Below are positions 1 through 64,000 of a stretch of 64,000 bases of DNA, in pieces; positions within the stretch are counted from its first letter, which is position 1; the number at the start of each line of letters is the position of its first letter. A model generated the notes under the pieces. That model was not told where the DNA came from. It worked only from the letters and a program-made list of their open reading frames with translations, and did not search any database. The translations under genes and the position numbers were made by a program. The DNA comes from Veillonella nakazawae (GTDB lineage Bacteria > Bacillota > Negativicutes > Veillonellales > Veillonellaceae), in the NCBI RefSeq assembly GCF_013393365.1, contig NZ_AP022321.1:1291001-1355000 (forward strand), in the 5' to 3' direction.

Positions 1-848
1 AATAAAGCAGGATTTTTAAAAATATCCTCTTCTTGACAGGCCGCATCCATTGAAGCTGCACCTGCCAAGAAACCTTCAATATCAAATCCTACGAGAGCAG
101 CTGTAACAAAACCTACTTCAGTAAATACAGAGAAACGACCACCGACACCATAAGGAATACTATAGGTCTTCCAATGATTCTCTATCGCCATAGAGCGTAA
201 AACTGTAGGATGTTCATCATCAGACATATCGGTAACAGCTACCACTTCATAATTTATATTACGCTCTTGTAAAGCTTTTTCCAAAATCATGAAGTTAGCC
301 ATTGGCTCGATGGTAGAACCTGACTTAGATGTAATAACGAGCATCACCTTATAGTCTGATCCTTTTGTCTGAGCTTGGTACTCTAAAGTGCGAATAAGAC
401 CAGCTAAATAGTCACCATCTACATTAAAGCCTGCAAAATACATGCGTGGATATCCGTTTCGTTCTTCCGTACTAAGATTATTCCAAAACGCACCACATTG
501 GACATCGAAAATAACCTTACTCCCCAAGTAAGAGCCACCAATGCCTACAGATACAACTGTGTCAATATTATGGCGAGCATAGTCCCGCAGTTCATAAAGT
601 CGTTTCAACATTGCAGGTGTATTGATACCATCTTCTGAAATATAAGGAAGTTGGTAAAACAATACCGGTTCAGGCAAGCCATCCTTAGAAACATGTCCTT
701 CTTCAAAGCCTGTAGAACGCAAAATATTTGTATGACGCCAAACATTTTGTATAGCACGCTCAAAGTTATTTACGTCTCGTTCTTGTATGCAACTTTCATT
801 ATATATGTTATCGTAATCTAACTCGAACCCCGATTGTAACCGCAACAT
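1..848 (-). CDS. pgi: Glucose-6-phosphate isomerase, 3' end missing at window edge
   Basis: The enzyme interconverts glucose 6-phosphate and fructose 6-phosphate in the cytoplasm (glycolysis/gluconeogenesis). The reading frame starts at 848 (MLRLQSGFEL) behind an AGGAG ribosome site and stays open to the left edge, giving about 282 residues of a family that is usually 450-550. Recognisable blocks are VSVGIGGSYLGSK (sugar-isomerase nucleotide/phosphate loop), a VITSKSGSTIEP stretch typical of SIS domains, and the GVGGRFSVFTEVG signature. The C-terminal part with the remaining catalytic residues lies outside the window. A -10-like TATAAT sits upstream near 890-900. It is probably a single gene: the next gene upstream (933-1211) ends 84 bases away. 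Confidence 0.95.
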   Translation of the reverse strand, partial: MLRLQSGFELDYDNIYNESCIQERDVNNFERAIQNVWRHTNILRSTGFEEGHVSKDGLPEPVLFYQLPYISEDGINTPAMLKRLYELRDYARHNIDTVVSVGIGGSYLGSKVIFDVQCGAFWNNLSTEERNGYPRMYFAGFNVDGDYLAGLIRTLEYQAQTKGSDYKVMLVITSKSGSTIEPMANFMILEKALQERNINYEVVAVTDMSDDEHPTVLRSMAIENHWKTYSIPYGVGGRFSVFTEVGFVTAALVGFDIEGFLAGAASMDAACQEEDIFKNPAL

Positions 849-932
849 CAAATATCTCCTTTACTGACATTTTATGTACAATATTCTACTCATTATATCA
901 TAAAACAATGAATAAAATATTAGTTTATGCAA

Positions 933-1211
933 TCATTTTACCCACAAACCATAGCCAAAACCCACTGCATAAACAGACCATAACAATGCGATAGGAATAG
1001 CTAGTTTAAACTTAAGCTTTAAAGTCTTATGACGCAAAATAACCATACCTAATAGAGCACCAATGCCGCCAAAGGCAAATGCTAAAAATAATAATGTAAA
1101 CTCTGAAATTCGATCATATCCCTTTATAGCACATAACTTATCATAGCCATACATACTAAATACAATTAGATTCCATACGCCTACAGTAACCCAAAATTGT
1201 GTATCACTCAT
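933..1211 (-). CDS. DUF1294 family small membrane protein
   Basis: A 92-residue protein predicted to have three membrane segments. The central pattern, a YGYDK motif followed by an FGGIGALLGM stretch and then RHKT, is the hallmark of the DUF1294 family. The family's function is unknown; in other proteins the domain is sometimes fused to a cold-shock domain, which is not present here. It lies 20 bases after the epimerase gene and is probably co-transcribed with it. I can assign the family but not a role. Confidence 0.8.
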   Translation of the reverse strand: MSDTQFWVTVGVWNLIVFSMYGYDKLCAIKGYDRISEFTLLFLAFAFGGIGALLGMVILRHKTLKLKFKLAIPIALLWSVYAVGFGYGLWVK

Positions 1212-1231
1212 GTCCCCAAACCTTATATTTA

Positions 1232-2155
1232 TTACTTATGATGAGCCTTAAAATATTCTAATGTTTTTTGTAAGCCATCATCTAATGTTGTAGATGCTAC
1301 AAATCCAAAATCGCGTTCCGCCTTTGCATTGCTTAACCGTGAATGTTTGATATCACCTATCCGTTCAGCCTCGTAATGAACCATAAAGTCGGCACCACTA
1401 ATAGCTCTGAATCGCGTAATCAACTCATTTACAGATGTTCCCGTATTGGTAGAAACATTATAAATACCTGTGCAGTTATTATTTCCCATAGCATTAATAT
1501 TAGCTTCTACCACATCTTCTACGTAAATAAAGTCTCTTGTTTGTTCCCCATCACCATATACGGTTAAAGGCTTACCTTCAACAATTAAGCGATTGAAAAT
1601 ACTTATAACGCCGCCTTCACCACCATCACCTTGACGTGGTCCATATACATTAGCATATCTAAAGCATACTGTATTTAATCCAAAAGCTTCACGATAAATA
1701 CGCAAATACCCTTCTGCAGTAAGCTTGGTTAACCCATAGAAGGATGATGGCATACCACTAAGTTCTTCAGTCAATGGTAACACTGCTAAGTCCCCGTAAA
1801 CAGCAGCTGAAGATGGCATTAAAAATTGTTCAACTTTCACCTTACGACAGGCATCAAGTACATTTATTAGCCCTAGTAAATTAACATCACAGTCATATCC
1901 CGGATTCTCCATTGAGGACTGCACCATAGTTTGAGCAGCCTCATGGAATACAATAGAGGGCTTAAACATTTCAAATACAGATAATAATTTTGGGTCCCGT
2001 ACATCCATCTCAATAAATTGAGCGGACTCATGTACAAAAGAACGCATACCTGTAGATAGATTGTCTATAACGAGCACATTGTGCCCCAATCCAATTAATC
2101 GATCAACAAGATGAGAGCCAATAAATCCAGCCCCACCAGTAACACATATATTCAT
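1232..2155 (-). CDS. NAD-dependent sugar-nucleotide epimerase/dehydratase (GalE-like)
   Basis: A 307-residue extended short-chain dehydrogenase, probably a UDP-glucose 4-epimerase or a related sugar-nucleotide epimerase supplying surface polysaccharide. The N-terminus MNICVTGGAGFIGSHL is the Rossmann GGxGxxG NAD site, a serine-rich SSAAVYGD block follows, and the catalytic YGLTK (YxxxK) motif is present, with a substrate-region FRYANVYGPRQ motif. An in-frame extension to 2191 exists, but the start at 2155 sits directly on the Rossmann fold and has an AAGGAGG site five bases upstream. The exact substrate cannot be read from sequence. The downstream neighbour is the DUF1294 gene. Confidence 0.88.
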   Translation of the reverse strand: MNICVTGGAGFIGSHLVDRLIGLGHNVLVIDNLSTGMRSFVHESAQFIEMDVRDPKLLSVFEMFKPSIVFHEAAQTMVQSSMENPGYDCDVNLLGLINVLDACRKVKVEQFLMPSSAAVYGDLAVLPLTEELSGMPSSFYGLTKLTAEGYLRIYREAFGLNTVCFRYANVYGPRQGDGGEGGVISIFNRLIVEGKPLTVYGDGEQTRDFIYVEDVVEANINAMGNNNCTGIYNVSTNTGTSVNELITRFRAISGADFMVHYEAERIGDIKHSRLSNAKAERDFGFVASTTLDDGLQKTLEYFKAHHK

Positions 2156-2177
2156 AGCACCCTCCTTTCTGAGAAAT

Positions 2178-2888
2178 CTAAATTCCCGCACCTTTTTTGG
2201 CTAATACATCAGCCATTTCATTATATGTATCGCCCGTATGTGCTGCCACCTTGTGAAAGTATACGCGCACACGATTTTTTATAGAGTCATAAAATGCAGC
2301 ATATTGTTGAGTTAGTGCATTATTGCGTTTCCATCTTTTGGTAGCCCACATTTCAATTCCCATATAATCATAATATAAGGAACATTCAGGAATACCATGA
2401 TCAACAGCATATTTCATAACATACATCGCAGCTAATAGCTCGCCAGACACATTCCAAAAAGCCGTATATCGTTCATCAGTAGAGGGAAAGGAAAAAGTCT
2501 TTCTAGTCCCATTCAAGAAGATAACACCACCTGCGCCAACAGTATTAGTCCCTTTATTATAACTACCATCAATATAAGCAACTACATGATTTCGGTGAGA
2601 AAAATCTGGTTTTGCCTCACCTACGGATGCCTTATTTTGAATGCCAGAACTAACCTTTGTAGTTATCTTCTTCGTCCCTTGTAAAGATTTTGATTCACCC
2701 TTATGAGCGCTCATAAAATCACTTAAGGATAAACCAGAATCTTCTACAAAGGCACGAGCTTCTGCTTCCGTAGGAAAAGACTTGTAGATAGCCCCACCAA
2801 AGCCTTTTACCTGTTTCTCACAGTCAGCCCATGTGGTATATACACCTGGTACACGACCCTGACGAACTGCATAATACTTCTTTGCCAT
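2178..2888 (-). CDS. Ribonuclease H with N-terminal viroplasmin-like domain
   Basis: A 236-residue RNase HI-type enzyme that cleaves RNA in RNA:DNA hybrids (R-loops, primers). Residues 1-50 (KKYYAVRQGRVPGVY...) form a viroplasmin/RNase H N-terminal hybrid-binding domain, then a low-complexity linker of about 50 residues. The catalytic domain starts near residue 102, with the four acidic residues visible: D107 (YIDGSYN), E150 (SGELLAA), D174 (YYDYMG) and D227 (NEMADVLA), preceded by the conserved AAHTGD histidine loop. Fungal and Firmicute RNases H share this architecture. It lies between the YbaK gene and the epimerase and is probably part of the same transcript. Confidence 0.93.
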   Translation of the reverse strand: MAKKYYAVRQGRVPGVYTTWADCEKQVKGFGGAIYKSFPTEAEARAFVEDSGLSLSDFMSAHKGESKSLQGTKKITTKVSSGIQNKASVGEAKPDFSHRNHVVAYIDGSYNKGTNTVGAGGVIFLNGTRKTFSFPSTDERYTAFWNVSGELLAAMYVMKYAVDHGIPECSLYYDYMGIEMWATKRWKRNNALTQQYAAFYDSIKNRVRVYFHKVAAHTGDTYNEMADVLAKKGAGI

Positions 2889-2897
2889 ACGTACCTC

Positions 2898-3389
2898 TTA
2901 ATGATCCATTGTAAGTGCTATAAATTCAGCATTAACAACAGATGCCAAATCTTTTGGATTTACCTTCATTTGCATCCCTCGAAGACCAGCACTTACATAT
3001 ACAAAGTCTTGAGGCTCCATAGTAGCATCAAAATATGCGGGAAATAATTTTTTCATTCCCACTGGAGAACATCCTCCTCGTAGATAGCCCGTAATACCTA
3101 GCAGGTCCTTGACATGAACAAGCTCTACAGACTTATTATGACTGACACGAGCAGCTTGTTTCATATCTAATTCAGCTGCAACAGGAATGCAAAATACTAC
3201 ATATCCTGTTTTGTCGCCCTTACCAACTAATGTTTTAAAAACTTGTTTTTCATCAAGTCCTAATGCTTCCACTACATGAAGACCAGCTGCCCGATCTTCA
3301 GACCACTCATATTCACTAATACTATAAGGAACCTTATGGGTGTCTAAAATACGTAATGCGTTTGTTTTTTTATGTTTCTCTTTACTCAC
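2898..3389 (-). CDS. ybaK: Cys-tRNA(Pro)/Cys-tRNA(Cys) deacylase, YbaK/EbsC family
   Basis: A 163-residue free-standing editing-domain protein of the YbaK type, which hydrolyses Cys-tRNA(Pro) made in error by prolyl-tRNA synthetase. Support comes from the family pattern: GLDEKQVFKTLV, then AAELDMKQAARV, the LLGITGYLRGGCSPVG block, and a C-terminal GLRGMQMKVNPKDL segment. The length is normal for the family (about 155-165). It is followed by the RNase H gene nine bases downstream. The lysine in FKTLVGK, needed for catalysis in known YbaK, is present. Confidence 0.93.
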   Translation of the reverse strand: MSKEKHKKTNALRILDTHKVPYSISEYEWSEDRAAGLHVVEALGLDEKQVFKTLVGKGDKTGYVVFCIPVAAELDMKQAARVSHNKSVELVHVKDLLGITGYLRGGCSPVGMKKLFPAYFDATMEPQDFVYVSAGLRGMQMKVNPKDLASVVNAEFIALTMDH

Positions 3390-3475
3390 TATATCCCACC
3401 TTATATATTAGCGTAACAAATAAATCTTATCAATATATAATAAATTTCTATATATCAATAGAATTAGCATTATTC

Positions 3476-4474
3476 TTATTTATTTACAATTTTATTAATA
3501 TTTTTCAATTCAATGCGTAAAGTTCCATCATCATTAGTTTTAATTTCAATGAATTCACGATTTTTCATATATTCTACGGGAAATGAAATTTCGATTCCCG
3601 TGTCAGTTTTAATTTTGTGATGCTCACCGACCTTCGTAGCAAACTCACGGTTTACAGGTAATGGACGCATCATATCTGCATCAGCTAATTCCTTTTTAGC
3701 CGCCTCTTGTTGAATGGGGTTCGCCTTAAATACCTCTTCCACAATACGAACAGGATCCACTGTATCAGATACTTCAGCATTTTTAGCAATCATAGACTTT
3801 GCCGTCGTCAATTCAACAACACCGTCCGACTCGTGTGCTTGAGCTACCTTGTCTACAATGGCTTTTACCTTTTTCACCGTATCTCGAGAGGATTGATTAG
3901 TACCTAATTGTAACACCTTATCGGCTAAAATATAGGATACTTCACCATCAAATTCACCTTTCGGTTCAAAAATACGAACACTAAAATCAAGTAGATTAAT
4001 AGATGCAAAAGCTCGTAATTTCTGTGATGGCATCGGCAACACAGCCTTATGAGAAACAAGTTCTGTGGCTAAGCTGCCATCATCTTCACTAAATAGTTGA
4101 TGTGTAAAAGCATCATGAGCTTGGCACAAAAGAATACAGATATAAGATGCATCTGTAATAGCTTCACAGATAATCGTATCAATAACAACAGAATCCGTTG
4201 CTTGTTTCATATAGGTAAACAAGCTTTCACCTAAGTTCTTAGATAAATCTATAAACTTAAGATTTCCATTTTTATAATCAACTAATTGTTTACCAAATGG
4301 ACTTGCATCATGCAAGGTACCTGTTCTAGCAGCTGGATCTTTGAACGCCTTAACTACATGATTGGCAATATAATCTTGTATAGCTTGATCTCCAACCTTT
4401 AATTCATGTTCAGAGTATACGGCTAAAGAGGACGTAAAGTCGAAAATCTCTAGTGCCGCCTTGTTAATCTGCAT
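3476..4474 (-). CDS. Nucleoid-associated protein (NA37/NdpA family)
   Basis: A 332-residue protein resembling the 37-kDa nucleoid-associated protein family (YejK/NdpA). Visible family features are the N-terminal AALEIFDFTSSLAVYSEHEL segment, a central region with alternating hydrophobic and charged residues, and a C-terminal block ending in an IEISFPVEYMKNREFIEIKTN stretch. The molecular role of the family is unclear beyond nucleoid association. The start has a GGAGG site. It lies 27 bases after the acyl-CoA ligase gene on the same strand, so read-through is possible, but a functional link is not obvious. Confidence 0.8.
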   Translation of the reverse strand: MQINKAALEIFDFTSSLAVYSEHELKVGDQAIQDYIANHVVKAFKDPAARTGTLHDASPFGKQLVDYKNGNLKFIDLSKNLGESLFTYMKQATDSVVIDTIICEAITDASYICILLCQAHDAFTHQLFSEDDGSLATELVSHKAVLPMPSQKLRAFASINLLDFSVRIFEPKGEFDGEVSYILADKVLQLGTNQSSRDTVKKVKAIVDKVAQAHESDGVVELTTAKSMIAKNAEVSDTVDPVRIVEEVFKANPIQQEAAKKELADADMMRPLPVNREFATKVGEHHKIKTDTGIEISFPVEYMKNREFIEIKTNDDGTLRIELKNINKIVNK

Positions 4475-4501
4475 GACGCCTCCTTATAATAGCAAAAACG
4501 A

Positions 4502-5797
4502 TTACCCTTTATTATACCACTCTTTTAGTTTTCGTTTATCAACTTTTGAGCATTCTGTAAGTGGTAACATAGGAATTTCTAGAACTGCTTTTGGCCATTC
4601 TACTGAAGGTCTTTCGTGATGAATAAGTTCTATAATTTTACTTAATTCAGTATTATCCTCTAATACCATATAAGCAATAAAGTCTTCCCCACGTATATCA
4701 TCATTAATCGTAATAACAGCCACTTCAGAAACGCCCTGTAAGGATTGTAAATACAATTCCATTTCGGGAATAGAAATTTTATATCCCCCTTTATTGATGA
4801 CATCACCTTGTCGTCCGTTAAACATAAGGTATCCATCTCTATCAATATAGCCACAATCATTTACAGTATAAGTATCGGGAATACCTTCAATATGATGCTT
4901 TGTAGTCACATAAATAACACCGTTCTGCTCTTCTATTTGGACAGATGGAAATGGTCTTCCCACAGTCCCTTCTCTATCTAACCACTCTTTACCTGTACAA
5001 TATGTTATATAGTTAAGCTCAGTAGCACCATAATAAAGAATGAACTCCATGTTCGGACATATTTGCTCTAACTGTTCCATCAACTGTCGATCCAGTACTT
5101 GTGATCCTCCGATGATATAGTTAATAGAGTCTACTTTACTTTTGCAATGACGTACTAATAATCGTAATTTTGTTGGTAATGCATATATATGGTCCACATG
5201 ATATTCTTCAATAAGCTGTATCCATCGATTTGGGCGCAACGAACTCGTTGTAATAACTGTTCCTCCAGACCATAGCACAGCGATAACCATATTACTAACA
5301 CCAGTAAAACTAAAGCTTCCATGTAAGAATATTCTTGTATCTTTATTTATATGGAAAATATCGTTTTGGATATCAAAGAACTCGCTCCATGAGCTTTCAC
5401 TACGCCACAAAGGTTTTGGACGCCCAGTAGTCCCAGAGGTAAGTACACCAAAGTCAGCTAAAGGTGCCACCCCTTTATATGCTATAATACGAGCCAATTC
5501 CTCAACATACTCTGTATCCATCTCGTTATGGCATACCATAGGAATATAACCGGTATACAATCCCGCCAGCCACTGTACAAGTTGTTCCACAAATGATTGA
5601 CTCTGAATTAAAGCAACTATATGTTTCGGTGATTCTTTAGTTTGAGCAACATTTACTATACGACTAGCATCATTAATATCTATGGATAAAATAGCATCAT
5701 ACAAATCACCATATGTATACTTTTTATCATCTACAATTAGAGCAATCTTGTGAGGATCTAATTCTTTATATTGTCGTAAACGTTCAATAATTGTCAT
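4502..5797 (-). CDS. AMP-forming acyl-CoA ligase (YhfT/VraA-like)
   Basis: A 431-residue adenylate-forming enzyme that would activate a carboxylic acid to its CoA thioester via an acyl-AMP. The phosphate-binding loop LTSGTTGRPKP is at about residues 119-129. The A5-type YYGATELN, and NGRQGDVINKGGYKI near the C-terminus, complete the signature. It is shorter than typical acyl-CoA synthetases (500 or more), mainly at the N-terminus, as in the YhfT and VraA proteins of Bacillus and Staphylococcus. It is the last gene of the hotdog / bioY / thiolase / ligase set, starting two bases from the thiolase stop. Placement with bioY and a BirA-like operator suggests a substrate related to biotin or fatty-acid precursors; that is inference. 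Confidence 0.88.
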   Translation of the reverse strand: MTIIERLRQYKELDPHKIALIVDDKKYTYGDLYDAILSIDINDASRIVNVAQTKESPKHIVALIQSQSFVEQLVQWLAGLYTGYIPMVCHNEMDTEYVEELARIIAYKGVAPLADFGVLTSGTTGRPKPLWRSESSWSEFFDIQNDIFHINKDTRIFLHGSFSFTGVSNMVIAVLWSGGTVITTSSLRPNRWIQLIEEYHVDHIYALPTKLRLLVRHCKSKVDSINYIIGGSQVLDRQLMEQLEQICPNMEFILYYGATELNYITYCTGKEWLDREGTVGRPFPSVQIEEQNGVIYVTTKHHIEGIPDTYTVNDCGYIDRDGYLMFNGRQGDVINKGGYKISIPEMELYLQSLQGVSEVAVITINDDIRGEDFIAYMVLEDNTELSKIIELIHHERPSVEWPKAVLEIPMLPLTECSKVDKRKLKEWYNKG

Positions 5798-5798
5798 T

Positions 5799-6905
5799 TT
5801 ACATTCGTTCCATAATTAAAGCAGTTCCTGTACCGCCTGCGCCGGCAATAGCACATAAACCGTATCGACCATTACAGGATTCTAAAGCAGCCATGCAATG
5901 AAGAGCTAAAATAGCCCCAGAGCAGCCATAAGGATGTCCATAGGCTAATGCACCACCAAGCATATTATATTTCCCCATATGATCAGGGTAGGACTTATCA
6001 AAGAGAGCATCAATGATGGCGAAGGCTTCATTCCATTCCACCACGTCCATATCATCCATGGTTAAATCTGTCCGTTTTAAAATAGCTTTAGTACTTTCAA
6101 GAGCACCTTCTGGACTAAACTGAGGATTTCCAGCCCAAGGCATGATACTATGAATTCTAAACGGCCCTTTTTCATTAGATATGTATACAAAAGCAGCACC
6201 ATCATGAGTTAAACAAGCATTGCCAGCATTTGTAATAGAGTCCTTACCTAATAATGGTTTCATCCTATATAAAAGTTTTTCATTCATCTTTGGCCTAATA
6301 CATTCATCTACACACTCTTTTCCATCTATAGAAAAAGGCATTATATAAGATTGCAAAAATGAATTATCTAAAGCCTTAGTAGCTCTCTGATGACTTCCTA
6401 TAATATATGGATATAACTCTTCCTTAGTTATATTGTGCTTATGAATGGTTCTTTCTGCCCCTTCTAACATAGCTAAAGGAGACCGATCTTGAGGAGTAAA
6501 TTGAGCCACCTTATATAAACCGTCTCGATCATCTCCAGTTGCATAAATTCGGTCTGGTTGTAATGAAGAGCTCTCAATGCCACCAGCAATAGCAGAATTC
6601 ATCACGCCTGACGCAATATGTGTATAGGCCATCTCAATACTCATCAATGCTGATGCGCATTGCATATCAATTGTTACAGCAGGCGTCGATACTGATAAAT
6701 TAGACATTAAACCCATTAATCGTCCAATATTTCCACCTGTACCAACTGCATTACCACAAAAAATACAATCTACAGAGTTAATTTCATGTCCTTTAATTAA
6801 CTCATTAATCAATTGTGCACCCAATATCTCAGGTCTTGTATTTTTATATTGGCCGTTTAACACGCCTATAGGGCTTCTAAGCCCACCATGAATATATACT
6901 GACAT
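5799..6905 (-). CDS. Thiolase-family acyltransferase (YhfS/VraB-like)
   Basis: A 368-residue thiolase-superfamily enzyme (acetyl-CoA acetyltransferase type), catalysing condensation or thiolysis of acyl-CoA. The nucleophilic cysteine lies in MQCASALMS (about C83), WNEAFA carries the family NEAF motif, and GHPYGCSGA near the C-terminus carries the second histidine and cysteine. The frame extends upstream to 6962, but that extension covers an inverted repeat. The start at 6905 (MSVYIHGGLRSPIG) has an AGGAG site five bases away and matches the usual thiolase N-terminus. It is translated in the same operon as the ligase. The reaction direction and chain length are not predictable from sequence. 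Confidence 0.9.
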   Translation of the reverse strand: MSVYIHGGLRSPIGVLNGQYKNTRPEILGAQLINELIKGHEINSVDCIFCGNAVGTGGNIGRLMGLMSNLSVSTPAVTIDMQCASALMSIEMAYTHIASGVMNSAIAGGIESSSLQPDRIYATGDDRDGLYKVAQFTPQDRSPLAMLEGAERTIHKHNITKEELYPYIIGSHQRATKALDNSFLQSYIMPFSIDGKECVDECIRPKMNEKLLYRMKPLLGKDSITNAGNACLTHDGAAFVYISNEKGPFRIHSIMPWAGNPQFSPEGALESTKAILKRTDLTMDDMDVVEWNEAFAIIDALFDKSYPDHMGKYNMLGGALAYGHPYGCSGAILALHCMAALESCNGRYGLCAIAGAGGTGTALIMERM

Positions 6906-6929
6906 ATAAGCTCCTATAACAAAATGCAC

Positions 6930-6959
6930 AAAAGAGGCACCCCAAGGAATGCCTCTTTT
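6930..6959 (-). terminator. Hairpin between bioY and thiolase genes (possible partial terminator)
   Basis: AAAAGAGGCA and TGCCTCTTTT form a ten-base-pair stem with a ten-base loop in the 66-base gap between bioY and the thiolase gene. On the minus strand the stem ends in TTTT but is not followed by a long uninterrupted T run, so it may only attenuate or protect the 5' part of the transcript. It would let bioY and the hotdog gene be expressed at a higher level than the enzymes behind them. Confidence 0.55.
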
Positions 6960-6971
6960 CATTATTACATG

Positions 6972-7484
6972 CTAAATTTTAATTTTAGTTGCTAGCCAGG
7001 ATGCAACGAGACATTTTACGATATCCCCAGGAATAAATGGGAACATAACTACAGGCAACGCCGCCCAAAGTTCTGTTTTCGTAACAATCATAAAGCCTGC
7101 CACACCAAATAGGTATACTACAGGAATTGTAATTACAAGAGAGCGCCATGCATAAGAGAAAAAGCTCTTTTTAGGCCCTTTAAATACACTTAGTAAAGTA
7201 TATGCTATTGGCCAAGAGAAGATAAATCCCCCTGTAGGTCCCAATAATTTACCAAGACCAGCCGTCCCCCCAACGAATACAGGTAAACCAACGGCTCCTA
7301 GCAGAACATACACGACAAATACTATAAAAGCATCCTTTGGTTGCAATAATAAGCCTGTTAATGTCGCCACCAAAGTCAATGCGGTTACCATTGCCGGACT
7401 AAATGGCAATGGAAATGAAATATATGCTGAAATACATAATAAGGCTGTCAATAAAGCCATTTTTGTTAAACGTCTTGCTTCCAT
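6972..7484 (-). CDS. bioY: BioY family biotin transporter (ECF S component)
   Basis: A 170-residue membrane protein with about six hydrophobic segments and the BioY patterns: TKMALLTALLCISAYISFPLP at the N-terminus, LLQPKDAFIVFVVYVLLGAVGLPVF, and the GKLLGPTGGFIFSWP signature that lines the biotin site. BioY is the substrate-capture component of an ECF biotin transporter; the energising ATPases and T component (EcfA, EcfT) are not in this window. It sits between the hotdog gene (8 bases upstream) and the thiolase gene. The BirA-like operator upstream of the operon fits control by biotin status. Confidence 0.95.
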   Translation of the reverse strand: MEARRLTKMALLTALLCISAYISFPLPFSPAMVTALTLVATLTGLLLQPKDAFIVFVVYVLLGAVGLPVFVGGTAGLGKLLGPTGGFIFSWPIAYTLLSVFKGPKKSFFSYAWRSLVITIPVVYLFGVAGFMIVTKTELWAALPVVMFPFIPGDIVKCLVASWLATKIKI

Positions 7485-7492
7485 AATTACCT

Positions 7493-8059
7493 CTAACTAA
7501 TACATCTTTGTTTCAAAGATGTTGAATCTTCATTTTCACCAAAAAAAGTAGCAGAAAATGCCAATGTATCACCTACATAACCTTCTACATGAGCATCCTC
7601 AGGGACTTCCACTAAAGTCACCATATCCCCTGCAATGACAGGGGCATGAAAGTAAATCGCCATTTGCAGCGCAGATTTACTAATATTCCAATAATTCCAC
7701 AATGTTTCAAGAATCATGCATCCCGGTACGACATAAGGATCCTCTCGATGAATTGGATTCGTATCATTAATATCATTTACGAATTGTACTATATCGTTCT
7801 TGGAAAACGATATAGCGCCACTAATTTCATCATGATGTACGGTAGTGCGAATGCTAAATTGTTTCGGCACCGGTCGTAAATCAACCATTAAAAAACCTGA
7901 TTTATCCATAATACCAATTGTAGTAGTTTTAGCGATTTGATATAAAATACCACAGATAGATTGATCACTTCCTGAAGCATCATAATGCATATGCTTAATA
8001 ACACTATGTCCTGGTAGATCTAAGTCATTATTACATAATGCTTTAAATAATGTTCTCAT
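7493..8059 (-). CDS. MaoC-like hotdog-fold protein (VraC-like position)
   Basis: A 188-residue protein whose central segment QFVNDINDTNPIHREDPYVVPGC resembles the hydratase motif of MaoC/R-specific enoyl-CoA hydratases (an acidic residue followed by N-P-I-H, then a conserved glycine). The segment after it, YFHAPVIAGDMVTL, also fits a hotdog fold. The N-terminal 85 residues are not recognised. In Staphylococcus the equivalent operon slot is held by VraC. A role in hydrating or dehydrating an acyl-CoA for the same pathway as the thiolase and ligase is inference. It is the first gene of the operon, 34 bases after the predicted -10 box. Confidence 0.65.
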   Translation of the reverse strand: MRTLFKALCNNDLDLPGHSVIKHMHYDASGSDQSICGILYQIAKTTTIGIMDKSGFLMVDLRPVPKQFSIRTTVHHDEISGAISFSKNDIVQFVNDINDTNPIHREDPYVVPGCMILETLWNYWNISKSALQMAIYFHAPVIAGDMVTLVEVPEDAHVEGYVGDTLAFSATFFGENEDSTSLKQRCIS

Positions 8060-8092
8060 ATAATCACAGTCCTTTATTTATTCAATAAATTG

Positions 8093-8121
8093 ATTATAAT
8101 CAACATCTTTTCATTCGTCAA
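8093..8121 (-). promoter_or_regulatory. Sigma-A-type promoter of the hotdog-bioY-thiolase-ligase operon
   Basis: On the minus strand, TTGACG (8121-8116) and TATAAT (8098-8093) are separated by 17 bases, close to the vegetative consensus. The -35 box lies inside the BirA-like operator half-site, which makes repression by steric exclusion plausible. Confidence 0.75.
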
Positions 8122-8148
8122 CAAAAGTCATTATCCATTTGTTAACAA
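8115..8148 (-). promoter_or_regulatory. Candidate BirA operator
   Basis: The minus strand reads TTGTTAAC, 18 bases, then GTTGACGA. The canonical BirA operator has inverted 8-base halves (TTGTAAAC and GTTTACAA in E. coli, TTGTTAAC and GTTAACAA in Bacillus) separated by 18 bases. The left half matches the Bacillus form exactly; the right half matches 6 of 8. The site overlaps the -35 box. No birA gene is in the window. Confidence 0.75.
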
Positions 8149-8193
8149 ATATAAAATAATATATCTATATTAGCTAAATGTACTACCAAAAGA

Positions 8194-8223
8194 AAAGAAC
8201 CCATGATATATCATAGGTTCTTT
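8194..8223 (-). terminator. Terminator downstream of galU
   Basis: AAAGAACC and GGTTCTTT form an eight-base-pair stem with an inner palindrome ATGATATATCAT, followed on the minus strand by a T-rich stretch. It ends the repeat-protein / lptD / galU transcript and separates it from the bioY operon promoter. Confidence 0.7.
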
Positions 8224-8248
8224 CATAAGGTTAAATCTTATAGATTTG

Positions 8249-9112
8249 TTATTTAAGATCTAGCTCTTTTAAGTATGCCTTGAAGTTTTCACCTAATTCT
8301 TCATTGCGCAATGCATACTCAACAGTAGCTTTCAAGTAACCTAGTTTATCACCTGTATCGTAACGAATGCCTTCATAGGCCAATGCATAGGTGTCAGTTT
8401 TAGATGCTGCTAACGCATCAGTCAATTGAACCTCATTACCTACGCCTGGTTTTGTATTTTCCAAAATATTGAAAATATCTGGAGTTAAAATATAACGACC
8501 TAATACAGCAAGTGTAGACGGCGCATCTTCTTTTTTTGGTTTTTCCACCAAGTTATGAACGCGATATAAATTATCCGCTAATGCTTCACCAGATACGATA
8601 CCATAAGAGCTGACTTTATCTTCCGGTACAAATTGAGCCCCTAGAATAATACCAGGATGTTCGTCATAACACTCAATTAACTGTTTTAAGCATGGATTTT
8701 CAGGATTATATACAATATCATCACCAAGCAATACAGCAAATGGTTCATCACCAATAAAAGCTTTTGCACATAGTACAGCATCGCCAAGACCACGTGGAGC
8801 TTTTTGACGAATAAAGTGAACCTTAATATCCGCTAAATCCTTAATCATAGCCAACTGTTTATTTTTACCTTGGCTTTGTAAAAGCAATTCTAGTTCAACA
8901 CTGCTATCAAAATGATCTTCAATAGCACGTTTATTACGACCTGTAATGATTAGGATTTCTTCAATACCAGAATCTAGTGCTTCTTTCACAATATATTGGA
9001 TAGCTGGTGTATCTACAATAGGAAGCATTTCCTTTGGTTGTGCTTTAGTAGCTGGTAAGAACCGTGTACCAAAGCCAGCTGCTGGAATAACGGCCTTTCT
9101 AATACGTTGCAT
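8249..9112 (-). CDS. galU: UTP--glucose-1-phosphate uridylyltransferase
   Basis: A 287-residue cytoplasmic nucleotidyltransferase making UDP-glucose from UTP and glucose 1-phosphate, the precursor of surface polysaccharides and lipopolysaccharide core. The N-terminal nucleotide loop is AVIPAAGFGTRFLPATKA with the following QPKEMLPIVD block. VLLGDDIV carries the metal-binding aspartates, and NLVEKPKKEDAPS is the sugar-binding region. The length is normal. It is 13 bases downstream of lptD, which fits a shared envelope role. A terminator follows. Confidence 0.97.
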   Translation of the reverse strand: MQRIRKAVIPAAGFGTRFLPATKAQPKEMLPIVDTPAIQYIVKEALDSGIEEILIITGRNKRAIEDHFDSSVELELLLQSQGKNKQLAMIKDLADIKVHFIRQKAPRGLGDAVLCAKAFIGDEPFAVLLGDDIVYNPENPCLKQLIECYDEHPGIILGAQFVPEDKVSSYGIVSGEALADNLYRVHNLVEKPKKEDAPSTLAVLGRYILTPDIFNILENTKPGVGNEVQLTDALAASKTDTYALAYEGIRYDTGDKLGYLKATVEYALRNEELGENFKAYLKELDLK

Positions 9113-9125
9113 AGTTATCTCCTAA

Positions 9126-10679
9126 TTAAAAGTCTTTGCCCACAAATTTGATCTTCCATTGATCATTGTTGCTTCTATGAGCATCTCTATATGTCAAATA
9201 CATATCAAAGGAATGCAAATCACGATGCCATGTATAGTACACAGAATCAATGTCACCACTCATCATATTTGTTTTCACACTGACAGAAACATCATCCAAG
9301 CGAGTTAATTTATAAGAACCACCATAAATAAGCTCCTTAGGAAGCTCTGTGGTATCGAATCGATATGGAGAGTTGTTATAAGAAATATTACGTTGATTAT
9401 AACTAACCCATACATTAGCACGATTTCCCACTTTAGATTGGAAACGAGCGCCCCAATAAGGCATGCTACGAATCGTACCATTATAACCATAATAATCTCG
9501 TTGGTAACCACCTAAGAAACGTAAATCTGCATTTTTCCAAAGCTTAATTGGATCATGAGATACTTCTGTATAATACTCTTTATGAGAACCTTTTACAGAA
9601 CCCTCTTTCCAATAGCCCGCGTTTACACCACCACGTACAGTAACAGGAGATTTACCAACATGATATGTATGAGTATCTAAACGAACTTCACCAATCTTTT
9701 CTACCCATACAGTTTCATCGTTATACTCATTAGATTCTTTACTGTAACCTATGGATGCAGTAGCCCAAGGCAAATAATGTCTATAGCCTACTTTTGGTTT
9801 AAATCCAGACTTTGAATACCAACGGTAATCAATATAGGCTTCACCATGCTTACCGATTGGATACTCTGTACTACCATGCAAACCAATGCCATCATCACTA
9901 CTATATGTAGGTTTTGGAACCAAGGAAAAAATACTAAATTTACCCTCTTTATCATGACGAAGAGATGCTGTATAAGAAGGCAAAGATAAAACCTTGAAGT
10001 TTTTAATATAGAAGGATGGTTTTTTGATAACTACTTTATCGCCAGGATATACCTTGATATCTTGACCTTCTACACGATAGTCAGGTGTATGTTTAAAAGC
10101 CATCGCATGTTTTGTGGTAACCATGCCTTTTTCCATATGACCAGTTTCACCATCAAATGTAGCATTTTGCCCTTTTACATAGTAAGGGTCATTCCAACCA
10201 AAAGCTTGATCGGCTGTAAAATGGTGATCACTAGTACGATATGTCATATTTTGACCTGTAATATCCTTAGTTTTACCACCATTTTCTAAAAAGTGATATC
10301 CACCAACAGTACGATATTCTGTAGTTTTCGTATTACCTTCTATACGCGGAGACATCAAAGTTTGATTACCTTGAGTCACTACTACATCACCTTGTGCATA
10401 TACATCACCAGTGGACCCTGTATAGGACATTTTATCTGCATCAATACGAGTCGGCAACTGTTCTGTAGGTTGATCAGACTTTGCCTTTTCACCACGACGT
10501 ACAACACGGATATTACTATTGTCAGGTGTAGATGCTTTAGAGATTTCTCCAAGATAGGATTGATCAACGCTATCCAATTGATCTTGATATACCGTGGTTG
10601 ACTCTGTAGCGGCCCATACTGGTTGTGCTAAACAGAAAACACATGCCGCTGCCAGCCATTGTACTTTACGTTTCCTCAT
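9126..10679 (-). CDS. lptD: LptD-like LPS-assembly outer-membrane protein
   Basis: A 517-residue protein with a signal peptide cleaved near QPVWA-ATES, then an OstA/LptA-like beta-jellyroll region (about residues 75-230: RIDADKMSYTGSTGDVYAQGDVVVTQG, a typical repeated fold) and a C-terminal part of alternating beta strands suggesting a barrel. LptD inserts LPS into the outer leaflet of the outer membrane. It is shorter than the proteobacterial protein (about 780), as is usual in Negativicutes, where the barrel appears smaller. It lies between a secreted repeat protein and galU, all in one direction, giving an envelope-biogenesis operon. The start has a GAGGAG ribosome site. Confidence 0.85.
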   Translation of the reverse strand: MRKRKVQWLAAACVFCLAQPVWAATESTTVYQDQLDSVDQSYLGEISKASTPDNSNIRVVRRGEKAKSDQPTEQLPTRIDADKMSYTGSTGDVYAQGDVVVTQGNQTLMSPRIEGNTKTTEYRTVGGYHFLENGGKTKDITGQNMTYRTSDHHFTADQAFGWNDPYYVKGQNATFDGETGHMEKGMVTTKHAMAFKHTPDYRVEGQDIKVYPGDKVVIKKPSFYIKNFKVLSLPSYTASLRHDKEGKFSIFSLVPKPTYSSDDGIGLHGSTEYPIGKHGEAYIDYRWYSKSGFKPKVGYRHYLPWATASIGYSKESNEYNDETVWVEKIGEVRLDTHTYHVGKSPVTVRGGVNAGYWKEGSVKGSHKEYYTEVSHDPIKLWKNADLRFLGGYQRDYYGYNGTIRSMPYWGARFQSKVGNRANVWVSYNQRNISYNNSPYRFDTTELPKELIYGGSYKLTRLDDVSVSVKTNMMSGDIDSVYYTWHRDLHSFDMYLTYRDAHRSNNDQWKIKFVGKDF

Positions 10680-10716
10680 GGTTACTAGAACTCCTCTTGC
10701 TTTAAGAATTTGTTAA

Positions 10717-11835
10717 TTATTGATTACGCTTTACAACTACGATAGGTTGAGAAACATTTTCTACTTGCTCTTCTTGTTCTTCTACTGCTGCTGGTTCCTC
10801 TGTTGTTGTTTCATTTTCATCAACAGTGGATTCATTAGTATCTACAGTCTCTTCAGATTCATCTGCTGCATTCGGTACAGTTACAGCTTCAGCCAATTCA
10901 TCATCACTATGAGCCAAACCGTCACCACCAATTACAAGACCTTGAATTGTTACAGAATCTTGAGGTTGTACATAAATTGTTGCACCAGCAGGGTACTCAA
11001 TATTTTTCCCCTTAACAAAAGCGCCACCTACTAAACCTATCGGTCCAAGTAAAACAGCACCAGCTACGGATGCACCTGCAGCTTTTACTTCATTACGAGT
11101 TTTGTCTTTAGCTTCTTTACCTTGTACAGCAGTGAATTCTGTACCATCGATAGCAGGAATAGTATCGAATGTAATATCTAATGCACCATTACGACCAAAG
11201 GAACGGGCCTTTTTCAAAGAAGTAATTGTACCAGAACCTACTGTACCGGCAGGAACTAATAACACATTGCCATCCATAACATTTTCAGCTACTGTGAAAG
11301 CAACAGTGTCGCCTTCATGGCTAGTTTTTGAAGAAACTGCATCATTCAATGTAACTTTGAAAACTTGGTTCCCAGCTAATGTCCCCACTTGATTTGTGAG
11401 CGTTACATTGCTGCCATATACTTTTGTTTTTAAAGAAATGATACGTTTTTGTAAAGAGCCACTACCAATACGACCATTAACGCTACGTTCCATCTTTTCT
11501 ACACGATCAACAAGAGAACCTGCATTAATGCTATTTTGATATGTATATTCAAGTGCGTCCATTTCTTCGCGCAAAGAAATATTTGTGCCGCTACCTTCTA
11601 CGGAGTTATAAAGAGAATCGACACGTTTGCTCAATGTAGCAGAATTGCCATTGAAACCAGTACCATACACGGTTTCATCAAGTTGATTAATGCGGTCCAC
11701 TACAGCACCATCTTGTACAGCGCCATATACAGTAGTTTCTAAAACATTTGTTTTTTCTGTAACTGTACCAGGAGCAGCAAACGCAGTGCCTGAAATCAAG
11801 GATGCCATTAAAAGTGTAAGTACTTGCTTCTTCAT
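10717..11835 (-). CDS. Secreted repeat protein with acidic tail, upstream of lptD
   Basis: A 372-residue protein with a signal peptide (MKKQVLTLLMASLISGTAFA-AP). From about residue 20 to 150 there are roughly six short repeats of 20-23 residues with the pattern hydrophobic-x-x-x-V-Y/E/N-G, a small linker, then L/R-x-x-x-V/I-x-x-(L/M). A second domain (FKVTLNDAVSSKTSHEGDTVAFTV...VPAGTVGSGTITS...) resembles beta-rich domains with a VPAGT motif. A glycine-rich hydrophobic stretch (AGASVAGAVLLGPIGLVGGAFV) and a Glu/Thr-rich acidic tail follow. A longer GTG start at 11847 would overlap the ribosome site, so 11835 with GGAGG upstream is preferred. It is 37 bases from lptD. I do not recognise a named family; a periplasmic or outer-membrane-associated role is inference. 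Confidence 0.75.
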   Translation of the reverse strand: MKKQVLTLLMASLISGTAFAAPGTVTEKTNVLETTVYGAVQDGAVVDRINQLDETVYGTGFNGNSATLSKRVDSLYNSVEGSGTNISLREEMDALEYTYQNSINAGSLVDRVEKMERSVNGRIGSGSLQKRIISLKTKVYGSNVTLTNQVGTLAGNQVFKVTLNDAVSSKTSHEGDTVAFTVAENVMDGNVLLVPAGTVGSGTITSLKKARSFGRNGALDITFDTIPAIDGTEFTAVQGKEAKDKTRNEVKAAGASVAGAVLLGPIGLVGGAFVKGKNIEYPAGATIYVQPQDSVTIQGLVIGGDGLAHSDDELAEAVTVPNAADESEETVDTNESTVDENETTTEEPAAVEEQEEQVENVSQPIVVVKRNQ

Positions 11836-11879
11836 AAATTCCTCCACAACGTATCTAATGTATAACTGTTATACAACAG

Positions 11880-11909
11880 AATAAGCACGGGCCTAAGACC
11901 GTGCTTATT
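11880..11909 (-). terminator. Inverted repeat downstream of the small secreted protein gene
   Basis: AATAAGCACGG and CCGTGCTTATT form a perfect eleven-base-pair stem with an eight-base loop. There is no long T run on either side, so it may act as a rho-independent terminator only weakly, or as a 3' stabiliser. It separates the small secreted protein gene from the repeat protein gene. Confidence 0.5.
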
Positions 11910-11943
11910 CCCTGAGTCTACTATTTTATATGCTCAGTGGCCA

Positions 11944-12390
11944 TTAAATTTTCAAATCGATAATAGCAGATACACCTACGCCTTGAACACGAGATGCACC
12001 AACTGGGTTTGTGCTATCAACTGGTACTAAACCTTTTACACGAACCATACCGTTAAAGCTACCTTCAACTTGAGCAACCGCTTTAACTTGTTCAATGCTA
12101 GATGCTGGGCCAGTTACTTGAGCAGCACCAATATAACCTTTTGTACCAATACTGATAATAGGTACAACTTTAGTTGTATACTCTGTGCTTAAGTTATTTT
12201 GTTTCAATAATTTATTTAAGAAAGAGTCAATTTGAGGACCGAATTTATTGATAACAATACCGATGCCACCAATTTTAGCTGCACCACCAAGAATACTGCT
12301 AAGGCCGCCAGCTTGAGTAGTCAAGATGCCACCAAATGCAGTTGTAGTTAAACAAATCCCTAGAACAGCTGTAATAATCTTCTTTTTCAT
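11944..12390 (-). CDS. Small secreted protein of unknown function
   Basis: A 148-residue protein with a signal peptide (MKKKIITAVLGICLTTTAFG), a glycine-rich region (GGLSSILGGAAKIGGIGIVIN), then a compact domain with KVVPIISIGTKGYIGAAQVTG and a C-terminal GASRVQGVGVSAIIDLKI. I do not recognise the family. It is transcribed toward the lptD cluster and has a GGAGG site at its start. The 258 bases upstream, up to hypE, contain a TTGACA box and a weaker TACAAT-like box, so it probably has its own promoter. A role in the envelope is inference from the signal peptide and neighbours only. Confidence 0.7.
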   Translation of the reverse strand: MKKKIITAVLGICLTTTAFGGILTTQAGGLSSILGGAAKIGGIGIVINKFGPQIDSFLNKLLKQNNLSTEYTTKVVPIISIGTKGYIGAAQVTGPASSIEQVKAVAQVEGSFNGMVRVKGLVPVDSTNPVGASRVQGVGVSAIIDLKI

Positions 12391-12648
12391 AATAAGCCTC
12401 CTATAGATACTTATATTTTAACAAATTCTATACATAGATTCTAGTGAAAGTATAAGAACTTACACATAAAGATACTAGCATTGTATAAAAGTCCGATGAA
12501 CAATCAATGAATTTTACACAACTTAATTTAATGCTACTATCATAAAAGATTATTGTCAATATCTACTATTCTTCACACTCTATAAGTACAAAAATTCTTT
12601 TTATACATATAAAATCAGCTAAATATAAAATAATCTTAGTCTATATAA

Positions 12649-13656
12649 TTAGCAGATACGAGGAACTTGATCTTCACCTAACAAATCGATTAAGCGAACA
12701 CCACCAATAGCAGTTTGCAAACCAACCTTGCCAATATTCTTATCTAATGTTTTGCCAATTAGCACCGATTCTTTACCTTCTTCAAAGCTGTGAAGAATAG
12801 ATAGAACTTCATCTGTAACGGATGGATCTACTACGAGTACAACCTTTCCTTCATTTGCTAAATATAACGGATCATATCCCAAAATATCACAAACAGATTG
12901 TACTTCGGCGTGAATTGGTATAGCCGCTTCTTCTACCTTAATACCCACTTGGCTTTGATCTGCAATTTCTTTTAAAACAGTCCCTAAGCCACCCCGTGTA
13001 GGATCTCGCAATAGAGCCACTTGAGGTCCCACTTTATCAAGTACAGCATGAACCATGTTATTTAAAGGAGCACAGTCAGTTTTTAACGCATCAGATAGAT
13101 CCAATCCAAATCGTTGTCCCATAACAGCAATAGAATGATCGCCAATAGCACCAGATAAGATAACATCCATTCCCGCTTTCACACGATGCGGACCAATATC
13201 AATCCCCTCCGGAATCATGCCAATCCCCGCTGTATTTATGTAGATTTTATCTACCTCGCCCTTTTTAACAACCTTAGTGTCTCCTGTAACAATTTGTACA
13301 TTTGCAGCTTTAGCCATATCCGACATAGTATGAAGAATTTCATCTAGCTCATCAAAAGCCAATCCTTCTTCTAAGATAAGTCCACAACTCAAATATTGTG
13401 GAATAGCACCATTCATGGCTAAATCATTCACAGTACCACAGACAGCTAATTTACCAATATTACCGCCAGGGAAAAACGTTGGTTGTACTACATAGGAATC
13501 TGTAGAAAACGCCATACGTCCTGCTGTAACGGGAAATTGAGCACCATCATGTAAAGGAGCCAATAAATCATTTGTAAAGTATTTCAAAATAAAACGCTCG
13601 GTCAACTCATGACTATATCGACCACCGTTTCCATGGACTAAGCGAACTCGCTCCAT
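12649..13656 (-). CDS. hypE: Hydrogenase maturation protein HypE
   Basis: A 335-residue AIR-synthase-fold protein that dehydrates the carbamoyl group on its C-terminal cysteine to the cyanide ligand of [NiFe]-hydrogenase. The diagnostic C-terminus PRIC is present, as are the N-terminal VRLVHGNGGRYSHELTERF block, VTGDTKVVKKG (ATP and metal binding), and LLRDPTRGGLGTVL. The frame extends upstream to 13713, but the start at 13656 has GGGAGG upstream inside the end of hypD and matches the family N-terminus. It is one base from the hypD stop, so translation is probably coupled. It works with HypF (which makes the carbamoyl-AMP) and the HypCD complex. Confidence 0.95.
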   Translation of the reverse strand: MERVRLVHGNGGRYSHELTERFILKYFTNDLLAPLHDGAQFPVTAGRMAFSTDSYVVQPTFFPGGNIGKLAVCGTVNDLAMNGAIPQYLSCGLILEEGLAFDELDEILHTMSDMAKAANVQIVTGDTKVVKKGEVDKIYINTAGIGMIPEGIDIGPHRVKAGMDVILSGAIGDHSIAVMGQRFGLDLSDALKTDCAPLNNMVHAVLDKVGPQVALLRDPTRGGLGTVLKEIADQSQVGIKVEEAAIPIHAEVQSVCDILGYDPLYLANEGKVVLVVDPSVTDEVLSILHSFEEGKESVLIGKTLDKNIGKVGLQTAIGGVRLIDLLGEDQVPRIC

Positions 13657-13657
13657 A

Positions 13658-14776
13658 TTAATCCTCCCACGTCGATCCACCACTGGAATAACCATATTTA
13701 TACCATGCAGCACAACTACCTTCTACAGATACCATGCAGGCACCAACTGGATGGTCAGCAGTACAACTTTTACCAAACAATGGACATTCACTCGGTTTAA
13801 TAAGACCTTGCAATACACGGCCACATTGACAACCCTTCGGATCAAGAGAAGGTCGTTCAAGATGGATAGGTAATGCACGTTCTACATCATAGGCTGCATA
13901 TTCGTCCTTTAATCTTAAACCAGAATTTGGAATGACACCTATACCACGCCACGCATCATCACATACATCATATACCTCTTTGATCATCGCTTGCGCTACG
14001 GGATTACCCTTCTGCATAACTACAGAATGATATGTATTGCCTACTATAAAATTACTAGTTTTTCGTTGCTCTAAAATATTTGCTATAGCAGATAAAATTT
14101 CAATTCCATCAAAACCAGCAATACATGATGGTATGTGATACTCTTCAGGTAAGAATTGATATGGTTCTTCTCCGATAATAACACTCACATGACCCGGCAA
14201 AATAAAACCATCAATATGACCTTCTTGTTTATCTAATAAAGCTCGCAATGCAGGAGGCACTAATTTATGAGATACAAGGAAGAAAACGTTCTTCAAGCCT
14301 GCTGCATGAACTGCTTTTACAGTTGCACAAATAACGGCAATAGTCGTTTCAAAACCTATGGCTAAAAATACGATTTTCTTTTCTGGATATTTCTTACTAA
14401 GTTCTACTACCTCTAAAGGCGTATAAATTACATGGATATGCGCACCCTTTGTTTGAGCTTCACTAAGACTACTATAACTACCTGGCACCTTTAACATATC
14501 CCCAAAGGTTGCAATAATAACATCATCACGTTCAGCATAAGCCAAAGCCTTATCCATATACGTTTGATCCGTTACACATACAGGACATCCTGGTCCACTA
14601 ACAAGTTCAATGCCACTTGGCAATAACTGACGAAGACCTTCACGGAAAATCGATACAGTATGTGTACCACAAACCTCCATAAGTCTCACGGTTTCCCCTG
14701 GCTTATGAAGAGTATTGATACGTTTTAATAACGCATCAGCACTGTTATGCTTTTCCTGCAAAGTAAGCTTCTTCAA
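13658..14776 (-). CDS. hypD: Hydrogenase maturation protein HypD
   Basis: A 372-residue [4Fe-4S] protein, the scaffold with HypC for building the Fe(CN)2CO unit. The MEVCGTH motif is at residues 33-39, GPGCPVC at about 61-67, and the C-terminal cysteine cluster CQCGRVLQG...CPLFGKSC is present. The best start is a TTG codon at 14776, with AAGGAG ten bases upstream; it overlaps the end of hypC by 32 bases, a sign of translational coupling. No in-frame ATG exists before the MEVCGTH motif at a fitting distance, so the TTG start fits the usual N-terminal length. Confidence 0.95.
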   Translation of the reverse strand: MKKLTLQEKHNSADALLKRINTLHKPGETVRLMEVCGTHTVSIFREGLRQLLPSGIELVSGPGCPVCVTDQTYMDKALAYAERDDVIIATFGDMLKVPGSYSSLSEAQTKGAHIHVIYTPLEVVELSKKYPEKKIVFLAIGFETTIAVICATVKAVHAAGLKNVFFLVSHKLVPPALRALLDKQEGHIDGFILPGHVSVIIGEEPYQFLPEEYHIPSCIAGFDGIEILSAIANILEQRKTSNFIVGNTYHSVVMQKGNPVAQAMIKEVYDVCDDAWRGIGVIPNSGLRLKDEYAAYDVERALPIHLERPSLDPKGCQCGRVLQGLIKPSECPLFGKSCTADHPVGACMVSVEGSCAAWYKYGYSSGGSTWED

Positions 14777-14987
14777 GTTCTTCTAGCTCCTTAAAGGCCT
14801 CTAATGTTTTTTGTGCCTCTTCTTCATCAACAATTTGTACAGCAAAACCTGCATGGACTAACAACCAGTCCCCTACCTTTGCTTCTGGTACGAGGAGTAA
14901 GCTGCAGTCACGGGTAGCACCTGTTAATTCTACAGTGCCAATAACATCATTCACAGCTATTAACTGTGCTGGTACAGCTAAGCACAT
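14745..14987 (-). CDS. hypC: Hydrogenase maturation chaperone HypC
   Basis: An 80-residue HypC/HybG-family chaperone beginning MCLAVPAQL, with the essential cysteine 2 that binds the iron unit. The family motif GDWLLVHAGFAVQIVDEEEA is near residues 43-62, with an acidic C-terminal helix. HypC carries the iron centre between HypD and the hydrogenase large subunit. It opens the hypCDE cluster and overlaps hypD. The gap of 143 bases to hypF is AT-rich and may hold a promoter. Confidence 0.96.
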   Translation of the reverse strand: MCLAVPAQLIAVNDVIGTVELTGATRDCSLLLVPEAKVGDWLLVHAGFAVQIVDEEEAQKTLEAFKELEELEEAYFAGKA

Positions 14988-15130
14988 ATTATCTCCTTAT
15001 ATATTACTTTAATAACAAATTCTATAAGTTTACTTTTATGTAAGTAAACTCATTATATATAAATATTTCTAATATTATTGTATCACAATTATAGTATTCA
15101 TTAAGTGATACTAGCTACATGAGTATATAA

Positions 15131-17410
15131 CTATTTCTGATTACCAATCCATAATTGGCCGAGTGCTAAGCCCCCATCATTGGAAGGAACAGCCTCATTC
15201 ATATATAAATTGCCTACATGCCAAGCGCGATATATTGACTCTACTAATTTGCGATTTTGAAATACACCGCCTGATATGGCCGCATCACTAATATTATATC
15301 GCTCCATTAAATCGGCTGAAGTTTCACATAATGCAATGGCAACGGTTTTATGGAATGATGCTGAAAGATGAGCTTTAGATTCACCTTTAACGACACCATC
15401 CATAATAGATTGAACAGTTGGAGTAAAATCAAGAATTCGACCGTCATAGTTATAATCAAGCAATATGCCTTTTTCATCACCACATAAAGATTCTAATGCA
15501 ATAGCAATTTGCGCATCATAGGTATGAATCATGCCTAGGCCTAAAAGAGAACCTGCTGCATCAAATAAACGTCCACAGCTCGTTGCTTGAATCATAGGCA
15601 TTGTAGATTGTAATGCTTTATCTAATATTTCCCAACCTTTAGGTAGCCTGTTCATCCAATCTTGGTAAATAGGTGGAATATCATTACCATAATAATTTCT
15701 GATATACCATAAGGCTTGACGCCATGGCTCAGAAACCGCTTTTTCTCCACCTGGTAACGGCGCTTCATGGATATGAGCTAATCGCTGATATTCGTTGCCT
15801 TTACAAAGGAGAAATTCACCGCCCCATACGCTTCCATCTGGACCATATCCAGTACCATCCATGGCAATACCTAGTACAGGGCCTTCAAGATTGTGTTCTG
15901 CCATGACTGATGCAATATGAGCATGATGATGTTGGACAGGTATAACAGAAATCTGTGAACTTTTACCAATACGTTCCCCTAAGTGAGAAGAGAAAAATTG
16001 AGGATGACTATCTACCATAATTTTCTCTGGTTGTATAGAAAATAATTTCTCATATCGGTCAATAGTCCACTCCAAAGTTGCATGAGTGGATGCATTCTGT
16101 AGATCACCAATATGTGGTCCTACAAGAACTTCAGAACCTTTATTCATAGCGAAAGCATTTTTTAAATCACTCCCCATGGCTAATATCGAAGTTTGCCCTG
16201 AAATTTCACAATGAATAGGTTCTGGTACATAGCCACGACTACGACGAATAAATCGAGGTTTCTTATGAATAACAGTTACAACAGAATCATCGAGAGGTGC
16301 ATAAATTTTCCGATTGTGGACCAAAAAATAATCCGCCACTGCCCCTAACTCTTCAAATGCTTGATTATCATCATATAAAACGGGATCACCGCTACGATTG
16401 CCGCTCGTCATGACCCACGCCGCATCTGATGGTAATAGTACCTCATGCATCGGTGTATATGGTAACATTACGCCAAGCATATGATTATCTGGCGCTACAT
16501 GGGTACTCAAATGGACTAAGCTATCGTGATTTCTTTCTAATAATACGATAGGACGTTCCATTCCAGTCAAAATATCTAGTTCTACATCACTAAGATGGAC
16601 TAGCTCGATTGCCGTATCTAGAGACCCTACCATAATTGCTAGTGGTTTATGTGGTCTGTTTTTACGCTTACGTAAGCGTTGGACCGCTACATCATTTCGA
16701 GCATCACAAACTAAATGATAGCCGCCAATCCCCTTTATAGCGATAATACTACCTTCGTTAATTAATTCACGAGTTGTATTCCATACATTTACTGTATCTA
16801 CAACCGTACGATTAGGTTTATATAGAGTATAATGCGGCCCACAAAGAGAACACACATTAGGTTCAGCACGATAACGGCGCCCCTCTATATCCTCATATTC
16901 AGCCTTACAAGCTTCACACATAGGAAACTCATCCATCGTCGTTCGCTCACGATCATAAGGTAGAGATTTAATAATCGTATACCGAGGGCCACAATTTGTG
17001 CAATTAATAAAAGGATATTCTTTCCTACGCTTGTCCCGTTCTAGTTCTTTAAGACAGTCATCACATGGCGCTGTATCAGCACTAATAAACGTACTAACCT
17101 CTTCGCCTAATGGAGAGGTCTTCACAGAGAACTCAACTTCATTATTTTGTATAGTAAGATGTTGTACCCTTTGACTTGTAATGCGGCACAATCGAGGTTG
17201 GTCATCTTGAATCGCATCTAAAAACAACTGCAAATCACTAGTACAACCTTGTATCTCGACGTAAACACCTTGACTATCATTATATACAAAACCTGTTAAA
17301 CCTAGGGAATGTGCCCACATAGAAACAAGGGGCCGGAATCCGACCCCTTGAACTATACCGGTATAACGAATTCCCCAGCGTTCTATAGTTTGATTACTAT
17401 TTTGTTTCAT
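15131..17410 (-). CDS. hypF: Carbamoyltransferase HypF
   Basis: A 759-residue protein that makes the carbamoyl-AMP and transfers the carbamoyl group to HypE. Domains in order: an acylphosphatase domain (GIRYTGIVQGVGFRPLV, with YVEIQG), two zinc-finger units (CDDCLKEL...CTNCGPRYT and CEACKAEY...CSLCGPHYT), a YrdC-like domain (AIKGIGGYHLVCDA...KPLAIMV), and a C-terminal Kae1-like ATP-binding domain (VQHHHAHIASVMAEH, GTGYGPDGSVWGGE). The length is typical. It lies 35 bases after the SCIFF maturase gene, so it may be read from the same transcript. No hydrogenase structural genes or hypAB are in the window. Confidence 0.97.
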   Translation of the reverse strand: MKQNSNQTIERWGIRYTGIVQGVGFRPLVSMWAHSLGLTGFVYNDSQGVYVEIQGCTSDLQLFLDAIQDDQPRLCRITSQRVQHLTIQNNEVEFSVKTSPLGEEVSTFISADTAPCDDCLKELERDKRRKEYPFINCTNCGPRYTIIKSLPYDRERTTMDEFPMCEACKAEYEDIEGRRYRAEPNVCSLCGPHYTLYKPNRTVVDTVNVWNTTRELINEGSIIAIKGIGGYHLVCDARNDVAVQRLRKRKNRPHKPLAIMVGSLDTAIELVHLSDVELDILTGMERPIVLLERNHDSLVHLSTHVAPDNHMLGVMLPYTPMHEVLLPSDAAWVMTSGNRSGDPVLYDDNQAFEELGAVADYFLVHNRKIYAPLDDSVVTVIHKKPRFIRRSRGYVPEPIHCEISGQTSILAMGSDLKNAFAMNKGSEVLVGPHIGDLQNASTHATLEWTIDRYEKLFSIQPEKIMVDSHPQFFSSHLGERIGKSSQISVIPVQHHHAHIASVMAEHNLEGPVLGIAMDGTGYGPDGSVWGGEFLLCKGNEYQRLAHIHEAPLPGGEKAVSEPWRQALWYIRNYYGNDIPPIYQDWMNRLPKGWEILDKALQSTMPMIQATSCGRLFDAAGSLLGLGMIHTYDAQIAIALESLCGDEKGILLDYNYDGRILDFTPTVQSIMDGVVKGESKAHLSASFHKTVAIALCETSADLMERYNISDAAISGGVFQNRKLVESIYRAWHVGNLYMNEAVPSNDGGLALGQLWIGNQK

Positions 17411-17445
17411 ATAAACTCCTACTATAGACGGAGAATTAATGGCTA

Positions 17446-18855
17446 TTAACCTAATGCTACAGGAATACTGCCATCAATGCCAGCTTGTTCTAGCTCGGCT
17501 TGAATCATAATAGCGCATTCAATACGTTTCTTTTGTAAGCGGCAGCCAAATTCATAAGGTGTTTCTAAATCGCCACCTAATGTAATGTTGTTAGCATGAC
17601 AGCCACCAGAACAGAAGAATTTCGCCCAACATTCAGCACAAGTTGGTTTAGAGAATACATGTGTATTACGGAAATCTTTAGGAATTTCTGTATTTTGTAA
17701 ACCATCATACACATTGCCAAGCACATATCCATCTTTACCTACGAATTGATGACATGGGTAAATATCGCCATTTGGTACGACTGCCATATATTCATGACCT
17801 GCCCCACAACCACGAAGGCGTTTAGCCATACATGGACCGCGATACAAATCCATACGGAAGTGGAAGAAGTTAAACTTCTCGCCCCAACCATCTAATTGAC
17901 GTTGTAAATAAATATCTGCTAATTTTTCATATTCTTTTTCCAATACAGGCCAATCCTCTTCGCGAAGAACATAGTCCCCCTCTTCACCTACTACAGGCTC
18001 CATGGATAAATGTTCGAAGCCAAGATCAGACATAGCCATAACGTCTTTTGTAAAGTCTAAGTTTTTATGTGTATACGTACCACGTACGTAGTATTCAAGA
18101 CCATGGCGTTGTTTTACCGCATTGATAAGGTTTTTAGCAATATATTTATAAGATTCCGCACCACTACCAGCTACAGGACGCATCGCATTATGTACAGATT
18201 CACGACCATCCAAAGATAATACAAGGCTCATCTTATGTTCGTTTACATAGTCGATTTTATCTTGTGTTAACAGCATGCCATTTGTAGTCAATGTAAGCTT
18301 GAAAATCTTATTGTGCTTTTCTTGAATGGATTCAATATATTCAACTGTTTGTTTAACAACATCCCAGTTCAATAAAGGTTCTCCACCAAAGAAGTCTATT
18401 TCACAATGTTGACGAGGGCCGCTCATTTTAATGAGGAAGTCCACTGCACGCTTCGCCACATCAAAACTCATTAATTCACGTTTTACACCGCCGTAATCAC
18501 CTTGGCTGGCAAAACAGTATTTACATGCTAAATTACAATCATGAGCAATATTTAAGCATAATGCCTTAACAATAGGTTTTTCACCTACTACAAGTTTAAA
18601 CTCTGTACTCATCGGAGCAAACAATTGCTCTGCTTTAATGAGCTCATCTAACTCATCCATAATCTCATCAAGTTCTACGGCATCTTCCTTAGCATCTAAT
18701 GCAGCATGTACTGCATCGCGATTAGTGCCATCATATATGTCAAGAACTCTATCAATGAGTTCGTCGATAACGTGAATAATACCACTATTAACATCTAAGC
18801 AGTAATAGTTATCCTTCATCCGAAACTTATGGATCATTGGTTTTAATTCTAACAT
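17446..18855 (-). CDS. scfB: SCIFF peptide maturase (radical SAM/SPASM thioether-forming enzyme)
   Basis: A 469-residue radical SAM protein. The cluster motif CNLACKYC (C107, C111, C114 counting from this start) binds the SAM [4Fe-4S]. GGEPLLNWD follows. The C-terminal SPASM region has CGAGHEYMAVVPNGDIYPCHQF and a CAECWAKFFCSGGC block for two auxiliary clusters. The N-terminal 80 residues match the peptide-binding (RRE-like) part of SCIFF maturases. An in-frame extension to 18921 lacks a ribosome site, while 18855 (MLELKPMIHKF) has GGAGG four bases upstream. It would form Cys-to-residue thioether bonds on the SCIFF precursor encoded immediately upstream. hypF follows in the same direction. 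Confidence 0.95.
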   Translation of the reverse strand: MLELKPMIHKFRMKDNYYCLDVNSGIIHVIDELIDRVLDIYDGTNRDAVHAALDAKEDAVELDEIMDELDELIKAEQLFAPMSTEFKLVVGEKPIVKALCLNIAHDCNLACKYCFASQGDYGGVKRELMSFDVAKRAVDFLIKMSGPRQHCEIDFFGGEPLLNWDVVKQTVEYIESIQEKHNKIFKLTLTTNGMLLTQDKIDYVNEHKMSLVLSLDGRESVHNAMRPVAGSGAESYKYIAKNLINAVKQRHGLEYYVRGTYTHKNLDFTKDVMAMSDLGFEHLSMEPVVGEEGDYVLREEDWPVLEKEYEKLADIYLQRQLDGWGEKFNFFHFRMDLYRGPCMAKRLRGCGAGHEYMAVVPNGDIYPCHQFVGKDGYVLGNVYDGLQNTEIPKDFRNTHVFSKPTCAECWAKFFCSGGCHANNITLGGDLETPYEFGCRLQKKRIECAIMIQAELEQAGIDGSIPVALG

Positions 18856-18990
18856 GGTACCTCCAATTAATATGTATGGTAAAAGTTCTACTATATAGAA
18901 CTTTCTAGATAATTGTACCACATTTCCATGCTAAACGTTATGAAAAGAGTCATAAAGATATACCATACAAAGTATGTATTATACACATAA

Positions 18991-19015
18991 ATAAAAAAGG
19001 CCCGCTAAGCGAGCC
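18991..19015 (-). terminator. Terminator downstream of the SCIFF precursor gene
   Basis: On the minus strand GGCTCGC, loop TTA and GCGGGCC form a seven-base-pair GC-rich stem directly followed by TTTTTTATTT. It lies seven bases after the precursor stop, before the maturase gene, so the short peptide mRNA would be made in excess over the maturase mRNA. Confidence 0.88.
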
Positions 19016-19021
19016 TCTTTA

Positions 19022-19165
19022 TTATTTTTGTTTGCAAACTTGGTTACCAACTGTGCAGCTTGTTTTGCAAGCAGATTGGCAAGATGTTTGACATTCCCCA
19101 CAACCGCCAGTTTTAGCAGTTTTTTGCAAGGATTCAGTGTTGATAGTACGAATACGTTTAGCCAT
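19022..19165 (-). CDS. scfA: SCIFF precursor peptide (six cysteines in about 45 residues)
   Basis: A 47-residue peptide beginning MAKRIRTINTESLQKTAK, with cysteines at 22, 25, 29, 33, 37 and 44 and ending in VCKQK. This is the SCIFF pattern: a conserved leader-like N-terminus and six cysteines in the C-terminal half, to be linked by thioether bridges to other residues. The start at 19165 has a strong GAGGAGG site. Its own promoter lies just upstream (19200-19229) and a terminator just after it. The partner maturase gene is 167 bases downstream. The product's biological activity is not known from the sequence; in some clostridia such ranthipeptides have been linked to population-density signalling. 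Confidence 0.93.
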   Translation of the reverse strand: MAKRIRTINTESLQKTAKTGGCGECQTSCQSACKTSCTVGNQVCKQK

Positions 19166-19199
19166 GGTTATCCTCCTCAATACTTATCGAATGATATTT

Positions 19200-19229
19200 A
19201 TTTTATCATATTTATGAAAAGCCTGTAAA
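19200..19229 (-). promoter_or_regulatory. Predicted promoter of the SCIFF precursor gene
   Basis: On the minus strand TTTACA (19229-19224) and TAAAAT (19205-19200) are 18 bases apart, with a start region of about 35 bases before the ATG. It lies in the 67-base gap between the S-component gene and the precursor gene. Confidence 0.6.
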
Positions 19230-19232
19230 ATA

Positions 19233-20021
19233 CTATTTAGTTATGTTTTCTTCTACAGATTTGATTTTATTAACTTCTGTAGTTTTATTTTCATCCGCTC
19301 CTACTGTTGTTGCAGCGCTTGTAACAGCATCAGTTTTTTCTTTCTTAGGAGTATCCTTACGCAATACCTTACGTAATGCCAATGCAACTGGTGTCACGAT
19401 AACAGCAGCAAACACTGCTTCTGGAATACCATGTGTAACAGATAAGAATACAATAGAACCTAATACTTGATCTGGGCTAAGATTCATTTTAACAGCAAAC
19501 ATATCTGCGTAAAGCAAGAAGATAAGTCCCATAACCATAATTGTATGGAATACAGTACCCATAAATGCAGATACAAGAATGCGTGGACCTTGAGGTGCTT
19601 TCCACAATAATAAGTATACTAAATATGCTAATACAGGGAAAAGTATACGTGGTAACACAGAAATGATTGGATTAATAAATAGTGGAGATAAAATATTAGG
19701 TGCTGTAATATTTTGCCACAAGCTATAGCAACCAAAGATGAAGCCTACAAAAGCACCCACTTTAGGTCCCTCTACGATAGCACCAATAAGTGTGGGTACA
19801 TGCAACGTAGTTACATTAAGAGGGCCTAATGGAATAATACCATAGCCAGATACACCTAATGCAATAGTAATCCCCGCTAATAGACCAATAATTGTTAATT
19901 CGCGAATCGTAATGCCACTCTTCTTCTTTTTTGGCTCTTTACGTTCAACTTGCTTCAGTTTTTCATTGTCTTGGATTGATACAGTTGAGTTATCATCCAC
20001 TGGACGTTCATTGTTGTTCAT
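19233..20021 (-). CDS. ECF-type S component (substrate unknown) with charged tails
   Basis: A 262-residue membrane protein. A hydrophobic core of about 180 residues (ITIRELTIIGLLAGITIALGV... to ...ALRKVLRK) has five or six membrane segments and the S-component look (LHVPTLIGAIVEGPKVGAFVGFIFG; SVTHGIPEAVFAAVIVTPVALAL). Unusually, it carries about 38 Lys/Glu-rich residues before and about 45 after the core. The substrate-binding subunit captures a vitamin or similar molecule and shares a general energising module encoded elsewhere. Substrate cannot be assigned. It is 49 bases after a gene of unknown function (20071-20913), so the three genes at 19233-21310 probably form one operon. Confidence 0.8.
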   Translation of the reverse strand: MNNNERPVDDNSTVSIQDNEKLKQVERKEPKKKKSGITIRELTIIGLLAGITIALGVSGYGIIPLGPLNVTTLHVPTLIGAIVEGPKVGAFVGFIFGCYSLWQNITAPNILSPLFINPIISVLPRILFPVLAYLVYLLLWKAPQGPRILVSAFMGTVFHTIMVMGLIFLLYADMFAVKMNLSPDQVLGSIVFLSVTHGIPEAVFAAVIVTPVALALRKVLRKDTPKKEKTDAVTSAATTVGADENKTTEVNKIKSVEENITK

Positions 20022-20070
20022 AGATCCTCCTTCGTTCTCATTCCTTACGGATATAAGTCGAAACTAGAAA

Positions 20071-20913
20071 TTAAATACGTTCACGGCGTCGTGAAATAAT
20101 ACCACGCTCTACCAATGCACCTATAATCACTGCTACACCTGTCACACCAGCTTCTAACAAAGTTGGGGTAACAAACACTAGTGGATTACCTTGATACGTT
20201 GGAAAAACGGTGGGAACTAAAGATAAAACAAACTCTGGAATATAACCACCATATAAAATATGGGCATTCATAGCGAGCCATAAACCAGCAGTTAAAACAA
20301 TACGAAATAATCGTATACCTTTATAGGCTAATTCTCTTGGGTATAAATAGAATACGAATACCAATAAGGATATAAGTAATGACACCAATTCTGCAAAGAG
20401 TATATTTACATTCATAGATGACGCATACATGAAATAAACCATTGGATCTTGTAGATCAATATAGAGGAGTGAACCAATATATAAGAATGGAATTGGAATA
20501 GTATATCCAATTATATCGAGTGCTTCATCTACCATTCCCCATCGATGATTTCGATTGAAAAACTTAGTAGCTAGCAACCCACAAAGTTCAATAAGTACTT
20601 GAACTATAAAATACACCACGAAAAGAAGCAACGCTGTTACAATTCTACTATCTGCAGTAAAGCTAAAGGGCGTATGAAGAAATGAAAATACTGTCCACCA
20701 AGCCCAACTATACGTATGATATCCCATACTCAATGGTAAATCGTCATTAAATTTAGCATTCTTAAGTCTTCGTACCATAAGAGGTATTACGAGGGACAAC
20801 ACGGGGAATACTAAGATTGGTAAAGCTAGCGCTCCACTCAAAGAAAGAACTGTTGTTACAGCACTTACAAATAATGCACAGACAACGGTGAATAACCAGA
20901 AATTCTTATTCAT
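20071..20913 (-). CDS. Unrecognised multi-span membrane protein, larger partner
   Basis: A 280-residue protein with about eight hydrophobic segments and few charged loops; the longest loop has an FFNRNHRWGMVDEALD motif, and the C-terminus is ERGIISRRRERI. I recognise no family. Its N-terminal 120 residues look related to the 134-residue protein encoded just upstream: LSLVIPLMVRRLKNAKFNDDLP compares with LSLIMPWAYLSFKSSTFGDG, and both are followed by SxxY and an SW pair. The upstream gene overlaps its start by eight bases. An operon with the S component is likely, so a transport or membrane-assembly role is possible but not shown. Confidence 0.75.
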   Translation of the reverse strand: MNKNFWLFTVVCALFVSAVTTVLSLSGALALPILVFPVLSLVIPLMVRRLKNAKFNDDLPLSMGYHTYSWAWWTVFSFLHTPFSFTADSRIVTALLLFVVYFIVQVLIELCGLLATKFFNRNHRWGMVDEALDIIGYTIPIPFLYIGSLLYIDLQDPMVYFMYASSMNVNILFAELVSLLISLLVFVFYLYPRELAYKGIRLFRIVLTAGLWLAMNAHILYGGYIPEFVLSLVPTVFPTYQGNPLVFVTPTLLEAGVTGVAVIIGALVERGIISRRRERI

Positions 20914-21310
20914 TACGGCCTCCTACTAAACGAGTAAGACCATATGCCAAAAGCAAGCTAATAGTAACACCAATATACATAGCTACTAAAAAAGCTACAT
21001 CTCGGCCAGCTGTAGGCCAGCTCCATAGCATCGATAAATCTACACCGAGAAAAATACCTTTATAGCTAATGCCGTGGATTATAATCCAACTTACAACATA
21101 AGCAATACGGCTAATCGATTTTCCATCTCCAAAGGTACTACTTTTAAACGATAAATATGCCCAAGGCATTATTAGTGATAAAAGTAAATACCATACAAGT
21201 GCTACGGTAGCACTTGATCCATTATGAATCATATATGCAATAATAGGAATTACTACGATAAATAGATTCAAATAAACGGATCTTTTACAAATATCCATTA
21301 ATGTGTTCAT
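20906..21310 (-). CDS. Unrecognised small membrane protein, shorter partner
   Basis: A 134-residue protein with four predicted membrane segments, ending in a short positively charged tail (GLTRLVGGRNE). It resembles the N-terminal half of the 280-residue protein encoded next (shared LSLxxP, K-S/N-A/S-x-F-x-D and SW motifs at matching positions). The start is preceded by a GGAG site. It is first in the presumed three-gene operon, 115 bases upstream of which lies the terminator-bounded P-type ATPase gene on the same strand. No function can be given. Confidence 0.72.
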   Translation of the reverse strand: MNTLMDICKRSVYLNLFIVVIPIIAYMIHNGSSATVALVWYLLLSLIMPWAYLSFKSSTFGDGKSISRIAYVVSWIIIHGISYKGIFLGVDLSMLWSWPTAGRDVAFLVAMYIGVTISLLLAYGLTRLVGGRNE

Positions 21311-21381
21311 ATAGATCTCCTATGATATGTAATCTCTTTGTATTTTACAATAATCATAGATAAATGTCATCAAAAAAGAAA

Positions 21382-21420
21382 AACCTCCATACAGGTAAAT
21401 GAATACCTTATATAGAGGTT
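21382..21420 (-). terminator. Terminator downstream of the P-type ATPase gene
   Basis: On the minus strand AACCTC (pairing with GAGGTT) plus an inner TACCT/AGGTA stem make an extended hairpin, followed by TTTTTCTTTTTT. It ends the metal-ATPase operon five bases after the stop codon. Confidence 0.82.
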
Positions 21421-21425
21421 CTTAA

Positions 21426-23564
21426 TTAAGCTACTACAGAGTCAGCTGTTACATCAATTGTAGGAACAGTTTCCTTTTGTTCTTCTTTCTTCAACAATGG
21501 AGTCATGCTTTCTAAGCCGATACCCAATGTGAATAGATTATGCAACCATGCTGTTTGGCTTGGCGGCATAATACCGAGTACGCCACCACCTACAAGAGCA
21601 CCGTTGAAACCAACGATACCATTGTAATTTGCTTTGATGCGTTTCATCAATGCCATAGAAATGCGGCGTAAATCTACAAGAGCTTGTAGATGGTCGGAAG
21701 AAATAGTAACATTTGCAATTTTTTGAGCAATTGGAGCGCCTTCATTCATAGCGATACCAACATGTGCTTCAGAAATTGCTGGGGAATCGTTAATACCATC
21801 CCCTACCATCATAACAGTATAGCCTTCAGCTTTTGCTTGTTTTACATAAGCCGCTTTATCTTCTGGCAATACTTCAGCATGCAATTCATCGATGCCGAGT
21901 TCGTCAGCTACACGTTGTGCATTACGTTTGGAGTCGCCAGTCATCATGACAACCTTTTTAATACCCAAAGTGTGTAAATCAGCTATAACTTGTTTTGCTT
22001 CCTCACGAACAGGGTCTTTAATACAAATAACCGCTGCTAGTGTACCTCCAATAGCGAGGTAAATATGGGAAGATGAATTTGGTAAATTATTGAACTTTTC
22101 TTGTTCATCTGCAGGAATTTTTGTCTTTTCATCATCAAAGATGTAGTGAGCACTACCAATGCGTACACGGTAGCGACCGACTTTAGATGCAATACCATGA
22201 GCTACAACGTATTCTACGTCGGAGTGCATTTCCTTGTGAGGCAAGTCATGATCCTTAGCAGCGCGTACAATTGCTTTTGCCATGGAGTGAGGGAAATGTT
22301 CCTCAATACATGCAGCTAATTTCAACATTTCATCTGCATCATGACCGTTGAACGGGATGATTTGTTCAAACTCAGGTTCTGCTTTTGTAAGAGTACCAGT
22401 TTTATCGAACACAATCATATCTGCTTGTGCAATTTGTTCTAAGAACTTACCACCTTTAACAGTGATACCGCGTTTAGATGCTTCTTGCATAGCGGAAAGT
22501 ACTGCTAATGGAATGGATAATTTTAGAGCACAAGAGAAGTCAACCATTACGAAAGACAATGCTTTCATTACATTACGAGTCAACAAGTATGTTAAACCAG
22601 CACCAATAAAGCTTATTGGAACTAATTTATCAGCCATGCGGTATGCTTGTTGTTCCATACCGGATTTCATTTGTTCAGACTCTTCAATGAGGTTAACGAT
22701 TTTTTCGTAACGAGATGTTTTGGATGTGCTACGTACTTCTACAATAGCTTTACCGTCTTCAACAACAGTACCTGCATATACAGAACTGTCTTGATCGCGA
22801 CGAACCGCTTCTGGTTCACCAGTCATGGAGCTTTCATTAACAAGAACAACACCATCGATAACGACGCCATCCAATGGAATCACTTCGCCTTGGCGAATAA
22901 TGATTTTATCACCTGCCACAACTTCGTTAACTGGCTTGCTCACTTCAATGTCATCAACTAAAACCCATACTTTATCTACGTTCAAGGACATGCTTTGAGC
23001 GAGATTTAATACGGATTTACGGTGAGTCCATTCTTCTAAGATATCACCAATACCTAATAGGTACATAACAGCGCCAGCTGTAGGGTAATCCTTTTGAAGT
23101 AATGCAGCACCAATAGCTACACCATCAAGTACTTCGACAGTTAACTTACGTTGCCACAATGTTTTAATCGCTTTACCGATAAATTTAATACCGTCAAACC
23201 AAGCCCATGCAGCTGCAATCGGTGCAGGAAGCACTGCTTTTTTACCTAAGTAAAGTGCAGTACGGTTGATCATCATTTCACGGTATTTTTTATTTACCAA
23301 GCGAGGAGAATATTCGTTTAAAGCAGGAGCTTCAGACAAATCTAAATCGCGTAGAGCTAACACTGCATCACGCACAGAATCAGAATCGCCATTATGTTTA
23401 ATGGCGATTTGACTGCTACGAGTGTAGAAGGTTACATCTACAATTGCATCATTAAGGAGTAATGTATCCTCTACATAAGCTGCTTCAGCCTCTGTAAAGC
23501 GATGACCAGTTACCTTAACATGCAAGCGATTTCTGAGTTTTCGTACAACAGAAAATTGTAACAT
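21426..23564 (-). CDS. P1B-type metal-translocating ATPase with atypical membrane motif
   Basis: A 712-residue P-type ATPase. Residues 1-75 look like a ferredoxin-fold metal-associated domain but without a CxxC. Then come the actuator NESSMTGEP (about 244-252), the phosphorylation site DKTGTLT (387-393) and VGDGINDSPAI. The intramembrane motif, usually CPC or SPC in P1B ATPases, reads DFSCALKL (FSC at about 343-345), so the normally invariant proline is replaced by serine; the HP motif also reads PHSMA rather than HPLA. Metal is therefore not predictable; the neighbours (a DUF6110-like protein, a FeoB-associated protein and FeoAB) suggest iron or manganese. It starts 17 bases after the DUF6110-like gene. 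Confidence 0.88.
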   Translation of the reverse strand: MLQFSVVRKLRNRLHVKVTGHRFTEAEAAYVEDTLLLNDAIVDVTFYTRSSQIAIKHNGDSDSVRDAVLALRDLDLSEAPALNEYSPRLVNKKYREMMINRTALYLGKKAVLPAPIAAAWAWFDGIKFIGKAIKTLWQRKLTVEVLDGVAIGAALLQKDYPTAGAVMYLLGIGDILEEWTHRKSVLNLAQSMSLNVDKVWVLVDDIEVSKPVNEVVAGDKIIIRQGEVIPLDGVVIDGVVLVNESSMTGEPEAVRRDQDSSVYAGTVVEDGKAIVEVRSTSKTSRYEKIVNLIEESEQMKSGMEQQAYRMADKLVPISFIGAGLTYLLTRNVMKALSFVMVDFSCALKLSIPLAVLSAMQEASKRGITVKGGKFLEQIAQADMIVFDKTGTLTKAEPEFEQIIPFNGHDADEMLKLAACIEEHFPHSMAKAIVRAAKDHDLPHKEMHSDVEYVVAHGIASKVGRYRVRIGSAHYIFDDEKTKIPADEQEKFNNLPNSSSHIYLAIGGTLAAVICIKDPVREEAKQVIADLHTLGIKKVVMMTGDSKRNAQRVADELGIDELHAEVLPEDKAAYVKQAKAEGYTVMMVGDGINDSPAISEAHVGIAMNEGAPIAQKIANVTISSDHLQALVDLRRISMALMKRIKANYNGIVGFNGALVGGGVLGIMPPSQTAWLHNLFTLGIGLESMTPLLKKEEQKETVPTIDVTADSVVA

Positions 23565-23580
23565 ATCTGCAATCCTCTAA

Positions 23581-23841
23581 TTATTTGTTTTCTTCAAAGA
23601 TTTCTTCGTTGCGTGCTTCGTTGATTTCTTGAGCTTCTGCCAATACATCAGATGCGGATGCTTGTACTTTTTCAGCTGTTTCTAATACAGTTTCTTTAGC
23701 GCGAAGACCAGCTGCTACGATACCAGCATATACTTTTTTTGCGTCTTTGGAAGTTAACACTTTAAGACCTACAGTACCCAATGCAAGACCTGCTGCGAAT
23801 AAGTTAGCGTTTTTAAGATTGTTTTGGTTGAAGTTGAACAT
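23581..23841 (-). CDS. DUF6110-like protein, partner of the metal ATPase
   Basis: An 86-residue protein beginning MFNFNQNNLKNANLFAAGLALGTVGLKVLTSKDAKKVYAG, with a hydrophobic helix followed by an amphipathic helix with AEKVQASASDVLAEAQEINEARNEE. The SKDAKKVY and EINEARNE blocks match DUF6110 proteins, commonly encoded just before P1B-type ATPases. The start at 23841 has an AAAGGG site; a longer frame to 23925 has no such site. Function is unknown; a role as an accessory of the ATPase is inference from gene pairing. Confidence 0.78.
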   Translation of the reverse strand: MFNFNQNNLKNANLFAAGLALGTVGLKVLTSKDAKKVYAGIVAAGLRAKETVLETAEKVQASASDVLAEAQEINEARNEEIFEENK

Positions 23842-23948
23842 GATAATATCCCTTTCTACTAATAAATATATAAAAAATTTACTTACTATATTTGAAAAGA
23901 GGAGCCCATTATAGAGACCCCTCATTCAAATTCAGAATTCGTATTAGC

Positions 23949-24155
23949 TTACTTAGCGGTACGTTTAATGCCTAGTGCTTTATTGGAACCATCACAGCTG
24001 CAGCTACCACCGCAACCAGAAGATTTTTTAGAGCCAGACTTGGAGCCACCGCTACCACAGCCGCAGCCACCTTTACCAGACACTTGTTTATAAATTTTTG
24101 TACCAAGATAAGCCAATGCTAATATCACTATGAGTCCTATAATTAGGTTATCCAT
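23949..24155 (-). CDS. FeoB-associated Cys-rich membrane protein
   Basis: A 68-residue protein with one N-terminal membrane helix (MDNLIIGLIVILALAYLGTKIY) and a Gly/Ser/Cys-rich tail carrying CGCG and CGGSCSCDG clusters. This is the FeoB-associated Cys-rich protein family, thought to bind metal near the FeoB iron channel. The true start is 24155 with AAGGA upstream; a longer in-frame start exists at 24185. It begins a transcript running into the DUF6110-like gene and the ATPase, with a Fur-like inverted repeat in its promoter region. Confidence 0.9.
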   Translation of the reverse strand: MDNLIIGLIVILALAYLGTKIYKQVSGKGGCGCGSGGSKSGSKKSSGCGGSCSCDGSNKALGIKRTAK

Positions 24156-24250
24156 TATAATTCCTTCTTTCTCAATATCCACCAAATTTTCATAAATTGA
24201 TATATGATAAATGAGTTAAAAGCAATATATTTGGATATTTCCCTTTTCTC

Positions 24251-24285
24251 ATTATCATTTAACCATAAATAATGATAATTGGCAA
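24251..24285 (-). promoter_or_regulatory. Fur-like inverted repeat overlapping a promoter
   Basis: ATTATCATT (24251-24259) and AATGATAAT (24271-24279) form a perfect nine-base inverted repeat with eleven bases between, using the Fur/DtxR-type half-site. It lies inside a candidate minus-strand promoter (TTGCCA at 24285-24280 and TTAAAT at 24262-24257, 17 bases apart) upstream of the FeoB-associated Cys-rich gene. Iron control of this promoter is plausible. Confidence 0.65.
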
Positions 24286-24386
24286 GATTTTTTTTAAATT
24301 TTTCTATAATTAAATCACATTATGTCAATACAATTTAGTTCTAGGTATCTAAGGAATGTAAACCATAGTGATTAGCTACGCTTTAA

Positions 24387-26756
24387 TTAGAAGCCTAGTG
24401 CCAAACCAATATTGTAGAAAATAAAGCATGCAATCCATGCGAAAGCATTTTCATAGAAGAACATGAATAGCATCCATTTCCAAGAACCAGTTTCGCGTTT
24501 AATAACTGCTAGCGCTGCGATACATGGAGGGTAAATCAAGATGAATAGCATTAATGTTAATGCAATCAATGGTGTAAAGTGTGGATCATTTTGTAAGTAA
24601 TCAGTCAATGCTTGAGGATGATCTGTATCGCCACCTACAGCATAGATAGTACCCAATGTAGATACAACAACTTCTTTAGCCGCTAAACCAGCCACGAGAG
24701 ATACACCGATTTTCCAGTCAAAGCCTAATGGTTTAAGAACTGGGTTGATTGCTTTACCGAATATAGCAGCATAGGATTGTTCCAATTTTTCAGAATTTTT
24801 TTCTTGGTCAATTTTTTGATTTTCATCATCTAAATTAACGCTATTTTTGTACATAGACCATGCTACTGGGAATAATTGTTCATTTTGTTCTTTAATGTCA
24901 TTGAACAATTCAGGTGCTTCAGAATCATCTTCTACTTCGATTTCAGGAGCAGCTTCTCCAGCATCCTCTGCTTGTGTAGTGGCATCTGCTACAGTAGATT
25001 TCATATTGTCAACGATTTCATTAACTTGGTCTTTTTGTTCATCTGTAGCGATACCAAAATGAGCCAAAGTTTCTGCATCTTTCATTTCATATGTTTGAGC
25101 TACTTGATCATGCAATGCATCATAATCTTTGGAGTATTCTACATCCATTGGATATGTTGTGATAAACCATACGAGGATGGAGGCAGCAAGGATGAAAGTA
25201 CCTGCTTTTTTAAGGTACATAATACCACGTTCAAACATATGAGTTAATGTAGCTTTTAAAGTTGGTAAATGATATGGAGGCAATTCCATTACGAATGGTT
25301 CTGCTTCGCCAGCAAATAAATATTTGCGGAAAATTTTAGCAAATACGATACCAAATACAATACCTAGTGCATACACACCAAATACTACAGTACCAGCCCA
25401 TTCAGGAGGGAAAAATGCTGCTGCAAACAAAGTATAAACAGGTAAGCGTGCAGAACAACTCATGAATGGAGTAATTAAGATTGTTACCATACGATCTTTG
25501 TAGTTATCAAGGATACGTGCACCCATTACGGATGGTACGGAACAACCAAAACCTAATAATAAAGGAATAAACGATTTACCATGTAAACCACAAGCGCGCA
25601 TTACACGGTCAATAACGAAGGCAGCACGTGCCATATACCCTGTATCTTCCAAGAAAGAGATACCAAGGAATAATAATAGAATTAATGGTACGAAGGATAG
25701 TACAGCACCTACACCGGCGATGATACCGTCAGAAATAAGTGATTGTAACTGACCTTCTGGAATAACTGTTACAACCCATGCTTGTAATGCAGTAAAGCCA
25801 TCTTCAATCCAACCTTGAGGAATAGCACCTACAGTATTTACAAAGTTAAATAGTAACCACATTACAACCATAAAAATTGGCAAACCAAGAATACGGTGAG
25901 TTAAAATTTTATCATAACGGTCAGAACGCGTTTCTAATTGTGTAGGAGCCTGTGTTAAACATGTATTATATACTTCTACTGCGAAGCGGTGACGATATTC
26001 TTGGAAGACAATATCAAGATCAACTTGATCCTTAATTTCTTCACGAATAGCTTCAGCCTTTTGAATAACAGCTTCCGTATTATCAAAGCGCATAACTTTG
26101 CCAATAACGTCCGCATCTTTTTCTAACAACTTAACAGCAACCCAACGAAGTGGATATGTAACAGTACCAGCTTGTTTTAGCTCTTCTACAAGTTCACTAA
26201 TTTTGCCTTCTAACAAATCACCATAGTTAATTGTTACACCAGGAGCTTTTTGAGAAGCAGCTACACTAACTGTTGCTGCTAACAACTCATTTGTACCAAT
26301 GTTTGTACGACCTACTGTGCTAACAATTGTAGCCCCTGTCATTTCTGCCATTTTTTTTAGGTCATATTTGATGCCCATATCTTCAGCAACATCAGACATG
26401 TTTAGAGCAATAACCATTGGCTTTTCAAGTTCCAATAATTGTGCAGCTAAATATAAGTTACGTTCCAAATTAGATGCATCAAGAACATTAACAATTACAT
26501 CTGGGTTATCATTTACGATAACATTACGCGCTACTAACTCATCCAAGGAACGTGCAGTTAAGCTATATGTACCTGGTAAGTCAATAAACAATAAATCATG
26601 GCCATCAAATTTCTTATAGCCTTCCTTTTTTTCTACTGTAACGCCGGCATAGTTACCAACGTGTTGCTTCGCCCCTGTGATATTGTTAAACATTGTAGTT
26701 TTACCACAGTTAGGGTTACCTGCTAAGGCAATGCGAATTTGCCCTTTTTCTGCCAT
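24387..26756 (-). CDS. feoB: Ferrous iron transporter FeoB
   Basis: A 789-residue ferrous iron transporter. The N-terminal GTPase has GNPNCGKTTMFNNITG (G1), a DLPGTYSL G3 region and NMSD (G4). A helical domain follows, then about ten membrane segments with the conserved GARILDNYKDRM and cysteine-containing GCSVPSVMGAR region. Between membrane segments near residues 550-660 there is a long, strongly acidic hydrophilic loop (EIEVEDDSEAPELFND...). Length is typical of long FeoB. It lies directly after feoA (nine bases), and the two would be co-transcribed from the Fur-like promoter upstream of feoA. Confidence 0.97.
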   Translation of the reverse strand: MAEKGQIRIALAGNPNCGKTTMFNNITGAKQHVGNYAGVTVEKKEGYKKFDGHDLLFIDLPGTYSLTARSLDELVARNVIVNDNPDVIVNVLDASNLERNLYLAAQLLELEKPMVIALNMSDVAEDMGIKYDLKKMAEMTGATIVSTVGRTNIGTNELLAATVSVAASQKAPGVTINYGDLLEGKISELVEELKQAGTVTYPLRWVAVKLLEKDADVIGKVMRFDNTEAVIQKAEAIREEIKDQVDLDIVFQEYRHRFAVEVYNTCLTQAPTQLETRSDRYDKILTHRILGLPIFMVVMWLLFNFVNTVGAIPQGWIEDGFTALQAWVVTVIPEGQLQSLISDGIIAGVGAVLSFVPLILLLFLGISFLEDTGYMARAAFVIDRVMRACGLHGKSFIPLLLGFGCSVPSVMGARILDNYKDRMVTILITPFMSCSARLPVYTLFAAAFFPPEWAGTVVFGVYALGIVFGIVFAKIFRKYLFAGEAEPFVMELPPYHLPTLKATLTHMFERGIMYLKKAGTFILAASILVWFITTYPMDVEYSKDYDALHDQVAQTYEMKDAETLAHFGIATDEQKDQVNEIVDNMKSTVADATTQAEDAGEAAPEIEVEDDSEAPELFNDIKEQNEQLFPVAWSMYKNSVNLDDENQKIDQEKNSEKLEQSYAAIFGKAINPVLKPLGFDWKIGVSLVAGLAAKEVVVSTLGTIYAVGGDTDHPQALTDYLQNDPHFTPLIALTLMLFILIYPPCIAALAVIKRETGSWKWMLFMFFYENAFAWIACFIFYNIGLALGF

Positions 26757-26765
26757 GTGAACCTC

Positions 26766-26999
26766 CTATTGAACCTCTACATCAATCATGCCAGCTTCGC
26801 TATTACGAAGTGCTAATTCAAAGTTTTTTACTTTGATTTCCACCGGATCCCCCAAAGGGGCATACTTCATAACATGGATTTTTGTACCATGTACAAGACC
26901 CATGTCAATTAGACGATGCTTAACGTTGCCACTGCCATGTAGTGTAACAATAAGACCAGACTCACCTGGTTTCATGTCTTTTAACTTTTTGATAGCCAT
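26766..26999 (-). CDS. feoA: FeoA iron transport accessory protein
   Basis: A 77-residue SH3-like cytoplasmic protein (MAIKKLKDMKPGESGLIV..., RLIDMGLVHGTKI, APLGDPVEIKV, FELALRNSEAGMIDVEV), the FeoA partner needed for FeoB-dependent ferrous uptake. An in-frame extension to 27044 has no ribosome site; 26999 has AGGAGG at the right distance. It is the first gene of the feoAB transcript. Confidence 0.93.
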   Translation of the reverse strand: MAIKKLKDMKPGESGLIVTLHGSGNVKHRLIDMGLVHGTKIHVMKYAPLGDPVEIKVKNFELALRNSEAGMIDVEVQ

Positions 27000-27077
27000 A
27001 CGACACCTCCTAATTATTGTACCTAACAACCTCATATTAAACACACCAAATAATAATGCGTATTAATATCTTAAATT

Positions 27078-27117
27078 ATTATATCAAAGAAATCATTAAT
27101 TTCAACAATTATTATCA
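27078..27117 (-). promoter_or_regulatory. feoA promoter with Fur-like site
   Basis: Minus strand: TTGAAA (27105-27100), 16 bases, TATAAT (27083-27078). Immediately upstream and partly overlapping the -35 box is TGATAATAATTGTTG (27117-27103), whose first half is a good Fur-type half-site while the second is degenerate. A second Fur-like cluster lies at 27283-27310. Confidence 0.6.
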
Positions 27118-27487
27118 TTTTTTTGGTAATTTTCTATCTCATATATATATTTTTTTCTCATATTAAATATGAGGATTGATTTATCAATCCTCCATGAACC
27201 CCTATATGGTATGGTAGCATTCGCGCTGTCACCAATAAAAAAGAATACCTAAAAAATAAGAATCACTACTAAGATAATCATTATTGATAATTTAATCATT
27301 CTCATTTATATTTTTAAAATTTATTCAAATATAAATATTTTAATGTTTTTTATTCTCATAAACATCTATCTACATCGTCATTTCTTAATCTATTATCAAT
27401 TAGTATCTTTAACAATCGCATCATTAGTTTTACAAATTTACTATAGCGCCATGCAAAATTAGTACGCTATGTAATGATTCAATTTAT
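27118..27487. other. Intergenic region between divergent feoA and the DEAD-box helicase gene
   Basis: AT-rich with no convincing gene. It holds two overlapping inverted repeats (CTCATATT / AATATGAG at 27157-27173, and GAGGATTGAT / ATCAATCCTC at 27171-27192), which cannot both form because they share a GAG segment, and a GATAATCATTATTGATAAT stretch with a nearby TTTAATCATTCTC at 27283-27302 that resembles tandem Fur half-sites. Nothing else supports a specific role. Confidence 0.4.
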
Positions 27488-27516
27488 TTGCCCCTACTAT
27501 GTGCATAAGGTATAAT
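27488..27516 (+). promoter_or_regulatory. Promoter of the DEAD-box helicase gene
   Basis: TTGCCC (27488-27493), 17 bases, TATAAT (27511-27516), with a transcript leader of about 30 bases before the ATG at 27549. The -10 box is perfect and the -35 box is weak. Confidence 0.6.
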
Positions 27517-27548
27517 TAATATAATATGTATTATAGAAAGGACGATCC

Positions 27549-28847
27549 ATGAAATCTTTTAAATCTCTAGGCGTTTGTGATGAACTCATCCAAGCCCTTC
27601 AAAAACAAGGTATCAAGGAGCCAACTCCAATTCAAGAACAAGCCATTCCTGTTGTATTTAAAGGGAATGATGTTATAGCAAAAGCTCAAACAGGCACAGG
27701 CAAAACATTAGCCTTCTTATTGCCGATTCTACAACGTGTTCACACTGATGTGCATCAAGAACAAGTGCTCATCATTGCACCTACCCGTGAGCTTGTAAAA
27801 CAAATTTCCGATGAGGCAAAAGAAATAGGTTCTATTTTAAATGTAGACATCCTCCCTCTCATCGGCGGTAAAACGATTGAAGCACAGTTACAACAATTAG
27901 GACGTCGCCCTCAAGTTATTTTAGGCACTCCTGGTCGCCTATTGGATCACGCAAAACGGGGTTCACTCCACTTAGATTGCATTCGTCGTGTCGTACTCGA
28001 TGAAGCTGACCAAATGCTTCACATGGGATTCTTACTGGACATTGAAAACCTCATTAGTCAAACAGATGCTAATAGACAACTTTTACTATTCTCTGCAACA
28101 ATTCCTGATAAGATTAGAAATCTTGCAAAAGCGTATATGTCTAAACCGGCTTCTGTAACAGCTGAGGGTAAACATGTAACACTTGAATCTATCGATCAAC
28201 GCGTATACATGATGAACACAGAAGAAAAAACGCAACGTCTCATCAAAATGATCGAAGAAGACAACCCATTCTTAGCAATTGTGTTCTGTAATAAGCGTGA
28301 AGGTGCTGTTCGCTTATCCTATGAGTTAACTGCAGCAGGCCTAAATATTGCTGAAATGCATGGCGATTTGACACAAGGTCGACGCACTCAAATATTACGT
28401 GATTTCGCAAAAGCTAAAACACAAATCTTAGTAGCTACAGATATTGCGGCTCGCGGCATTGACATCGAAGGCATTACACATGTTTATAACTACGACGTAC
28501 CACGCGACGTAGATTACTATATCCACCGTATTGGCCGTACTGGTCGTGCGGGCAATTCCGGTGTAGCTGTTACATTTGCCACACCACAGGATGAATCTTG
28601 GCTACGACGTATTGAGCGCGCCATCCAGGCAACGCTTACTAAATACACTAAAGATGGACAAATTAAGACTAAAGGTAATGCAAGTACTGCGCCAAAACGT
28701 GCAAAATCTTCTGGCAAACCTAAGATTACAAGTTCCTATCAATCTACAAAGGCTAAAGCTCATAAAGCTCGTGGCCACAAAGGTGCTAATACACGCCAAC
28801 GCCGCACTTCTACCTCTCAAACTGGACGTCGTGGTAAACGCAGATAA
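27549..28847 (+). CDS. DEAD-box ATP-dependent RNA helicase
   Basis: A 432-residue DEAD-box helicase that unwinds RNA duplexes in ribosome assembly, RNA decay or cold adaptation. All motifs are in order: the Q motif region EPTPIQEQAIP, AQTGTGKT (I), PTREL (Ia), GTPGR (Ib), LDEADQML (II), SATIP (III), VFCNKREG (IV), VATDIAARGIDI (V) and HRIGRTGRAG (VI). The last 65 residues are a basic Lys/Arg-rich tail likely to bind RNA. It is a single-gene unit on the plus strand with a strong bidirectional terminator behind it. It resembles CshA/RhlE; I cannot choose between subgroups. Confidence 0.95.
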   Translation: MKSFKSLGVCDELIQALQKQGIKEPTPIQEQAIPVVFKGNDVIAKAQTGTGKTLAFLLPILQRVHTDVHQEQVLIIAPTRELVKQISDEAKEIGSILNVDILPLIGGKTIEAQLQQLGRRPQVILGTPGRLLDHAKRGSLHLDCIRRVVLDEADQMLHMGFLLDIENLISQTDANRQLLLFSATIPDKIRNLAKAYMSKPASVTAEGKHVTLESIDQRVYMMNTEEKTQRLIKMIEEDNPFLAIVFCNKREGAVRLSYELTAAGLNIAEMHGDLTQGRRTQILRDFAKAKTQILVATDIAARGIDIEGITHVYNYDVPRDVDYYIHRIGRTGRAGNSGVAVTFATPQDESWLRRIERAIQATLTKYTKDGQIKTKGNASTAPKRAKSSGKPKITSSYQSTKAKAHKARGHKGANTRQRRTSTSQTGRRGKRR

Positions 28848-28851
28848 AACT

Positions 28852-28885
28852 AAAGACGCGTACAGATTAATCTGTACGCGTCTTT
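28852..28885. terminator. Bidirectional terminator between the helicase gene and topB
   Basis: AAAGACGCGTACAGATT pairs perfectly with AATCTGTACGCGTCTTT, a 34-base palindromic hairpin. T runs follow on the plus strand (28883-28888) and A-rich sequence on the other, so it serves the convergent helicase and topB transcripts. It abuts the topB stop at 28887. Confidence 0.9.
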
Positions 28886-28886
28886 T

Positions 28887-31196
28887 TTATTTGTTCGCAT
28901 AAATACTTGGCGTGCCATTTACATCAGAACATTGTGTCTTACATTGAGATCGATTACTGCAAACCCAGTTAATGCGGCCTCTCGCCTCTTGTTTAACAAA
29001 ATAACCTTCTTTGCATCGTGGGCATTTATATTTCTTTTCTTCTTCAGATACAGTGATATTACTTTCACCTGTTGAAGTCTCTCCATCGATTGGTTGTGTA
29101 TGCTTACAAGCAGGATAATTAGTACAGCCTAAAAAAGCGCCAAATTTACCATTACGCTGTTGCATTCGGCCCTTATTACATTTCGGACATATAGGCAAAG
29201 TAGATAAGTCTACATTTTCATTATCCATAGGTCGTTTACGATTTTGATTCGTTATCGTGCGAACTACATTTGGCATCATTTGACCAGAGTTTACCTGTTT
29301 ATCAAAGCCAAGCTTATCAATCAATAACTGTAAAAACTTAACTTGATCAGACAAGAAGGAATCCAACGTATCCTCCCCTTCACTCATGAGGGCCAAACGT
29401 TCTTCCCAAACTGCCGTTTCATCAGGATACAACAATTCATCAGGCAATGCATCTACTAAAAGATAGCCTGTTTCCGTAGGTGATAGAACTTGCTTCTTCC
29501 CCGAAGTTTTCATAAAACCACGACTGATGAGTTCGTCAATAATATTAGCACGGGTCGCCTCTGTACCTATACCAGATACAGCCTTTAATTGCTTTTTCAA
29601 GTCTTCATTTTTTACAAACTTGTGAATTTCCTTCATCGCTTGCAACAATGTAGATGGTGTAAAACGAGAGGGTGGTTTTGTTTGTTTCGCGTCTACAGAG
29701 GAATCTGTATAAAGAACGGAATCATTTTTCTTAACAGCCGGCAAATGATCTGTTTCTTCAATAGCCTCTTTTTTAGAGTCAGATTCTGCACCACGTTCAT
29801 CCGTTAAATCAGGTTCATCATTATCTGTCACCGATTTGGACTTTTGTCGTTTATAAAGCAACTTCCATCCTTCGTCTATAACTACACGACCATTAGCAAC
29901 AAACTCTTCCTTACATTGCTCTACTACAATTTTAGTTTGCTCATAAATGTGCTCCCCATAAAATTGAGCAATATAGGCCTGACTAATGAGGAAGTAAATA
30001 TTGCGTTCCTCACGGGACAAGCTATTTACATTACAAGCTACGGTCGTAGGAATTATAGCATGATGGGCTGTAATCTTCTTTTCATTCCAAGCGCGGCTTT
30101 TAATTGAGCGGTCTGCATCAGTAGCCCACTGTGCTAATTTTTCATCCCCTGCATTCTGTAAATTATTGAGAATTGCATTGCGGTCACCATACTGATTTGG
30201 TGGTAAATATTCACAATCAGAACGAGGATACGTAGTCAATTTCTTTTCATATAGTTTCTGTGCTGTATCAAGTACAGTTTGCGGATCATAGGAGAATGCT
30301 TTACCAGCTAATACCTGCAAAGATGATAGAGACAATGGTAACCGCTGTACATCTTTCTTTTTAGATTTTGTAACAGCTTTGATAACTCCATCTGGACCAG
30401 CCTGTAAGCGCTCTACTAATTCATCGGCTATAGCTTTATTAATAAGGCGTCCATCTGGGTCAAGCCCCTTTTGATCGTCTGTAGGCTGCCACGTAGCCCA
30501 GAACACACCGTTTGGATGATTATATAAAACCTTTAATGTAAAATAATCTACCGGTTTAAAAGCGGCTAGTTCTCGTTCTCTGCGTACCACAAGGGCTAAT
30601 GTAGGGGTCTTAACACGGCCTATAGGTAATGTTACCTTATTCCCCTTATATCGTTCAGATAAGGTATATGCACGAGATAAATTCATTCCAATGAGCCAGT
30701 CTGCACGTGCTCTGGCTAATGCAGATTGATATAAATTGTGAAAGTCTTTATTATTCCGTAGATCATTTAGGGCGGCACGAACAGATTTTTCGTCCAATGC
30801 ATTTAACAAAATACGTTGTACAGGTTTTGTATTTCCTACATAATATAATACTTCATCAACCAAGAGTTGCCCTTCCCTATCCGGGTCACCGGCGTTAACG
30901 ATAATATCAGCTTTACCGATAAGGTCTTTCACCGTTTCAAACTGTTGACGACTACTATCCGTAACCAATAATTTCCACTCATCAGGCACAATGGGTAAAT
31001 CTTGAGGGCGCCAGCGAACATATTTATCATCGTAATCACCCGGTTCTGCTTGATGTAATACGTGACCTACAACCCATGTCACCACATCATCACCTTGGAT
31101 AAAGTAGCCATTCCGTTTTTGGATATTCTTATTTTCCGGCAAGCATTTACTAATTTCGCGAGCCATGGATGGCTTTTCCGCAATAAATAACCGCAT
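28887..31196 (-). CDS. topB: DNA topoisomerase III
   Basis: A 769-residue type IA topoisomerase that decatenates DNA during replication and recombination. The N-terminal Toprim domain (MRLFIAEKPSMAREIS, with the NAGDPDREGQL acid cluster) is followed by the active-site tyrosine region KKLTTYPRSDCEYL, the GIGTEATRANII motif and the zinc-ribbon tail: CPKCNKGRMQQRNGKFGAFLGC...C and CPRCKEGYFVKQEARGRINWVC...C. It is longer than E. coli TopB (about 650) because of the zinc fingers and an acidic loop near residues 455-510. It is a stand-alone gene. Confidence 0.96.
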   Translation of the reverse strand: MRLFIAEKPSMAREISKCLPENKNIQKRNGYFIQGDDVVTWVVGHVLHQAEPGDYDDKYVRWRPQDLPIVPDEWKLLVTDSSRQQFETVKDLIGKADIIVNAGDPDREGQLLVDEVLYYVGNTKPVQRILLNALDEKSVRAALNDLRNNKDFHNLYQSALARARADWLIGMNLSRAYTLSERYKGNKVTLPIGRVKTPTLALVVRRERELAAFKPVDYFTLKVLYNHPNGVFWATWQPTDDQKGLDPDGRLINKAIADELVERLQAGPDGVIKAVTKSKKKDVQRLPLSLSSLQVLAGKAFSYDPQTVLDTAQKLYEKKLTTYPRSDCEYLPPNQYGDRNAILNNLQNAGDEKLAQWATDADRSIKSRAWNEKKITAHHAIIPTTVACNVNSLSREERNIYFLISQAYIAQFYGEHIYEQTKIVVEQCKEEFVANGRVVIDEGWKLLYKRQKSKSVTDNDEPDLTDERGAESDSKKEAIEETDHLPAVKKNDSVLYTDSSVDAKQTKPPSRFTPSTLLQAMKEIHKFVKNEDLKKQLKAVSGIGTEATRANIIDELISRGFMKTSGKKQVLSPTETGYLLVDALPDELLYPDETAVWEERLALMSEGEDTLDSFLSDQVKFLQLLIDKLGFDKQVNSGQMMPNVVRTITNQNRKRPMDNENVDLSTLPICPKCNKGRMQQRNGKFGAFLGCTNYPACKHTQPIDGETSTGESNITVSEEEKKYKCPRCKEGYFVKQEARGRINWVCSNRSQCKTQCSDVNGTPSIYANK

Positions 31197-31372
31197 GGTC
31201 CCCTCCTTAACATAAAATAACGGCTATTCCCCTAAGCCGCTCTTTGAAATCTCATTATACTACAATTTAGTGGTCATAACTACCAAAATCATGTATAATT
31301 TTAAAGATATGAATGATGTGAAAGTTATATAATGAGACAAGGCTTTTACAAACGAAACAATAGAGGTGAACT

Positions 31373-32968
31373 ATGACATTTTTAGAGGAAGTGCAACGTC
31401 GTCGTACGTTTGCTATCATATCTCACCCGGATGCGGGTAAAACTACATTAACAGAAAAATTACTTTTATATGGTGGTGCTATCCACTTAGCAGGGTCCGT
31501 TAAATCTCGTAAAACAGCAAAACACGCCGTATCTGACTGGATGGAAATCGAAAAGCAACGTGGTATCTCCGTAACAAGTTCTGTGTTGCAATTTGACTAT
31601 GATGGTTGTCGCGTCAATATCCTAGACACCCCTGGTCACCAGGACTTTTCTGAAGATACATATCGTACCTTAATGGCTGCCGACAGTGCTGTCATGTTGA
31701 TTGACGTAGCAAAAGGCGTCGAAGCACAAACGAAAAAACTATTTGCTGTATCTAAAGAACGCGGTATTCCTATCTTTACATTTGTAAATAAAATTGACCA
31801 TTTCGGTCGTAGCCCATTTGACTTGATGGAAGAAATCGAAAATGTTCTCGGCATTCGAACATGCCCTATGAACTGGCCAATTGGTATTAATGGTGAGTAC
31901 AAAGGCGTATACGATAGAGAGCATGAAACCATCGAGCTTTTCGCAAAAGATGAAACACATGGTCAAGAAAAGTTAGCCTCTGAAAAAGGAGCTTTGACTG
32001 ACCCTCGTATGAAAGAATTATTGGGCGACGATGTATACCAAGCATTGCTTGATGATATTGAATTATTAGATGTTGCAGGCGATCCATTCGATTTTGACAA
32101 GGTTCGTGCTGGTGAATTAACGCCTATGTTCTTCGGCTCTGCCATGACTAACTTTGGGGTAAAACCATTCTTAGAGAAATTCTTAGAACTTGCTCCATCT
32201 CCTGCTCCACGCCAAGCTGTGGAAGAAATGGTACAGCCTACAAGCGAAGACTTCTCTGCCTTAGTATTCAAAATCCAAGCGAACATGGACCCTAACCACC
32301 ATGACCGTATCGTATTTATGCGTATCTGTTCTGGTAAGTTCGAAAAGGGCATGTCCGTATTGCATCGCCAATCTAATAAAACGATTCGTCTATCTCAGCC
32401 TCAACAGTTTTTGGCTACAGAACGTACTATAGTAGAAGATGCATATCCTGGTGATATTATCGGTGTCTTTGACGCTGGTACAATGGGTGTAGGTGATACA
32501 CTGTGTGCTCAAAAACACAAGGTAACCTTTGGTGACTTCCCTGTATTCCCACCAGAGTTCTTTGCTCGCGTATCGCCAAAAGATACTATGAAGCGTAAGC
32601 AGTTCCAAAAAGGGATGACGCAATTAGCACAAGAAGGCGCTGTTCAAATCTTTGAACAACCAGGTGCTCTTGATTCCTTCGTAGTCGGTGCTGTAGGTAT
32701 GCTTCAATTCGAGGTTCTGGAATACCGTTTAAAAAATGAATATGGTGTTGATTTATTAAATAATACATTACCATACAGTGTTGCTCGTTGGATCGATGGT
32801 GAAGTAGATATCGCTTCTTTAAAAGGTGTAGATAATGCGATGATTGTCAAGGATAATCGCGATCGTACTGTAGTGCTTATCTCCAATGAATGGCAAATGG
32901 GTTGGGTTCAAGAGCGTAATCCTGATGTTACATTCTTAACAACCCCAAAACTTCATCACGAACTATAG
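31373..32968 (+). CDS. prfC: Peptide chain release factor 3
   Basis: A 531-residue translational GTPase that recycles RF1 and RF2. The G domain has SHPDAGKTTLTEKLL (G1), RGISVTSSVLQF (G2), DTPGHQDFSEDT (G3), NKIDHFGR (G4) and then domain II. The C-terminal part, ending in NPDVTFLTTPKLHHEL, matches RF3. The length is typical (about 530). A TATAAT box is near 31328-31333, but no clear -35. A far-downstream hairpin (33079-33125) is a good candidate for its terminator. Confidence 0.96.
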   Translation: MTFLEEVQRRRTFAIISHPDAGKTTLTEKLLLYGGAIHLAGSVKSRKTAKHAVSDWMEIEKQRGISVTSSVLQFDYDGCRVNILDTPGHQDFSEDTYRTLMAADSAVMLIDVAKGVEAQTKKLFAVSKERGIPIFTFVNKIDHFGRSPFDLMEEIENVLGIRTCPMNWPIGINGEYKGVYDREHETIELFAKDETHGQEKLASEKGALTDPRMKELLGDDVYQALLDDIELLDVAGDPFDFDKVRAGELTPMFFGSAMTNFGVKPFLEKFLELAPSPAPRQAVEEMVQPTSEDFSALVFKIQANMDPNHHDRIVFMRICSGKFEKGMSVLHRQSNKTIRLSQPQQFLATERTIVEDAYPGDIIGVFDAGTMGVGDTLCAQKHKVTFGDFPVFPPEFFARVSPKDTMKRKQFQKGMTQLAQEGAVQIFEQPGALDSFVVGAVGMLQFEVLEYRLKNEYGVDLLNNTLPYSVARWIDGEVDIASLKGVDNAMIVKDNRDRTVVLISNEWQMGWVQERNPDVTFLTTPKLHHEL

Positions 32969-33419
32969 TATGGAAGCTCATCCCCTTCTCTAGATAAGAG
33001 AGTTGCTATATTATATATGGTAGTATGAGCTCAAATCACAATAGCATATAATAAGATGTAAAGACTTTATAGCTCAAGACTGGAATATATTTCTCAATAT
33101 ATAAAAATTAGAAATATATTCCAGTTTATTTTTTTATATTAGGCAGGAATATCACAGAATTTAGTCGAATACATATAGTATGATTATGTAAAGAAGTGAT
33201 TTATACTATTACTTTCTCGTATTTTTGTATATAATATAAATATATTATAAAAGATATATATCCAATATAGATATATAATAACTAAATGGTTTTAATGTTG
33301 TTGTGAGTGTTGAAAATAAATAATATATAATTATTATACCTTATATATTCTATAGTCTTTTTCGACCATTCATGATACCATAAAATAAGTTTTATTTTTT
33401 ATTTTAAAGGAGTGATTTT
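32969..33419 (+). other. Intergenic region between prfC and gltS
   Basis: 451 bases, very AT-rich from 33130 to 33410. It holds an AGCTCAT / ATGAGCT pair (32975-32981 and 33025-33031) that encloses a small TTCTCT / AGAGAG hairpin, then the strong hairpin at 33079-33125. I see no gene or tRNA in it. Several -10-like boxes upstream of gltS make it impossible to choose one promoter. Confidence 0.45.
33079..33134 (+). terminator. Terminator of the prfC transcript
   Basis: ACTGGAATATATTTCT and AGAAATATATTCCAGT form a perfect 16-base-pair stem with a 15-base loop, followed on the plus strand by TTATTTTTTT. It lies 110 bases after prfC. Confidence 0.85.
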
Positions 33420-34667
33420 ATGCCACTTATTGACTTAGCTTTAGTCAACGATGTATGGACTTTAAAACTGTCCATGATCCAAACTGTAGGCCTTGCTGTA
33501 ATCACGTTATTCATAGGTACTTGGATTAACAAACATTCCAAGTTCTTACAACGTATGTGTATGCCTGCACCAGCTGTAGGGGCTTTGCCTTTTGCGTTTT
33601 TAACTGCTATTCTTTCTTACTACAAGATTTTGAACATTACTTTTGAAGGCTCCCTACAAACATTCTTAATGCTCGCTTTCTTTACCACTATTGGTTTAAT
33701 GGCTTCCTTGAAAGTCCTCAAAAAAGGCGGCATTTTCATTATCTTCTTCTTCCTAGCTTGTGCAGTGTGGATTGTTGTTCAAAATACTGCAGGTATTATG
33801 ATTGCTAAAGCTTTAGGCATTGAACCAATCATCGGTATTATGGCTGGCTCCGTATCTATGATCGGTGGTCTTGGTACGGCTGGTGCCTTTGGTCCATACT
33901 ACGAACAATTACTTGGTATCCCTGGTACAGCATCTGCTGCAGTTGCGGCAGCAACATTCGGTATGGTTGCTGGTACAATTCTCGGTGCTCCTGTAGGTGA
34001 ACGCATTATTAAAATGCACAAAGTTAAAACACCTTACGAAAATCCTGAGTTAATGGAAGATGAAGGCATCGACATGATCGAAGATCACGTTGAAAGTGGT
34101 GGCAAACAATTCAACGCTCAAGATCTTTTAACAATCTGTATGTGGATTGGCCTTGCTCTAGGTATCGGTACTATCGTAAGTGCTGGTTTATCCATCCTTA
34201 CTCCACTACCTGCATACATCGGCGCAATGATTTGTGCTGCTGTAATTCGTAACTTTGGTGATTTTACAAAAGCTTACAAAATCAACGATGCAGCTCTCGA
34301 TGCAGTATCCAATGTAGCATTATCCTTATTCGTAACAATGGCTATCAATAGCTTGAAACTAGTTCAATTGATTGATCTTGCATTACCTCTTATTACAATC
34401 TTAGTTGCACAAATGGCACTTATCTGTGTATTTGCATACCTTATCTACTTTATTTTTGGTCGCAACTACGATGCAGTTATGCTTGGTGCGGGCGCTATCG
34501 GTTTCGGTCTAGGTGCTACACCAAATGCTTTGGTTAACATGTTATCCTTGGCGGGCAAACACGGTCCATCCCCTCGTGCATGGCTCGTAGTTTCCTTAGT
34601 AGGTGCATTCTTAATTGACTTTGCAAATGCTTTCCTCATTACAACAATGGCTGGCATTCTTTACTAA
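33420..34667 (+). CDS. gltS: Sodium/glutamate symporter, GltS family
   Basis: A 415-residue inner-membrane transporter taking up glutamate with sodium. It has about eleven hydrophobic segments, a repeated helical organisation, the GGLGTAGAFGPYYEQLLG loop (about residue 142 on) characteristic of the family, and a second symmetrical loop near the C-terminus (GAGAIGFGLGATPNALVNM). The start is preceded by AAAGGAG. It is flanked by terminators on both sides, so it is a monocistronic unit. Confidence 0.94.
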   Translation: MPLIDLALVNDVWTLKLSMIQTVGLAVITLFIGTWINKHSKFLQRMCMPAPAVGALPFAFLTAILSYYKILNITFEGSLQTFLMLAFFTTIGLMASLKVLKKGGIFIIFFFLACAVWIVVQNTAGIMIAKALGIEPIIGIMAGSVSMIGGLGTAGAFGPYYEQLLGIPGTASAAVAAATFGMVAGTILGAPVGERIIKMHKVKTPYENPELMEDEGIDMIEDHVESGGKQFNAQDLLTICMWIGLALGIGTIVSAGLSILTPLPAYIGAMICAAVIRNFGDFTKAYKINDAALDAVSNVALSLFVTMAINSLKLVQLIDLALPLITILVAQMALICVFAYLIYFIFGRNYDAVMLGAGAIGFGLGATPNALVNMLSLAGKHGPSPRAWLVVSLVGAFLIDFANAFLITTMAGILY

Positions 34668-34670
34668 TCA

Positions 34671-34696
34671 AAAAGGACCCATTCGGGTCCTTTTTT
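34671..34696 (+). terminator. gltS terminator
   Basis: AAAAGGACCC, loop ATTC, GGGTCCTTTT with six Ts: a clear rho-independent terminator four bases after the gltS stop. Confidence 0.93.
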
Positions 34697-34736
34697 ATGC
34701 AAAAAACTTATTAGCTTAATAAGAGCTTATTAACAT

Positions 34737-34781
34737 AAAAGAGCTTATTAGAATGATATTATCAATCTAATAAGCTCTTTT
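34737..34781 (-). terminator. Terminator of the rnmV-ksgA transcript
   Basis: AAAAGAGCTTATTAGA and TCTAATAAGCTCTTTT form a 16-base-pair stem with a 13-base loop, ending in TTTT on the minus strand, nine bases after the ksgA stop. The GAGCTTATTA sequence also occurs just upstream (34723-34732). Confidence 0.82.
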
Positions 34782-34790
34782 TACATTATA

Positions 34791-35645
34791 CTATTTAATT
34801 AAAGAAGCCCATGCATTAGCTACATCGGCAAATTCTTGAAGGGTAAATGTTTCCCCTCTTCGTTGACCATCGATATTCGCTTTTGCTAACAGCTCTTCGA
34901 TTCGATCTTTTGATAATCCCGTTGTCTTCATCGTATTAGAAAAGGTTTTACGTCGTTGCGCAAAACCAGCTTTCACTACTCGGAAGAATAGTTTCTCATC
35001 AATCACATCAACCGGTGGTTTATCTCGTAATACGCAGCGAATGACAGAACTCGTTACCGCTGGAGCTGGCAAGAAGGATTTAGGTGGTACATCAAGCACA
35101 ATATCCGGTTCAGTATAATATTGTACCGCCACAGATAATGCACCATAATCCTTTGTACCTGGCTTAGCTACCATTCGCAAGGCAACTTCCTTTTGCACCA
35201 TTACAACGAGGCGCTCAATTGGTAATTTACTTTCTAATAAAGACATAATAATAGGTGTTGTAATATAGTACGGTAAATTGGCAACCACCTTAAATGGTTT
35301 ATGGTTCATGATGGATGGTACATCAAGTTTCAACACATCCCCATGAATAATACGTACATTATCATAGGAGGCCAAAGTAGTGTCTAGGACCTCTAATAAA
35401 CGTCTGTCGAGTTCAATGGCCGTTACATCTGCCCCACTTTGTGCTAAGCCCTGTGTCAATGTACCGATGCCAGGACCTACCTCTAGTACAGGTTCACCAG
35501 GTGTCAATTCTGCAGCATGTACTATTTCATCAACAATACCGCGTTTAATAAGAAAGTTCTGCCCTAATTTCTTGCTCATTTTAATATCGAAGCGTTTACA
35601 TATATAATGCACTACCTCAGGGCTTGCAATTACTGATTCTAACAT
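34791..35645 (-). CDS. rsmA: 16S rRNA dimethyladenosine transferase (KsgA/RsmA)
   Basis: A 284-residue methyltransferase that dimethylates two adenines near the 3' end of 16S rRNA during small-subunit assembly. Motifs: SKKLGQNFLIK, the SAM site VLEVGPGIGTLTQGLA, and the catalytic VANLPYYITTPI. The length is normal. It starts 13 bases after rnmV, so the two are co-transcribed, the same arrangement as in Bacillus. Confidence 0.97.
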   Translation of the reverse strand: MLESVIASPEVVHYICKRFDIKMSKKLGQNFLIKRGIVDEIVHAAELTPGEPVLEVGPGIGTLTQGLAQSGADVTAIELDRRLLEVLDTTLASYDNVRIIHGDVLKLDVPSIMNHKPFKVVANLPYYITTPIIMSLLESKLPIERLVVMVQKEVALRMVAKPGTKDYGALSVAVQYYTEPDIVLDVPPKSFLPAPAVTSSVIRCVLRDKPPVDVIDEKLFFRVVKAGFAQRRKTFSNTMKTTGLSKDRIEELLAKANIDGQRRGETFTLQEFADVANAWASLIK

Positions 35646-35658
35646 CTTAACTCCTATT

Positions 35659-36186
35659 TTAACTATTCACAGCCTCTTCAAAAGCATCTCGAGTTATACC
35701 ATAATGATTTAAGCGGTATAAGAACTGCTTGCCATTACCATAACCAATACCTAACTTGGCACCAATAATCGCACGGCGAGCAGCACTATCTGGCATACCA
35801 GAAAGTCCATGACGAACTAGATCCACCATAGAAAATTCGTTGGATGATTCCAACGATTCTACATGTAATGTAGATAGTGCCTTTCTAATGGATTCAGGCG
35901 ATGCTTGTTCTATGCCAATATCATCATTTGCAAAAGCTTCATCACGAGGAACAAAAGCATGCTGAGCATTAGGGAATTTTTTTGTTAATACACGACGAAT
36001 TCTTTCCCCTGCTGTATCAGGATCTGTTAATATAATAATACCTCGTTTTTCATAGGCTACGCGAATCATATCAATAACACCTTTACGGAGTGTGAAACCC
36101 TCTGTCGCAATGCAATCTGCTTCCACAGCTTGTGCAATACGTTGTATATCAGATTTTCCTTCTACCACGATGACTTGTTTAAGCAT
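35659..36186 (-). CDS. rnmV: Ribonuclease M5
   Basis: A 175-residue Toprim-domain RNase that matures 5S rRNA. The Toprim pattern is clear: VVEGKSD, IILTDPDTAGERIRR, and the following region. It has the usual short C-terminal helical part. It precedes ksgA, the conserved Firmicute pair. Confidence 0.95.
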   Translation of the reverse strand: MLKQVIVVEGKSDIQRIAQAVEADCIATEGFTLRKGVIDMIRVAYEKRGIIILTDPDTAGERIRRVLTKKFPNAQHAFVPRDEAFANDDIGIEQASPESIRKALSTLHVESLESSNEFSMVDLVRHGLSGMPDSAARRAIIGAKLGIGYGNGKQFLYRLNHYGITRDAFEEAVNS

Positions 36187-36290
36187 AGGTCCTCCTTTAT
36201 TCTATTAGTACATTGTAACACATATATAACATTGCTTAAATACTTATAATCGAGTAGTATAAGTAGTGTAATATATAAAAGGAGGCCATT

Positions 36291-37229
36291 ATGACCTTAC
36301 AACAACTAAAGTATGTCACAACCATTGCAAATATAGGCAGTATTAGTGAGGCTGCTAAGAGACTTTTCGTTTCTCAACCAAGCTTAACAAAGGCCATTAA
36401 AGAATTGGAAAAGGAAATGGGTATTACCATTTTTGACCGCACCAATAAAGGGATTACTGTTTCTAAGGAAGGGGAACGTTTCCTCGGCTATGCACGCCAA
36501 GTACTAGAACAAGCTGCATTATTGGAAGAACAATACAAAAGCCAAAGCGGTGGCAAAAAGCAATTTTCTGTTTCTACACAACATTACTCCTTTGCAGTAA
36601 ATGCCTTTGTAGAGCTTTTAAAAGGTGCAGATATTGATCAATATGATGTATCCTTACGAGAAACACAAACCTATGAAATCATCGATGACGTAGCTCATAT
36701 GAAGAGCGAAATCGGTTTGCTCTTCTATAATGATTTTAATCGCCCTGTATTAGAAAAATTAATTCACACTAATGAATTAACCTTTACAGAACTATTTACT
36801 GCTCATCCTCATATTTTTATTGGCAAAAACCATCCATTAGCAAATAAAGATGTAGTGTCTATGGATGAACTTGAGGAATATCCTTATATTTCTTTCGAAC
36901 AAGGCGATCACAATTCCTTCTATTTCTCTGAAGAGATTTTCAGTACCGTTGTCCGTCCAAAACATATTCGGGTACGCGATCGGGCTTCCCTCTTCAGTTT
37001 ATTGCTTGGACTAGATGGATATACCGTATCTAGTGGCGTAATAGATGAGGAAGTAAACGGTGAAAATATCATTTCCGTGCCTCTTGCAGAGGAAGGTTTA
37101 ATGCATATCGGTTACATTACAAATAACAAAATGCATCGTAGCCGTTTAGGTCAAGAATATATCCATGCGTTAGAACAATATGTTGGTAACTATGGTAGAC
37201 ACATTAAATTACCTAAAATAAAGGAATAA
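36291..37229 (+). CDS. LysR family transcriptional regulator
   Basis: A 312-residue LysR-type regulator. The N-terminal helix-turn-helix (MTLQQLKYVTTIANIGSISEAAKRLFVSQPSLTKAIKELEKE) is followed by a periplasmic-binding-like effector domain of about 220 residues. It lies in front of the metE-like and msrAB genes on the same strand, with a terminator between. The region upstream of the metE-like gene carries repeated short sequences that could be its sites. Control of sulfur or methionine genes is plausible from context but unproven. It is divergent from rnmV. Confidence 0.9.
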   Translation: MTLQQLKYVTTIANIGSISEAAKRLFVSQPSLTKAIKELEKEMGITIFDRTNKGITVSKEGERFLGYARQVLEQAALLEEQYKSQSGGKKQFSVSTQHYSFAVNAFVELLKGADIDQYDVSLRETQTYEIIDDVAHMKSEIGLLFYNDFNRPVLEKLIHTNELTFTELFTAHPHIFIGKNHPLANKDVVSMDELEEYPYISFEQGDHNSFYFSEEIFSTVVRPKHIRVRDRASLFSLLLGLDGYTVSSGVIDEEVNGENIISVPLAEEGLMHIGYITNNKMHRSRLGQEYIHALEQYVGNYGRHIKLPKIKE

Positions 37230-37287
37230 TATTGTATTATATTTGATGATAGTTTAAATACCTCTACATAATAGTTTAACTACAGGT

Positions 37288-37317
37288 AAAAGCACTCCTA
37301 TTAGGGAGTGCTTTTTT
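37288..37317 (+). terminator. Terminator of the lysR gene
   Basis: AAAAGCACTCC, loop, GGAGTGCTTTTTT: a strong rho-independent terminator 60 bases after the lysR stop. Confidence 0.88.
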
Positions 37318-37337
37318 GCATATGCATAAAACTCAAC

Positions 37338-37509
37338 ACTATAAATTAACCCTTTCCAAAGCATTCAGTACTGTACAACAGAGTAGATACTATAAATTAA
37401 TATCACATTTTGATATAACTAAATCCATAAAATAACGCTCAGATATAACTAAAAGCTATGTACAACATCAATATATTGATATTTTTATATATGCTCAGAC
37501 TTAGTTATA
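37338..37509. repeat. Direct and inverted short repeats upstream of the metE-like gene
   Basis: ACTATAAATTAA occurs at 37338-37349 and 37389-37400 (51 bases apart). GATATAACTAAA occurs at 37412-37423 and 37442-37453 (30 bases apart, about three helical turns), with an inverted copy of its core, TTAGTTATA, at 37501-37509. They fill the 333-base region between the lysR terminator and the metE-like ribosome site. This is consistent with multiple binding sites for one or two regulators. No SAM riboswitch sequence pattern is visible here. Confidence 0.6.
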
Positions 37510-37562
37510 ATAAACCTATCGAATTTATCGGTTTTACCGTTTATATAAGGAGGATTTTAATT

Positions 37563-38684
37563 ATGTCCAAACAATTAGCACCATTCCATTTTGATATCGT
37601 AGGTTCTTTCCTACGCCCAGCAGAATTAAAAGAAGCTCGTGAAGCTTTTACAAAAGGAAATATTACTAAGGAAGAACTAACAGCTGTAGAAGATCGTCTC
37701 ATTACAGACCTCATTCAAAAACAAAAAGCTGCAGGACTTCCTGTTATTACTGACGGTGAATTCCGCCGTGCCTATTGGCACTTAGATTTCATGTGGGGAT
37801 TTAATGGCGTAAAAGAAATTGAACTTGAACACGGTTACAAATTCGTTGGTCAAGAAACAGCGCCTGGTTCTCTCGCTCTTACTGGTAAAATTACAGGCAC
37901 TAACCATCCATTTGTAGAGCATTTCAAATTTGTAAAACAATTTGAAGATGAGCATACTACAGCACGTCAAACTATCCCTGCTCCATCCCAGTTCTTAGCT
38001 GAATTATTCCGCGAAGATAATGGTATCACAACACGCTCCTTCTATCCTGACTTAGAAGAATTAATTCAAGACATTGCTGCTGCATATCGTCAAGTAATTA
38101 AAGACCTCTACGAGGCAGGTTGCCGCAACATTCAATTTGACGATTGTACTTGGGGTATGTGCTGTGACCACGCATACTGGACTGGTCGCCAAAAAGATAA
38201 AAGCGTCACTATCGAAGGTGAAACAGCTAAATACCTACGCTTAAATAACTTGGCACTCGAAGGGCGCCCTCATGACTTAGCATTCACTACACATGTATGC
38301 CGTGGTAATTACAACTCTACTTGGGCTGCTAGCGGTGGTTATGAACCAGTTGCACCAATTCTATTCGCCAAAGAAAATGTAGATGCATATTATCTAGAAT
38401 TTGATGATGATCGCTCTGGTGGTTTTGAGCCATTGCGCGAAGTGTCCCCTAATAAAAAGGTTGTATTAGGCTTGATTACTTCTAAACGCCCAGAATTAGA
38501 AGATAAAGAAGTTATCAAAGAACGAATCAAAGAAGCTACCAAATATATTCCACTCGATAGACTTTGCCTATCCCCTCAATGTGGCTTTGCATCTTGTGAA
38601 ATTGGTAACCAATTGACTGAAGAACAACAATGGGCTAAACTTGCATTAGTTAAAGAAATAGCTCACGAAGTTTGGGGTGATTAA
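37563..38684 (+). CDS. MetE-like cobalamin-independent methyltransferase (YxjG/YxjH type)
   Basis: A 373-residue protein of the short MetE/UROD-like family, transferring a methyl group in methionine synthesis. The N-terminal FDIVGSFLRPAELKEAREAF and AGLPVITDGEFRR blocks match the C-terminal catalytic half of MetE. Zinc ligands are apparent in HVCRGNYN (His, Cys), a glutamate-containing central block and the LSPQCGFAS cysteine. The long frame begins at 37458, but the ATG at 37563 with AAGGAGG upstream gives the usual N-terminus. It lacks the MetE N-terminal folate-binding half, so the methyl donor may be a corrinoid protein or another donor. msrAB follows directly. Confidence 0.88.
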   Translation: MSKQLAPFHFDIVGSFLRPAELKEAREAFTKGNITKEELTAVEDRLITDLIQKQKAAGLPVITDGEFRRAYWHLDFMWGFNGVKEIELEHGYKFVGQETAPGSLALTGKITGTNHPFVEHFKFVKQFEDEHTTARQTIPAPSQFLAELFREDNGITTRSFYPDLEELIQDIAAAYRQVIKDLYEAGCRNIQFDDCTWGMCCDHAYWTGRQKDKSVTIEGETAKYLRLNNLALEGRPHDLAFTTHVCRGNYNSTWAASGGYEPVAPILFAKENVDAYYLEFDDDRSGGFEPLREVSPNKKVVLGLITSKRPELEDKEVIKERIKEATKYIPLDRLCLSPQCGFASCEIGNQLTEEQQWAKLALVKEIAHEVWGD

Positions 38685-39623
38685 ATGAATGAACACACTA
38701 TATATTTAGGAGGCGGTTGTTTCTGGGGCCTGCAAGGATACATCAGAAAAATTGAAGGTATCCTTTCGACCGAAGTAGGCTATGCAAATGGGCCTACTGA
38801 AAATCCAAGCTATGAAGATGTCTGTCATGATAGTGGTCACGTGGAAGCTCTAAAAGTTACATACGATGCAGACGTACTCTCCTTAGATCACTTAATTCAA
38901 TACTTTTTACGCGCCATTGATCCATTCAGTGTTAATAAACAAGGTGGTGACGTAGGTATTCAATATCGAACTGGTATCTACTATATCGATACAGCAGACA
39001 AGCCTATTATTGAAAGTACATTAGCACGTGCTCAATCCTTCGAAGGTAAGCCATTTGCCATTGAAGTATTACCTCTATCAAACTACTACTCTGCAGAGGA
39101 ATATCACCAAGATTACTTAGATAAAAATCCTAATGGCTATTGTCACATTCCACTAGGCTTATCCAATGAACCACTTATAGATGACAACGCATATAACAAG
39201 CCTTCCGAAGAAGACCTTAAGGCTTTATCTCCGCAAGAGTTCGAAGTTACACAAAACTCTGCTACAGATGCGCCTTTTAGTCATGAATTAACAGATGAAT
39301 TTAAAGCAGGTCTCTACGTAGATATCACTACGGGAGAACCTCTCTTCGTTTCTGCTCATAAATTCGAATCTCACTGTGGTTGGCCAAGTTTCACAAAGCC
39401 AATTGCGAAGGATGTTATTAAATATTATCAAGATGACTCACATGGCATGAAGCGTATCGAAGTGCGTAGCCGCATTGGTAACGCCCATTTAGGCCATGTA
39501 TTTGAAGATGGACCTAATGGATCACTTCGCTACTGTATCAATGGATCTGCCTTACGATTTATCCCGAAAGATGAATTAAAAGGTACAAAATACGAATATC
39601 TAATTCCATATATTGAAGACTAA
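38685..39623 (+). CDS. msrAB: Fused methionine sulfoxide reductase MsrA-MsrB
   Basis: A 312-residue fusion. Residues 1-155 are MsrA (GGGCFWGLQGYIRK with the catalytic cysteine; a YFLRAIDPFSVNKQGGDVGIQYR block). Residues 190-310 are MsrB (GEPLFVSAHKFESHCGWPSF, HLGHVFEDGP, RYCINGSALRF with the catalytic cysteine). The CxxC zinc pairs of many MsrB domains are absent, as in the PilB form. It repairs oxidised methionine. The start directly follows the metE-like stop, so the two are translated together, linking methionine synthesis with oxidised-methionine repair. Confidence 0.95.
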   Translation: MNEHTIYLGGGCFWGLQGYIRKIEGILSTEVGYANGPTENPSYEDVCHDSGHVEALKVTYDADVLSLDHLIQYFLRAIDPFSVNKQGGDVGIQYRTGIYYIDTADKPIIESTLARAQSFEGKPFAIEVLPLSNYYSAEEYHQDYLDKNPNGYCHIPLGLSNEPLIDDNAYNKPSEEDLKALSPQEFEVTQNSATDAPFSHELTDEFKAGLYVDITTGEPLFVSAHKFESHCGWPSFTKPIAKDVIKYYQDDSHGMKRIEVRSRIGNAHLGHVFEDGPNGSLRYCINGSALRFIPKDELKGTKYEYLIPYIED

Positions 39624-39655
39624 AAAAGGGCGCCTTAATCATAAGGCGTCCTTTT
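39624..39655 (+). terminator. Terminator of the metE-like/msrAB transcript
   Basis: AAGGGCGCCTTA and TAAGGCGTCCTT pair almost perfectly around ATCA, followed by TTTT. Confidence 0.88.
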
Positions 39656-39740
39656 AGTATACATAATGATTGCTTACTAAGTATAATATATTATGATACA
39701 TATTTACTAAGTAGACGGTAACTATATAAACCATATAAAA

Positions 39741-39769
39741 AGAGGATATATCTATTAGATATATCCTCT
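39741..39769 (-). terminator. Terminator of the G5/3D-domain gene
   Basis: AGAGGATATATCTA and TAGATATATCCTCT form a perfect 14-base-pair inverted repeat followed on the minus strand by TTTTTATATGG, eleven bases after the stop of the gene on that strand. Confidence 0.82.
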
Positions 39770-39780
39770 AAATTATTATA

Positions 39781-40758
39781 TTAATCCAACACGTATACTG
39801 TAACGTCTTGGCGACCAAAGTCCATAGCCTCACCATAAGAGTCCATTACAAGGTCGATTTTATTACCCACAATAGCACCACCTGTATCGGCTGCAATAGC
39901 TTCACCGTAACCAGGAATAAATAAACGTGTGCCTAATGGAATAACATCTGGGTCAACAGCTGCAATACCACGTACTGCAGGTACACCAGTAGCTGTAATA
40001 CCAGCGCCATCACCATCGCCAGCAAGGTAAGCAGAAGCTTCCATTACAATAGCACGAGATGAGCGACCAGCAATATTACGAGATGTAGTCACTTCACGAG
40101 TACCTTCTTTAATAATAGTAGGTACCATTTCGCGTTGTGTTACTTTAGATACGTCATTTGTCTTAATAACCGTACCATTACTATATAATGTTTCACGTTG
40201 TACACGTTCTAAACCAGGTTGACCAACTTGAACAACCTCTTCTTCACCTTGTGCCATTGTATCATCTTTTTGTCGAATTACTTGAATAGCAATTTCTTGA
40301 TCTACTGTAGACAAGGAGCGGCTTGTTACTTGTGCAATTGTGATATGTGTACCACTTAATACAGAACCATTTGCATCACCTACTACGGCGTAGTTAGGCA
40401 TTTTAAAACCAAGTTCATTAGCAACGCCTTGTGCAGTTGTTTCTGTAGTGAAAACAGCTCTAGTTTTACCATTAACAGTTACGTAAACTGGAATGGCGCG
40501 TACAACAGTTAATGTTGTACCATTTTGAACAGATGTTGAGCTGGAAATAACTTTATCATTTGGATTTAATTTAACCCCAGCATCGCGTACGATACCTTCG
40601 TTAGAATTTAAATGCGTTCTAACAGTGTGTGCTGCACCATCTACCATAACGGTAACAGTTTTATCATTATAAGAAAAACCTGTCATAGTTACAGCTGTTA
40701 CAATCAATCCTGCAACAACAGACGAAATATATCGTTTGTGTGTCTTATGAATTCTCAT
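39781..40758 (-). CDS. Secreted cell-wall protein with DUF348, G5 and 3D domains (YabE-like)
   Basis: A 325-residue exported protein. After an N-terminal hydrophobic segment come two ubiquitin-like DUF348 repeats (KTVTVMVDGAAHTVRTH... and IPVYVTVNGKTRAVFTT...), a G5-like region (PGLERVQRETLYSNGTVIKTNDVSK), and a C-terminal 3D domain with the three aspartates in AAVDPDVIP, AADTGGAIV and IDLVMDS. This is the architecture of YabE and Rpf-like cell-wall remodelling proteins, here without the peptidoglycan-binding LysM/Rpf part. Its position in the tatD-to-rnmV neighbourhood matches Bacillus yabE. Confidence 0.9.
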   Translation of the reverse strand: MRIHKTHKRYISSVVAGLIVTAVTMTGFSYNDKTVTVMVDGAAHTVRTHLNSNEGIVRDAGVKLNPNDKVISSSTSVQNGTTLTVVRAIPVYVTVNGKTRAVFTTETTAQGVANELGFKMPNYAVVGDANGSVLSGTHITIAQVTSRSLSTVDQEIAIQVIRQKDDTMAQGEEEVVQVGQPGLERVQRETLYSNGTVIKTNDVSKVTQREMVPTIIKEGTREVTTSRNIAGRSSRAIVMEASAYLAGDGDGAGITATGVPAVRGIAAVDPDVIPLGTRLFIPGYGEAIAADTGGAIVGNKIDLVMDSYGEAMDFGRQDVTVYVLD

Positions 40759-40784
40759 ATTGTAATCCCTCCTGTAATGTAACT

Positions 40785-40814
40785 ATTCTACTACAGATAG
40801 ATATAACCTGTCAA
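40785..40814 (-). promoter_or_regulatory. Promoter of the G5/3D-domain gene
   Basis: TTGACA (40814-40809), 18 bases, TAGAAT (40790-40785), followed by a short leader with a GGAGG site before the ATG. A GTGCGTAAGCAC inverted repeat lies just upstream at 40834-40845. Confidence 0.68.
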
Positions 40815-41103
40815 ACGCTATAGGTTAACAATAGTGCGTAAGCACTTGTAAATACTGAGTTTTATGTTATTTTATTTTCTATATTTTTTGTAAAAGTCCA
40901 CTGTATACGTACATATTGATATTTTTCAATACTATACAATATATTCCGAATTGTGTACATATATACGATACCACTACTATATATAGTATGTGAGTTTTTT
41001 TTATAATATAAATTGTATTTTTATGTGTTTTTGAATTGTTACCAATTTTTTCTACACATCCCGAAACTTCATTTTTATCTCATTTTTAAATATGTATACA
41101 TGT
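40815..41103. other. Long AT-rich intergenic stretch upstream of the 3D-domain gene
   Basis: Between the 3D-domain gene and ppk1 there are 426 bases; apart from the promoter and the terminator described here, this part has no recognisable gene or RNA. It contains repeated TATACGTACATAT- and TGTACATATATACGATA-like stretches. I looked for a c-di-AMP (ydaO-type) riboswitch, as such genes often have one, and did not see its conserved core. Confidence 0.4.
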
Positions 41104-41130
41104 AAAAAAGCCTGTAAAAACAGGCTTTTT
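41104..41130 (-). terminator. Terminator of the ppk1 operon
   Basis: AAAAAGCCTGT, loop AAAA, ACAGGCTTTTT: a clear rho-independent terminator 55 bases after the ppk1 stop. Confidence 0.9.
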
Positions 41131-41184
41131 CACTATTATGAAAATGTATTAAAATTCATCATTCAACACTACGTATGAATTTCA

Positions 41185-43302
41185 CTATTTATTCATCTTA
41201 AACATTGGTTGTAAACGCTCAATTACGGTCATTGACTCCTTATGCTCATGGGCAATAGCCTCTTTCATAAGTTCTTCTTGAGCAGAAATTGGATGTTCTC
41301 GATCATTAATTTTACGATATGAACCATCAGCTCTCATAATATGAGCTTTTAAGGTATCTTCTAAATATAAATCCAATATAGCTTTAACGCGCTCCTTATG
41401 GCGTTTATCTTCAATAGGAATCATAAGTTCTACACGTTCATTTAAATTTCTTGGCATCCAGTCTGCACTAGATAAGAATAGACTTTCATTTCCCCCATTT
41501 CGGAAATAGAATAGACGATGATGTTCCAAGAACCGTCCTACCACTGAACGTACCGTTATATTATCGCTGACACCGGCAATACCAGGTCTTAGTGTACAAA
41601 TACCACGAACTATAAGATCTATGCGAACACCTGCAGCAGAGGCTTCATATAATTTAGCAATAACTTCTTTATCAAGCAAGGAATTCATTTTACCAATAAT
41701 ATATGCTTCTTCGCCTTGTTTAGCGAATTCTATTTCACGGTCAATTAATTCCATTATTTTTTCCCGCAAATTTAAAGGGGCTACAATAAATTTATTCCAA
41801 ATTGGAGGATCGGAATAGCCAGAAATTAAATTAAAGAAACGAGATGCATCATCGCCATATTCATCGTTGCACGTAAATATGCCACAGTCCGTATACATTC
41901 GAGCCGTCTTACCATTATAGTTACCTGTAGCTAAATGAACGTAACGTCTAATACCTGCATCCTCTCTGCGCACAACCATGGTAATCTTAGAATGAGTTTT
42001 AAGACCTTTCAAACCATAAATTACATGACAACCTGCCTTTTCTAAGCGGCGTGCCATATGGATATTATTCTCTTCATCAAAGCGTGCTTTAACCTCCATA
42101 AGTACGGTTACTTGCTTCCCATTATCCGCAGCCTTAATCAAGGATGCAATAATTGGAGAATCCCCACTTACGCGATACAAGGTTTGTTTAATAGCGAGCA
42201 CATCTGGATCTGTAGCTGCTTGTGCAATAAATTGTTCTACTACAGCAAAAGACTCAAAAGGATGGTGGACGAAAAGATCTTGTTTTCCAATAACAGAAAA
42301 TAGACTTTCACCTTCATGATTAACTAATTCACTAGGTAGTTTAGGTTCAAATGGTACATAACGAAGCTGGTCAAGGCCTGGGTAGTTACAGAAATTAAAG
42401 TACATACGACAATCAAGATGACCGTCTATACGGTATACATCCTTTGGTTCTAATTCAACACTGGTAAGCACAAAGTCTAATAAATTATCCTTTACCTCAC
42501 CGCACACCTCTAATCGTACCGCATCACCACGACGGCGACGACGCAAAGATGCCTCTACTTCCGATAGCAAATCTGTAGCTTCTTCTTCATCGATTTCTAA
42601 ATCTGCATCACGAGTAATTCGAAACACCATATAATCTTCGATGCCATAACCTTGGAAAAACTGATTTGCGTAATATGTAATGACGTCCTCTAGGTAAACG
42701 AATCGATGTTCCTTATTCCCTCGACTTGGGATTTCAATAATACGATCGAGTACGGATGGAATTGGCAAGATAGCAATCTTATAATCCTTAGTACCATCTG
42801 GTTGTATTTGAAAGATACGCACAATAGCATTGATGGTATGATTTGTTAAAAATGGGAATGGATGACCAGAGTCAACGGCTAATGGCGTTACAACAGGATA
42901 GATATGTTCCTCAAAGTAATGACGTAACCAAGCTTTTGATTTAACATCGAGTAGATCCGGATTAGTAAAGAAGAAACCGTAGTTTTCAAGTTCAGTTAGT
43001 ACATTGTTTAAATATGTACTTTGCATAGAAACGAGTCGTTGTACAGACTCATCAATGGCCTTTAACTGTGCCTTAGCATCCATATGAGCAGCATCGTACT
43101 TAACAATGCCATTCACAACTTGATGGCGTAAACCAGCTACGCGAATCATAAAGAACTCATCTAAATTAGAGCTAGCAATGGCAATAAATCGGAGTCGTTC
43201 TAATAACGGAGTATTTGTATCAATAGACTCTAATAGGACGCGCTGATTAAACTTTAACCAAGACAATTCACGATTAAAATAATACTTTGCATTATTGAAC
43301 AT
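41185..43302 (-). CDS. ppk1: Polyphosphate kinase 1
   Basis: A 705-residue enzyme that makes polyphosphate from ATP. The N-terminal YFNRELSWLKFNQRVLLES block, two conserved histidine regions (GLKTHSKITMV, with the autophosphorylated histidine, and FLEHHRLFYFRNGG), and the acidic SSADWMPRNLNERVEL motif are all present. The length is typical. Its start overlaps the end of the preceding Ppx-like gene by eleven bases, so translation is coupled. Polyphosphate builds up as a phosphate or energy reserve and a stress signal. Confidence 0.97.
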   Translation of the reverse strand: MFNNAKYYFNRELSWLKFNQRVLLESIDTNTPLLERLRFIAIASSNLDEFFMIRVAGLRHQVVNGIVKYDAAHMDAKAQLKAIDESVQRLVSMQSTYLNNVLTELENYGFFFTNPDLLDVKSKAWLRHYFEEHIYPVVTPLAVDSGHPFPFLTNHTINAIVRIFQIQPDGTKDYKIAILPIPSVLDRIIEIPSRGNKEHRFVYLEDVITYYANQFFQGYGIEDYMVFRITRDADLEIDEEEATDLLSEVEASLRRRRRGDAVRLEVCGEVKDNLLDFVLTSVELEPKDVYRIDGHLDCRMYFNFCNYPGLDQLRYVPFEPKLPSELVNHEGESLFSVIGKQDLFVHHPFESFAVVEQFIAQAATDPDVLAIKQTLYRVSGDSPIIASLIKAADNGKQVTVLMEVKARFDEENNIHMARRLEKAGCHVIYGLKGLKTHSKITMVVRREDAGIRRYVHLATGNYNGKTARMYTDCGIFTCNDEYGDDASRFFNLISGYSDPPIWNKFIVAPLNLREKIMELIDREIEFAKQGEEAYIIGKMNSLLDKEVIAKLYEASAAGVRIDLIVRGICTLRPGIAGVSDNITVRSVVGRFLEHHRLFYFRNGGNESLFLSSADWMPRNLNERVELMIPIEDKRHKERVKAILDLYLEDTLKAHIMRADGSYRKINDREHPISAQEELMKEAIAHEHKESMTVIERLQPMFKMNK

Positions 43303-44857
43303 GACGATCCCCTCCCCTTACTAGTACGATTTCCATACCAAATACCTCTGTAAAGTATTCAGAATCGCGATTAAAGGTCCACCATTCTAAGGAGATATCC
43401 TCATTAGTACGACAGAATACATATAGTACATTATCTCTTTCTTCCAATGTTACATCAGAGATTTTTTGATTGCTCCCCGCGTCGAGTGCACAAGCAACAC
43501 GAATAATTGCTACTAGCTTCGTAACCTGAATTTTTTGTAATTCTGTTAATGCATTGAAATACGCATCGTCATCATTTGGTGTTCCCTTGTAGTGGTAATA
43601 TACAACATTAGCTACTACTTGTTTTTCTTCTTCTGAAAGCCCAAATATATCGGTCCCCATTACGATATGATACGCATGCTCCCCATGATTTCGTAAATTT
43701 ACAAACTTGCCAACCGAGCAAAGAATGGAAGCTATACGACATAAATATCCCCATCGTTCCGGTAAGCCTTTATGGCGTAAAGCGTTACAGAATAAAGCGC
43801 TAAACTTTTCTACCTCCGCATCATGAATACGGTCTGTATGATATCTGGCGGCCACAGCACGGGCTAACTGTGCATTTTGCTCTCGCAACTGATACATAAA
43901 TGGATTATTCTCTGACTCTACCCCATAGAACCAACTAATGCCTTGAGAGAATGAAAAGCTACTAAAAATTAAAGATTTCGGCCCTATAGCCGTAATAATT
44001 TCATTAAATAAAATCATGGTAGGCATTAAAATATTAGCCTTATATTCAGGTAATTTATAACGGTTCATCAACTTTGTTGCAGTTACACCATCAAAAGAAT
44101 TAATAAGACCTTTAAATCGTTCTGGCTCAACAGTAATGATATCTTCTTTATTATTTTCTTGTCCCATTAAATGAGTCATATATTGCGCTTCGTCACCAGA
44201 TAAGACAATACTATCAATATTAAAGGTTTGTAGTTCTTCACGGAGTGGTCCAATCATACGATGTAAATATTCCGTAATAGCCCTTGGAAATGATATAGAA
44301 GATCGTTGATTTCGATTAAATGACTCCATAACACGTAAGGAACCACTATGCATATTGCGTTGGAACAGTAAGCTTTCACCGCGCCAAACTGTTAAACCGA
44401 CCCCACCAGATGTAATATCTAAGAATAATGTAGCCTTTGTAGGATCAGTTAGATGGTATTGATGTGTCATCTTGTAATATAGTAAGGCGTATTTGTAATA
44501 TACCTCTTTCGGCATATCGATGACCTCAACACGCATCCCTGTTTGAATATAAATTTGATCTAAAATACTACGACGATTAGTAGCCTCACGTATTACTGTC
44601 GTACCATATAGTTTGGAACGAGTCACGCCATAATCGGCCATTAATTGCTTATATCCCTTTAAAATATGACAGATTTCTTCAATTGTTTTAAAACTCAACC
44701 GAGAGGTTTGAAATAACTCCTCCCCAAAGGTTACTTCTCGCGCTGCATAATCGATGACACGTACATCGTCTATGCCTTTATACTCTAATATGGTAATGCT
44801 CATGCTACTGGAGCCCACATGTAACACTGCATATCGTAATGCTTTTGGTAATGCCAT
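43292..44857 (-). CDS. Degenerate Ppx/GppA-family protein (likely pseudoenzyme)
   Basis: A 521-residue protein with the overall layout of the exopolyphosphatase encoded upstream, but key sites are lost. The N-terminal ATPase motif DLGSNSVR reads HVGSSSMS, the catalytic acidic region GEEEARLGFLG is replaced by an MPKEVYYKYALL stretch, and the DLGGASTEV motif reads DITSGGVGL. The HD motif LLHDIGK reads LCSVGK. Such changes suggest a non-catalytic paralogue, perhaps regulating ppk1 or Ppx activity; that is inference. It is stably maintained in frame between ppx and ppk1 and overlaps both, so it is not an obvious decaying gene. Confidence 0.82.
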   Translation of the reverse strand: MALPKALRYAVLHVGSSSMSITILEYKGIDDVRVIDYAAREVTFGEELFQTSRLSFKTIEEICHILKGYKQLMADYGVTRSKLYGTTVIREATNRRSILDQIYIQTGMRVEVIDMPKEVYYKYALLYYKMTHQYHLTDPTKATLFLDITSGGVGLTVWRGESLLFQRNMHSGSLRVMESFNRNQRSSISFPRAITEYLHRMIGPLREELQTFNIDSIVLSGDEAQYMTHLMGQENNKEDIITVEPERFKGLINSFDGVTATKLMNRYKLPEYKANILMPTMILFNEIITAIGPKSLIFSSFSFSQGISWFYGVESENNPFMYQLREQNAQLARAVAARYHTDRIHDAEVEKFSALFCNALRHKGLPERWGYLCRIASILCSVGKFVNLRNHGEHAYHIVMGTDIFGLSEEEKQVVANVVYYHYKGTPNDDDAYFNALTELQKIQVTKLVAIIRVACALDAGSNQKISDVTLEERDNVLYVFCRTNEDISLEWWTFNRDSEYFTEVFGMEIVLVRGGDRHVQ

Positions 44858-46404
44858 TATGCCTCCTTACGAGATTCATGCCACTCTATTTCTAATATTT
44901 TCTTGAATTCCTTTTTGAAAGATTTTGAAAGCTTTTCTACAGCAGTTTTTGTGACACTTACATTGCGTCCCTCTAGGTAAAATACCTTTATAACTACACT
45001 CGTATATTTAATATTTACCTCTAACCGCTTAATAAATTGTTCATGACTTTCATCAAGAGCCTCTGCTATGGCTAAAATAATGGAAAGTTTTTGCCCTAAT
45101 AAGCGTTGCTCTTGATCTAATAATTTACCATATAAGAAATTTTTATATTCCTTTGGCGTCAATCCATGAGAGTTCATCACTAAAAATGCACTAAAAGCTT
45201 GTTCCACATGGGAAATACCATATAAATTACTATTAACTAACATGTAACAACCATGGCGGGCATGACTATAATAGTTAACTCGTTTGCCTATATCATGCAA
45301 TAATCCCGCTGCGATTAAGCATCGTCTAAAATTCTTATCCGCCTTATGAAGTGGCTCTAATGCATCATACAAAGTGGTAGATAATTTCGTAATATACTTA
45401 GCATGCACTAGCTCATGCTTTGTCATACCTAGCAGTACATTTTCCGCAGAGTGGACTAAAATATCTTCGATAATTGAATTTCCACCTAAATAATTCTCTC
45501 CATAATAATCGTAAAACAAACCTTCCCGTAAACCGCAACCGCCCACAACGAGTGTCTTAGTATTTACATAGTTAAATAGTTCATCCACAATAGTAAGCCC
45601 TGCAATGATAATATCTGCACGGTCCGATGATAAACCACTAATTTTTTTACGAGCCTCTAAGGATTTACCTTTTACATCTTCCAAGATTTCGTGAAATCTA
45701 TGATATGGTAGTTCATAATTATGTAGCTTCGTAATAGGATATGATAGTTTACGTTGATCTATTTTAGCAATATTACGAGCTGTACCACCTATACCTAATA
45801 GAGGTAGTTTTATATTTTGAAGCCACGTATGTTCCTTAATGGTTTTCTTTACGGCCTTCGTCATCTTTTCTAGTTCCTTAGGAGTATACTCATCACCTTT
45901 TTGATAGGTTCCTGTTAAGGTTAGAGCCCCTATAGGTAAGCTAACAGCTTTCACGATATGTCGATTTTTTACTAGCGTTACCTCTGTACTAGCACCACCT
46001 AAGTCAAAGATAATAAAATCTTTGAGCCCAATCGTATTAATAACCCCAAGGAACCCAAGGCGAGCCTCTTCTTCACCAGCAATACATTCTAGATTAAGTC
46101 CAGTTCGTTCTTTTACAGCTTTAATAAAAGCATCTCCATTTTTAGCTAGACGTACTGCAGCCGTAGCAACAGCTTTTATGGTATCTACCCCCATAGCATC
46201 CGCCATATGAACAAAGCCTTTTAATGCGCGTAAAGAACGCTCCATTGCCTCTTTCGTTAACTCATGAGTGCCCCACATATTTTCACTTAAGCGGACACTT
46301 TCTTTTTCTTGATATATGAGTCGATAACTACCGGTCTTAGAAATCTCATAAATGACAAAACGAACGGAGTTGGATCCTAAATCTATAAATGCAATACGTT
46401 TCAT
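44857..46404 (-). CDS. ppx: Exopolyphosphatase / guanosine pentaphosphate phosphatase (Ppx/GppA)
   Basis: A 515-residue protein of the sugar-kinase/actin-like phosphatase family with the motifs IDLGSNSVRFVIYE, IAGEEEARLGFLG, IFDLGGASTEV and a C-terminal HD domain (LLHDIGKRVNYYSHARHGCYML). It hydrolyses polyphosphate or pppGpp. It is the first gene of the three-gene set with the degenerate paralogue (TAATG overlap) and ppk1, so synthesis and breakdown of polyphosphate are co-expressed. It begins with ATG at 46404 before an unremarkable leader. Confidence 0.93.
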   Translation of the reverse strand: MKRIAFIDLGSNSVRFVIYEISKTGSYRLIYQEKESVRLSENMWGTHELTKEAMERSLRALKGFVHMADAMGVDTIKAVATAAVRLAKNGDAFIKAVKERTGLNLECIAGEEEARLGFLGVINTIGLKDFIIFDLGGASTEVTLVKNRHIVKAVSLPIGALTLTGTYQKGDEYTPKELEKMTKAVKKTIKEHTWLQNIKLPLLGIGGTARNIAKIDQRKLSYPITKLHNYELPYHRFHEILEDVKGKSLEARKKISGLSSDRADIIIAGLTIVDELFNYVNTKTLVVGGCGLREGLFYDYYGENYLGGNSIIEDILVHSAENVLLGMTKHELVHAKYITKLSTTLYDALEPLHKADKNFRRCLIAAGLLHDIGKRVNYYSHARHGCYMLVNSNLYGISHVEQAFSAFLVMNSHGLTPKEYKNFLYGKLLDQEQRLLGQKLSIILAIAEALDESHEQFIKRLEVNIKYTSVVIKVFYLEGRNVSVTKTAVEKLSKSFKKEFKKILEIEWHESRKEA

Positions 46405-46460
46405 GCTACTAACCTCGACTTACTATAGTTCAGTATGAATATACTTAAGTATACCATAGA

Positions 46461-46498
46461 AAAACGCGATTCTCACCGATATGGGAGAATCGCGTTTT
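46461..46498 (-). terminator. Terminator of the metG-tatD transcript
   Basis: AAAACGCGATTCTC and GAGAATCGCGTTTT form a perfect 14-base-pair stem with a ten-base loop and a short T run on the minus strand. It lies 110 bases downstream of tatD, between tatD and ppx. Confidence 0.83.
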
Positions 46499-46607
46499 AT
46501 AATTTATTATTCTAGTTATACTTAGTGTATTTTGTAATATCTAATACTAAAGCTCTTAGAATTTTACCAATATTATTTACTAGCATACATGATTACGAGC
46601 ATTCAAG

Positions 46608-47378
46608 TTATTTAATACCAAATACATGTTTACCATTATTATAGGCAATCTCTGAAAACTCAGCAACATCAATGCCTTTAAGACTTGCAATTTCCTCTGC
46701 TACAAATTGAGTTTTGCTTGGATCATTGCGACGGCCTCTAAATGGAGGTGGTGTCAAATATGGCGAATCTGTTTCAATAAGTATTCTATCTAAGGGTACT
46801 TGACGAGCAACTTCCTTAAGATTAGTAGACTTAGGAAATACAACAGGGCCAGCAAAGGAAATGTAGAATCCTAATTTAATAGCTTCTTTTGCCATTTCCC
46901 AACTGCCAGAATAGCAGTGAAAAATCCCCCAGTTATCCTTACCTTCATTGCGTAAGATATTCATAATATCGCCATGTGCATCGCGATCATGAATGATGAT
47001 CGGTAAATCTACTTCACGAGCGAGTTCTAATTGACGAATGAATACGCGTTTCTGTGTTTCACGGTCAGAAAAATCATAATAATAATCTAATCCGATTTCA
47101 CCGATAGCGCGGACCTTATCGTTGTTAAGTGCTTGATCCTTATAGAACTCGTAGTCTTCTTCTGTAAAATCTTTTGACTCATGAGGATGTGTGCCTACAG
47201 CAGCATATAAACGATCATACTGTTTTGCTAAAGCTAGTCCTGATTCAACAGTATCTCTATCTACCCCTGGAATCATAATGTATTCTACGCCAGCATCAAA
47301 GCAGGCTTGTAACATCTCATCCCGGTCATTATCAAAACGACCGTCATTCACATGAGCATGTGTATCAAAGAGTTTCAT
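46608..47378 (-). CDS. tatD: TatD family metal-dependent hydrolase
   Basis: A 256-residue TIM-barrel phosphoesterase-like hydrolase; TatD proteins act as DNases. H7 and H9 in FDTHAHVND form the metal site, IGEIGLDYYYDFS is the conserved glutamate region, and LIETDSPYLTPPPFRG carries the aspartate. It starts with a TAATG overlap on metG and ends the conserved block. Normal length. Confidence 0.95.
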   Translation of the reverse strand: MKLFDTHAHVNDGRFDNDRDEMLQACFDAGVEYIMIPGVDRDTVESGLALAKQYDRLYAAVGTHPHESKDFTEEDYEFYKDQALNNDKVRAIGEIGLDYYYDFSDRETQKRVFIRQLELAREVDLPIIIHDRDAHGDIMNILRNEGKDNWGIFHCYSGSWEMAKEAIKLGFYISFAGPVVFPKSTNLKEVARQVPLDRILIETDSPYLTPPPFRGRRNDPSKTQFVAEEIASLKGIDVAEFSEIAYNNGKHVFGIK

Positions 47379-49324
47379 TATTTAACCACACTTCCTGCTG
47401 GTAATGATTCAATATTTGTTACTTCTAAATGTTCTTCCCAATCAGATGCAGACAAAATCATGCCATAAGACTCGATGCCCATCATCTTCTTAGGAGCCAA
47501 GTTAGACAAGTAAATTACCTTTTTACCAACCATAGCTTCTGGTTCGTAATATTGAGAGATACCACTTAATACTGTGCGCTCTTCAATGCCGATATCCAAG
47601 ACAAACTTCAATAATTTCTTGGACTTAGGAACCTTTTCACAGCTTACAACTTTTGCTACTCGAAGATCGAGTTTTTCGAAGTCATCGTACGTAATATTTT
47701 CTTTCAATGGTGGAATATTAGATGTATCTACAGAGTTTTCAACTTCCTCTTTAGCAACTACTTCTACCATTTCCGGAATTTCAAAACGAGGATAAATAGG
47801 ATCGCCTTTTACAACGTTAGTACCTGTAGAAATTAAGCCCCAAACTTTTGCATCCTCAATAGTAGCACTACCAAAACCTGTAAGACCTAATTGATCCCAA
47901 ATTTTTGGAGCCCCTACAGGAATAACAGGGCTTACTAAAATAGCAATGATACGCAATGCCTCTGCCAAGTGATACATAGCAGATTGCAAGCGCGCTTTAT
48001 CATGATCGTCTTCAGATTTAGCTAATACCCAAGGCATTGTTTCATCAATGTATTTATTCATGCGACCAATAAATGCCCATACGGACTTAATAGCTTTATT
48101 AAGCTCCATATTTTCCATAGCTGCTTCAAAATCTTTTGTCGTTTGAACAGCCAATGTGGAAACATCACGATCCAAATCATCCATATCATCGCATTTTGTA
48201 ATCACACCACCATGGTATTTTTCAATCATAGCAATAGTGCGGTTCAATAAGTTACCTAAGTCGTTAGATAAGTCAGCATTGATCTTTGTAACGAAATTAG
48301 GCAATGTGAAGTTACCATCATTGCCAAGCGTGATTTCACTTAATAAGTAATAACGCAAAGAATCTGCACCATAGGTATCGATCAATGGAATTGGATCAAT
48401 AACATTCCCCAAAGATTTACTCATCTTTGTACCGTCAACGATCATCCAGCCGTGACCAAATACCTTTTTAGGCAATGGCAACTCAAGGCTCATGAGCATC
48501 ATAGGCCAAATAATTGTATGGAAACGTACGATTTCCTTACCTACTAAATGGAGATCTGCTGGCCAGTATTTTTTGTATAATTCGCCATCCCCATCAAATG
48601 GAGAGAGTGCACTAATATAGTTCACTAATGCATCGAACCAAACATATACAACATGTTTAGGATCGAATGGTACCTTGATCCCCCAGTCAAAGGATGTACG
48701 AGAAACAGCCAAGTCTTCCAAACCTTGTTTTACGAATTGAATCATCTCGTTACGACGAGATTCAGGTTGAATAAAATCAGGATTTTCTTCGATGAATTTC
48801 AACCATTGATCTGTATATTTAGCGAGTTTAAAGAAGTAGCTTTCCTCTTTAACCTTCTCTACAGGGCGTCCACAATCTGGACATGTATGATTTTCACCAA
48901 GTTTTTGCTCAGTCCAGAATGTTTCGCACGGTGTACAGTACCAACCTTCATATTCAGCCTTGTAAATATCGCCTTTTTCATAAGCTTTTGTAAAGAGTTC
49001 TTGCACTACCTTTTCATGACGTTTTTCAGTAGTACGAAGGAAGTCATCGTTAGAGATATGCATCTTTTCCCATAATGCCTTAAAGCCATTTACGATATTC
49101 GTAGTGTATTCAAGAGGTGTAATACCTTGCGCTTCTGCAGCACGTTGAATTTTTTGACCATGTTCATCAGAACCAGTCAAGAAACGTACATCATAACCAG
49201 CCAAACGCTTGAATCGAGCGATTGTATCAGCTACAGATGTACAATACGTATGTCCAATGTGCAACTTAGCACTTGGATAATAAATTGGTGTCGTAATATA
49301 ATACGTTTTTTTTGTGTCTCCCAT
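47378..49324 (-). CDS. metG: Methionyl-tRNA synthetase
   Basis: A 648-residue class I tRNA synthetase. The HIGH motif is at residues 22-25, a zinc-binding insertion has CTPCETF...CPDCGRP, GTKMSKSLGN lies near residue 300, and the C-terminal tRNA-binding domain (EKLDLRVAKVVSCEKVP) is present. It charges tRNA-Met. It starts 34 bases after rsmI and overlaps tatD in the conserved Firmicute gene order. Confidence 0.97.
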   Translation of the reverse strand: MGDTKKTYYITTPIYYPSAKLHIGHTYCTSVADTIARFKRLAGYDVRFLTGSDEHGQKIQRAAEAQGITPLEYTTNIVNGFKALWEKMHISNDDFLRTTEKRHEKVVQELFTKAYEKGDIYKAEYEGWYCTPCETFWTEQKLGENHTCPDCGRPVEKVKEESYFFKLAKYTDQWLKFIEENPDFIQPESRRNEMIQFVKQGLEDLAVSRTSFDWGIKVPFDPKHVVYVWFDALVNYISALSPFDGDGELYKKYWPADLHLVGKEIVRFHTIIWPMMLMSLELPLPKKVFGHGWMIVDGTKMSKSLGNVIDPIPLIDTYGADSLRYYLLSEITLGNDGNFTLPNFVTKINADLSNDLGNLLNRTIAMIEKYHGGVITKCDDMDDLDRDVSTLAVQTTKDFEAAMENMELNKAIKSVWAFIGRMNKYIDETMPWVLAKSEDDHDKARLQSAMYHLAEALRIIAILVSPVIPVGAPKIWDQLGLTGFGSATIEDAKVWGLISTGTNVVKGDPIYPRFEIPEMVEVVAKEEVENSVDTSNIPPLKENITYDDFEKLDLRVAKVVSCEKVPKSKKLLKFVLDIGIEERTVLSGISQYYEPEAMVGKKVIYLSNLAPKKMMGIESYGMILSASDWEEHLEVTNIESLPAGSVVK

Positions 49325-49358
49325 GATGAGCCTCCTTCTAACCTTCGAATGGGAAGGT

Positions 49359-50207
49359 TTAACGTTCTACAATATTATATACATCCCGGCGGGAAACGTT
49401 AAAACGCTTTGCCACCTGGCGAATTGCTTCTTTTTTAGGTATCCCTGTTTCTACAAGGGCTTGTACAGCATCTACATACGATACTGGTTCATCCGAAACA
49501 GCACTAGCATCAGACTCTACTGTATCAGCACCACCTACAATGAGGACGAATTCCCCTTTATACGTGAGCTGTTCCAAATCATTTACAAGGCTCTCTAAAT
49601 CGGTGCGCACAAAGGTTTCAAACTTCTTTGTCAATTCTCTTGCCACCGTGATAGATCGATTGCCAAAGGCTTCATACATATCTTGTAAGACCTCTTGCAA
49701 ACGATGAGGTGCTTCATAAAACATCAAGGTTCCCGTTACTTGTGAAAGTCGCTGTAGTTCTTCAACCCGATGTTTGCCCCGTTTGGGTAAGAATCCGGCA
49801 AAGGCAAAGGATTTAGTATCTAAGCCTGATGCAATAAGCGCTGTTAATGCCGCATTAGCACCTGGCAGTGGTACCACCGTTATACCTGCTTCAATCGCTT
49901 TTATTACTAGGTCAGCCCCTGGATCAGATATAGCCGGCATGCCTGCATCACTAACGCAAGCAATAGACTGTCCTTCTAACAAAAGCTCTATAATATAAGC
50001 ACCTTTTTCCTCCTTATTATGTTCATGATAAGAAATTAAAGGCTTCTTAATGTCAAAATGTTTTAATAATATGCCTGTATGGCGCGTATCTTCGGCAGCG
50101 ATAGCATCTACTTCACCTAAGATACGAACTGCCCGATAGGTCATATCTTCTAAATTACCTATTGGTGTAGGCACTAGATATAAGATGCCCCATTCGTTAT
50201 CGTTCAT
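49359..50207 (-). CDS. rsmI: 16S rRNA 2'-O-methyltransferase RsmI
   Basis: A 282-residue SAM-dependent methyltransferase of the tetrapyrrole-methylase fold that methylates C1402 of 16S rRNA. The N-terminus ILYLVPTPIGNLEDMTYRAVRIL, the AAEDTRHTG region, and CVSDAGMPAISDPGADLV are family signatures. The C-terminus carries a small helical domain (KEAIRQVAKRFNVSRRDVYN). A longer frame to 50249 exists, but 50207 (MNDNEWG) has GGAGG about 12 bases upstream and gives the usual N-terminus. It overlaps trmN6 by eleven bases. Confidence 0.95.
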   Translation of the reverse strand: MNDNEWGILYLVPTPIGNLEDMTYRAVRILGEVDAIAAEDTRHTGILLKHFDIKKPLISYHEHNKEEKGAYIIELLLEGQSIACVSDAGMPAISDPGADLVIKAIEAGITVVPLPGANAALTALIASGLDTKSFAFAGFLPKRGKHRVEELQRLSQVTGTLMFYEAPHRLQEVLQDMYEAFGNRSITVARELTKKFETFVRTDLESLVNDLEQLTYKGEFVLIVGGADTVESDASAVSDEPVSYVDAVQALVETGIPKKEAIRQVAKRFNVSRRDVYNIVER

Positions 50208-50922
50208 ACCAAGAGGACACCTCCTTTGTGTACACATTAGGCTTCTCATAAACGATTAGTGGTGGCTCTAACACAAGACCAGCCTGACCTTGATAGAGAG
50301 CCTCTATTAGTACAAGTTTCGCAGGTTTATCTATCATACCGTGAATAAAGCGAATTCGCTTAGCTTGAAAGTTAGCTATTTCTAGTTCATGCAGCACATA
50401 TTGTAAACGACTAGCACTATAAATCATCCACAAACGACCTTTACACTTGATAAAGGACTGTACAGCTTTCAAAACTTCTTGTAACGATGTATGTTTATCA
50501 TGAAGAGCAACCGCTCTTTCATCAGAAGTGGGCTTTGCACCGCTTTCATAATCATAAAAAGGAGGATTTACAATAACACCATCAAAGGGCTTGTCTTGTA
50601 TATCCCGATACGACATATGACGATAATCGCCACATAACATCGTTACCACATCTTGTTTATGATTGTATTCAACACTACGTTGAGCCAATTCAATGATAGT
50701 CTTATTAATATCAATGCCCGTTATATGGCCCGCTCCTAATGACGTACCAATGAGTGGCATAACACCTGTTCCCGTTCCAAAATCAACATAAGTATGACGA
50801 CCATTAAAACGACAAAAGTGAATGAGCGCAATAGCGTCAAAGGAAAAGCGAAACATATCAGTACGCTGATAAAGCTGTAAGCCATCTATAATTAAATCAT
50901 CAAGTCTTTCTTGATCATTCAT
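50197..50922 (-). CDS. trmN6: tRNA1(Val) (adenine(37)-N6)-methyltransferase
   Basis: A 241-residue SAM-dependent methyltransferase of the TrmN6/YfiC family. The SAM loop is DFGTGTGVMPLIGTSLGAGH and the N6-adenine motif is NPPFY at about residue 115. It methylates A37 in the anticodon loop of certain tRNAs. It overlaps ricT by eight bases, in the order ricT-trmN6-rsmI seen in Bacillus (yaaT, yabB, yabC). Confidence 0.9.
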   Translation of the reverse strand: MNDQERLDDLIIDGLQLYQRTDMFRFSFDAIALIHFCRFNGRHTYVDFGTGTGVMPLIGTSLGAGHITGIDINKTIIELAQRSVEYNHKQDVVTMLCGDYRHMSYRDIQDKPFDGVIVNPPFYDYESGAKPTSDERAVALHDKHTSLQEVLKAVQSFIKCKGRLWMIYSASRLQYVLHELEIANFQAKRIRFIHGMIDKPAKLVLIEALYQGQAGLVLEPPLIVYEKPNVYTKEVSSWYER

Positions 50923-51760
50923 CAGGCAATGCCACCTCGGACCATTTCAAATCGATGGTGCGACCTGCTTCAAGCTGTACCTTTACAGTATGCTTGTGAT
51001 GATTTACCTTCAAGACCTTACCAATGCCTTCATCGGTGACGACCTCCTTACCAATACCTGGAGGCGCCACATCTTGAGGGGCTTGAGGGCGTTCCTTCTT
51101 CACATATAGGTCGCCACCCTTTTTATACAAATCATCTTCGTAGTTAAGGCAGCACATCAAACGACCACAAACACCAGAAATCTTCGTTGGGTTTAAGCTC
51201 AAGTTTTGATCCTTAGCCATGCGAATCGAAACAGGTGTAAAATCACCTAAGAAATTAGAACAGCATAAAGGTCGGCCACAAGCGCCAATACCATTGAGTA
51301 CCTTAGCCTCATCGCGGACGCCTACTTGGCGCAACTCAATGCGCGTTCTAAATACTGTTGCTAAATCCTTAACTAGCTCACGGAAGTCGATACGACCATC
51401 TGCAGTAAAGAAGAATATAATCTTATTCATATCAAATGTGTATTCTACATTGATGAGTTTCATCGGTAATTTACGTTTACCAATTTTCTCGAGACAAATC
51501 TCAAAGGCTTTTTCTTCGCGCTCTTTATTCTTCTCAATTTGTTTTAAGTCCTTTGGTGTCGTCTTTCTAATAACTGGCTTAACAGGAGCTACAACAGTAT
51601 CTTCAAAGACCTCTTTTGGTCCGATCACAACTGTACCGTATTCAACGCCACGTGCTGTTTCAACGATAACCCCATCACCAACGGATAGTTCTAATTGTTC
51701 AGGCAGAAAATAATAAATCTTCCCAGCCTTTTTAAAGCGTACGCCAACTATGGTTAGCAT
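50915..51760 (-). CDS. ricT: RicT/PSP1-domain protein
   Basis: A 281-residue PSP1-domain protein. The cysteine cluster GIGACGRPLCCSNF...GVCGRLMCCLNY is the iron-sulfur site of RicT (YaaT) in the Ric complex, which affects RNase Y activity and gene expression in Bacillus. The partner RicA and RicF genes are not in the window. It lies directly after holB and overlaps trmN6, in the order holB-ricT-trmN6 of Firmicutes. Confidence 0.93.
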   Translation of the reverse strand: MLTIVGVRFKKAGKIYYFLPEQLELSVGDGVIVETARGVEYGTVVIGPKEVFEDTVVAPVKPVIRKTTPKDLKQIEKNKEREEKAFEICLEKIGKRKLPMKLINVEYTFDMNKIIFFFTADGRIDFRELVKDLATVFRTRIELRQVGVRDEAKVLNGIGACGRPLCCSNFLGDFTPVSIRMAKDQNLSLNPTKISGVCGRLMCCLNYEDDLYKKGGDLYVKKERPQAPQDVAPPGIGKEVVTDEGIGKVLKVNHHKHTVKVQLEAGRTIDLKWSEVALPDE

Positions 51761-52801
51761 TTAGTCCTCCTCCCGAGCATCATGAAGGGCGATACTAAGA
51801 CCGTCCACCACGAGAGCGGTTTTTATATGTAAACGCAAAGCCCGTTCCGCTTGCAATGTTTCAGTAATGACCTGAGACAATGCTTGCATAGACCAGCGCG
51901 GTAATAATCGTAATAATTGAGTTTTGTACATAGGTACTTGTAATTGTCCGTCTTGAGCCCCCATTTTAAGAGCCATCATATCTCTACTTACAAGACGTAA
52001 CCAATGCATCAATTCTGTTAGACTTTCACGAGGTAAGCTTTCACAAGCTAGAGAAATCATAGAAAACCATCTTGTTTCAAAAGCAAGCATGTCCATTACC
52101 TTAACGGCTAACTCTAGCATTTCAATGCGATCTTGAGTAGCCAATTTTTCCACTAACTGTGGATTGCCATGACCGGCTAACAAAGCCTGCTCAATATCAC
52201 CGGTGATACCACGTGCCACAAGTGCCGTGCGAATCGTATCTACATCAACACTGTTAAAACCAACGCCCATACATCTTGAAACGATGGTCGGCAATACGGT
52301 GTTAATTTTATTCGTAATAATGATGAAATACACCTTTTCTGGCGGTTCTTCAATGGTTTTTAACATAGCATTTGCCATGACTGCGTTAGCCGTATGAAAG
52401 TCCTCCACAATAACTACGCGATTACCATTCCCGGCCACAGACAGATGGTCTTGTAGTAAGGAATACCACTGTTCCACCTTTAAAGTTGTCTTCATAGGAC
52501 GAATCCAAAAGGCATCGCCTTTATCCATATAGATAGGCAAACCTTCTGCTTCAATACGTTTTTCAGTCTCACCATTAGCAAGACGTGCTTCTTTAACGTC
52601 AGCTAAATACGATTCTCCCTTGGGTTGAGAAAATACTTGACGTCCTAATAATAAGGATGCCAAACCGATTGCCATATCTAGCTTACCAAGACCTGCTTCA
52701 CCATAAAACAAAAGGCTATGTGGCAATGCATTGCTACTTACAAGTTTCGATAGGTGTGCCTTGATCGAATCTTGACCAATTATAGAATCAAAATATGTCA
52801 T
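51761..52801 (-). CDS. holB: DNA polymerase III delta-prime subunit
   Basis: A 346-residue clamp-loader subunit of the AAA+ type. HSLLFYGEAGLGKLDMAIG is a modified P-loop, and the C-terminal half is the usual collar region. The sensor-1-like VYFIIITNKINTVLPTIVSRC region is present. The start at 52801 (MTYFDSIIG) has AGGAGG upstream. It precedes ricT by one base, as in Bacillus. Confidence 0.92.
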   Translation of the reverse strand: MTYFDSIIGQDSIKAHLSKLVSSNALPHSLLFYGEAGLGKLDMAIGLASLLLGRQVFSQPKGESYLADVKEARLANGETEKRIEAEGLPIYMDKGDAFWIRPMKTTLKVEQWYSLLQDHLSVAGNGNRVVIVEDFHTANAVMANAMLKTIEEPPEKVYFIIITNKINTVLPTIVSRCMGVGFNSVDVDTIRTALVARGITGDIEQALLAGHGNPQLVEKLATQDRIEMLELAVKVMDMLAFETRWFSMISLACESLPRESLTELMHWLRLVSRDMMALKMGAQDGQLQVPMYKTQLLRLLPRWSMQALSQVITETLQAERALRLHIKTALVVDGLSIALHDAREED

Positions 52802-52844
52802 AGCCCCTCCTATCAATACATGCTCAATATTAATATTATATAAG

Positions 52845-52871
52845 AAAAAGGCGACTTTTAAAAGAGTCGCC
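52845..52871 (-). terminator. Hairpin between tmk and holB (tmk terminator)
   Basis: On the minus strand GGCGACT, loop, AGTCGCC and then TTTTTC form a compact rho-independent terminator six bases after the tmk stop. The holB gene may therefore use its own promoter. Confidence 0.8.
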
Positions 52872-52876
52872 CTATC

Positions 52877-53563
52877 CTAAGGTAGTAGATTTACTACTGC
52901 TTGATATACATCGTTATGAATTTCTTCAATGGTGCGCAATGTATACTGACTGGAATTACCTTTTGTGGCACAAGGAATTCGGTGCCATTGATAGCGTTCT
53001 ACTAGCTCTTCATAGGCATCGTGAACAGCTACTAAATATTGATGATTTCCTTCGTGAATATCTCCTGTATTACCGCCCGTTTTACCAGTACGCTCAGCCA
53101 TTAAGGCTTCACTCACTTCGAGAGGCATATCTAAGAGACATACCGCATCAGGTGTGGGCAAAGCAAATTTGTTAAATTCAAAGTCTTCAAGCCAATCCAA
53201 AAATGCAGTACGTTCCTTTGGATCATCGTATTTAACCATTTGGTGTACCATATTAGACGTCGTATAGCGATCTGCAATAATGATGCCCCCATTTTTATAG
53301 AACTCTTCCCAATCTGTTCTAAAGGATGCAAAGCGATCTATGGCATACATGGAGCTTGCTACATAAGGATTTACATCATGTACATCTTTGCCAAACTCAC
53401 CAGCTAAATACATTTTGATAGGCATAGCAGCACCACTATCATAGTTTGGAAAGCTCACAGATTTAACGGCATGCCCCTCCTTGATTAAGCGTTCTACTAA
53501 AAGTTTAGTTTGTGTAGCCTTACCGCTACCATCTCCGCCTTCTAAGATAATTAAAGTCCCCAT
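52877..53563 (-). CDS. tmk: Thymidylate kinase
   Basis: A 228-residue kinase that phosphorylates dTMP to dTDP. The P-loop is LEGGDGSGKATQTKLL, the substrate region DRFASFR precedes a DRYTTSNMVHQ block, and a lid-like segment follows (LMAERTGKTGGNTGDIHEGN). It starts two bases after the decarboxylase stop, the same order as Bacillus yaaO-tmk. A terminator follows. Confidence 0.95.
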   Translation of the reverse strand: MGTLIILEGGDGSGKATQTKLLVERLIKEGHAVKSVSFPNYDSGAAMPIKMYLAGEFGKDVHDVNPYVASSMYAIDRFASFRTDWEEFYKNGGIIIADRYTTSNMVHQMVKYDDPKERTAFLDWLEDFEFNKFALPTPDAVCLLDMPLEVSEALMAERTGKTGGNTGDIHEGNHQYLVAVHDAYEELVERYQWHRIPCATKGNSSQYTLRTIEEIHNDVYQAVVNLLP

Positions 53564-53565
53564 AA

Positions 53566-55047
53566 TTACTCCTGTAACACCCAGATTGTTTCCAATGACA
53601 TATCATCGGCTCCATTCGGCACATACCCTAGAGCCTTCCGATTCTCTATATATTGTAACACAGAGGAGCTAATCTCTTCACCTACCGCTACACAAGGAAT
53701 CCCTGGTGGATAATAAGCAATAGTCTCTCCTGCAATACGATGCAGTGCATCTCGTAAAGGAACTTGCTCACGATTAGCATACATAGCATTGCGAGGAGTT
53801 ACACGCACAATAGGTTTAGGTAGCAATGAAGAATCTTTACTAAGATTTTCTGTATTCTCCACCACGTTACTATTAGCTACTTTAGATGTATGTAATATCG
53901 TATCACTTATAGCTTGTACGGCTTGAATGAGGAACGTTATAGACTCTTTTGTATCGCCAATAGTAATGAGTACTAACACATGGTGCGCTTGCACTAACTC
54001 TACCTCAATACGATATTCGCGCAACATCCGTTCAAACTCAATACCTGTCAGTCCAAGTGCTTTAGCATCAATTAGTACTTTTGTACAATCATAGTTTACT
54101 ACTCGTTCTTGAATGTCTATATATTCCATAGTAGTAATACCTGAAATCTTATTGAGCTCATGACGCAAATATAGGCTCAATTCTACGGTTCGACTTATTA
54201 GCGCCTTACCTTCGGTGGCTAATTGATGACGCGCCATATCTAAGGAGGCAAGGAATATGTAATTGGGACTAGTGCTTTGTAGCATTTGATGCATTTGCGT
54301 AATGCGACGCTGATTGATTTTATCCCCTTGGCCTAATAGCCAAGAGGTTTGCGTCAAAGAACCTACCGATTTATGCGTGCTTTGTGCTACTAAGTCTGCA
54401 CCTGCCGCAATGGCTTCAACAGGTAAATTTTCTGAAAATGGTAAATGAGGTCCGTGCGCTTCATCAACAAGAACAATCATCCCTCGTTTATGCGCTTCTT
54501 TTACAATCTTTACAATATCTACACCTACACCATAATAGTTTGGATACACTAAGAGAATCGCCTTAGCCTCTGGATGAGCATCCATGGTTTTAATAGCAGC
54601 ATCCACTGATACACCTAAAGGGATACCCCACCGATCATCAAATTGGCAATCCATATAAACAGGCTTCGCACCAGATAACACTAATCCACTAATAACGGAA
54701 CGATGTGCTTCTCGAGGAATGATAATCGTTTCATCAGGACCTACGCTCCCCATAATCATCGCTTCAATTAAAGCGGTTGTGCCATTAATAGAGAACCAGC
54801 AATCATCAGCTCCATATAATTCAGCCGTTAGATCTTGAGCCTCTTTTAATTCCCGTTCAGGTTCATGTAAATCATCTAGAGCATACATAACCCCTAAATC
54901 ATATGGCAGTGCCGGTCCCATCCAGTCTTTTAGTAACTGAGGCGCTTCAACACCAATCTTATGACCAGGTGTATGAAAAGGCACAAAATGTTGTTCCTTA
55001 TATGATTCTAAAGCCTCTACAAAAGGCATTTTCTCTTGATTGCTCAT
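53566..55047 (-). CDS. Orn/Lys/Arg decarboxylase family protein (YaaO/SpeA type)
   Basis: A 493-residue PLP-dependent enzyme of the fold-type I ornithine/lysine/arginine decarboxylase family. The lysine that binds PLP is in STHKSVGSLTQTSWLL, VDEAHGPHLPFSE carries the PLP ring partner, and the C-terminal domain ends with the typical YPPGIPCVAVGEEI block. It decarboxylates a basic amino acid to a polyamine precursor; which one is not clear. It lies in the conserved position next to tmk. The length (about 490) is normal for the short class. Confidence 0.92.
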   Translation of the reverse strand: MSNQEKMPFVEALESYKEQHFVPFHTPGHKIGVEAPQLLKDWMGPALPYDLGVMYALDDLHEPERELKEAQDLTAELYGADDCWFSINGTTALIEAMIMGSVGPDETIIIPREAHRSVISGLVLSGAKPVYMDCQFDDRWGIPLGVSVDAAIKTMDAHPEAKAILLVYPNYYGVGVDIVKIVKEAHKRGMIVLVDEAHGPHLPFSENLPVEAIAAGADLVAQSTHKSVGSLTQTSWLLGQGDKINQRRITQMHQMLQSTSPNYIFLASLDMARHQLATEGKALISRTVELSLYLRHELNKISGITTMEYIDIQERVVNYDCTKVLIDAKALGLTGIEFERMLREYRIEVELVQAHHVLVLITIGDTKESITFLIQAVQAISDTILHTSKVANSNVVENTENLSKDSSLLPKPIVRVTPRNAMYANREQVPLRDALHRIAGETIAYYPPGIPCVAVGEEISSSVLQYIENRKALGYVPNGADDMSLETIWVLQE

Positions 55048-55064
55048 ATATACCTCGTAAAAAA

Positions 55065-55091
55065 GGCATGAATCTCAATGAGACTCATGCC
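55065..55091 (-). terminator. Terminator of the pth transcript
   Basis: GGCATGA..TCTC and GAGA.TCATGCC pair, followed on the minus strand by TTTTTTACGAGG, between pth and the decarboxylase gene. Confidence 0.82.
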
Positions 55092-55105
55092 CTTTTGCAT
55101 GTTAT

Positions 55106-55684
55106 TTATCGCTGTGGACGACGCTTAGGATTAAACAGATTCATCCCTTTGTCTATGCCCACCTCTAAAGTACCTAATACAGCCTTTACTGTATCTTTGA
55201 TACCTTTTTGTACTTTCTCTTGTGATTCTTCACTAAATGGTGCTAACACGTGGTCAATGACAGTCCATTGTGGTAATGGACGACCAATACCTACGCGAAA
55301 ACGCGGAAAATTTTCTGTTCCTATATGGGAGATTAAGGATTTAATCCCATTATGCCCACCAGAACTACCATTTGGTCGAATTCGCAATTTGCCTACCGGT
55401 AAATCCATATCATCATAAATACAATACACATCAGATGGATCGATCTTGTAGTATCGCATTAATGGACCTATAGATTCGCCACTTGCATTCATAAATGTTT
55501 GAGGCTTTACAAGCAATACCTTTTCACCAGCTACATTAATACTGCACACCTCTGCCTTTTGTTCCTCTCTCCAAGGAGTATGAGAAACACTATCCGCAAT
55601 GGCATCGATGACCATAAATCCAATATTATGTTTTGTCGCTTCATATTGCTTGCCTGGGTTACCAAGGCCTACTACTAACTTCAA
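55106..55684 (-). CDS. pth: Peptidyl-tRNA hydrolase
   Basis: A 192-residue enzyme that recycles peptidyl-tRNA. The N-terminus MKLVVGLGNPGKQYEATKHNIGFMVID holds the catalytic histidine. KPQTFMNASGESIG and YDDMDLPVGKLRIRPNGSSGGHNGIKS are diagnostic. The length is normal. It lies ten bases after prs, in the Bacillus order prs-pth (there prs-ctc-spoVC). Confidence 0.97.
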   Translation of the reverse strand: MKLVVGLGNPGKQYEATKHNIGFMVIDAIADSVSHTPWREEQKAEVCSINVAGEKVLLVKPQTFMNASGESIGPLMRYYKIDPSDVYCIYDDMDLPVGKLRIRPNGSSGGHNGIKSLISHIGTENFPRFRVGIGRPLPQWTVIDHVLAPFSEESQEKVQKGIKDTVKAVLGTLEVGIDKGMNLFNPKRRPQR

Positions 55685-55694
55685 GAATCACCTA

Positions 55695-56648
55695 TTATTT
55701 ATCAAATAAATTACTTACTGAAACTTCATGAAAGATACGCATAATTGCTTCGCCTAATAATGGAGCTACAGATAGTTGCGTTACATTGTCTAATTTGCAA
55801 TTTTCTGGTAATGGCATTGTGTTTGTTACGATAAGCTCTTTAATGTTGGAGTTTGCAATGCGTTCACTTGCTGGATCTGTTAATACAGCATGGGTAACAG
55901 CAGCCATAACAGATTTAGCACCAAATGCTTCTAATGCTTTAGCACCTTCTACAAGAGAACCTGCTGTATCTACAATATCATCAACGATGATACAGTTTTT
56001 GCCTTTTACATCACCGATGAGGTTCATAACTTTAGCTACGCCTGGTTCAGGGCGTTTTTTCTCGATGATTGCAATTGGCGCACCAATGCGGTCAGCCAAA
56101 TCACGAGCTCTTGTAACACCGCCAAGATCTGGAGATACTACAATAACATCTTCAAGATTTTTTTCATTAATATATTTAGCTAAAATGGATGCACCATATA
56201 AATGATCTACAGGCACATCGAAGAAGCCTTGAATTTGACCTGCATGCAAGTCAATTGTTACAAGACGTGTAATACCAGAAGTTTGCATCAAGTTTGCTAC
56301 TAATTTTGCAGTAATTGGTTCACGACCACGAGTTTTGCGGTCTTGGCGAGCATAACCGTAGTAAGGAACTACAGCTGTAATATGACGAGCAGAAGCACGT
56401 TTTAACGCATCAGCCATAACCATTAATTCCATTAAATTATCGTTTACAGGATAGCTAGTTGGTTGAATGATAAATACATCTTTGCCACGTACGCTTTCAT
56501 CAATCATAATTTGTACTTCGCCATTATTAAAGCGACCTACAAACGCTTCACCTAAAGGCAAACCTAAATAATCACAAATTTCCTTTGCCAATGCAGGATT
56601 CGCATTACCTGTGAAAATTTTAAGTTTTTTGCCGTCTTCAAATGCCAT
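55695..56648 (-). CDS. prs: Ribose-phosphate pyrophosphokinase
   Basis: A 317-residue PRPP synthetase. DLHAGQIQGFFDVPVDHLYG, the VVSPDLGGVTRARDLADRI block and the CIIVDDIVDTAGSL PRPP loop are family signatures. PRPP feeds nucleotide, histidine and tryptophan synthesis. The start has an AAAGGG site. It is 126 bases after glmU and immediately before pth. Confidence 0.98.
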   Translation of the reverse strand: MAFEDGKKLKIFTGNANPALAKEICDYLGLPLGEAFVGRFNNGEVQIMIDESVRGKDVFIIQPTSYPVNDNLMELMVMADALKRASARHITAVVPYYGYARQDRKTRGREPITAKLVANLMQTSGITRLVTIDLHAGQIQGFFDVPVDHLYGASILAKYINEKNLEDVIVVSPDLGGVTRARDLADRIGAPIAIIEKKRPEPGVAKVMNLIGDVKGKNCIIVDDIVDTAGSLVEGAKALEAFGAKSVMAAVTHAVLTDPASERIANSNIKELIVTNTMPLPENCKLDNVTQLSVAPLLGEAIMRIFHEVSVSNLFDK

Positions 56649-56774
56649 TTTGTTACCCTTTCATTTGTTCCTATACTGGTTACTTATCCATAATCATCCA
56701 TTACAGATACACACTATTGCCTTTTTATTGTATACTATTTTGCCCAAATTGTGTTAAAAAATTATAATATTTTT

Positions 56775-58148
56775 TTATTTCTTTTTGAAAGTATCGTCTG
56801 TTACCCAATTTTCTTTCACAATTTGCTTACTACGGCCCACTGCTAACGCCTTATCTGGTACATTTTTAGTAATAGTAGAACCTGCTCCTACATAACTATA
56901 ATTACCAACTGTTACAGGAGCTACTAAGTTACTATTACAGCCTACAAAAGCACCATCGCCAATGGTCGTACGATGTTTAACTTTACCATCATAATTTACA
57001 GTAATCGTACCACAACCAATATTAACACCAGATCCTACATCACTATCGCCGATATAAGATAGATGTGGGAACTTAGTTCCTTCTCCAACATTAGAATTTT
57101 TTACCTCTACGAAGTTACCTACATGAACCTTGTTGCCTAGTACAGTATTTGGACGTAAATGAACATATGGACCAACATCTACACCATCTTTTACTTCGCA
57201 GTCATGACCATAAGTGAAGTGGATAATCGTATCGTTACCAACTTTCACATTTGTTAAACGAGTATGTGGACCAATTTCACAACGCTCACCAATTACAGTA
57301 TCGCCTTCAAGTATTGTACCAGGATGTAAGATTGTATCGGCCCCTACTGTTACCTCTGGAGCTACGTAAGTATTTGCTGGATCGATAATTGTTACACCGG
57401 CTGTCATTAATTCAATATTTTTACGGTGTTTTAAAATAGCCTCAGCTTCAGCTAATTGCAAGCGAGAGTTTACACCTAGAGACTCTTCAAAGTCTTTAGT
57501 CATATAAGCGCTTACCTTATCGCCACCATTTACAAGAATACCAACTACATCCGTGATATACAATTCACCTTGCGCATTATCATCAGATAGTTGATCTAAG
57601 CAAGGCCATAATTTTTTACTATCAAAGGCGTACATACCAGTATTTACTTCTTGAACGGCTAATTCCTCTGGTTTACCATCTTTTTGTTCTACAATACGAA
57701 CTACGGAACCTGCTTCATTACGAATAATGCGTCCATAACCAGTTGGATCAGGCATATGTGCTGTTAAAATCGTAGCAGCTGCACCAGAGTTTTTATGCTC
57801 CTCTAAAAGAGCCTCTAAGCTTTCCTTTGTAACGAGTGGCGTATCACCACACAATAATAAGATTGTACCATCATAATTGCCAAGCACTGGTTGAGCCATT
57901 TTTACAGCATGACCAGTACCATTTTGTTCTTCTTGACGAACAAATTCAGCGCGATTACCTAAGTAATTTTGTACTGCATCACCGCCAAAGCCAACGATAA
58001 CAACATCACGATTAGTACCGATGGATTGAACAGTTTCCAGAACGCGTTCCACCATGGCTTTGCCACCAACCTTGTGCAATACTTTTGGTAACTTAGACTT
58101 CATGCGTGTACCCTTACCAGCAGCTAAAATAAGGCTTGCAATATTCAT
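56775..58148 (-). CDS. glmU: Bifunctional UDP-N-acetylglucosamine pyrophosphorylase / GlcN-1-P acetyltransferase
   Basis: A 457-residue bifunctional enzyme of peptidoglycan and LPS precursor synthesis. The N-terminal uridyltransferase domain opens with LILAAGKGTRMKSKLPKVLHKVGG, and the C-terminal half is a left-handed beta-helix with hexapeptide repeats (GVDVGPYVHLRPNT...VHVGNFVEVKNS...GCGTITVNYDGK). The length is standard. It sits between purR and prs, the Firmicute order. Confidence 0.98.
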   Translation of the reverse strand: MNIASLILAAGKGTRMKSKLPKVLHKVGGKAMVERVLETVQSIGTNRDVVIVGFGGDAVQNYLGNRAEFVRQEEQNGTGHAVKMAQPVLGNYDGTILLLCGDTPLVTKESLEALLEEHKNSGAAATILTAHMPDPTGYGRIIRNEAGSVVRIVEQKDGKPEELAVQEVNTGMYAFDSKKLWPCLDQLSDDNAQGELYITDVVGILVNGGDKVSAYMTKDFEESLGVNSRLQLAEAEAILKHRKNIELMTAGVTIIDPANTYVAPEVTVGADTILHPGTILEGDTVIGERCEIGPHTRLTNVKVGNDTIIHFTYGHDCEVKDGVDVGPYVHLRPNTVLGNKVHVGNFVEVKNSNVGEGTKFPHLSYIGDSDVGSGVNIGCGTITVNYDGKVKHRTTIGDGAFVGCNSNLVAPVTVGNYSYVGAGSTITKNVPDKALAVGRSKQIVKENWVTDDTFKKK

Positions 58149-58276
58149 AGTAATCTCCTATCTGTTATCTCTTATATCTAGACCATTTACTCTATTAATC
58201 TCATCATATTAGTCAGCAAACTAAAACTCCATATAGAGTTATTATAGCTAACTATAATGGATGTAATATTAATCGT

Positions 58277-59095
58277 TTATTCTTCATCAAATACTGGCTC
58301 TATACTTATTTTCTTTGTATTTTCATCGATGCCATAGAAAGTAAATAATGATTCATAATCATCTATTAACTTTGGATTTGGCTCTGCCGTTGCTACAAGA
58401 ACACCCGTACCAACTACAATACCACTCATTTCAAGTACAAGTTCTTTAAGACCTTTTGCTGTACCTCCAGCTTTCATAAAGTCATCGATAATTAAGACCC
58501 TAGCATTCGGTGGAATAGCACGTTTAGTAAGCGTCATAGTTTGAATACGACCAGAGGAGCCAGTTACATAGTTAATACTAATAGCAGACCCTTCTGTTAC
58601 TTTACTATCACGACGAGCAATAACGAGAGGTTTATTAAACGCTCTAGCCACCATAACAGCTAAAGGAATACCCTTCGTTTCAACCGTCAAAATATAATCT
58701 GGATTGCGGTCCATAAAGCGAGTCATTATGATTTCCCCAAGACGTGTCATTACATGCCAGTCATACAAGATATCAGACATATAAATAAACCCACCAGGGA
58801 TAATACGATCTGGTTCCATTAAACGAGCTTGCACATCTCGTAGAATATCATTTGCTTGAGTACCCTTCCGATGAGGAATAAAACGTACCCCGCCTGCCAC
58901 ACCAGCCACTGTTTCTAATGTGCCTAGTTGAAAGTGTTCCATAGACTGTCTAACACAGGTTAAATCTTCACTAACTGTAGATTTAGCCATGCCAAAGAAG
59001 TCACAAAAATAATTTAAAGGAATCAATTTTTGCGGTGAATCAACTAACAATTTTGTCATTGCCACCATTCGTTCCACACGCCGTACTTTATCCAT
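58277..59095 (-). CDS. purR: PurR-family transcriptional regulator
   Basis: A 272-residue regulator of the pur repressor type: an N-terminal winged-helix domain (MDKVRRVERMVAMTKLLVDSPQ...MAKSTVSEDL) and a phosphoribosyltransferase-like effector domain with VLIIDDFMKAGGTAKGL (PRPP loop). PurR binds PRPP and controls purine genes. The start at 59095 has AAAGGA upstream; longer in-frame starts exist. It sits before glmU and prs as in Bacillus (purR-yabJ-spoVG-glmU-prs), here without yabJ and spoVG. Confidence 0.93.
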   Translation of the reverse strand: MDKVRRVERMVAMTKLLVDSPQKLIPLNYFCDFFGMAKSTVSEDLTCVRQSMEHFQLGTLETVAGVAGGVRFIPHRKGTQANDILRDVQARLMEPDRIIPGGFIYMSDILYDWHVMTRLGEIIMTRFMDRNPDYILTVETKGIPLAVMVARAFNKPLVIARRDSKVTEGSAISINYVTGSSGRIQTMTLTKRAIPPNARVLIIDDFMKAGGTAKGLKELVLEMSGIVVGTGVLVATAEPNPKLIDDYESLFTFYGIDENTKKISIEPVFDEE

Positions 59096-59245
59096 AGAAT
59101 TTCCTTTACCATTCATCATATAACTATTGATTGTACTCATTCAATAAAAGTCATGAATCATCTCAAATATATCTTTTATTTATTATACCATAATTTCCGA
59201 ATATTCGAGGTTATAAAAACACTATAATTCGGCAAAATAAAAAAA

Positions 59246-59316
59246 CTCTCTAGACCTCATATAATACTGTAAAACTAGACCTTATAGTCTATTACAATAA
59301 TATATGAACTAGAGAG
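59246..59316 (-). terminator. Long hairpin terminator after the small 3D-domain gene
   Basis: CTCTCTAG (59246-59253) pairs with CTAGAGAG (59309-59316) around imperfect inner pairing, and the minus strand continues with TTTTTTT (59245-59239). It begins about six bases after the stop at 59323. Confidence 0.75.
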
Positions 59317-59322
59317 CTTTTA

Positions 59323-59931
59323 TTATAAAACATAAACCTTCACAGTTTGACGACCAAACTGCAATGCTTCAGAACGTGAATCATAGGCTAAATCAATTCT
59401 ATGACCTTTAATAGCACCACCAACATCGTCAGCTACAGCATAACCATATCCTTCAATGTATAATCTCGTACCTAATGGAATTAATTTTGGATCTACAGAT
59501 ACAATGCCCTTCTTCAAGCGACTACCTGTAGCCGTAAAATTTCCATTTCCAGGATCTTGAGCAGAATAAGCACTAGCCTGCATAGTTAATACTCGAGAGT
59601 ATTTATTCGGCACACCATCATGACTTAATGCTGTACCATGACCACCATATCGAGTCTCCATCTTTTCTAAAGCATTCATTGTTGCAGGACCAACTCGCCC
59701 ATCGACAGCGAGTCCCTTCGACTTTTGAAATTTTCGTACGGCCTGTTCTGTGTTATGACCATAAATGCCATCTACAGAATCATGCAAAAAACCTTGATGT
59801 TTTAACATTGTTTGGACCTTACTTACATGGTGACCCCGTTGTCCCTTATCAATCGTTTTCGCCAATGATACAGAAGATACCATTGTAGTCATACAAACAA
59901 GCGTACATGCAATAATTATTTTTTTAACCAT
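59323..59931 (-). CDS. Secreted protein with peptidoglycan-binding and 3D domains
   Basis: A 202-residue exported protein. After the signal peptide (MVKKIIIACTLVCMTTMVSSVSLA) comes a PG_binding_1 domain (GHHVSKVQTMLKHQGFLHDSVDGIYGHNTEQAVRKFQKSKGL), then a 3D domain with aspartates in VSVDPKLIP, VADDVGGAI and HRIDLAYDS. The 3D domain is the same type as in the larger secreted protein at 39781-40758, but the partner domain differs. The start at 59931 has GAGG upstream (an upstream GTG overlaps it). Likely acts on peptidoglycan in the periplasm. Confidence 0.9.
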   Translation of the reverse strand: MVKKIIIACTLVCMTTMVSSVSLAKTIDKGQRGHHVSKVQTMLKHQGFLHDSVDGIYGHNTEQAVRKFQKSKGLAVDGRVGPATMNALEKMETRYGGHGTALSHDGVPNKYSRVLTMQASAYSAQDPGNGNFTATGSRLKKGIVSVDPKLIPLGTRLYIEGYGYAVADDVGGAIKGHRIDLAYDSRSEALQFGRQTVKVYVL

Positions 59932-60079
59932 ATACACCTCACCTTACATTAAGTAGTATACTATACAGTATTAAATAATCTATAAACAATATTGAGATAG
60001 TAATACAAAAAATGCATGTATAATGCACTTTATTAACTACATATATATCATAGAAATCTAAGATACCAATGAAACAAAA

Positions 60080-60151
60080 TCTCCATTATGGACTACTTTA
60101 TCTAAGTAAAATGTAATTTAACATTAGATGTATGGGAGTCAATAATGGAGA
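60080..60151 (-). terminator. Long imperfect hairpin downstream of the first nhaA
   Basis: TCTCCATTAT (60080-60089) pairs with ATAATGGAGA (60142-60151) with an inner ATCTAA / TTAGAT pair. No T run directly follows on the minus strand, so it could be a terminator or a 3'-stabilising structure. It is similar in size and design to the hairpin at 59246-59316. Confidence 0.45.
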
Positions 60152-60172
60152 CTTTAATAATACTATTTAATT

Positions 60173-61345
60173 TTAGCAGTTATGATACAAACCAATATGG
60201 CACTCTTTACGATTAGCACCAACTATACGTAAGTATATATAACCAATAATTGCAGAAATAATAGAGCCGATTAATACCCCACCTTTAGCCATCTCTTGAG
60301 CATGACCTGGATCAAAAGCTAAAACGGAAACAAATATACTCATAGTAAAACCAATACCACATACAATGGATGTACCATATATAAATTTCCAGTTAGCTTC
60401 TGCTGGCATAGGTACAATACCTAACTTAATCATTCCAAACATAGCACCAAAGATACCGATTTGTTTCCCTAAAATAAGACCTAGGGCAACGCCTAAAACA
60501 ACTGGATGTGTTAAATCTGCTACACCAAATCCACCAAGACTTACACCGGCATTAAAGAAAGCAAAAATAGGAACAATAACAAAGCTTACCCAGTTAGATA
60601 AATAATGTTCCCAATGTTGCATTGGTCTAACATATTTACGACCAATCTTGCCCCGTTCAGGAATTGTCATCGCCAAGATTACGCCTGCCATTGTAGCATG
60701 TAAACCAGAACGAAGAATACAGTACCATAAAATGATACCAAGAATGATATAAGATAAAGATCTAACGTAACCAGACCGATTACAATAAATCAATAACCCC
60801 GTTACAACTACAGCACCGAATAAATAGAAAAGATTAAGATGTGCTGCGTAGAATATAGCAATAACAATAATGGCAATTAAATCATCAATAACAGCTAAGG
60901 CTGTCAAAAATACTTTCATAGAGTTAGGAACTCTTGAGCCTAATGCAGTTATTACACCTATAGCAAAAGCAATATCTGTCGCAGTAGGAATAGCCCATCC
61001 ATGAATGTAAACTTCACTAAATCCAGCCATAAGATAGTAAATAATAGCAGGTACTAATACACCAAATAATGCAGCAATACCTGGCATGATACGCTTAGCA
61101 TTCGTATTAAGTTCACCACTTACCAATTCACGTTTTACTTCTAATCCAACAAAGAGGAAAAAAATCGCCATTAATGCATCATTAACCCACTCCATCGTTG
61201 TTAATGGACCTAGTTTTAAATTAACCAGAGACATATATTGTGTTGCCAATGGAGAATTCGCTACGATTAATGCAATAAGTGTAGCTCCTAATAAAACGGC
61301 AGTAGCCGAACCAGGAGAACGTAAAAGTACAAATATCCGTTCCAT
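60173..61345 (-). CDS. nhaA: Na+/H+ antiporter NhaA (second of tandem pair)
   Basis: A 390-residue NhaA-family antiporter that exchanges sodium for protons in the inner membrane. It has about twelve segments, with the paired aspartates in ALAVIDDLIAIIVIAIFY (about residues 155-170) and an N-terminus matching the family. The next gene upstream encodes a paralogue; the two are 28 bases apart, so they are likely one transcript. The C-terminus is slightly longer with a Cys/His tail (KECHIGLYHNC). Confidence 0.94.
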   Translation of the reverse strand: MERIFVLLRSPGSATAVLLGATLIALIVANSPLATQYMSLVNLKLGPLTTMEWVNDALMAIFFLFVGLEVKRELVSGELNTNAKRIMPGIAALFGVLVPAIIYYLMAGFSEVYIHGWAIPTATDIAFAIGVITALGSRVPNSMKVFLTALAVIDDLIAIIVIAIFYAAHLNLFYLFGAVVVTGLLIYCNRSGYVRSLSYIILGIILWYCILRSGLHATMAGVILAMTIPERGKIGRKYVRPMQHWEHYLSNWVSFVIVPIFAFFNAGVSLGGFGVADLTHPVVLGVALGLILGKQIGIFGAMFGMIKLGIVPMPAEANWKFIYGTSIVCGIGFTMSIFVSVLAFDPGHAQEMAKGGVLIGSIISAIIGYIYLRIVGANRKECHIGLYHNC

Positions 61346-61373
61346 ATGATTCCTTCCTAATATAATAAGTTCA

Positions 61374-62528
61374 TTATTTGTTCTTAATAGATCTTATTTT
61401 GTAAGCCACAATTAAAACTATAGCACCTAATAAACCAGAAATAATAGATCCTATAAAGATACCAATTTTAGACATTTCTTGAGTTACACCAGGTGGAAAT
61501 GCCAATGTGGCCACAAATAAGCTCATAGTAAAACCAATACCACAAACAATGGCTGTACCATAAACTTCTGGCCATGTTGTATTAGTAGGCATCTTGATAA
61601 TTTTAGATTTAACCAAAACGAAAACAGCAGAAAAAATACCAAACTGTTTACCTAAAATAAGACCTAATGAAACACCTAGTACAACAGGATGGAATAGGTG
61701 ATCTGCTGAAACATCAGCAAAGGATACACCAGCATTTAAGAAACTAAATAAAGGAATAATCAAGAAATTAACCCAGTTCTTCAGTTTATCAGCCCATTTA
61801 AGCATAGGATATACTGTTTCACCATCAAGTTTACCTGTTGCAGGAATAGTCATAGCTAAGACAACACCTGCAATGGTTGCATGAACACCAGACTTTAATA
61901 CAAAGTACCAGAGAGCTGCACCTAATACACCATATAATACAGGTCTAACATATCCTTGTTTGTTAGTATACCACAATGCACCTGTAACGATAGCAGCACC
62001 AATCAAGTATGGGAAATCAACACCAGCACCATAAAAGATAGCTATAACAATAATAGCAATTAAATCATCTATAACCGCCAATGCAGAAAGAAATGCTTTC
62101 ATAGCATGTGATACACGCTTACCGAGCATCATAATTACACCTATGGCAAATGCAATATCAGTAGCTGTTGGAATTCCCCAACCATGAGTATACTCAGGCA
62201 CAGATCCAGCAATTAAGAAATATACTAAAGCTGGTGTCACAACGCCTGCAAGAGCAGCTAATACTGGTAGTAGTCGTTTTGAATTTGTATTCAGCTCACC
62301 AGAAATCATTTCGGATTTAATTGCTAGCCCTACATATAGGAAGAAAAGAGCCATTAATCCATCATTTACCCACTCCAATATATCCATAGGGCCCCAAAAC
62401 ACATGCATTAAGGAGAAATACTGTTCTGCTAGCGGAGAATTTGCTGTAATAACACCAAGAATAGCGGCTAATAAGAGCATAATACCGCCAGATGATTCAG
62501 ACTGAATAAATGCTTTTATATAATTCAT
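61374..62528 (-). CDS. nhaA: Na+/H+ antiporter NhaA (first of tandem pair)
   Basis: A 384-residue NhaA paralogue. The family core is clear: SGGIMLLLAAILGVITANSPLA at the N-terminus, SALAVIDDLIAIIVIAIFY with the sodium-binding aspartates, and TIPATGKLDGETVYPML before the second half. The start at 62528 (MNYIKAF) fits the E. coli NhaA N-terminus better than the longer frame. It is 28 bases upstream of the second copy. The two probably arose by duplication; their loops differ, so they may differ in pH response or regulation. Confidence 0.93.
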   Translation of the reverse strand: MNYIKAFIQSESSGGIMLLLAAILGVITANSPLAEQYFSLMHVFWGPMDILEWVNDGLMALFFLYVGLAIKSEMISGELNTNSKRLLPVLAALAGVVTPALVYFLIAGSVPEYTHGWGIPTATDIAFAIGVIMMLGKRVSHAMKAFLSALAVIDDLIAIIVIAIFYGAGVDFPYLIGAAIVTGALWYTNKQGYVRPVLYGVLGAALWYFVLKSGVHATIAGVVLAMTIPATGKLDGETVYPMLKWADKLKNWVNFLIIPLFSFLNAGVSFADVSADHLFHPVVLGVSLGLILGKQFGIFSAVFVLVKSKIIKMPTNTTWPEVYGTAIVCGIGFTMSLFVATLAFPPGVTQEMSKIGIFIGSIISGLLGAIVLIVAYKIRSIKNK

Positions 62529-62678
62529 AGTAACTACCACTTTCTCAATCATAAAATAAATACAAATTTTACTACATAAAATTATAACTAATATATATTA
62601 TTTTATCATTTTAGTTCGAAATAAATCAATAAACTTATGATGAACCTCATTGATTAAGTGTATAAAATATACAATGAA

Positions 62679-64000
62679 TTAATGATTAAATCCTCTAATT
62701 AAAGAAATAAAAAATACTACTAGAGGAATAGTTAAACAAATACCTGCTATAGTATTTGTAACTGGATTGGACCAAAGTGGCATAATAAATCCAAGTAATA
62801 CTAAGGTAGCACAACAGATTGGTGTACGCCAAACATGTTTTATCTCAGCCGATACTTTAGATTCTGTAGCACTAGCTCTGCCAAATTTCTTTTTAATAGT
62901 CATAATAATACCAGTCACAATGCCTACAATAAGAACAATATCCCAGATGGCCCATAATATTTTAAGAGCCATCGTATTATGATTATGAATATGGAGATTA
63001 ATCATTGTAGTCATGCCTGTAAAATACCAGGGGATATTTTTTGTAGAATACATATCCTTAGTAGAATCAGTATATAAATTAGCATAGACTGGTTGGCCCA
63101 AGAACATAGCTGGATCATCATCATTTTCAGCACCTAAATAAAATGCATAATGATGATTATTAAATTTAGATGGATAATCTATAGATATAAGCTGACGATC
63201 TGGGTATGCTTTCATAATTCGAGAGATAGCTTCAGATGGTTGTAAAATGTCAGATTGACCAATTGAAAGTTCTTGCTTTGCAGTGTATAGTACATCTGCA
63301 TTATAGCTGTCATTAGCAATAAAAAATCCACCTATCCATACACCTGTAATGCATAATATGAATCCCCATACAGTGGCAACCATAGCAAATTCTCGATGTA
63401 ATGTACTTAGTTTCATATAGTTAGACAATACAGTAGATTTTGCAAAGCTTTTACGAAATGGACCATATAAAAAAACACCAGAAATAATAGATAACCCACA
63501 TACTAAAGATAAAATCGTTACAATATAAATTCCTGTTTTACCAAGATCTAATCGAGTATGTAGTTGATGAAGTGTATGTAATACACTTCGAACCCAAGGA
63601 TGCGCAGGCGTTTCATGATGCGTAGTTATGAGGGACTTTGTTTTAGGGTTATATAATACATAATCCCCTCCCATCCCCATACGCGCTGGAGGCGCTACAG
63701 TTGCGGAAGAATCAATAATACGATACCGTAAAATATCTGTAGCCCCCATAGCTGGAGAAATATTTAAAATATCCTTAGACGGATATTTTTCTTTCACTAA
63801 TAGGGCACCTTCATCAGCATAATTAAAAATAGACATTTCTTGTTGGCTCATCTCCATTGATAACGAGGAGTGATGTGATCCTCCTTGAGCCCATGCATTT
63901 AATTCAGTTCTGAACATAAGGATAAGTCCTGTAATACAGAACATTAAGAAAAATAGCACAGAAACTATAGATAACCATTTATGAATTTTATAAATTTTTG
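62679..64000 (-). CDS. PepSY-domain membrane protein (5' end beyond the window)
   Basis: At least 440 residues of a PepSY-associated membrane protein (an iron-regulated membrane protein family). The frame remains open upstream of 63959, through KIHKWLSIVSVLFFLMFC, to the window edge, so the true start lies outside and the GTG at 63959 is not the start. The first membrane helix ends in GLILMFRTELN; the PepSY-like segments include EALLVKEKYPSKDILNISP and AISRIMKAYPDRQLISID; further helices follow, ending near residue 425. Such proteins occur near heme or siderophore uptake genes, but those neighbours are not visible here. Confidence 0.82.
   Translation of the reverse strand, partial: KIYKIHKWLSIVSVLFFLMFCITGLILMFRTELNAWAQGGSHHSSLSMEMSQQEMSIFNYADEGALLVKEKYPSKDILNISPAMGATDILRYRIIDSSATVAPPARMGMGGDYVLYNPKTKSLITTHHETPAHPWVRSVLHTLHQLHTRLDLGKTGIYIVTILSLVCGLSIISGVFLYGPFRKSFAKSTVLSNYMKLSTLHREFAMVATVWGFILCITGVWIGGFFIANDSYNADVLYTAKQELSIGQSDILQPSEAISRIMKAYPDRQLISIDYPSKFNNHHYAFYLGAENDDDPAMFLGQPVYANLYTDSTKDMYSTKNIPWYFTGMTTMINLHIHNHNTMALKILWAIWDIVLIVGIVTGIIMTIKKKFGRASATESKVSAEIKHVWRTPICCATLVLLGFIMPLWSNPVTNTIAGICLTIPLVVFFISLIRGFNH

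Follow-up and report, generated by a model that had tools for sequence, protein, structure and literature searches.

A SCIFF precursor and maturase gene pair of Veillonella nakazawae, its probable transcription and its possible role

A short reading frame beside a radical SAM enzyme gene in Veillonella nakazawae raises the question of whether it encodes a peptide precursor of a known kind and, if so, what that peptide does for the cell. The window, a stretch of 64,000 nucleotides from contig NZ_AP022321.1, had earlier been interpreted from its letters only (hereafter the sequence-only reading) as carrying a complete SCIFF ranthipeptide precursor gene, missed by length-based gene calling, ahead of its maturase gene. 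The features considered here are collected in Table 1.

Table 1. Features of the SCIFF locus, in coordinates of the window.
Feature	Position	Strand	Basis or remark
scfA promoter-like site, TTTACA-18-TAAAAT with TG ahead of the -10	19200..19229	(-)	10/12 consensus letters
scfA, SCIFF precursor, 47 aa + stop	19022..19165	(-)	TIGR03973, PF13165; ATG to TAA, the 47 codons at 19165..19025
Intrinsic terminator (predicted) between scfA and scfB	18994..19020	(-)	hairpin, conservation
Probable own scfB promoter, extended -10 TGGTACAAT, poor -35	18912..18920	(-)	sequence, conservation
scfB, radical SAM/SPASM SCIFF maturase, 469 aa	17446..18855	(-)	TIGR03974, CteB alignment
hypF	15131..17410	(-)	TIGR00143, 718 bits; 35 nt after scfB; neighbouring gene outside the peptide system

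The peptide and its gene are as that reading described them, with six cysteines (positions 22, 25, 29, 33, 37 and 44) in 47 residues and a ribosome-binding sequence, GAGGAGG, upstream of the ATG. The profile search that it had called for gave clear matches to both SCIFF precursor models, TIGR03973 (84.1 bits, cut-off 50, E 4.6e-24) and PF13165 (85.9 bits, cut-off 27, E 1.7e-24), scores that place the family identity of ScfA far beyond chance. The core CQSACKTSCT is present here and in all 61 precursors compared, as are Thr35 and Thr38 (precursor row L076, whose start lies too far upstream, was set aside where relevant). A Gly-Gly pair precedes the first core cysteine, at residues 20-21, in the window and in 56 of 61 precursors; it is missing from those of L064 and L093-L096, so the family has no fixed double-glycine cleavage site.

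The adjoining gene fits the same assignment. ScfB scored 588 bits against the SCIFF maturase model TIGR03974 (cut-off 425), and PF04055 and PF13186, corresponding to its radical SAM and SPASM parts, both matched above cut-off. Residues 6-454 of the 469 align to CteB (PDB 5wgg/5why; E 9.3e-144) with the cysteines matched, and the 12 conserved maturase cysteines are all kept in 59 of 59 usable ScfB rows, the 60th (L062, extracted one residue long) having been left out. A SCIFF system is defined as a precursor accompanied by its maturase (PMC5300114), and in the window scfA and scfB lie side by side. We are therefore highly confident that Veillonella has here a standard SCIFF ranthipeptide pair, ScfA/ScfB, a judgement that covers identity and chemistry and not role.

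For the chemistry of SCIFF relatives we rely on the accessible portions of two reviews (PMC8326336, PMC8172795). By analogy with CteA/CteB and Tte1186a/Tte1186, ScfB would bind the leader of ScfA, cleave SAM at a cluster held by its Cys107, Cys111 and Cys114, use its SPASM auxiliary clusters, and join Cys33, the fourth cysteine of ScfA, to a threonine. The acceptor would be the gamma carbon of Thr35 if the co-expression result is followed, or Thr38 according to older in vitro results; the same two reviews, in the text available, dispute the crosslink site as Thr34 or Thr37 in CteA numbering. Donor and acceptor residues for the thioether are both present in the window peptide, and ScfA is predicted to be a ranthipeptide, that is, to carry a thioether from a cysteine sulphur to a non-alpha carbon.

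Is such a pair unusual? Surveys of genomes show that it is not. The precursor was found in 14 of 14 Veillonella genomes (all from assemblies other than the window's own) and in 244 of 252 genomes of the class, three of which had two matches, while its model matched 0 of 14 control genomes; the maturase was found in 243 of the 252. Both genes are present in 241 of the class genomes, neither in six, the precursor only in three and the maturase only in two. The closest genome compared (G001) is 95.1% identical to the window over 16.8 kb, and Veillonella sp. T11011-6 is 92.6% identical over 16.2 kb. A protein search returned 5733 relatives, and among the best 120 several already carry the name SCIFF in their source records, one of them being a Veillonella montpellierensis protein. 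Because nearly every member of the class carries it, the pair in the window is an ordinary and already known one, and the idea of a gene missed by gene calling fails for the family at large, which is neither rare nor generally overlooked. Searches of 72,556 plasmid records gave no near match to 17446..19300, and no Rfam family reached its gathering threshold within 10000..30000. We take GTDB Bacillota_C to include the Negativicutes. Ranthipeptide clusters are reported from Bacillota_C in the sections available of PMC13289728, so, with that placement, the occurrence of ranthipeptides in Negativicutes is already in print. In the literature text searched, 'Negativicutes' was not found jointly with 'ranthipeptide' or 'SCIFF'; 'ranthipeptide' and 'Veillonella' do co-occur.

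The genomes that depart from this pattern merit a separate description. G027, G039, G040, G131, G143 and G215 lack both SCIFF and maturase; the assembly of G215 consists of one 1.3 Mb contig with 99% completeness, so its loss of both is probably real, and several of the others are drafts. G133, G135 and G137 have ScfA without a full ScfB, and since G137 still matches ScfB positions 1-77, assembly gaps are a likely cause of such orphan precursors. In a Selenomonadaceae-like genus (g43), all eight scfA loci examined (L013, L015, L025, L026, L028, L033, L121 and L122, from genomes G126, G125, G134, G132, G135, G127, G133 and G137) lack scfB within about 1.4-1.5 kb on either side, and in G127 scfB is on a different contig from scfA. 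The pair seems to be split in this lineage, which indicates that the precursor can be encoded away from its maturase.

Conservation extends to the sequence of the peptide. Summed over 120 pairs of the 16 Veillonellaceae loci, pN/pS is 0.038 for scfA versus 0.149 for scfB, so the peptide is under stronger constraint than the enzyme that modifies it, and nine of the 16 loci encode identical precursors. This bears on the suggestion that SCIFF is an antimicrobial RiPP. Genome-mining rules do class TIGR03973 matches as bacteriocins, although the same source (PMC13289728, in its available sections) describes the class as one without well-characterised antimicrobial activity. Near-universal and mostly single-copy occurrence, strong purifying selection on scfA, and the lack of any immunity gene or dedicated peptide exporter among the recurring neighbours annotated (singletons left out) all speak against a bacteriocin, which we consider highly improbable.

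How the two genes are transcribed was assessed by conservation. Consensus scans by themselves were no better than chance, with 18 promoter-like sites against 17.2 expected and 4 terminator-like sites against 2.4 expected, and it is the conservation in relatives that supports the scfA promoter-like site and terminator. The comparison used 61 class loci, namely the window and 60 that we picked; since these loci share ancestry and we set the search rules ourselves, the draws behind the following counts are not independent. Of the 16 Veillonellaceae loci, 13 have an extended -10 ahead of scfA and 15 have a terminator behind it; for the 61 class loci the corresponding counts are 25 (shuffles gave an expectation of 3.1) and 53 (1.7 expected). 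The hairpin in the window has 12 pairs, six of them G-C and two G-U, with a loop of 3 and a T-rich tail, and, judged by these predictions, a terminator between the two genes is kept class-wide. Both the promoter and the terminator proposed in the sequence-only reading are thus borne out as conserved elements. At one locus (L049, genome G010) a long inverted repeat lies inside the terminator loop just after scfA, which turns the terminator into a much longer hairpin.

A second extended -10, ahead of scfB, occurs in 14 of 60 class loci versus 2.1 expected; it is concentrated in the Veillonellaceae (12 of 16, versus only 2 of 44 other loci) and is conserved across the aligned Veillonella loci. 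With scfB having its own conserved element, the pair in Veillonella probably forms two transcription units. scfA would then give a short, separately terminated transcript, and scfB would begin a transcript of its own that probably extends into hypF; outside Veillonella, read-through or other promoters must serve scfB. The expectation that the layout yields more precursor than enzyme presumes read-through into scfB, and given the separate scfB element in Veillonella the ratio of the two cannot be read from the layout.

The surroundings of the pair are more variable than the pair itself. In all 60 loci with both genes, scfA and scfB follow one another on the same strand, with 64-823 nt between the match ends, and among named loci the pair is in tandem within 1 kb in 75 of 80. 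Recurring upstream neighbours in the 61 class loci are yvcK (28), whiA (27), rapZ (24), a polysaccharide deacetylase (20) and an unnamed protein of 367 aa (20); on the other side of the pair, downstream, come hypF, hypD or hypE (25-26), rpoN (16), gap (13) and cggR (9). A second set, 76 loci of named genomes (L128-L203) with many Lachnospiraceae and some Negativicutes, has as its commonest other neighbours SecDF (45), RecJ (30), TIGR04086 (16) and Apt (15), clusters of which none was found in the 61 class loci. As the neighbours differ between the two sets and the pair stays constant, location is no safe clue to function. The S-component gene upstream of scfA in the window is an ECF S-component gene by its PF12822 match, as had been proposed; it is a local feature, and the other families examined have a different gene there. 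The unnamed protein, about 367 aa long (L065:10984-12087:-, with relatives at 19 further loci), is usually encoded directly upstream of scfA, and the one member scanned had no Pfam or NCBIfam match. Elsewhere in the window, at 21426..27044 (-), consecutive genes encode a heavy-metal P-type ATPase, a DUF6110 protein, a cysteine-rich protein, FeoB and FeoA; the cysteine-rich protein has a weak likeness, below the Pfam cut-off, to FeoB-associated proteins.

The hyp genes deserve particular attention because scfB may run into them, with hypC, hypD and hypE coming after hypF, and a part for SCIFF in [NiFe]-hydrogenase maturation could be imagined. A hypD homologue does lie in 26 of the 61 loci, and 16 of those loci belong to Veillonellaceae. 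HypD was detected in 189 of 252 class genomes, and we rejected the link since 60 of the 63 genomes without it still carry SCIFF; conversely, G040, G131 and G143 keep HypD without SCIFF or maturase. A role in hydrogenase maturation is accordingly very unlikely.

A more serious alternative, put forward for solventogenic clostridia, is that the mature peptide is secreted and acts as a signal in quorum sensing. In Clostridium beijerinckii, disruption is reported to have lowered sporulation genes while raising agr (the review PMC8102284, in its accessible text, after Chen et al. 2020), SCIFF is listed under the heading of quorum sensing in the available part of PMC8326336, and SecDF, which belongs to the general export machinery, lies beside the Clostridia pair in 45 of 76 loci and could aid export. 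Profile searches, which can miss distant forms, nevertheless found Spo0A in only 45 of 252 class genomes and AgrB above cut-off in only five, with none of either in the genus Veillonella, against 244 of 252 for SCIFF; no control genome exceeded the AgrB cut-off, so the sensitivity of that search rests on the five class matches. The C39 peptidase expected in the genome for an exported double-glycine RiPP was detected in 114 of 252 class genomes (112 above cut-off) and 8 of 14 control genomes, and in 0 of 14 Veillonella genomes, which extends to the whole genome the earlier remark that no dedicated peptidase-transporter lies nearby. Most pheromones vary in sequence, unlike the near-invariant SCIFF precursor. 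Of the 207 genomes without Spo0A, 199 carry SCIFF, as do 239 of the 247 that lack a clear AgrB and 136 of the 138 that lack C39; this persistence, together with that in genomes lacking HypD, speaks against a conserved role of SCIFF in sporulation, Agr, C39 export or the assembly of [NiFe]-hydrogenase. We regard a secreted signal as unlikely, if less so than the antimicrobial and hydrogenase proposals.

It seems quite possible, though somewhat short of probable, that the core product acts in or at the producing cell and is neither a bacteriocin nor a part of Agr, sporulation or hydrogenase systems. More tentatively still, we suggest that in Negativicutes SCIFF is a core crosslinked miniprotein with one conserved function in or at the cell, for example in thiol, metal or iron-sulphur handling, instead of a secondary metabolite, and that the effects on sporulation and Agr in Clostridium are downstream consequences. 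As Veillonella keeps SCIFF although searches of 14 genomes of the genus detected no Spo0A, AgrB or C39, it offers a clean background, free of the clostridial readouts, for asking what SCIFF does.

Among known systems, the pair most resembles the six-cysteine SCIFF ranthipeptides CteA and Tte1186a (TIGR03973/PF13165), with which it shares the family model, the cysteine pattern, the CQSACKTSCT core and the adjacent maturase; nothing essential is different, and the local neighbours differ, an ECF S-component and hyp genes here versus SecDF, RecJ, TIGR04086 and Apt in the Clostridia loci. A resemblance of ScfA to iron-sulphur proteins was also considered and set aside, the PDB sequence matches being weak, with epoxyqueuosine reductase at E 0.011 and a best stretch of 0.26. 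ScfB likewise corresponds to CteB (TIGR03974; PDB 5wgg, 5why) over nearly its full length, the probable promoter of its own in Veillonella and the putative read-through into hypF being the features that would set it apart. Freyrasin (PapA/PapB) has radical SAM thioether chemistry in common with the pair, the PapB model scoring 271 bits against the window ScfB, under its cut-off of 340. Its six Cys-Asp links are formed in Cys-X3-Asp motifs, according to the available text of PMC8172795, whereas the ScfA of the window contains no aspartate at all.
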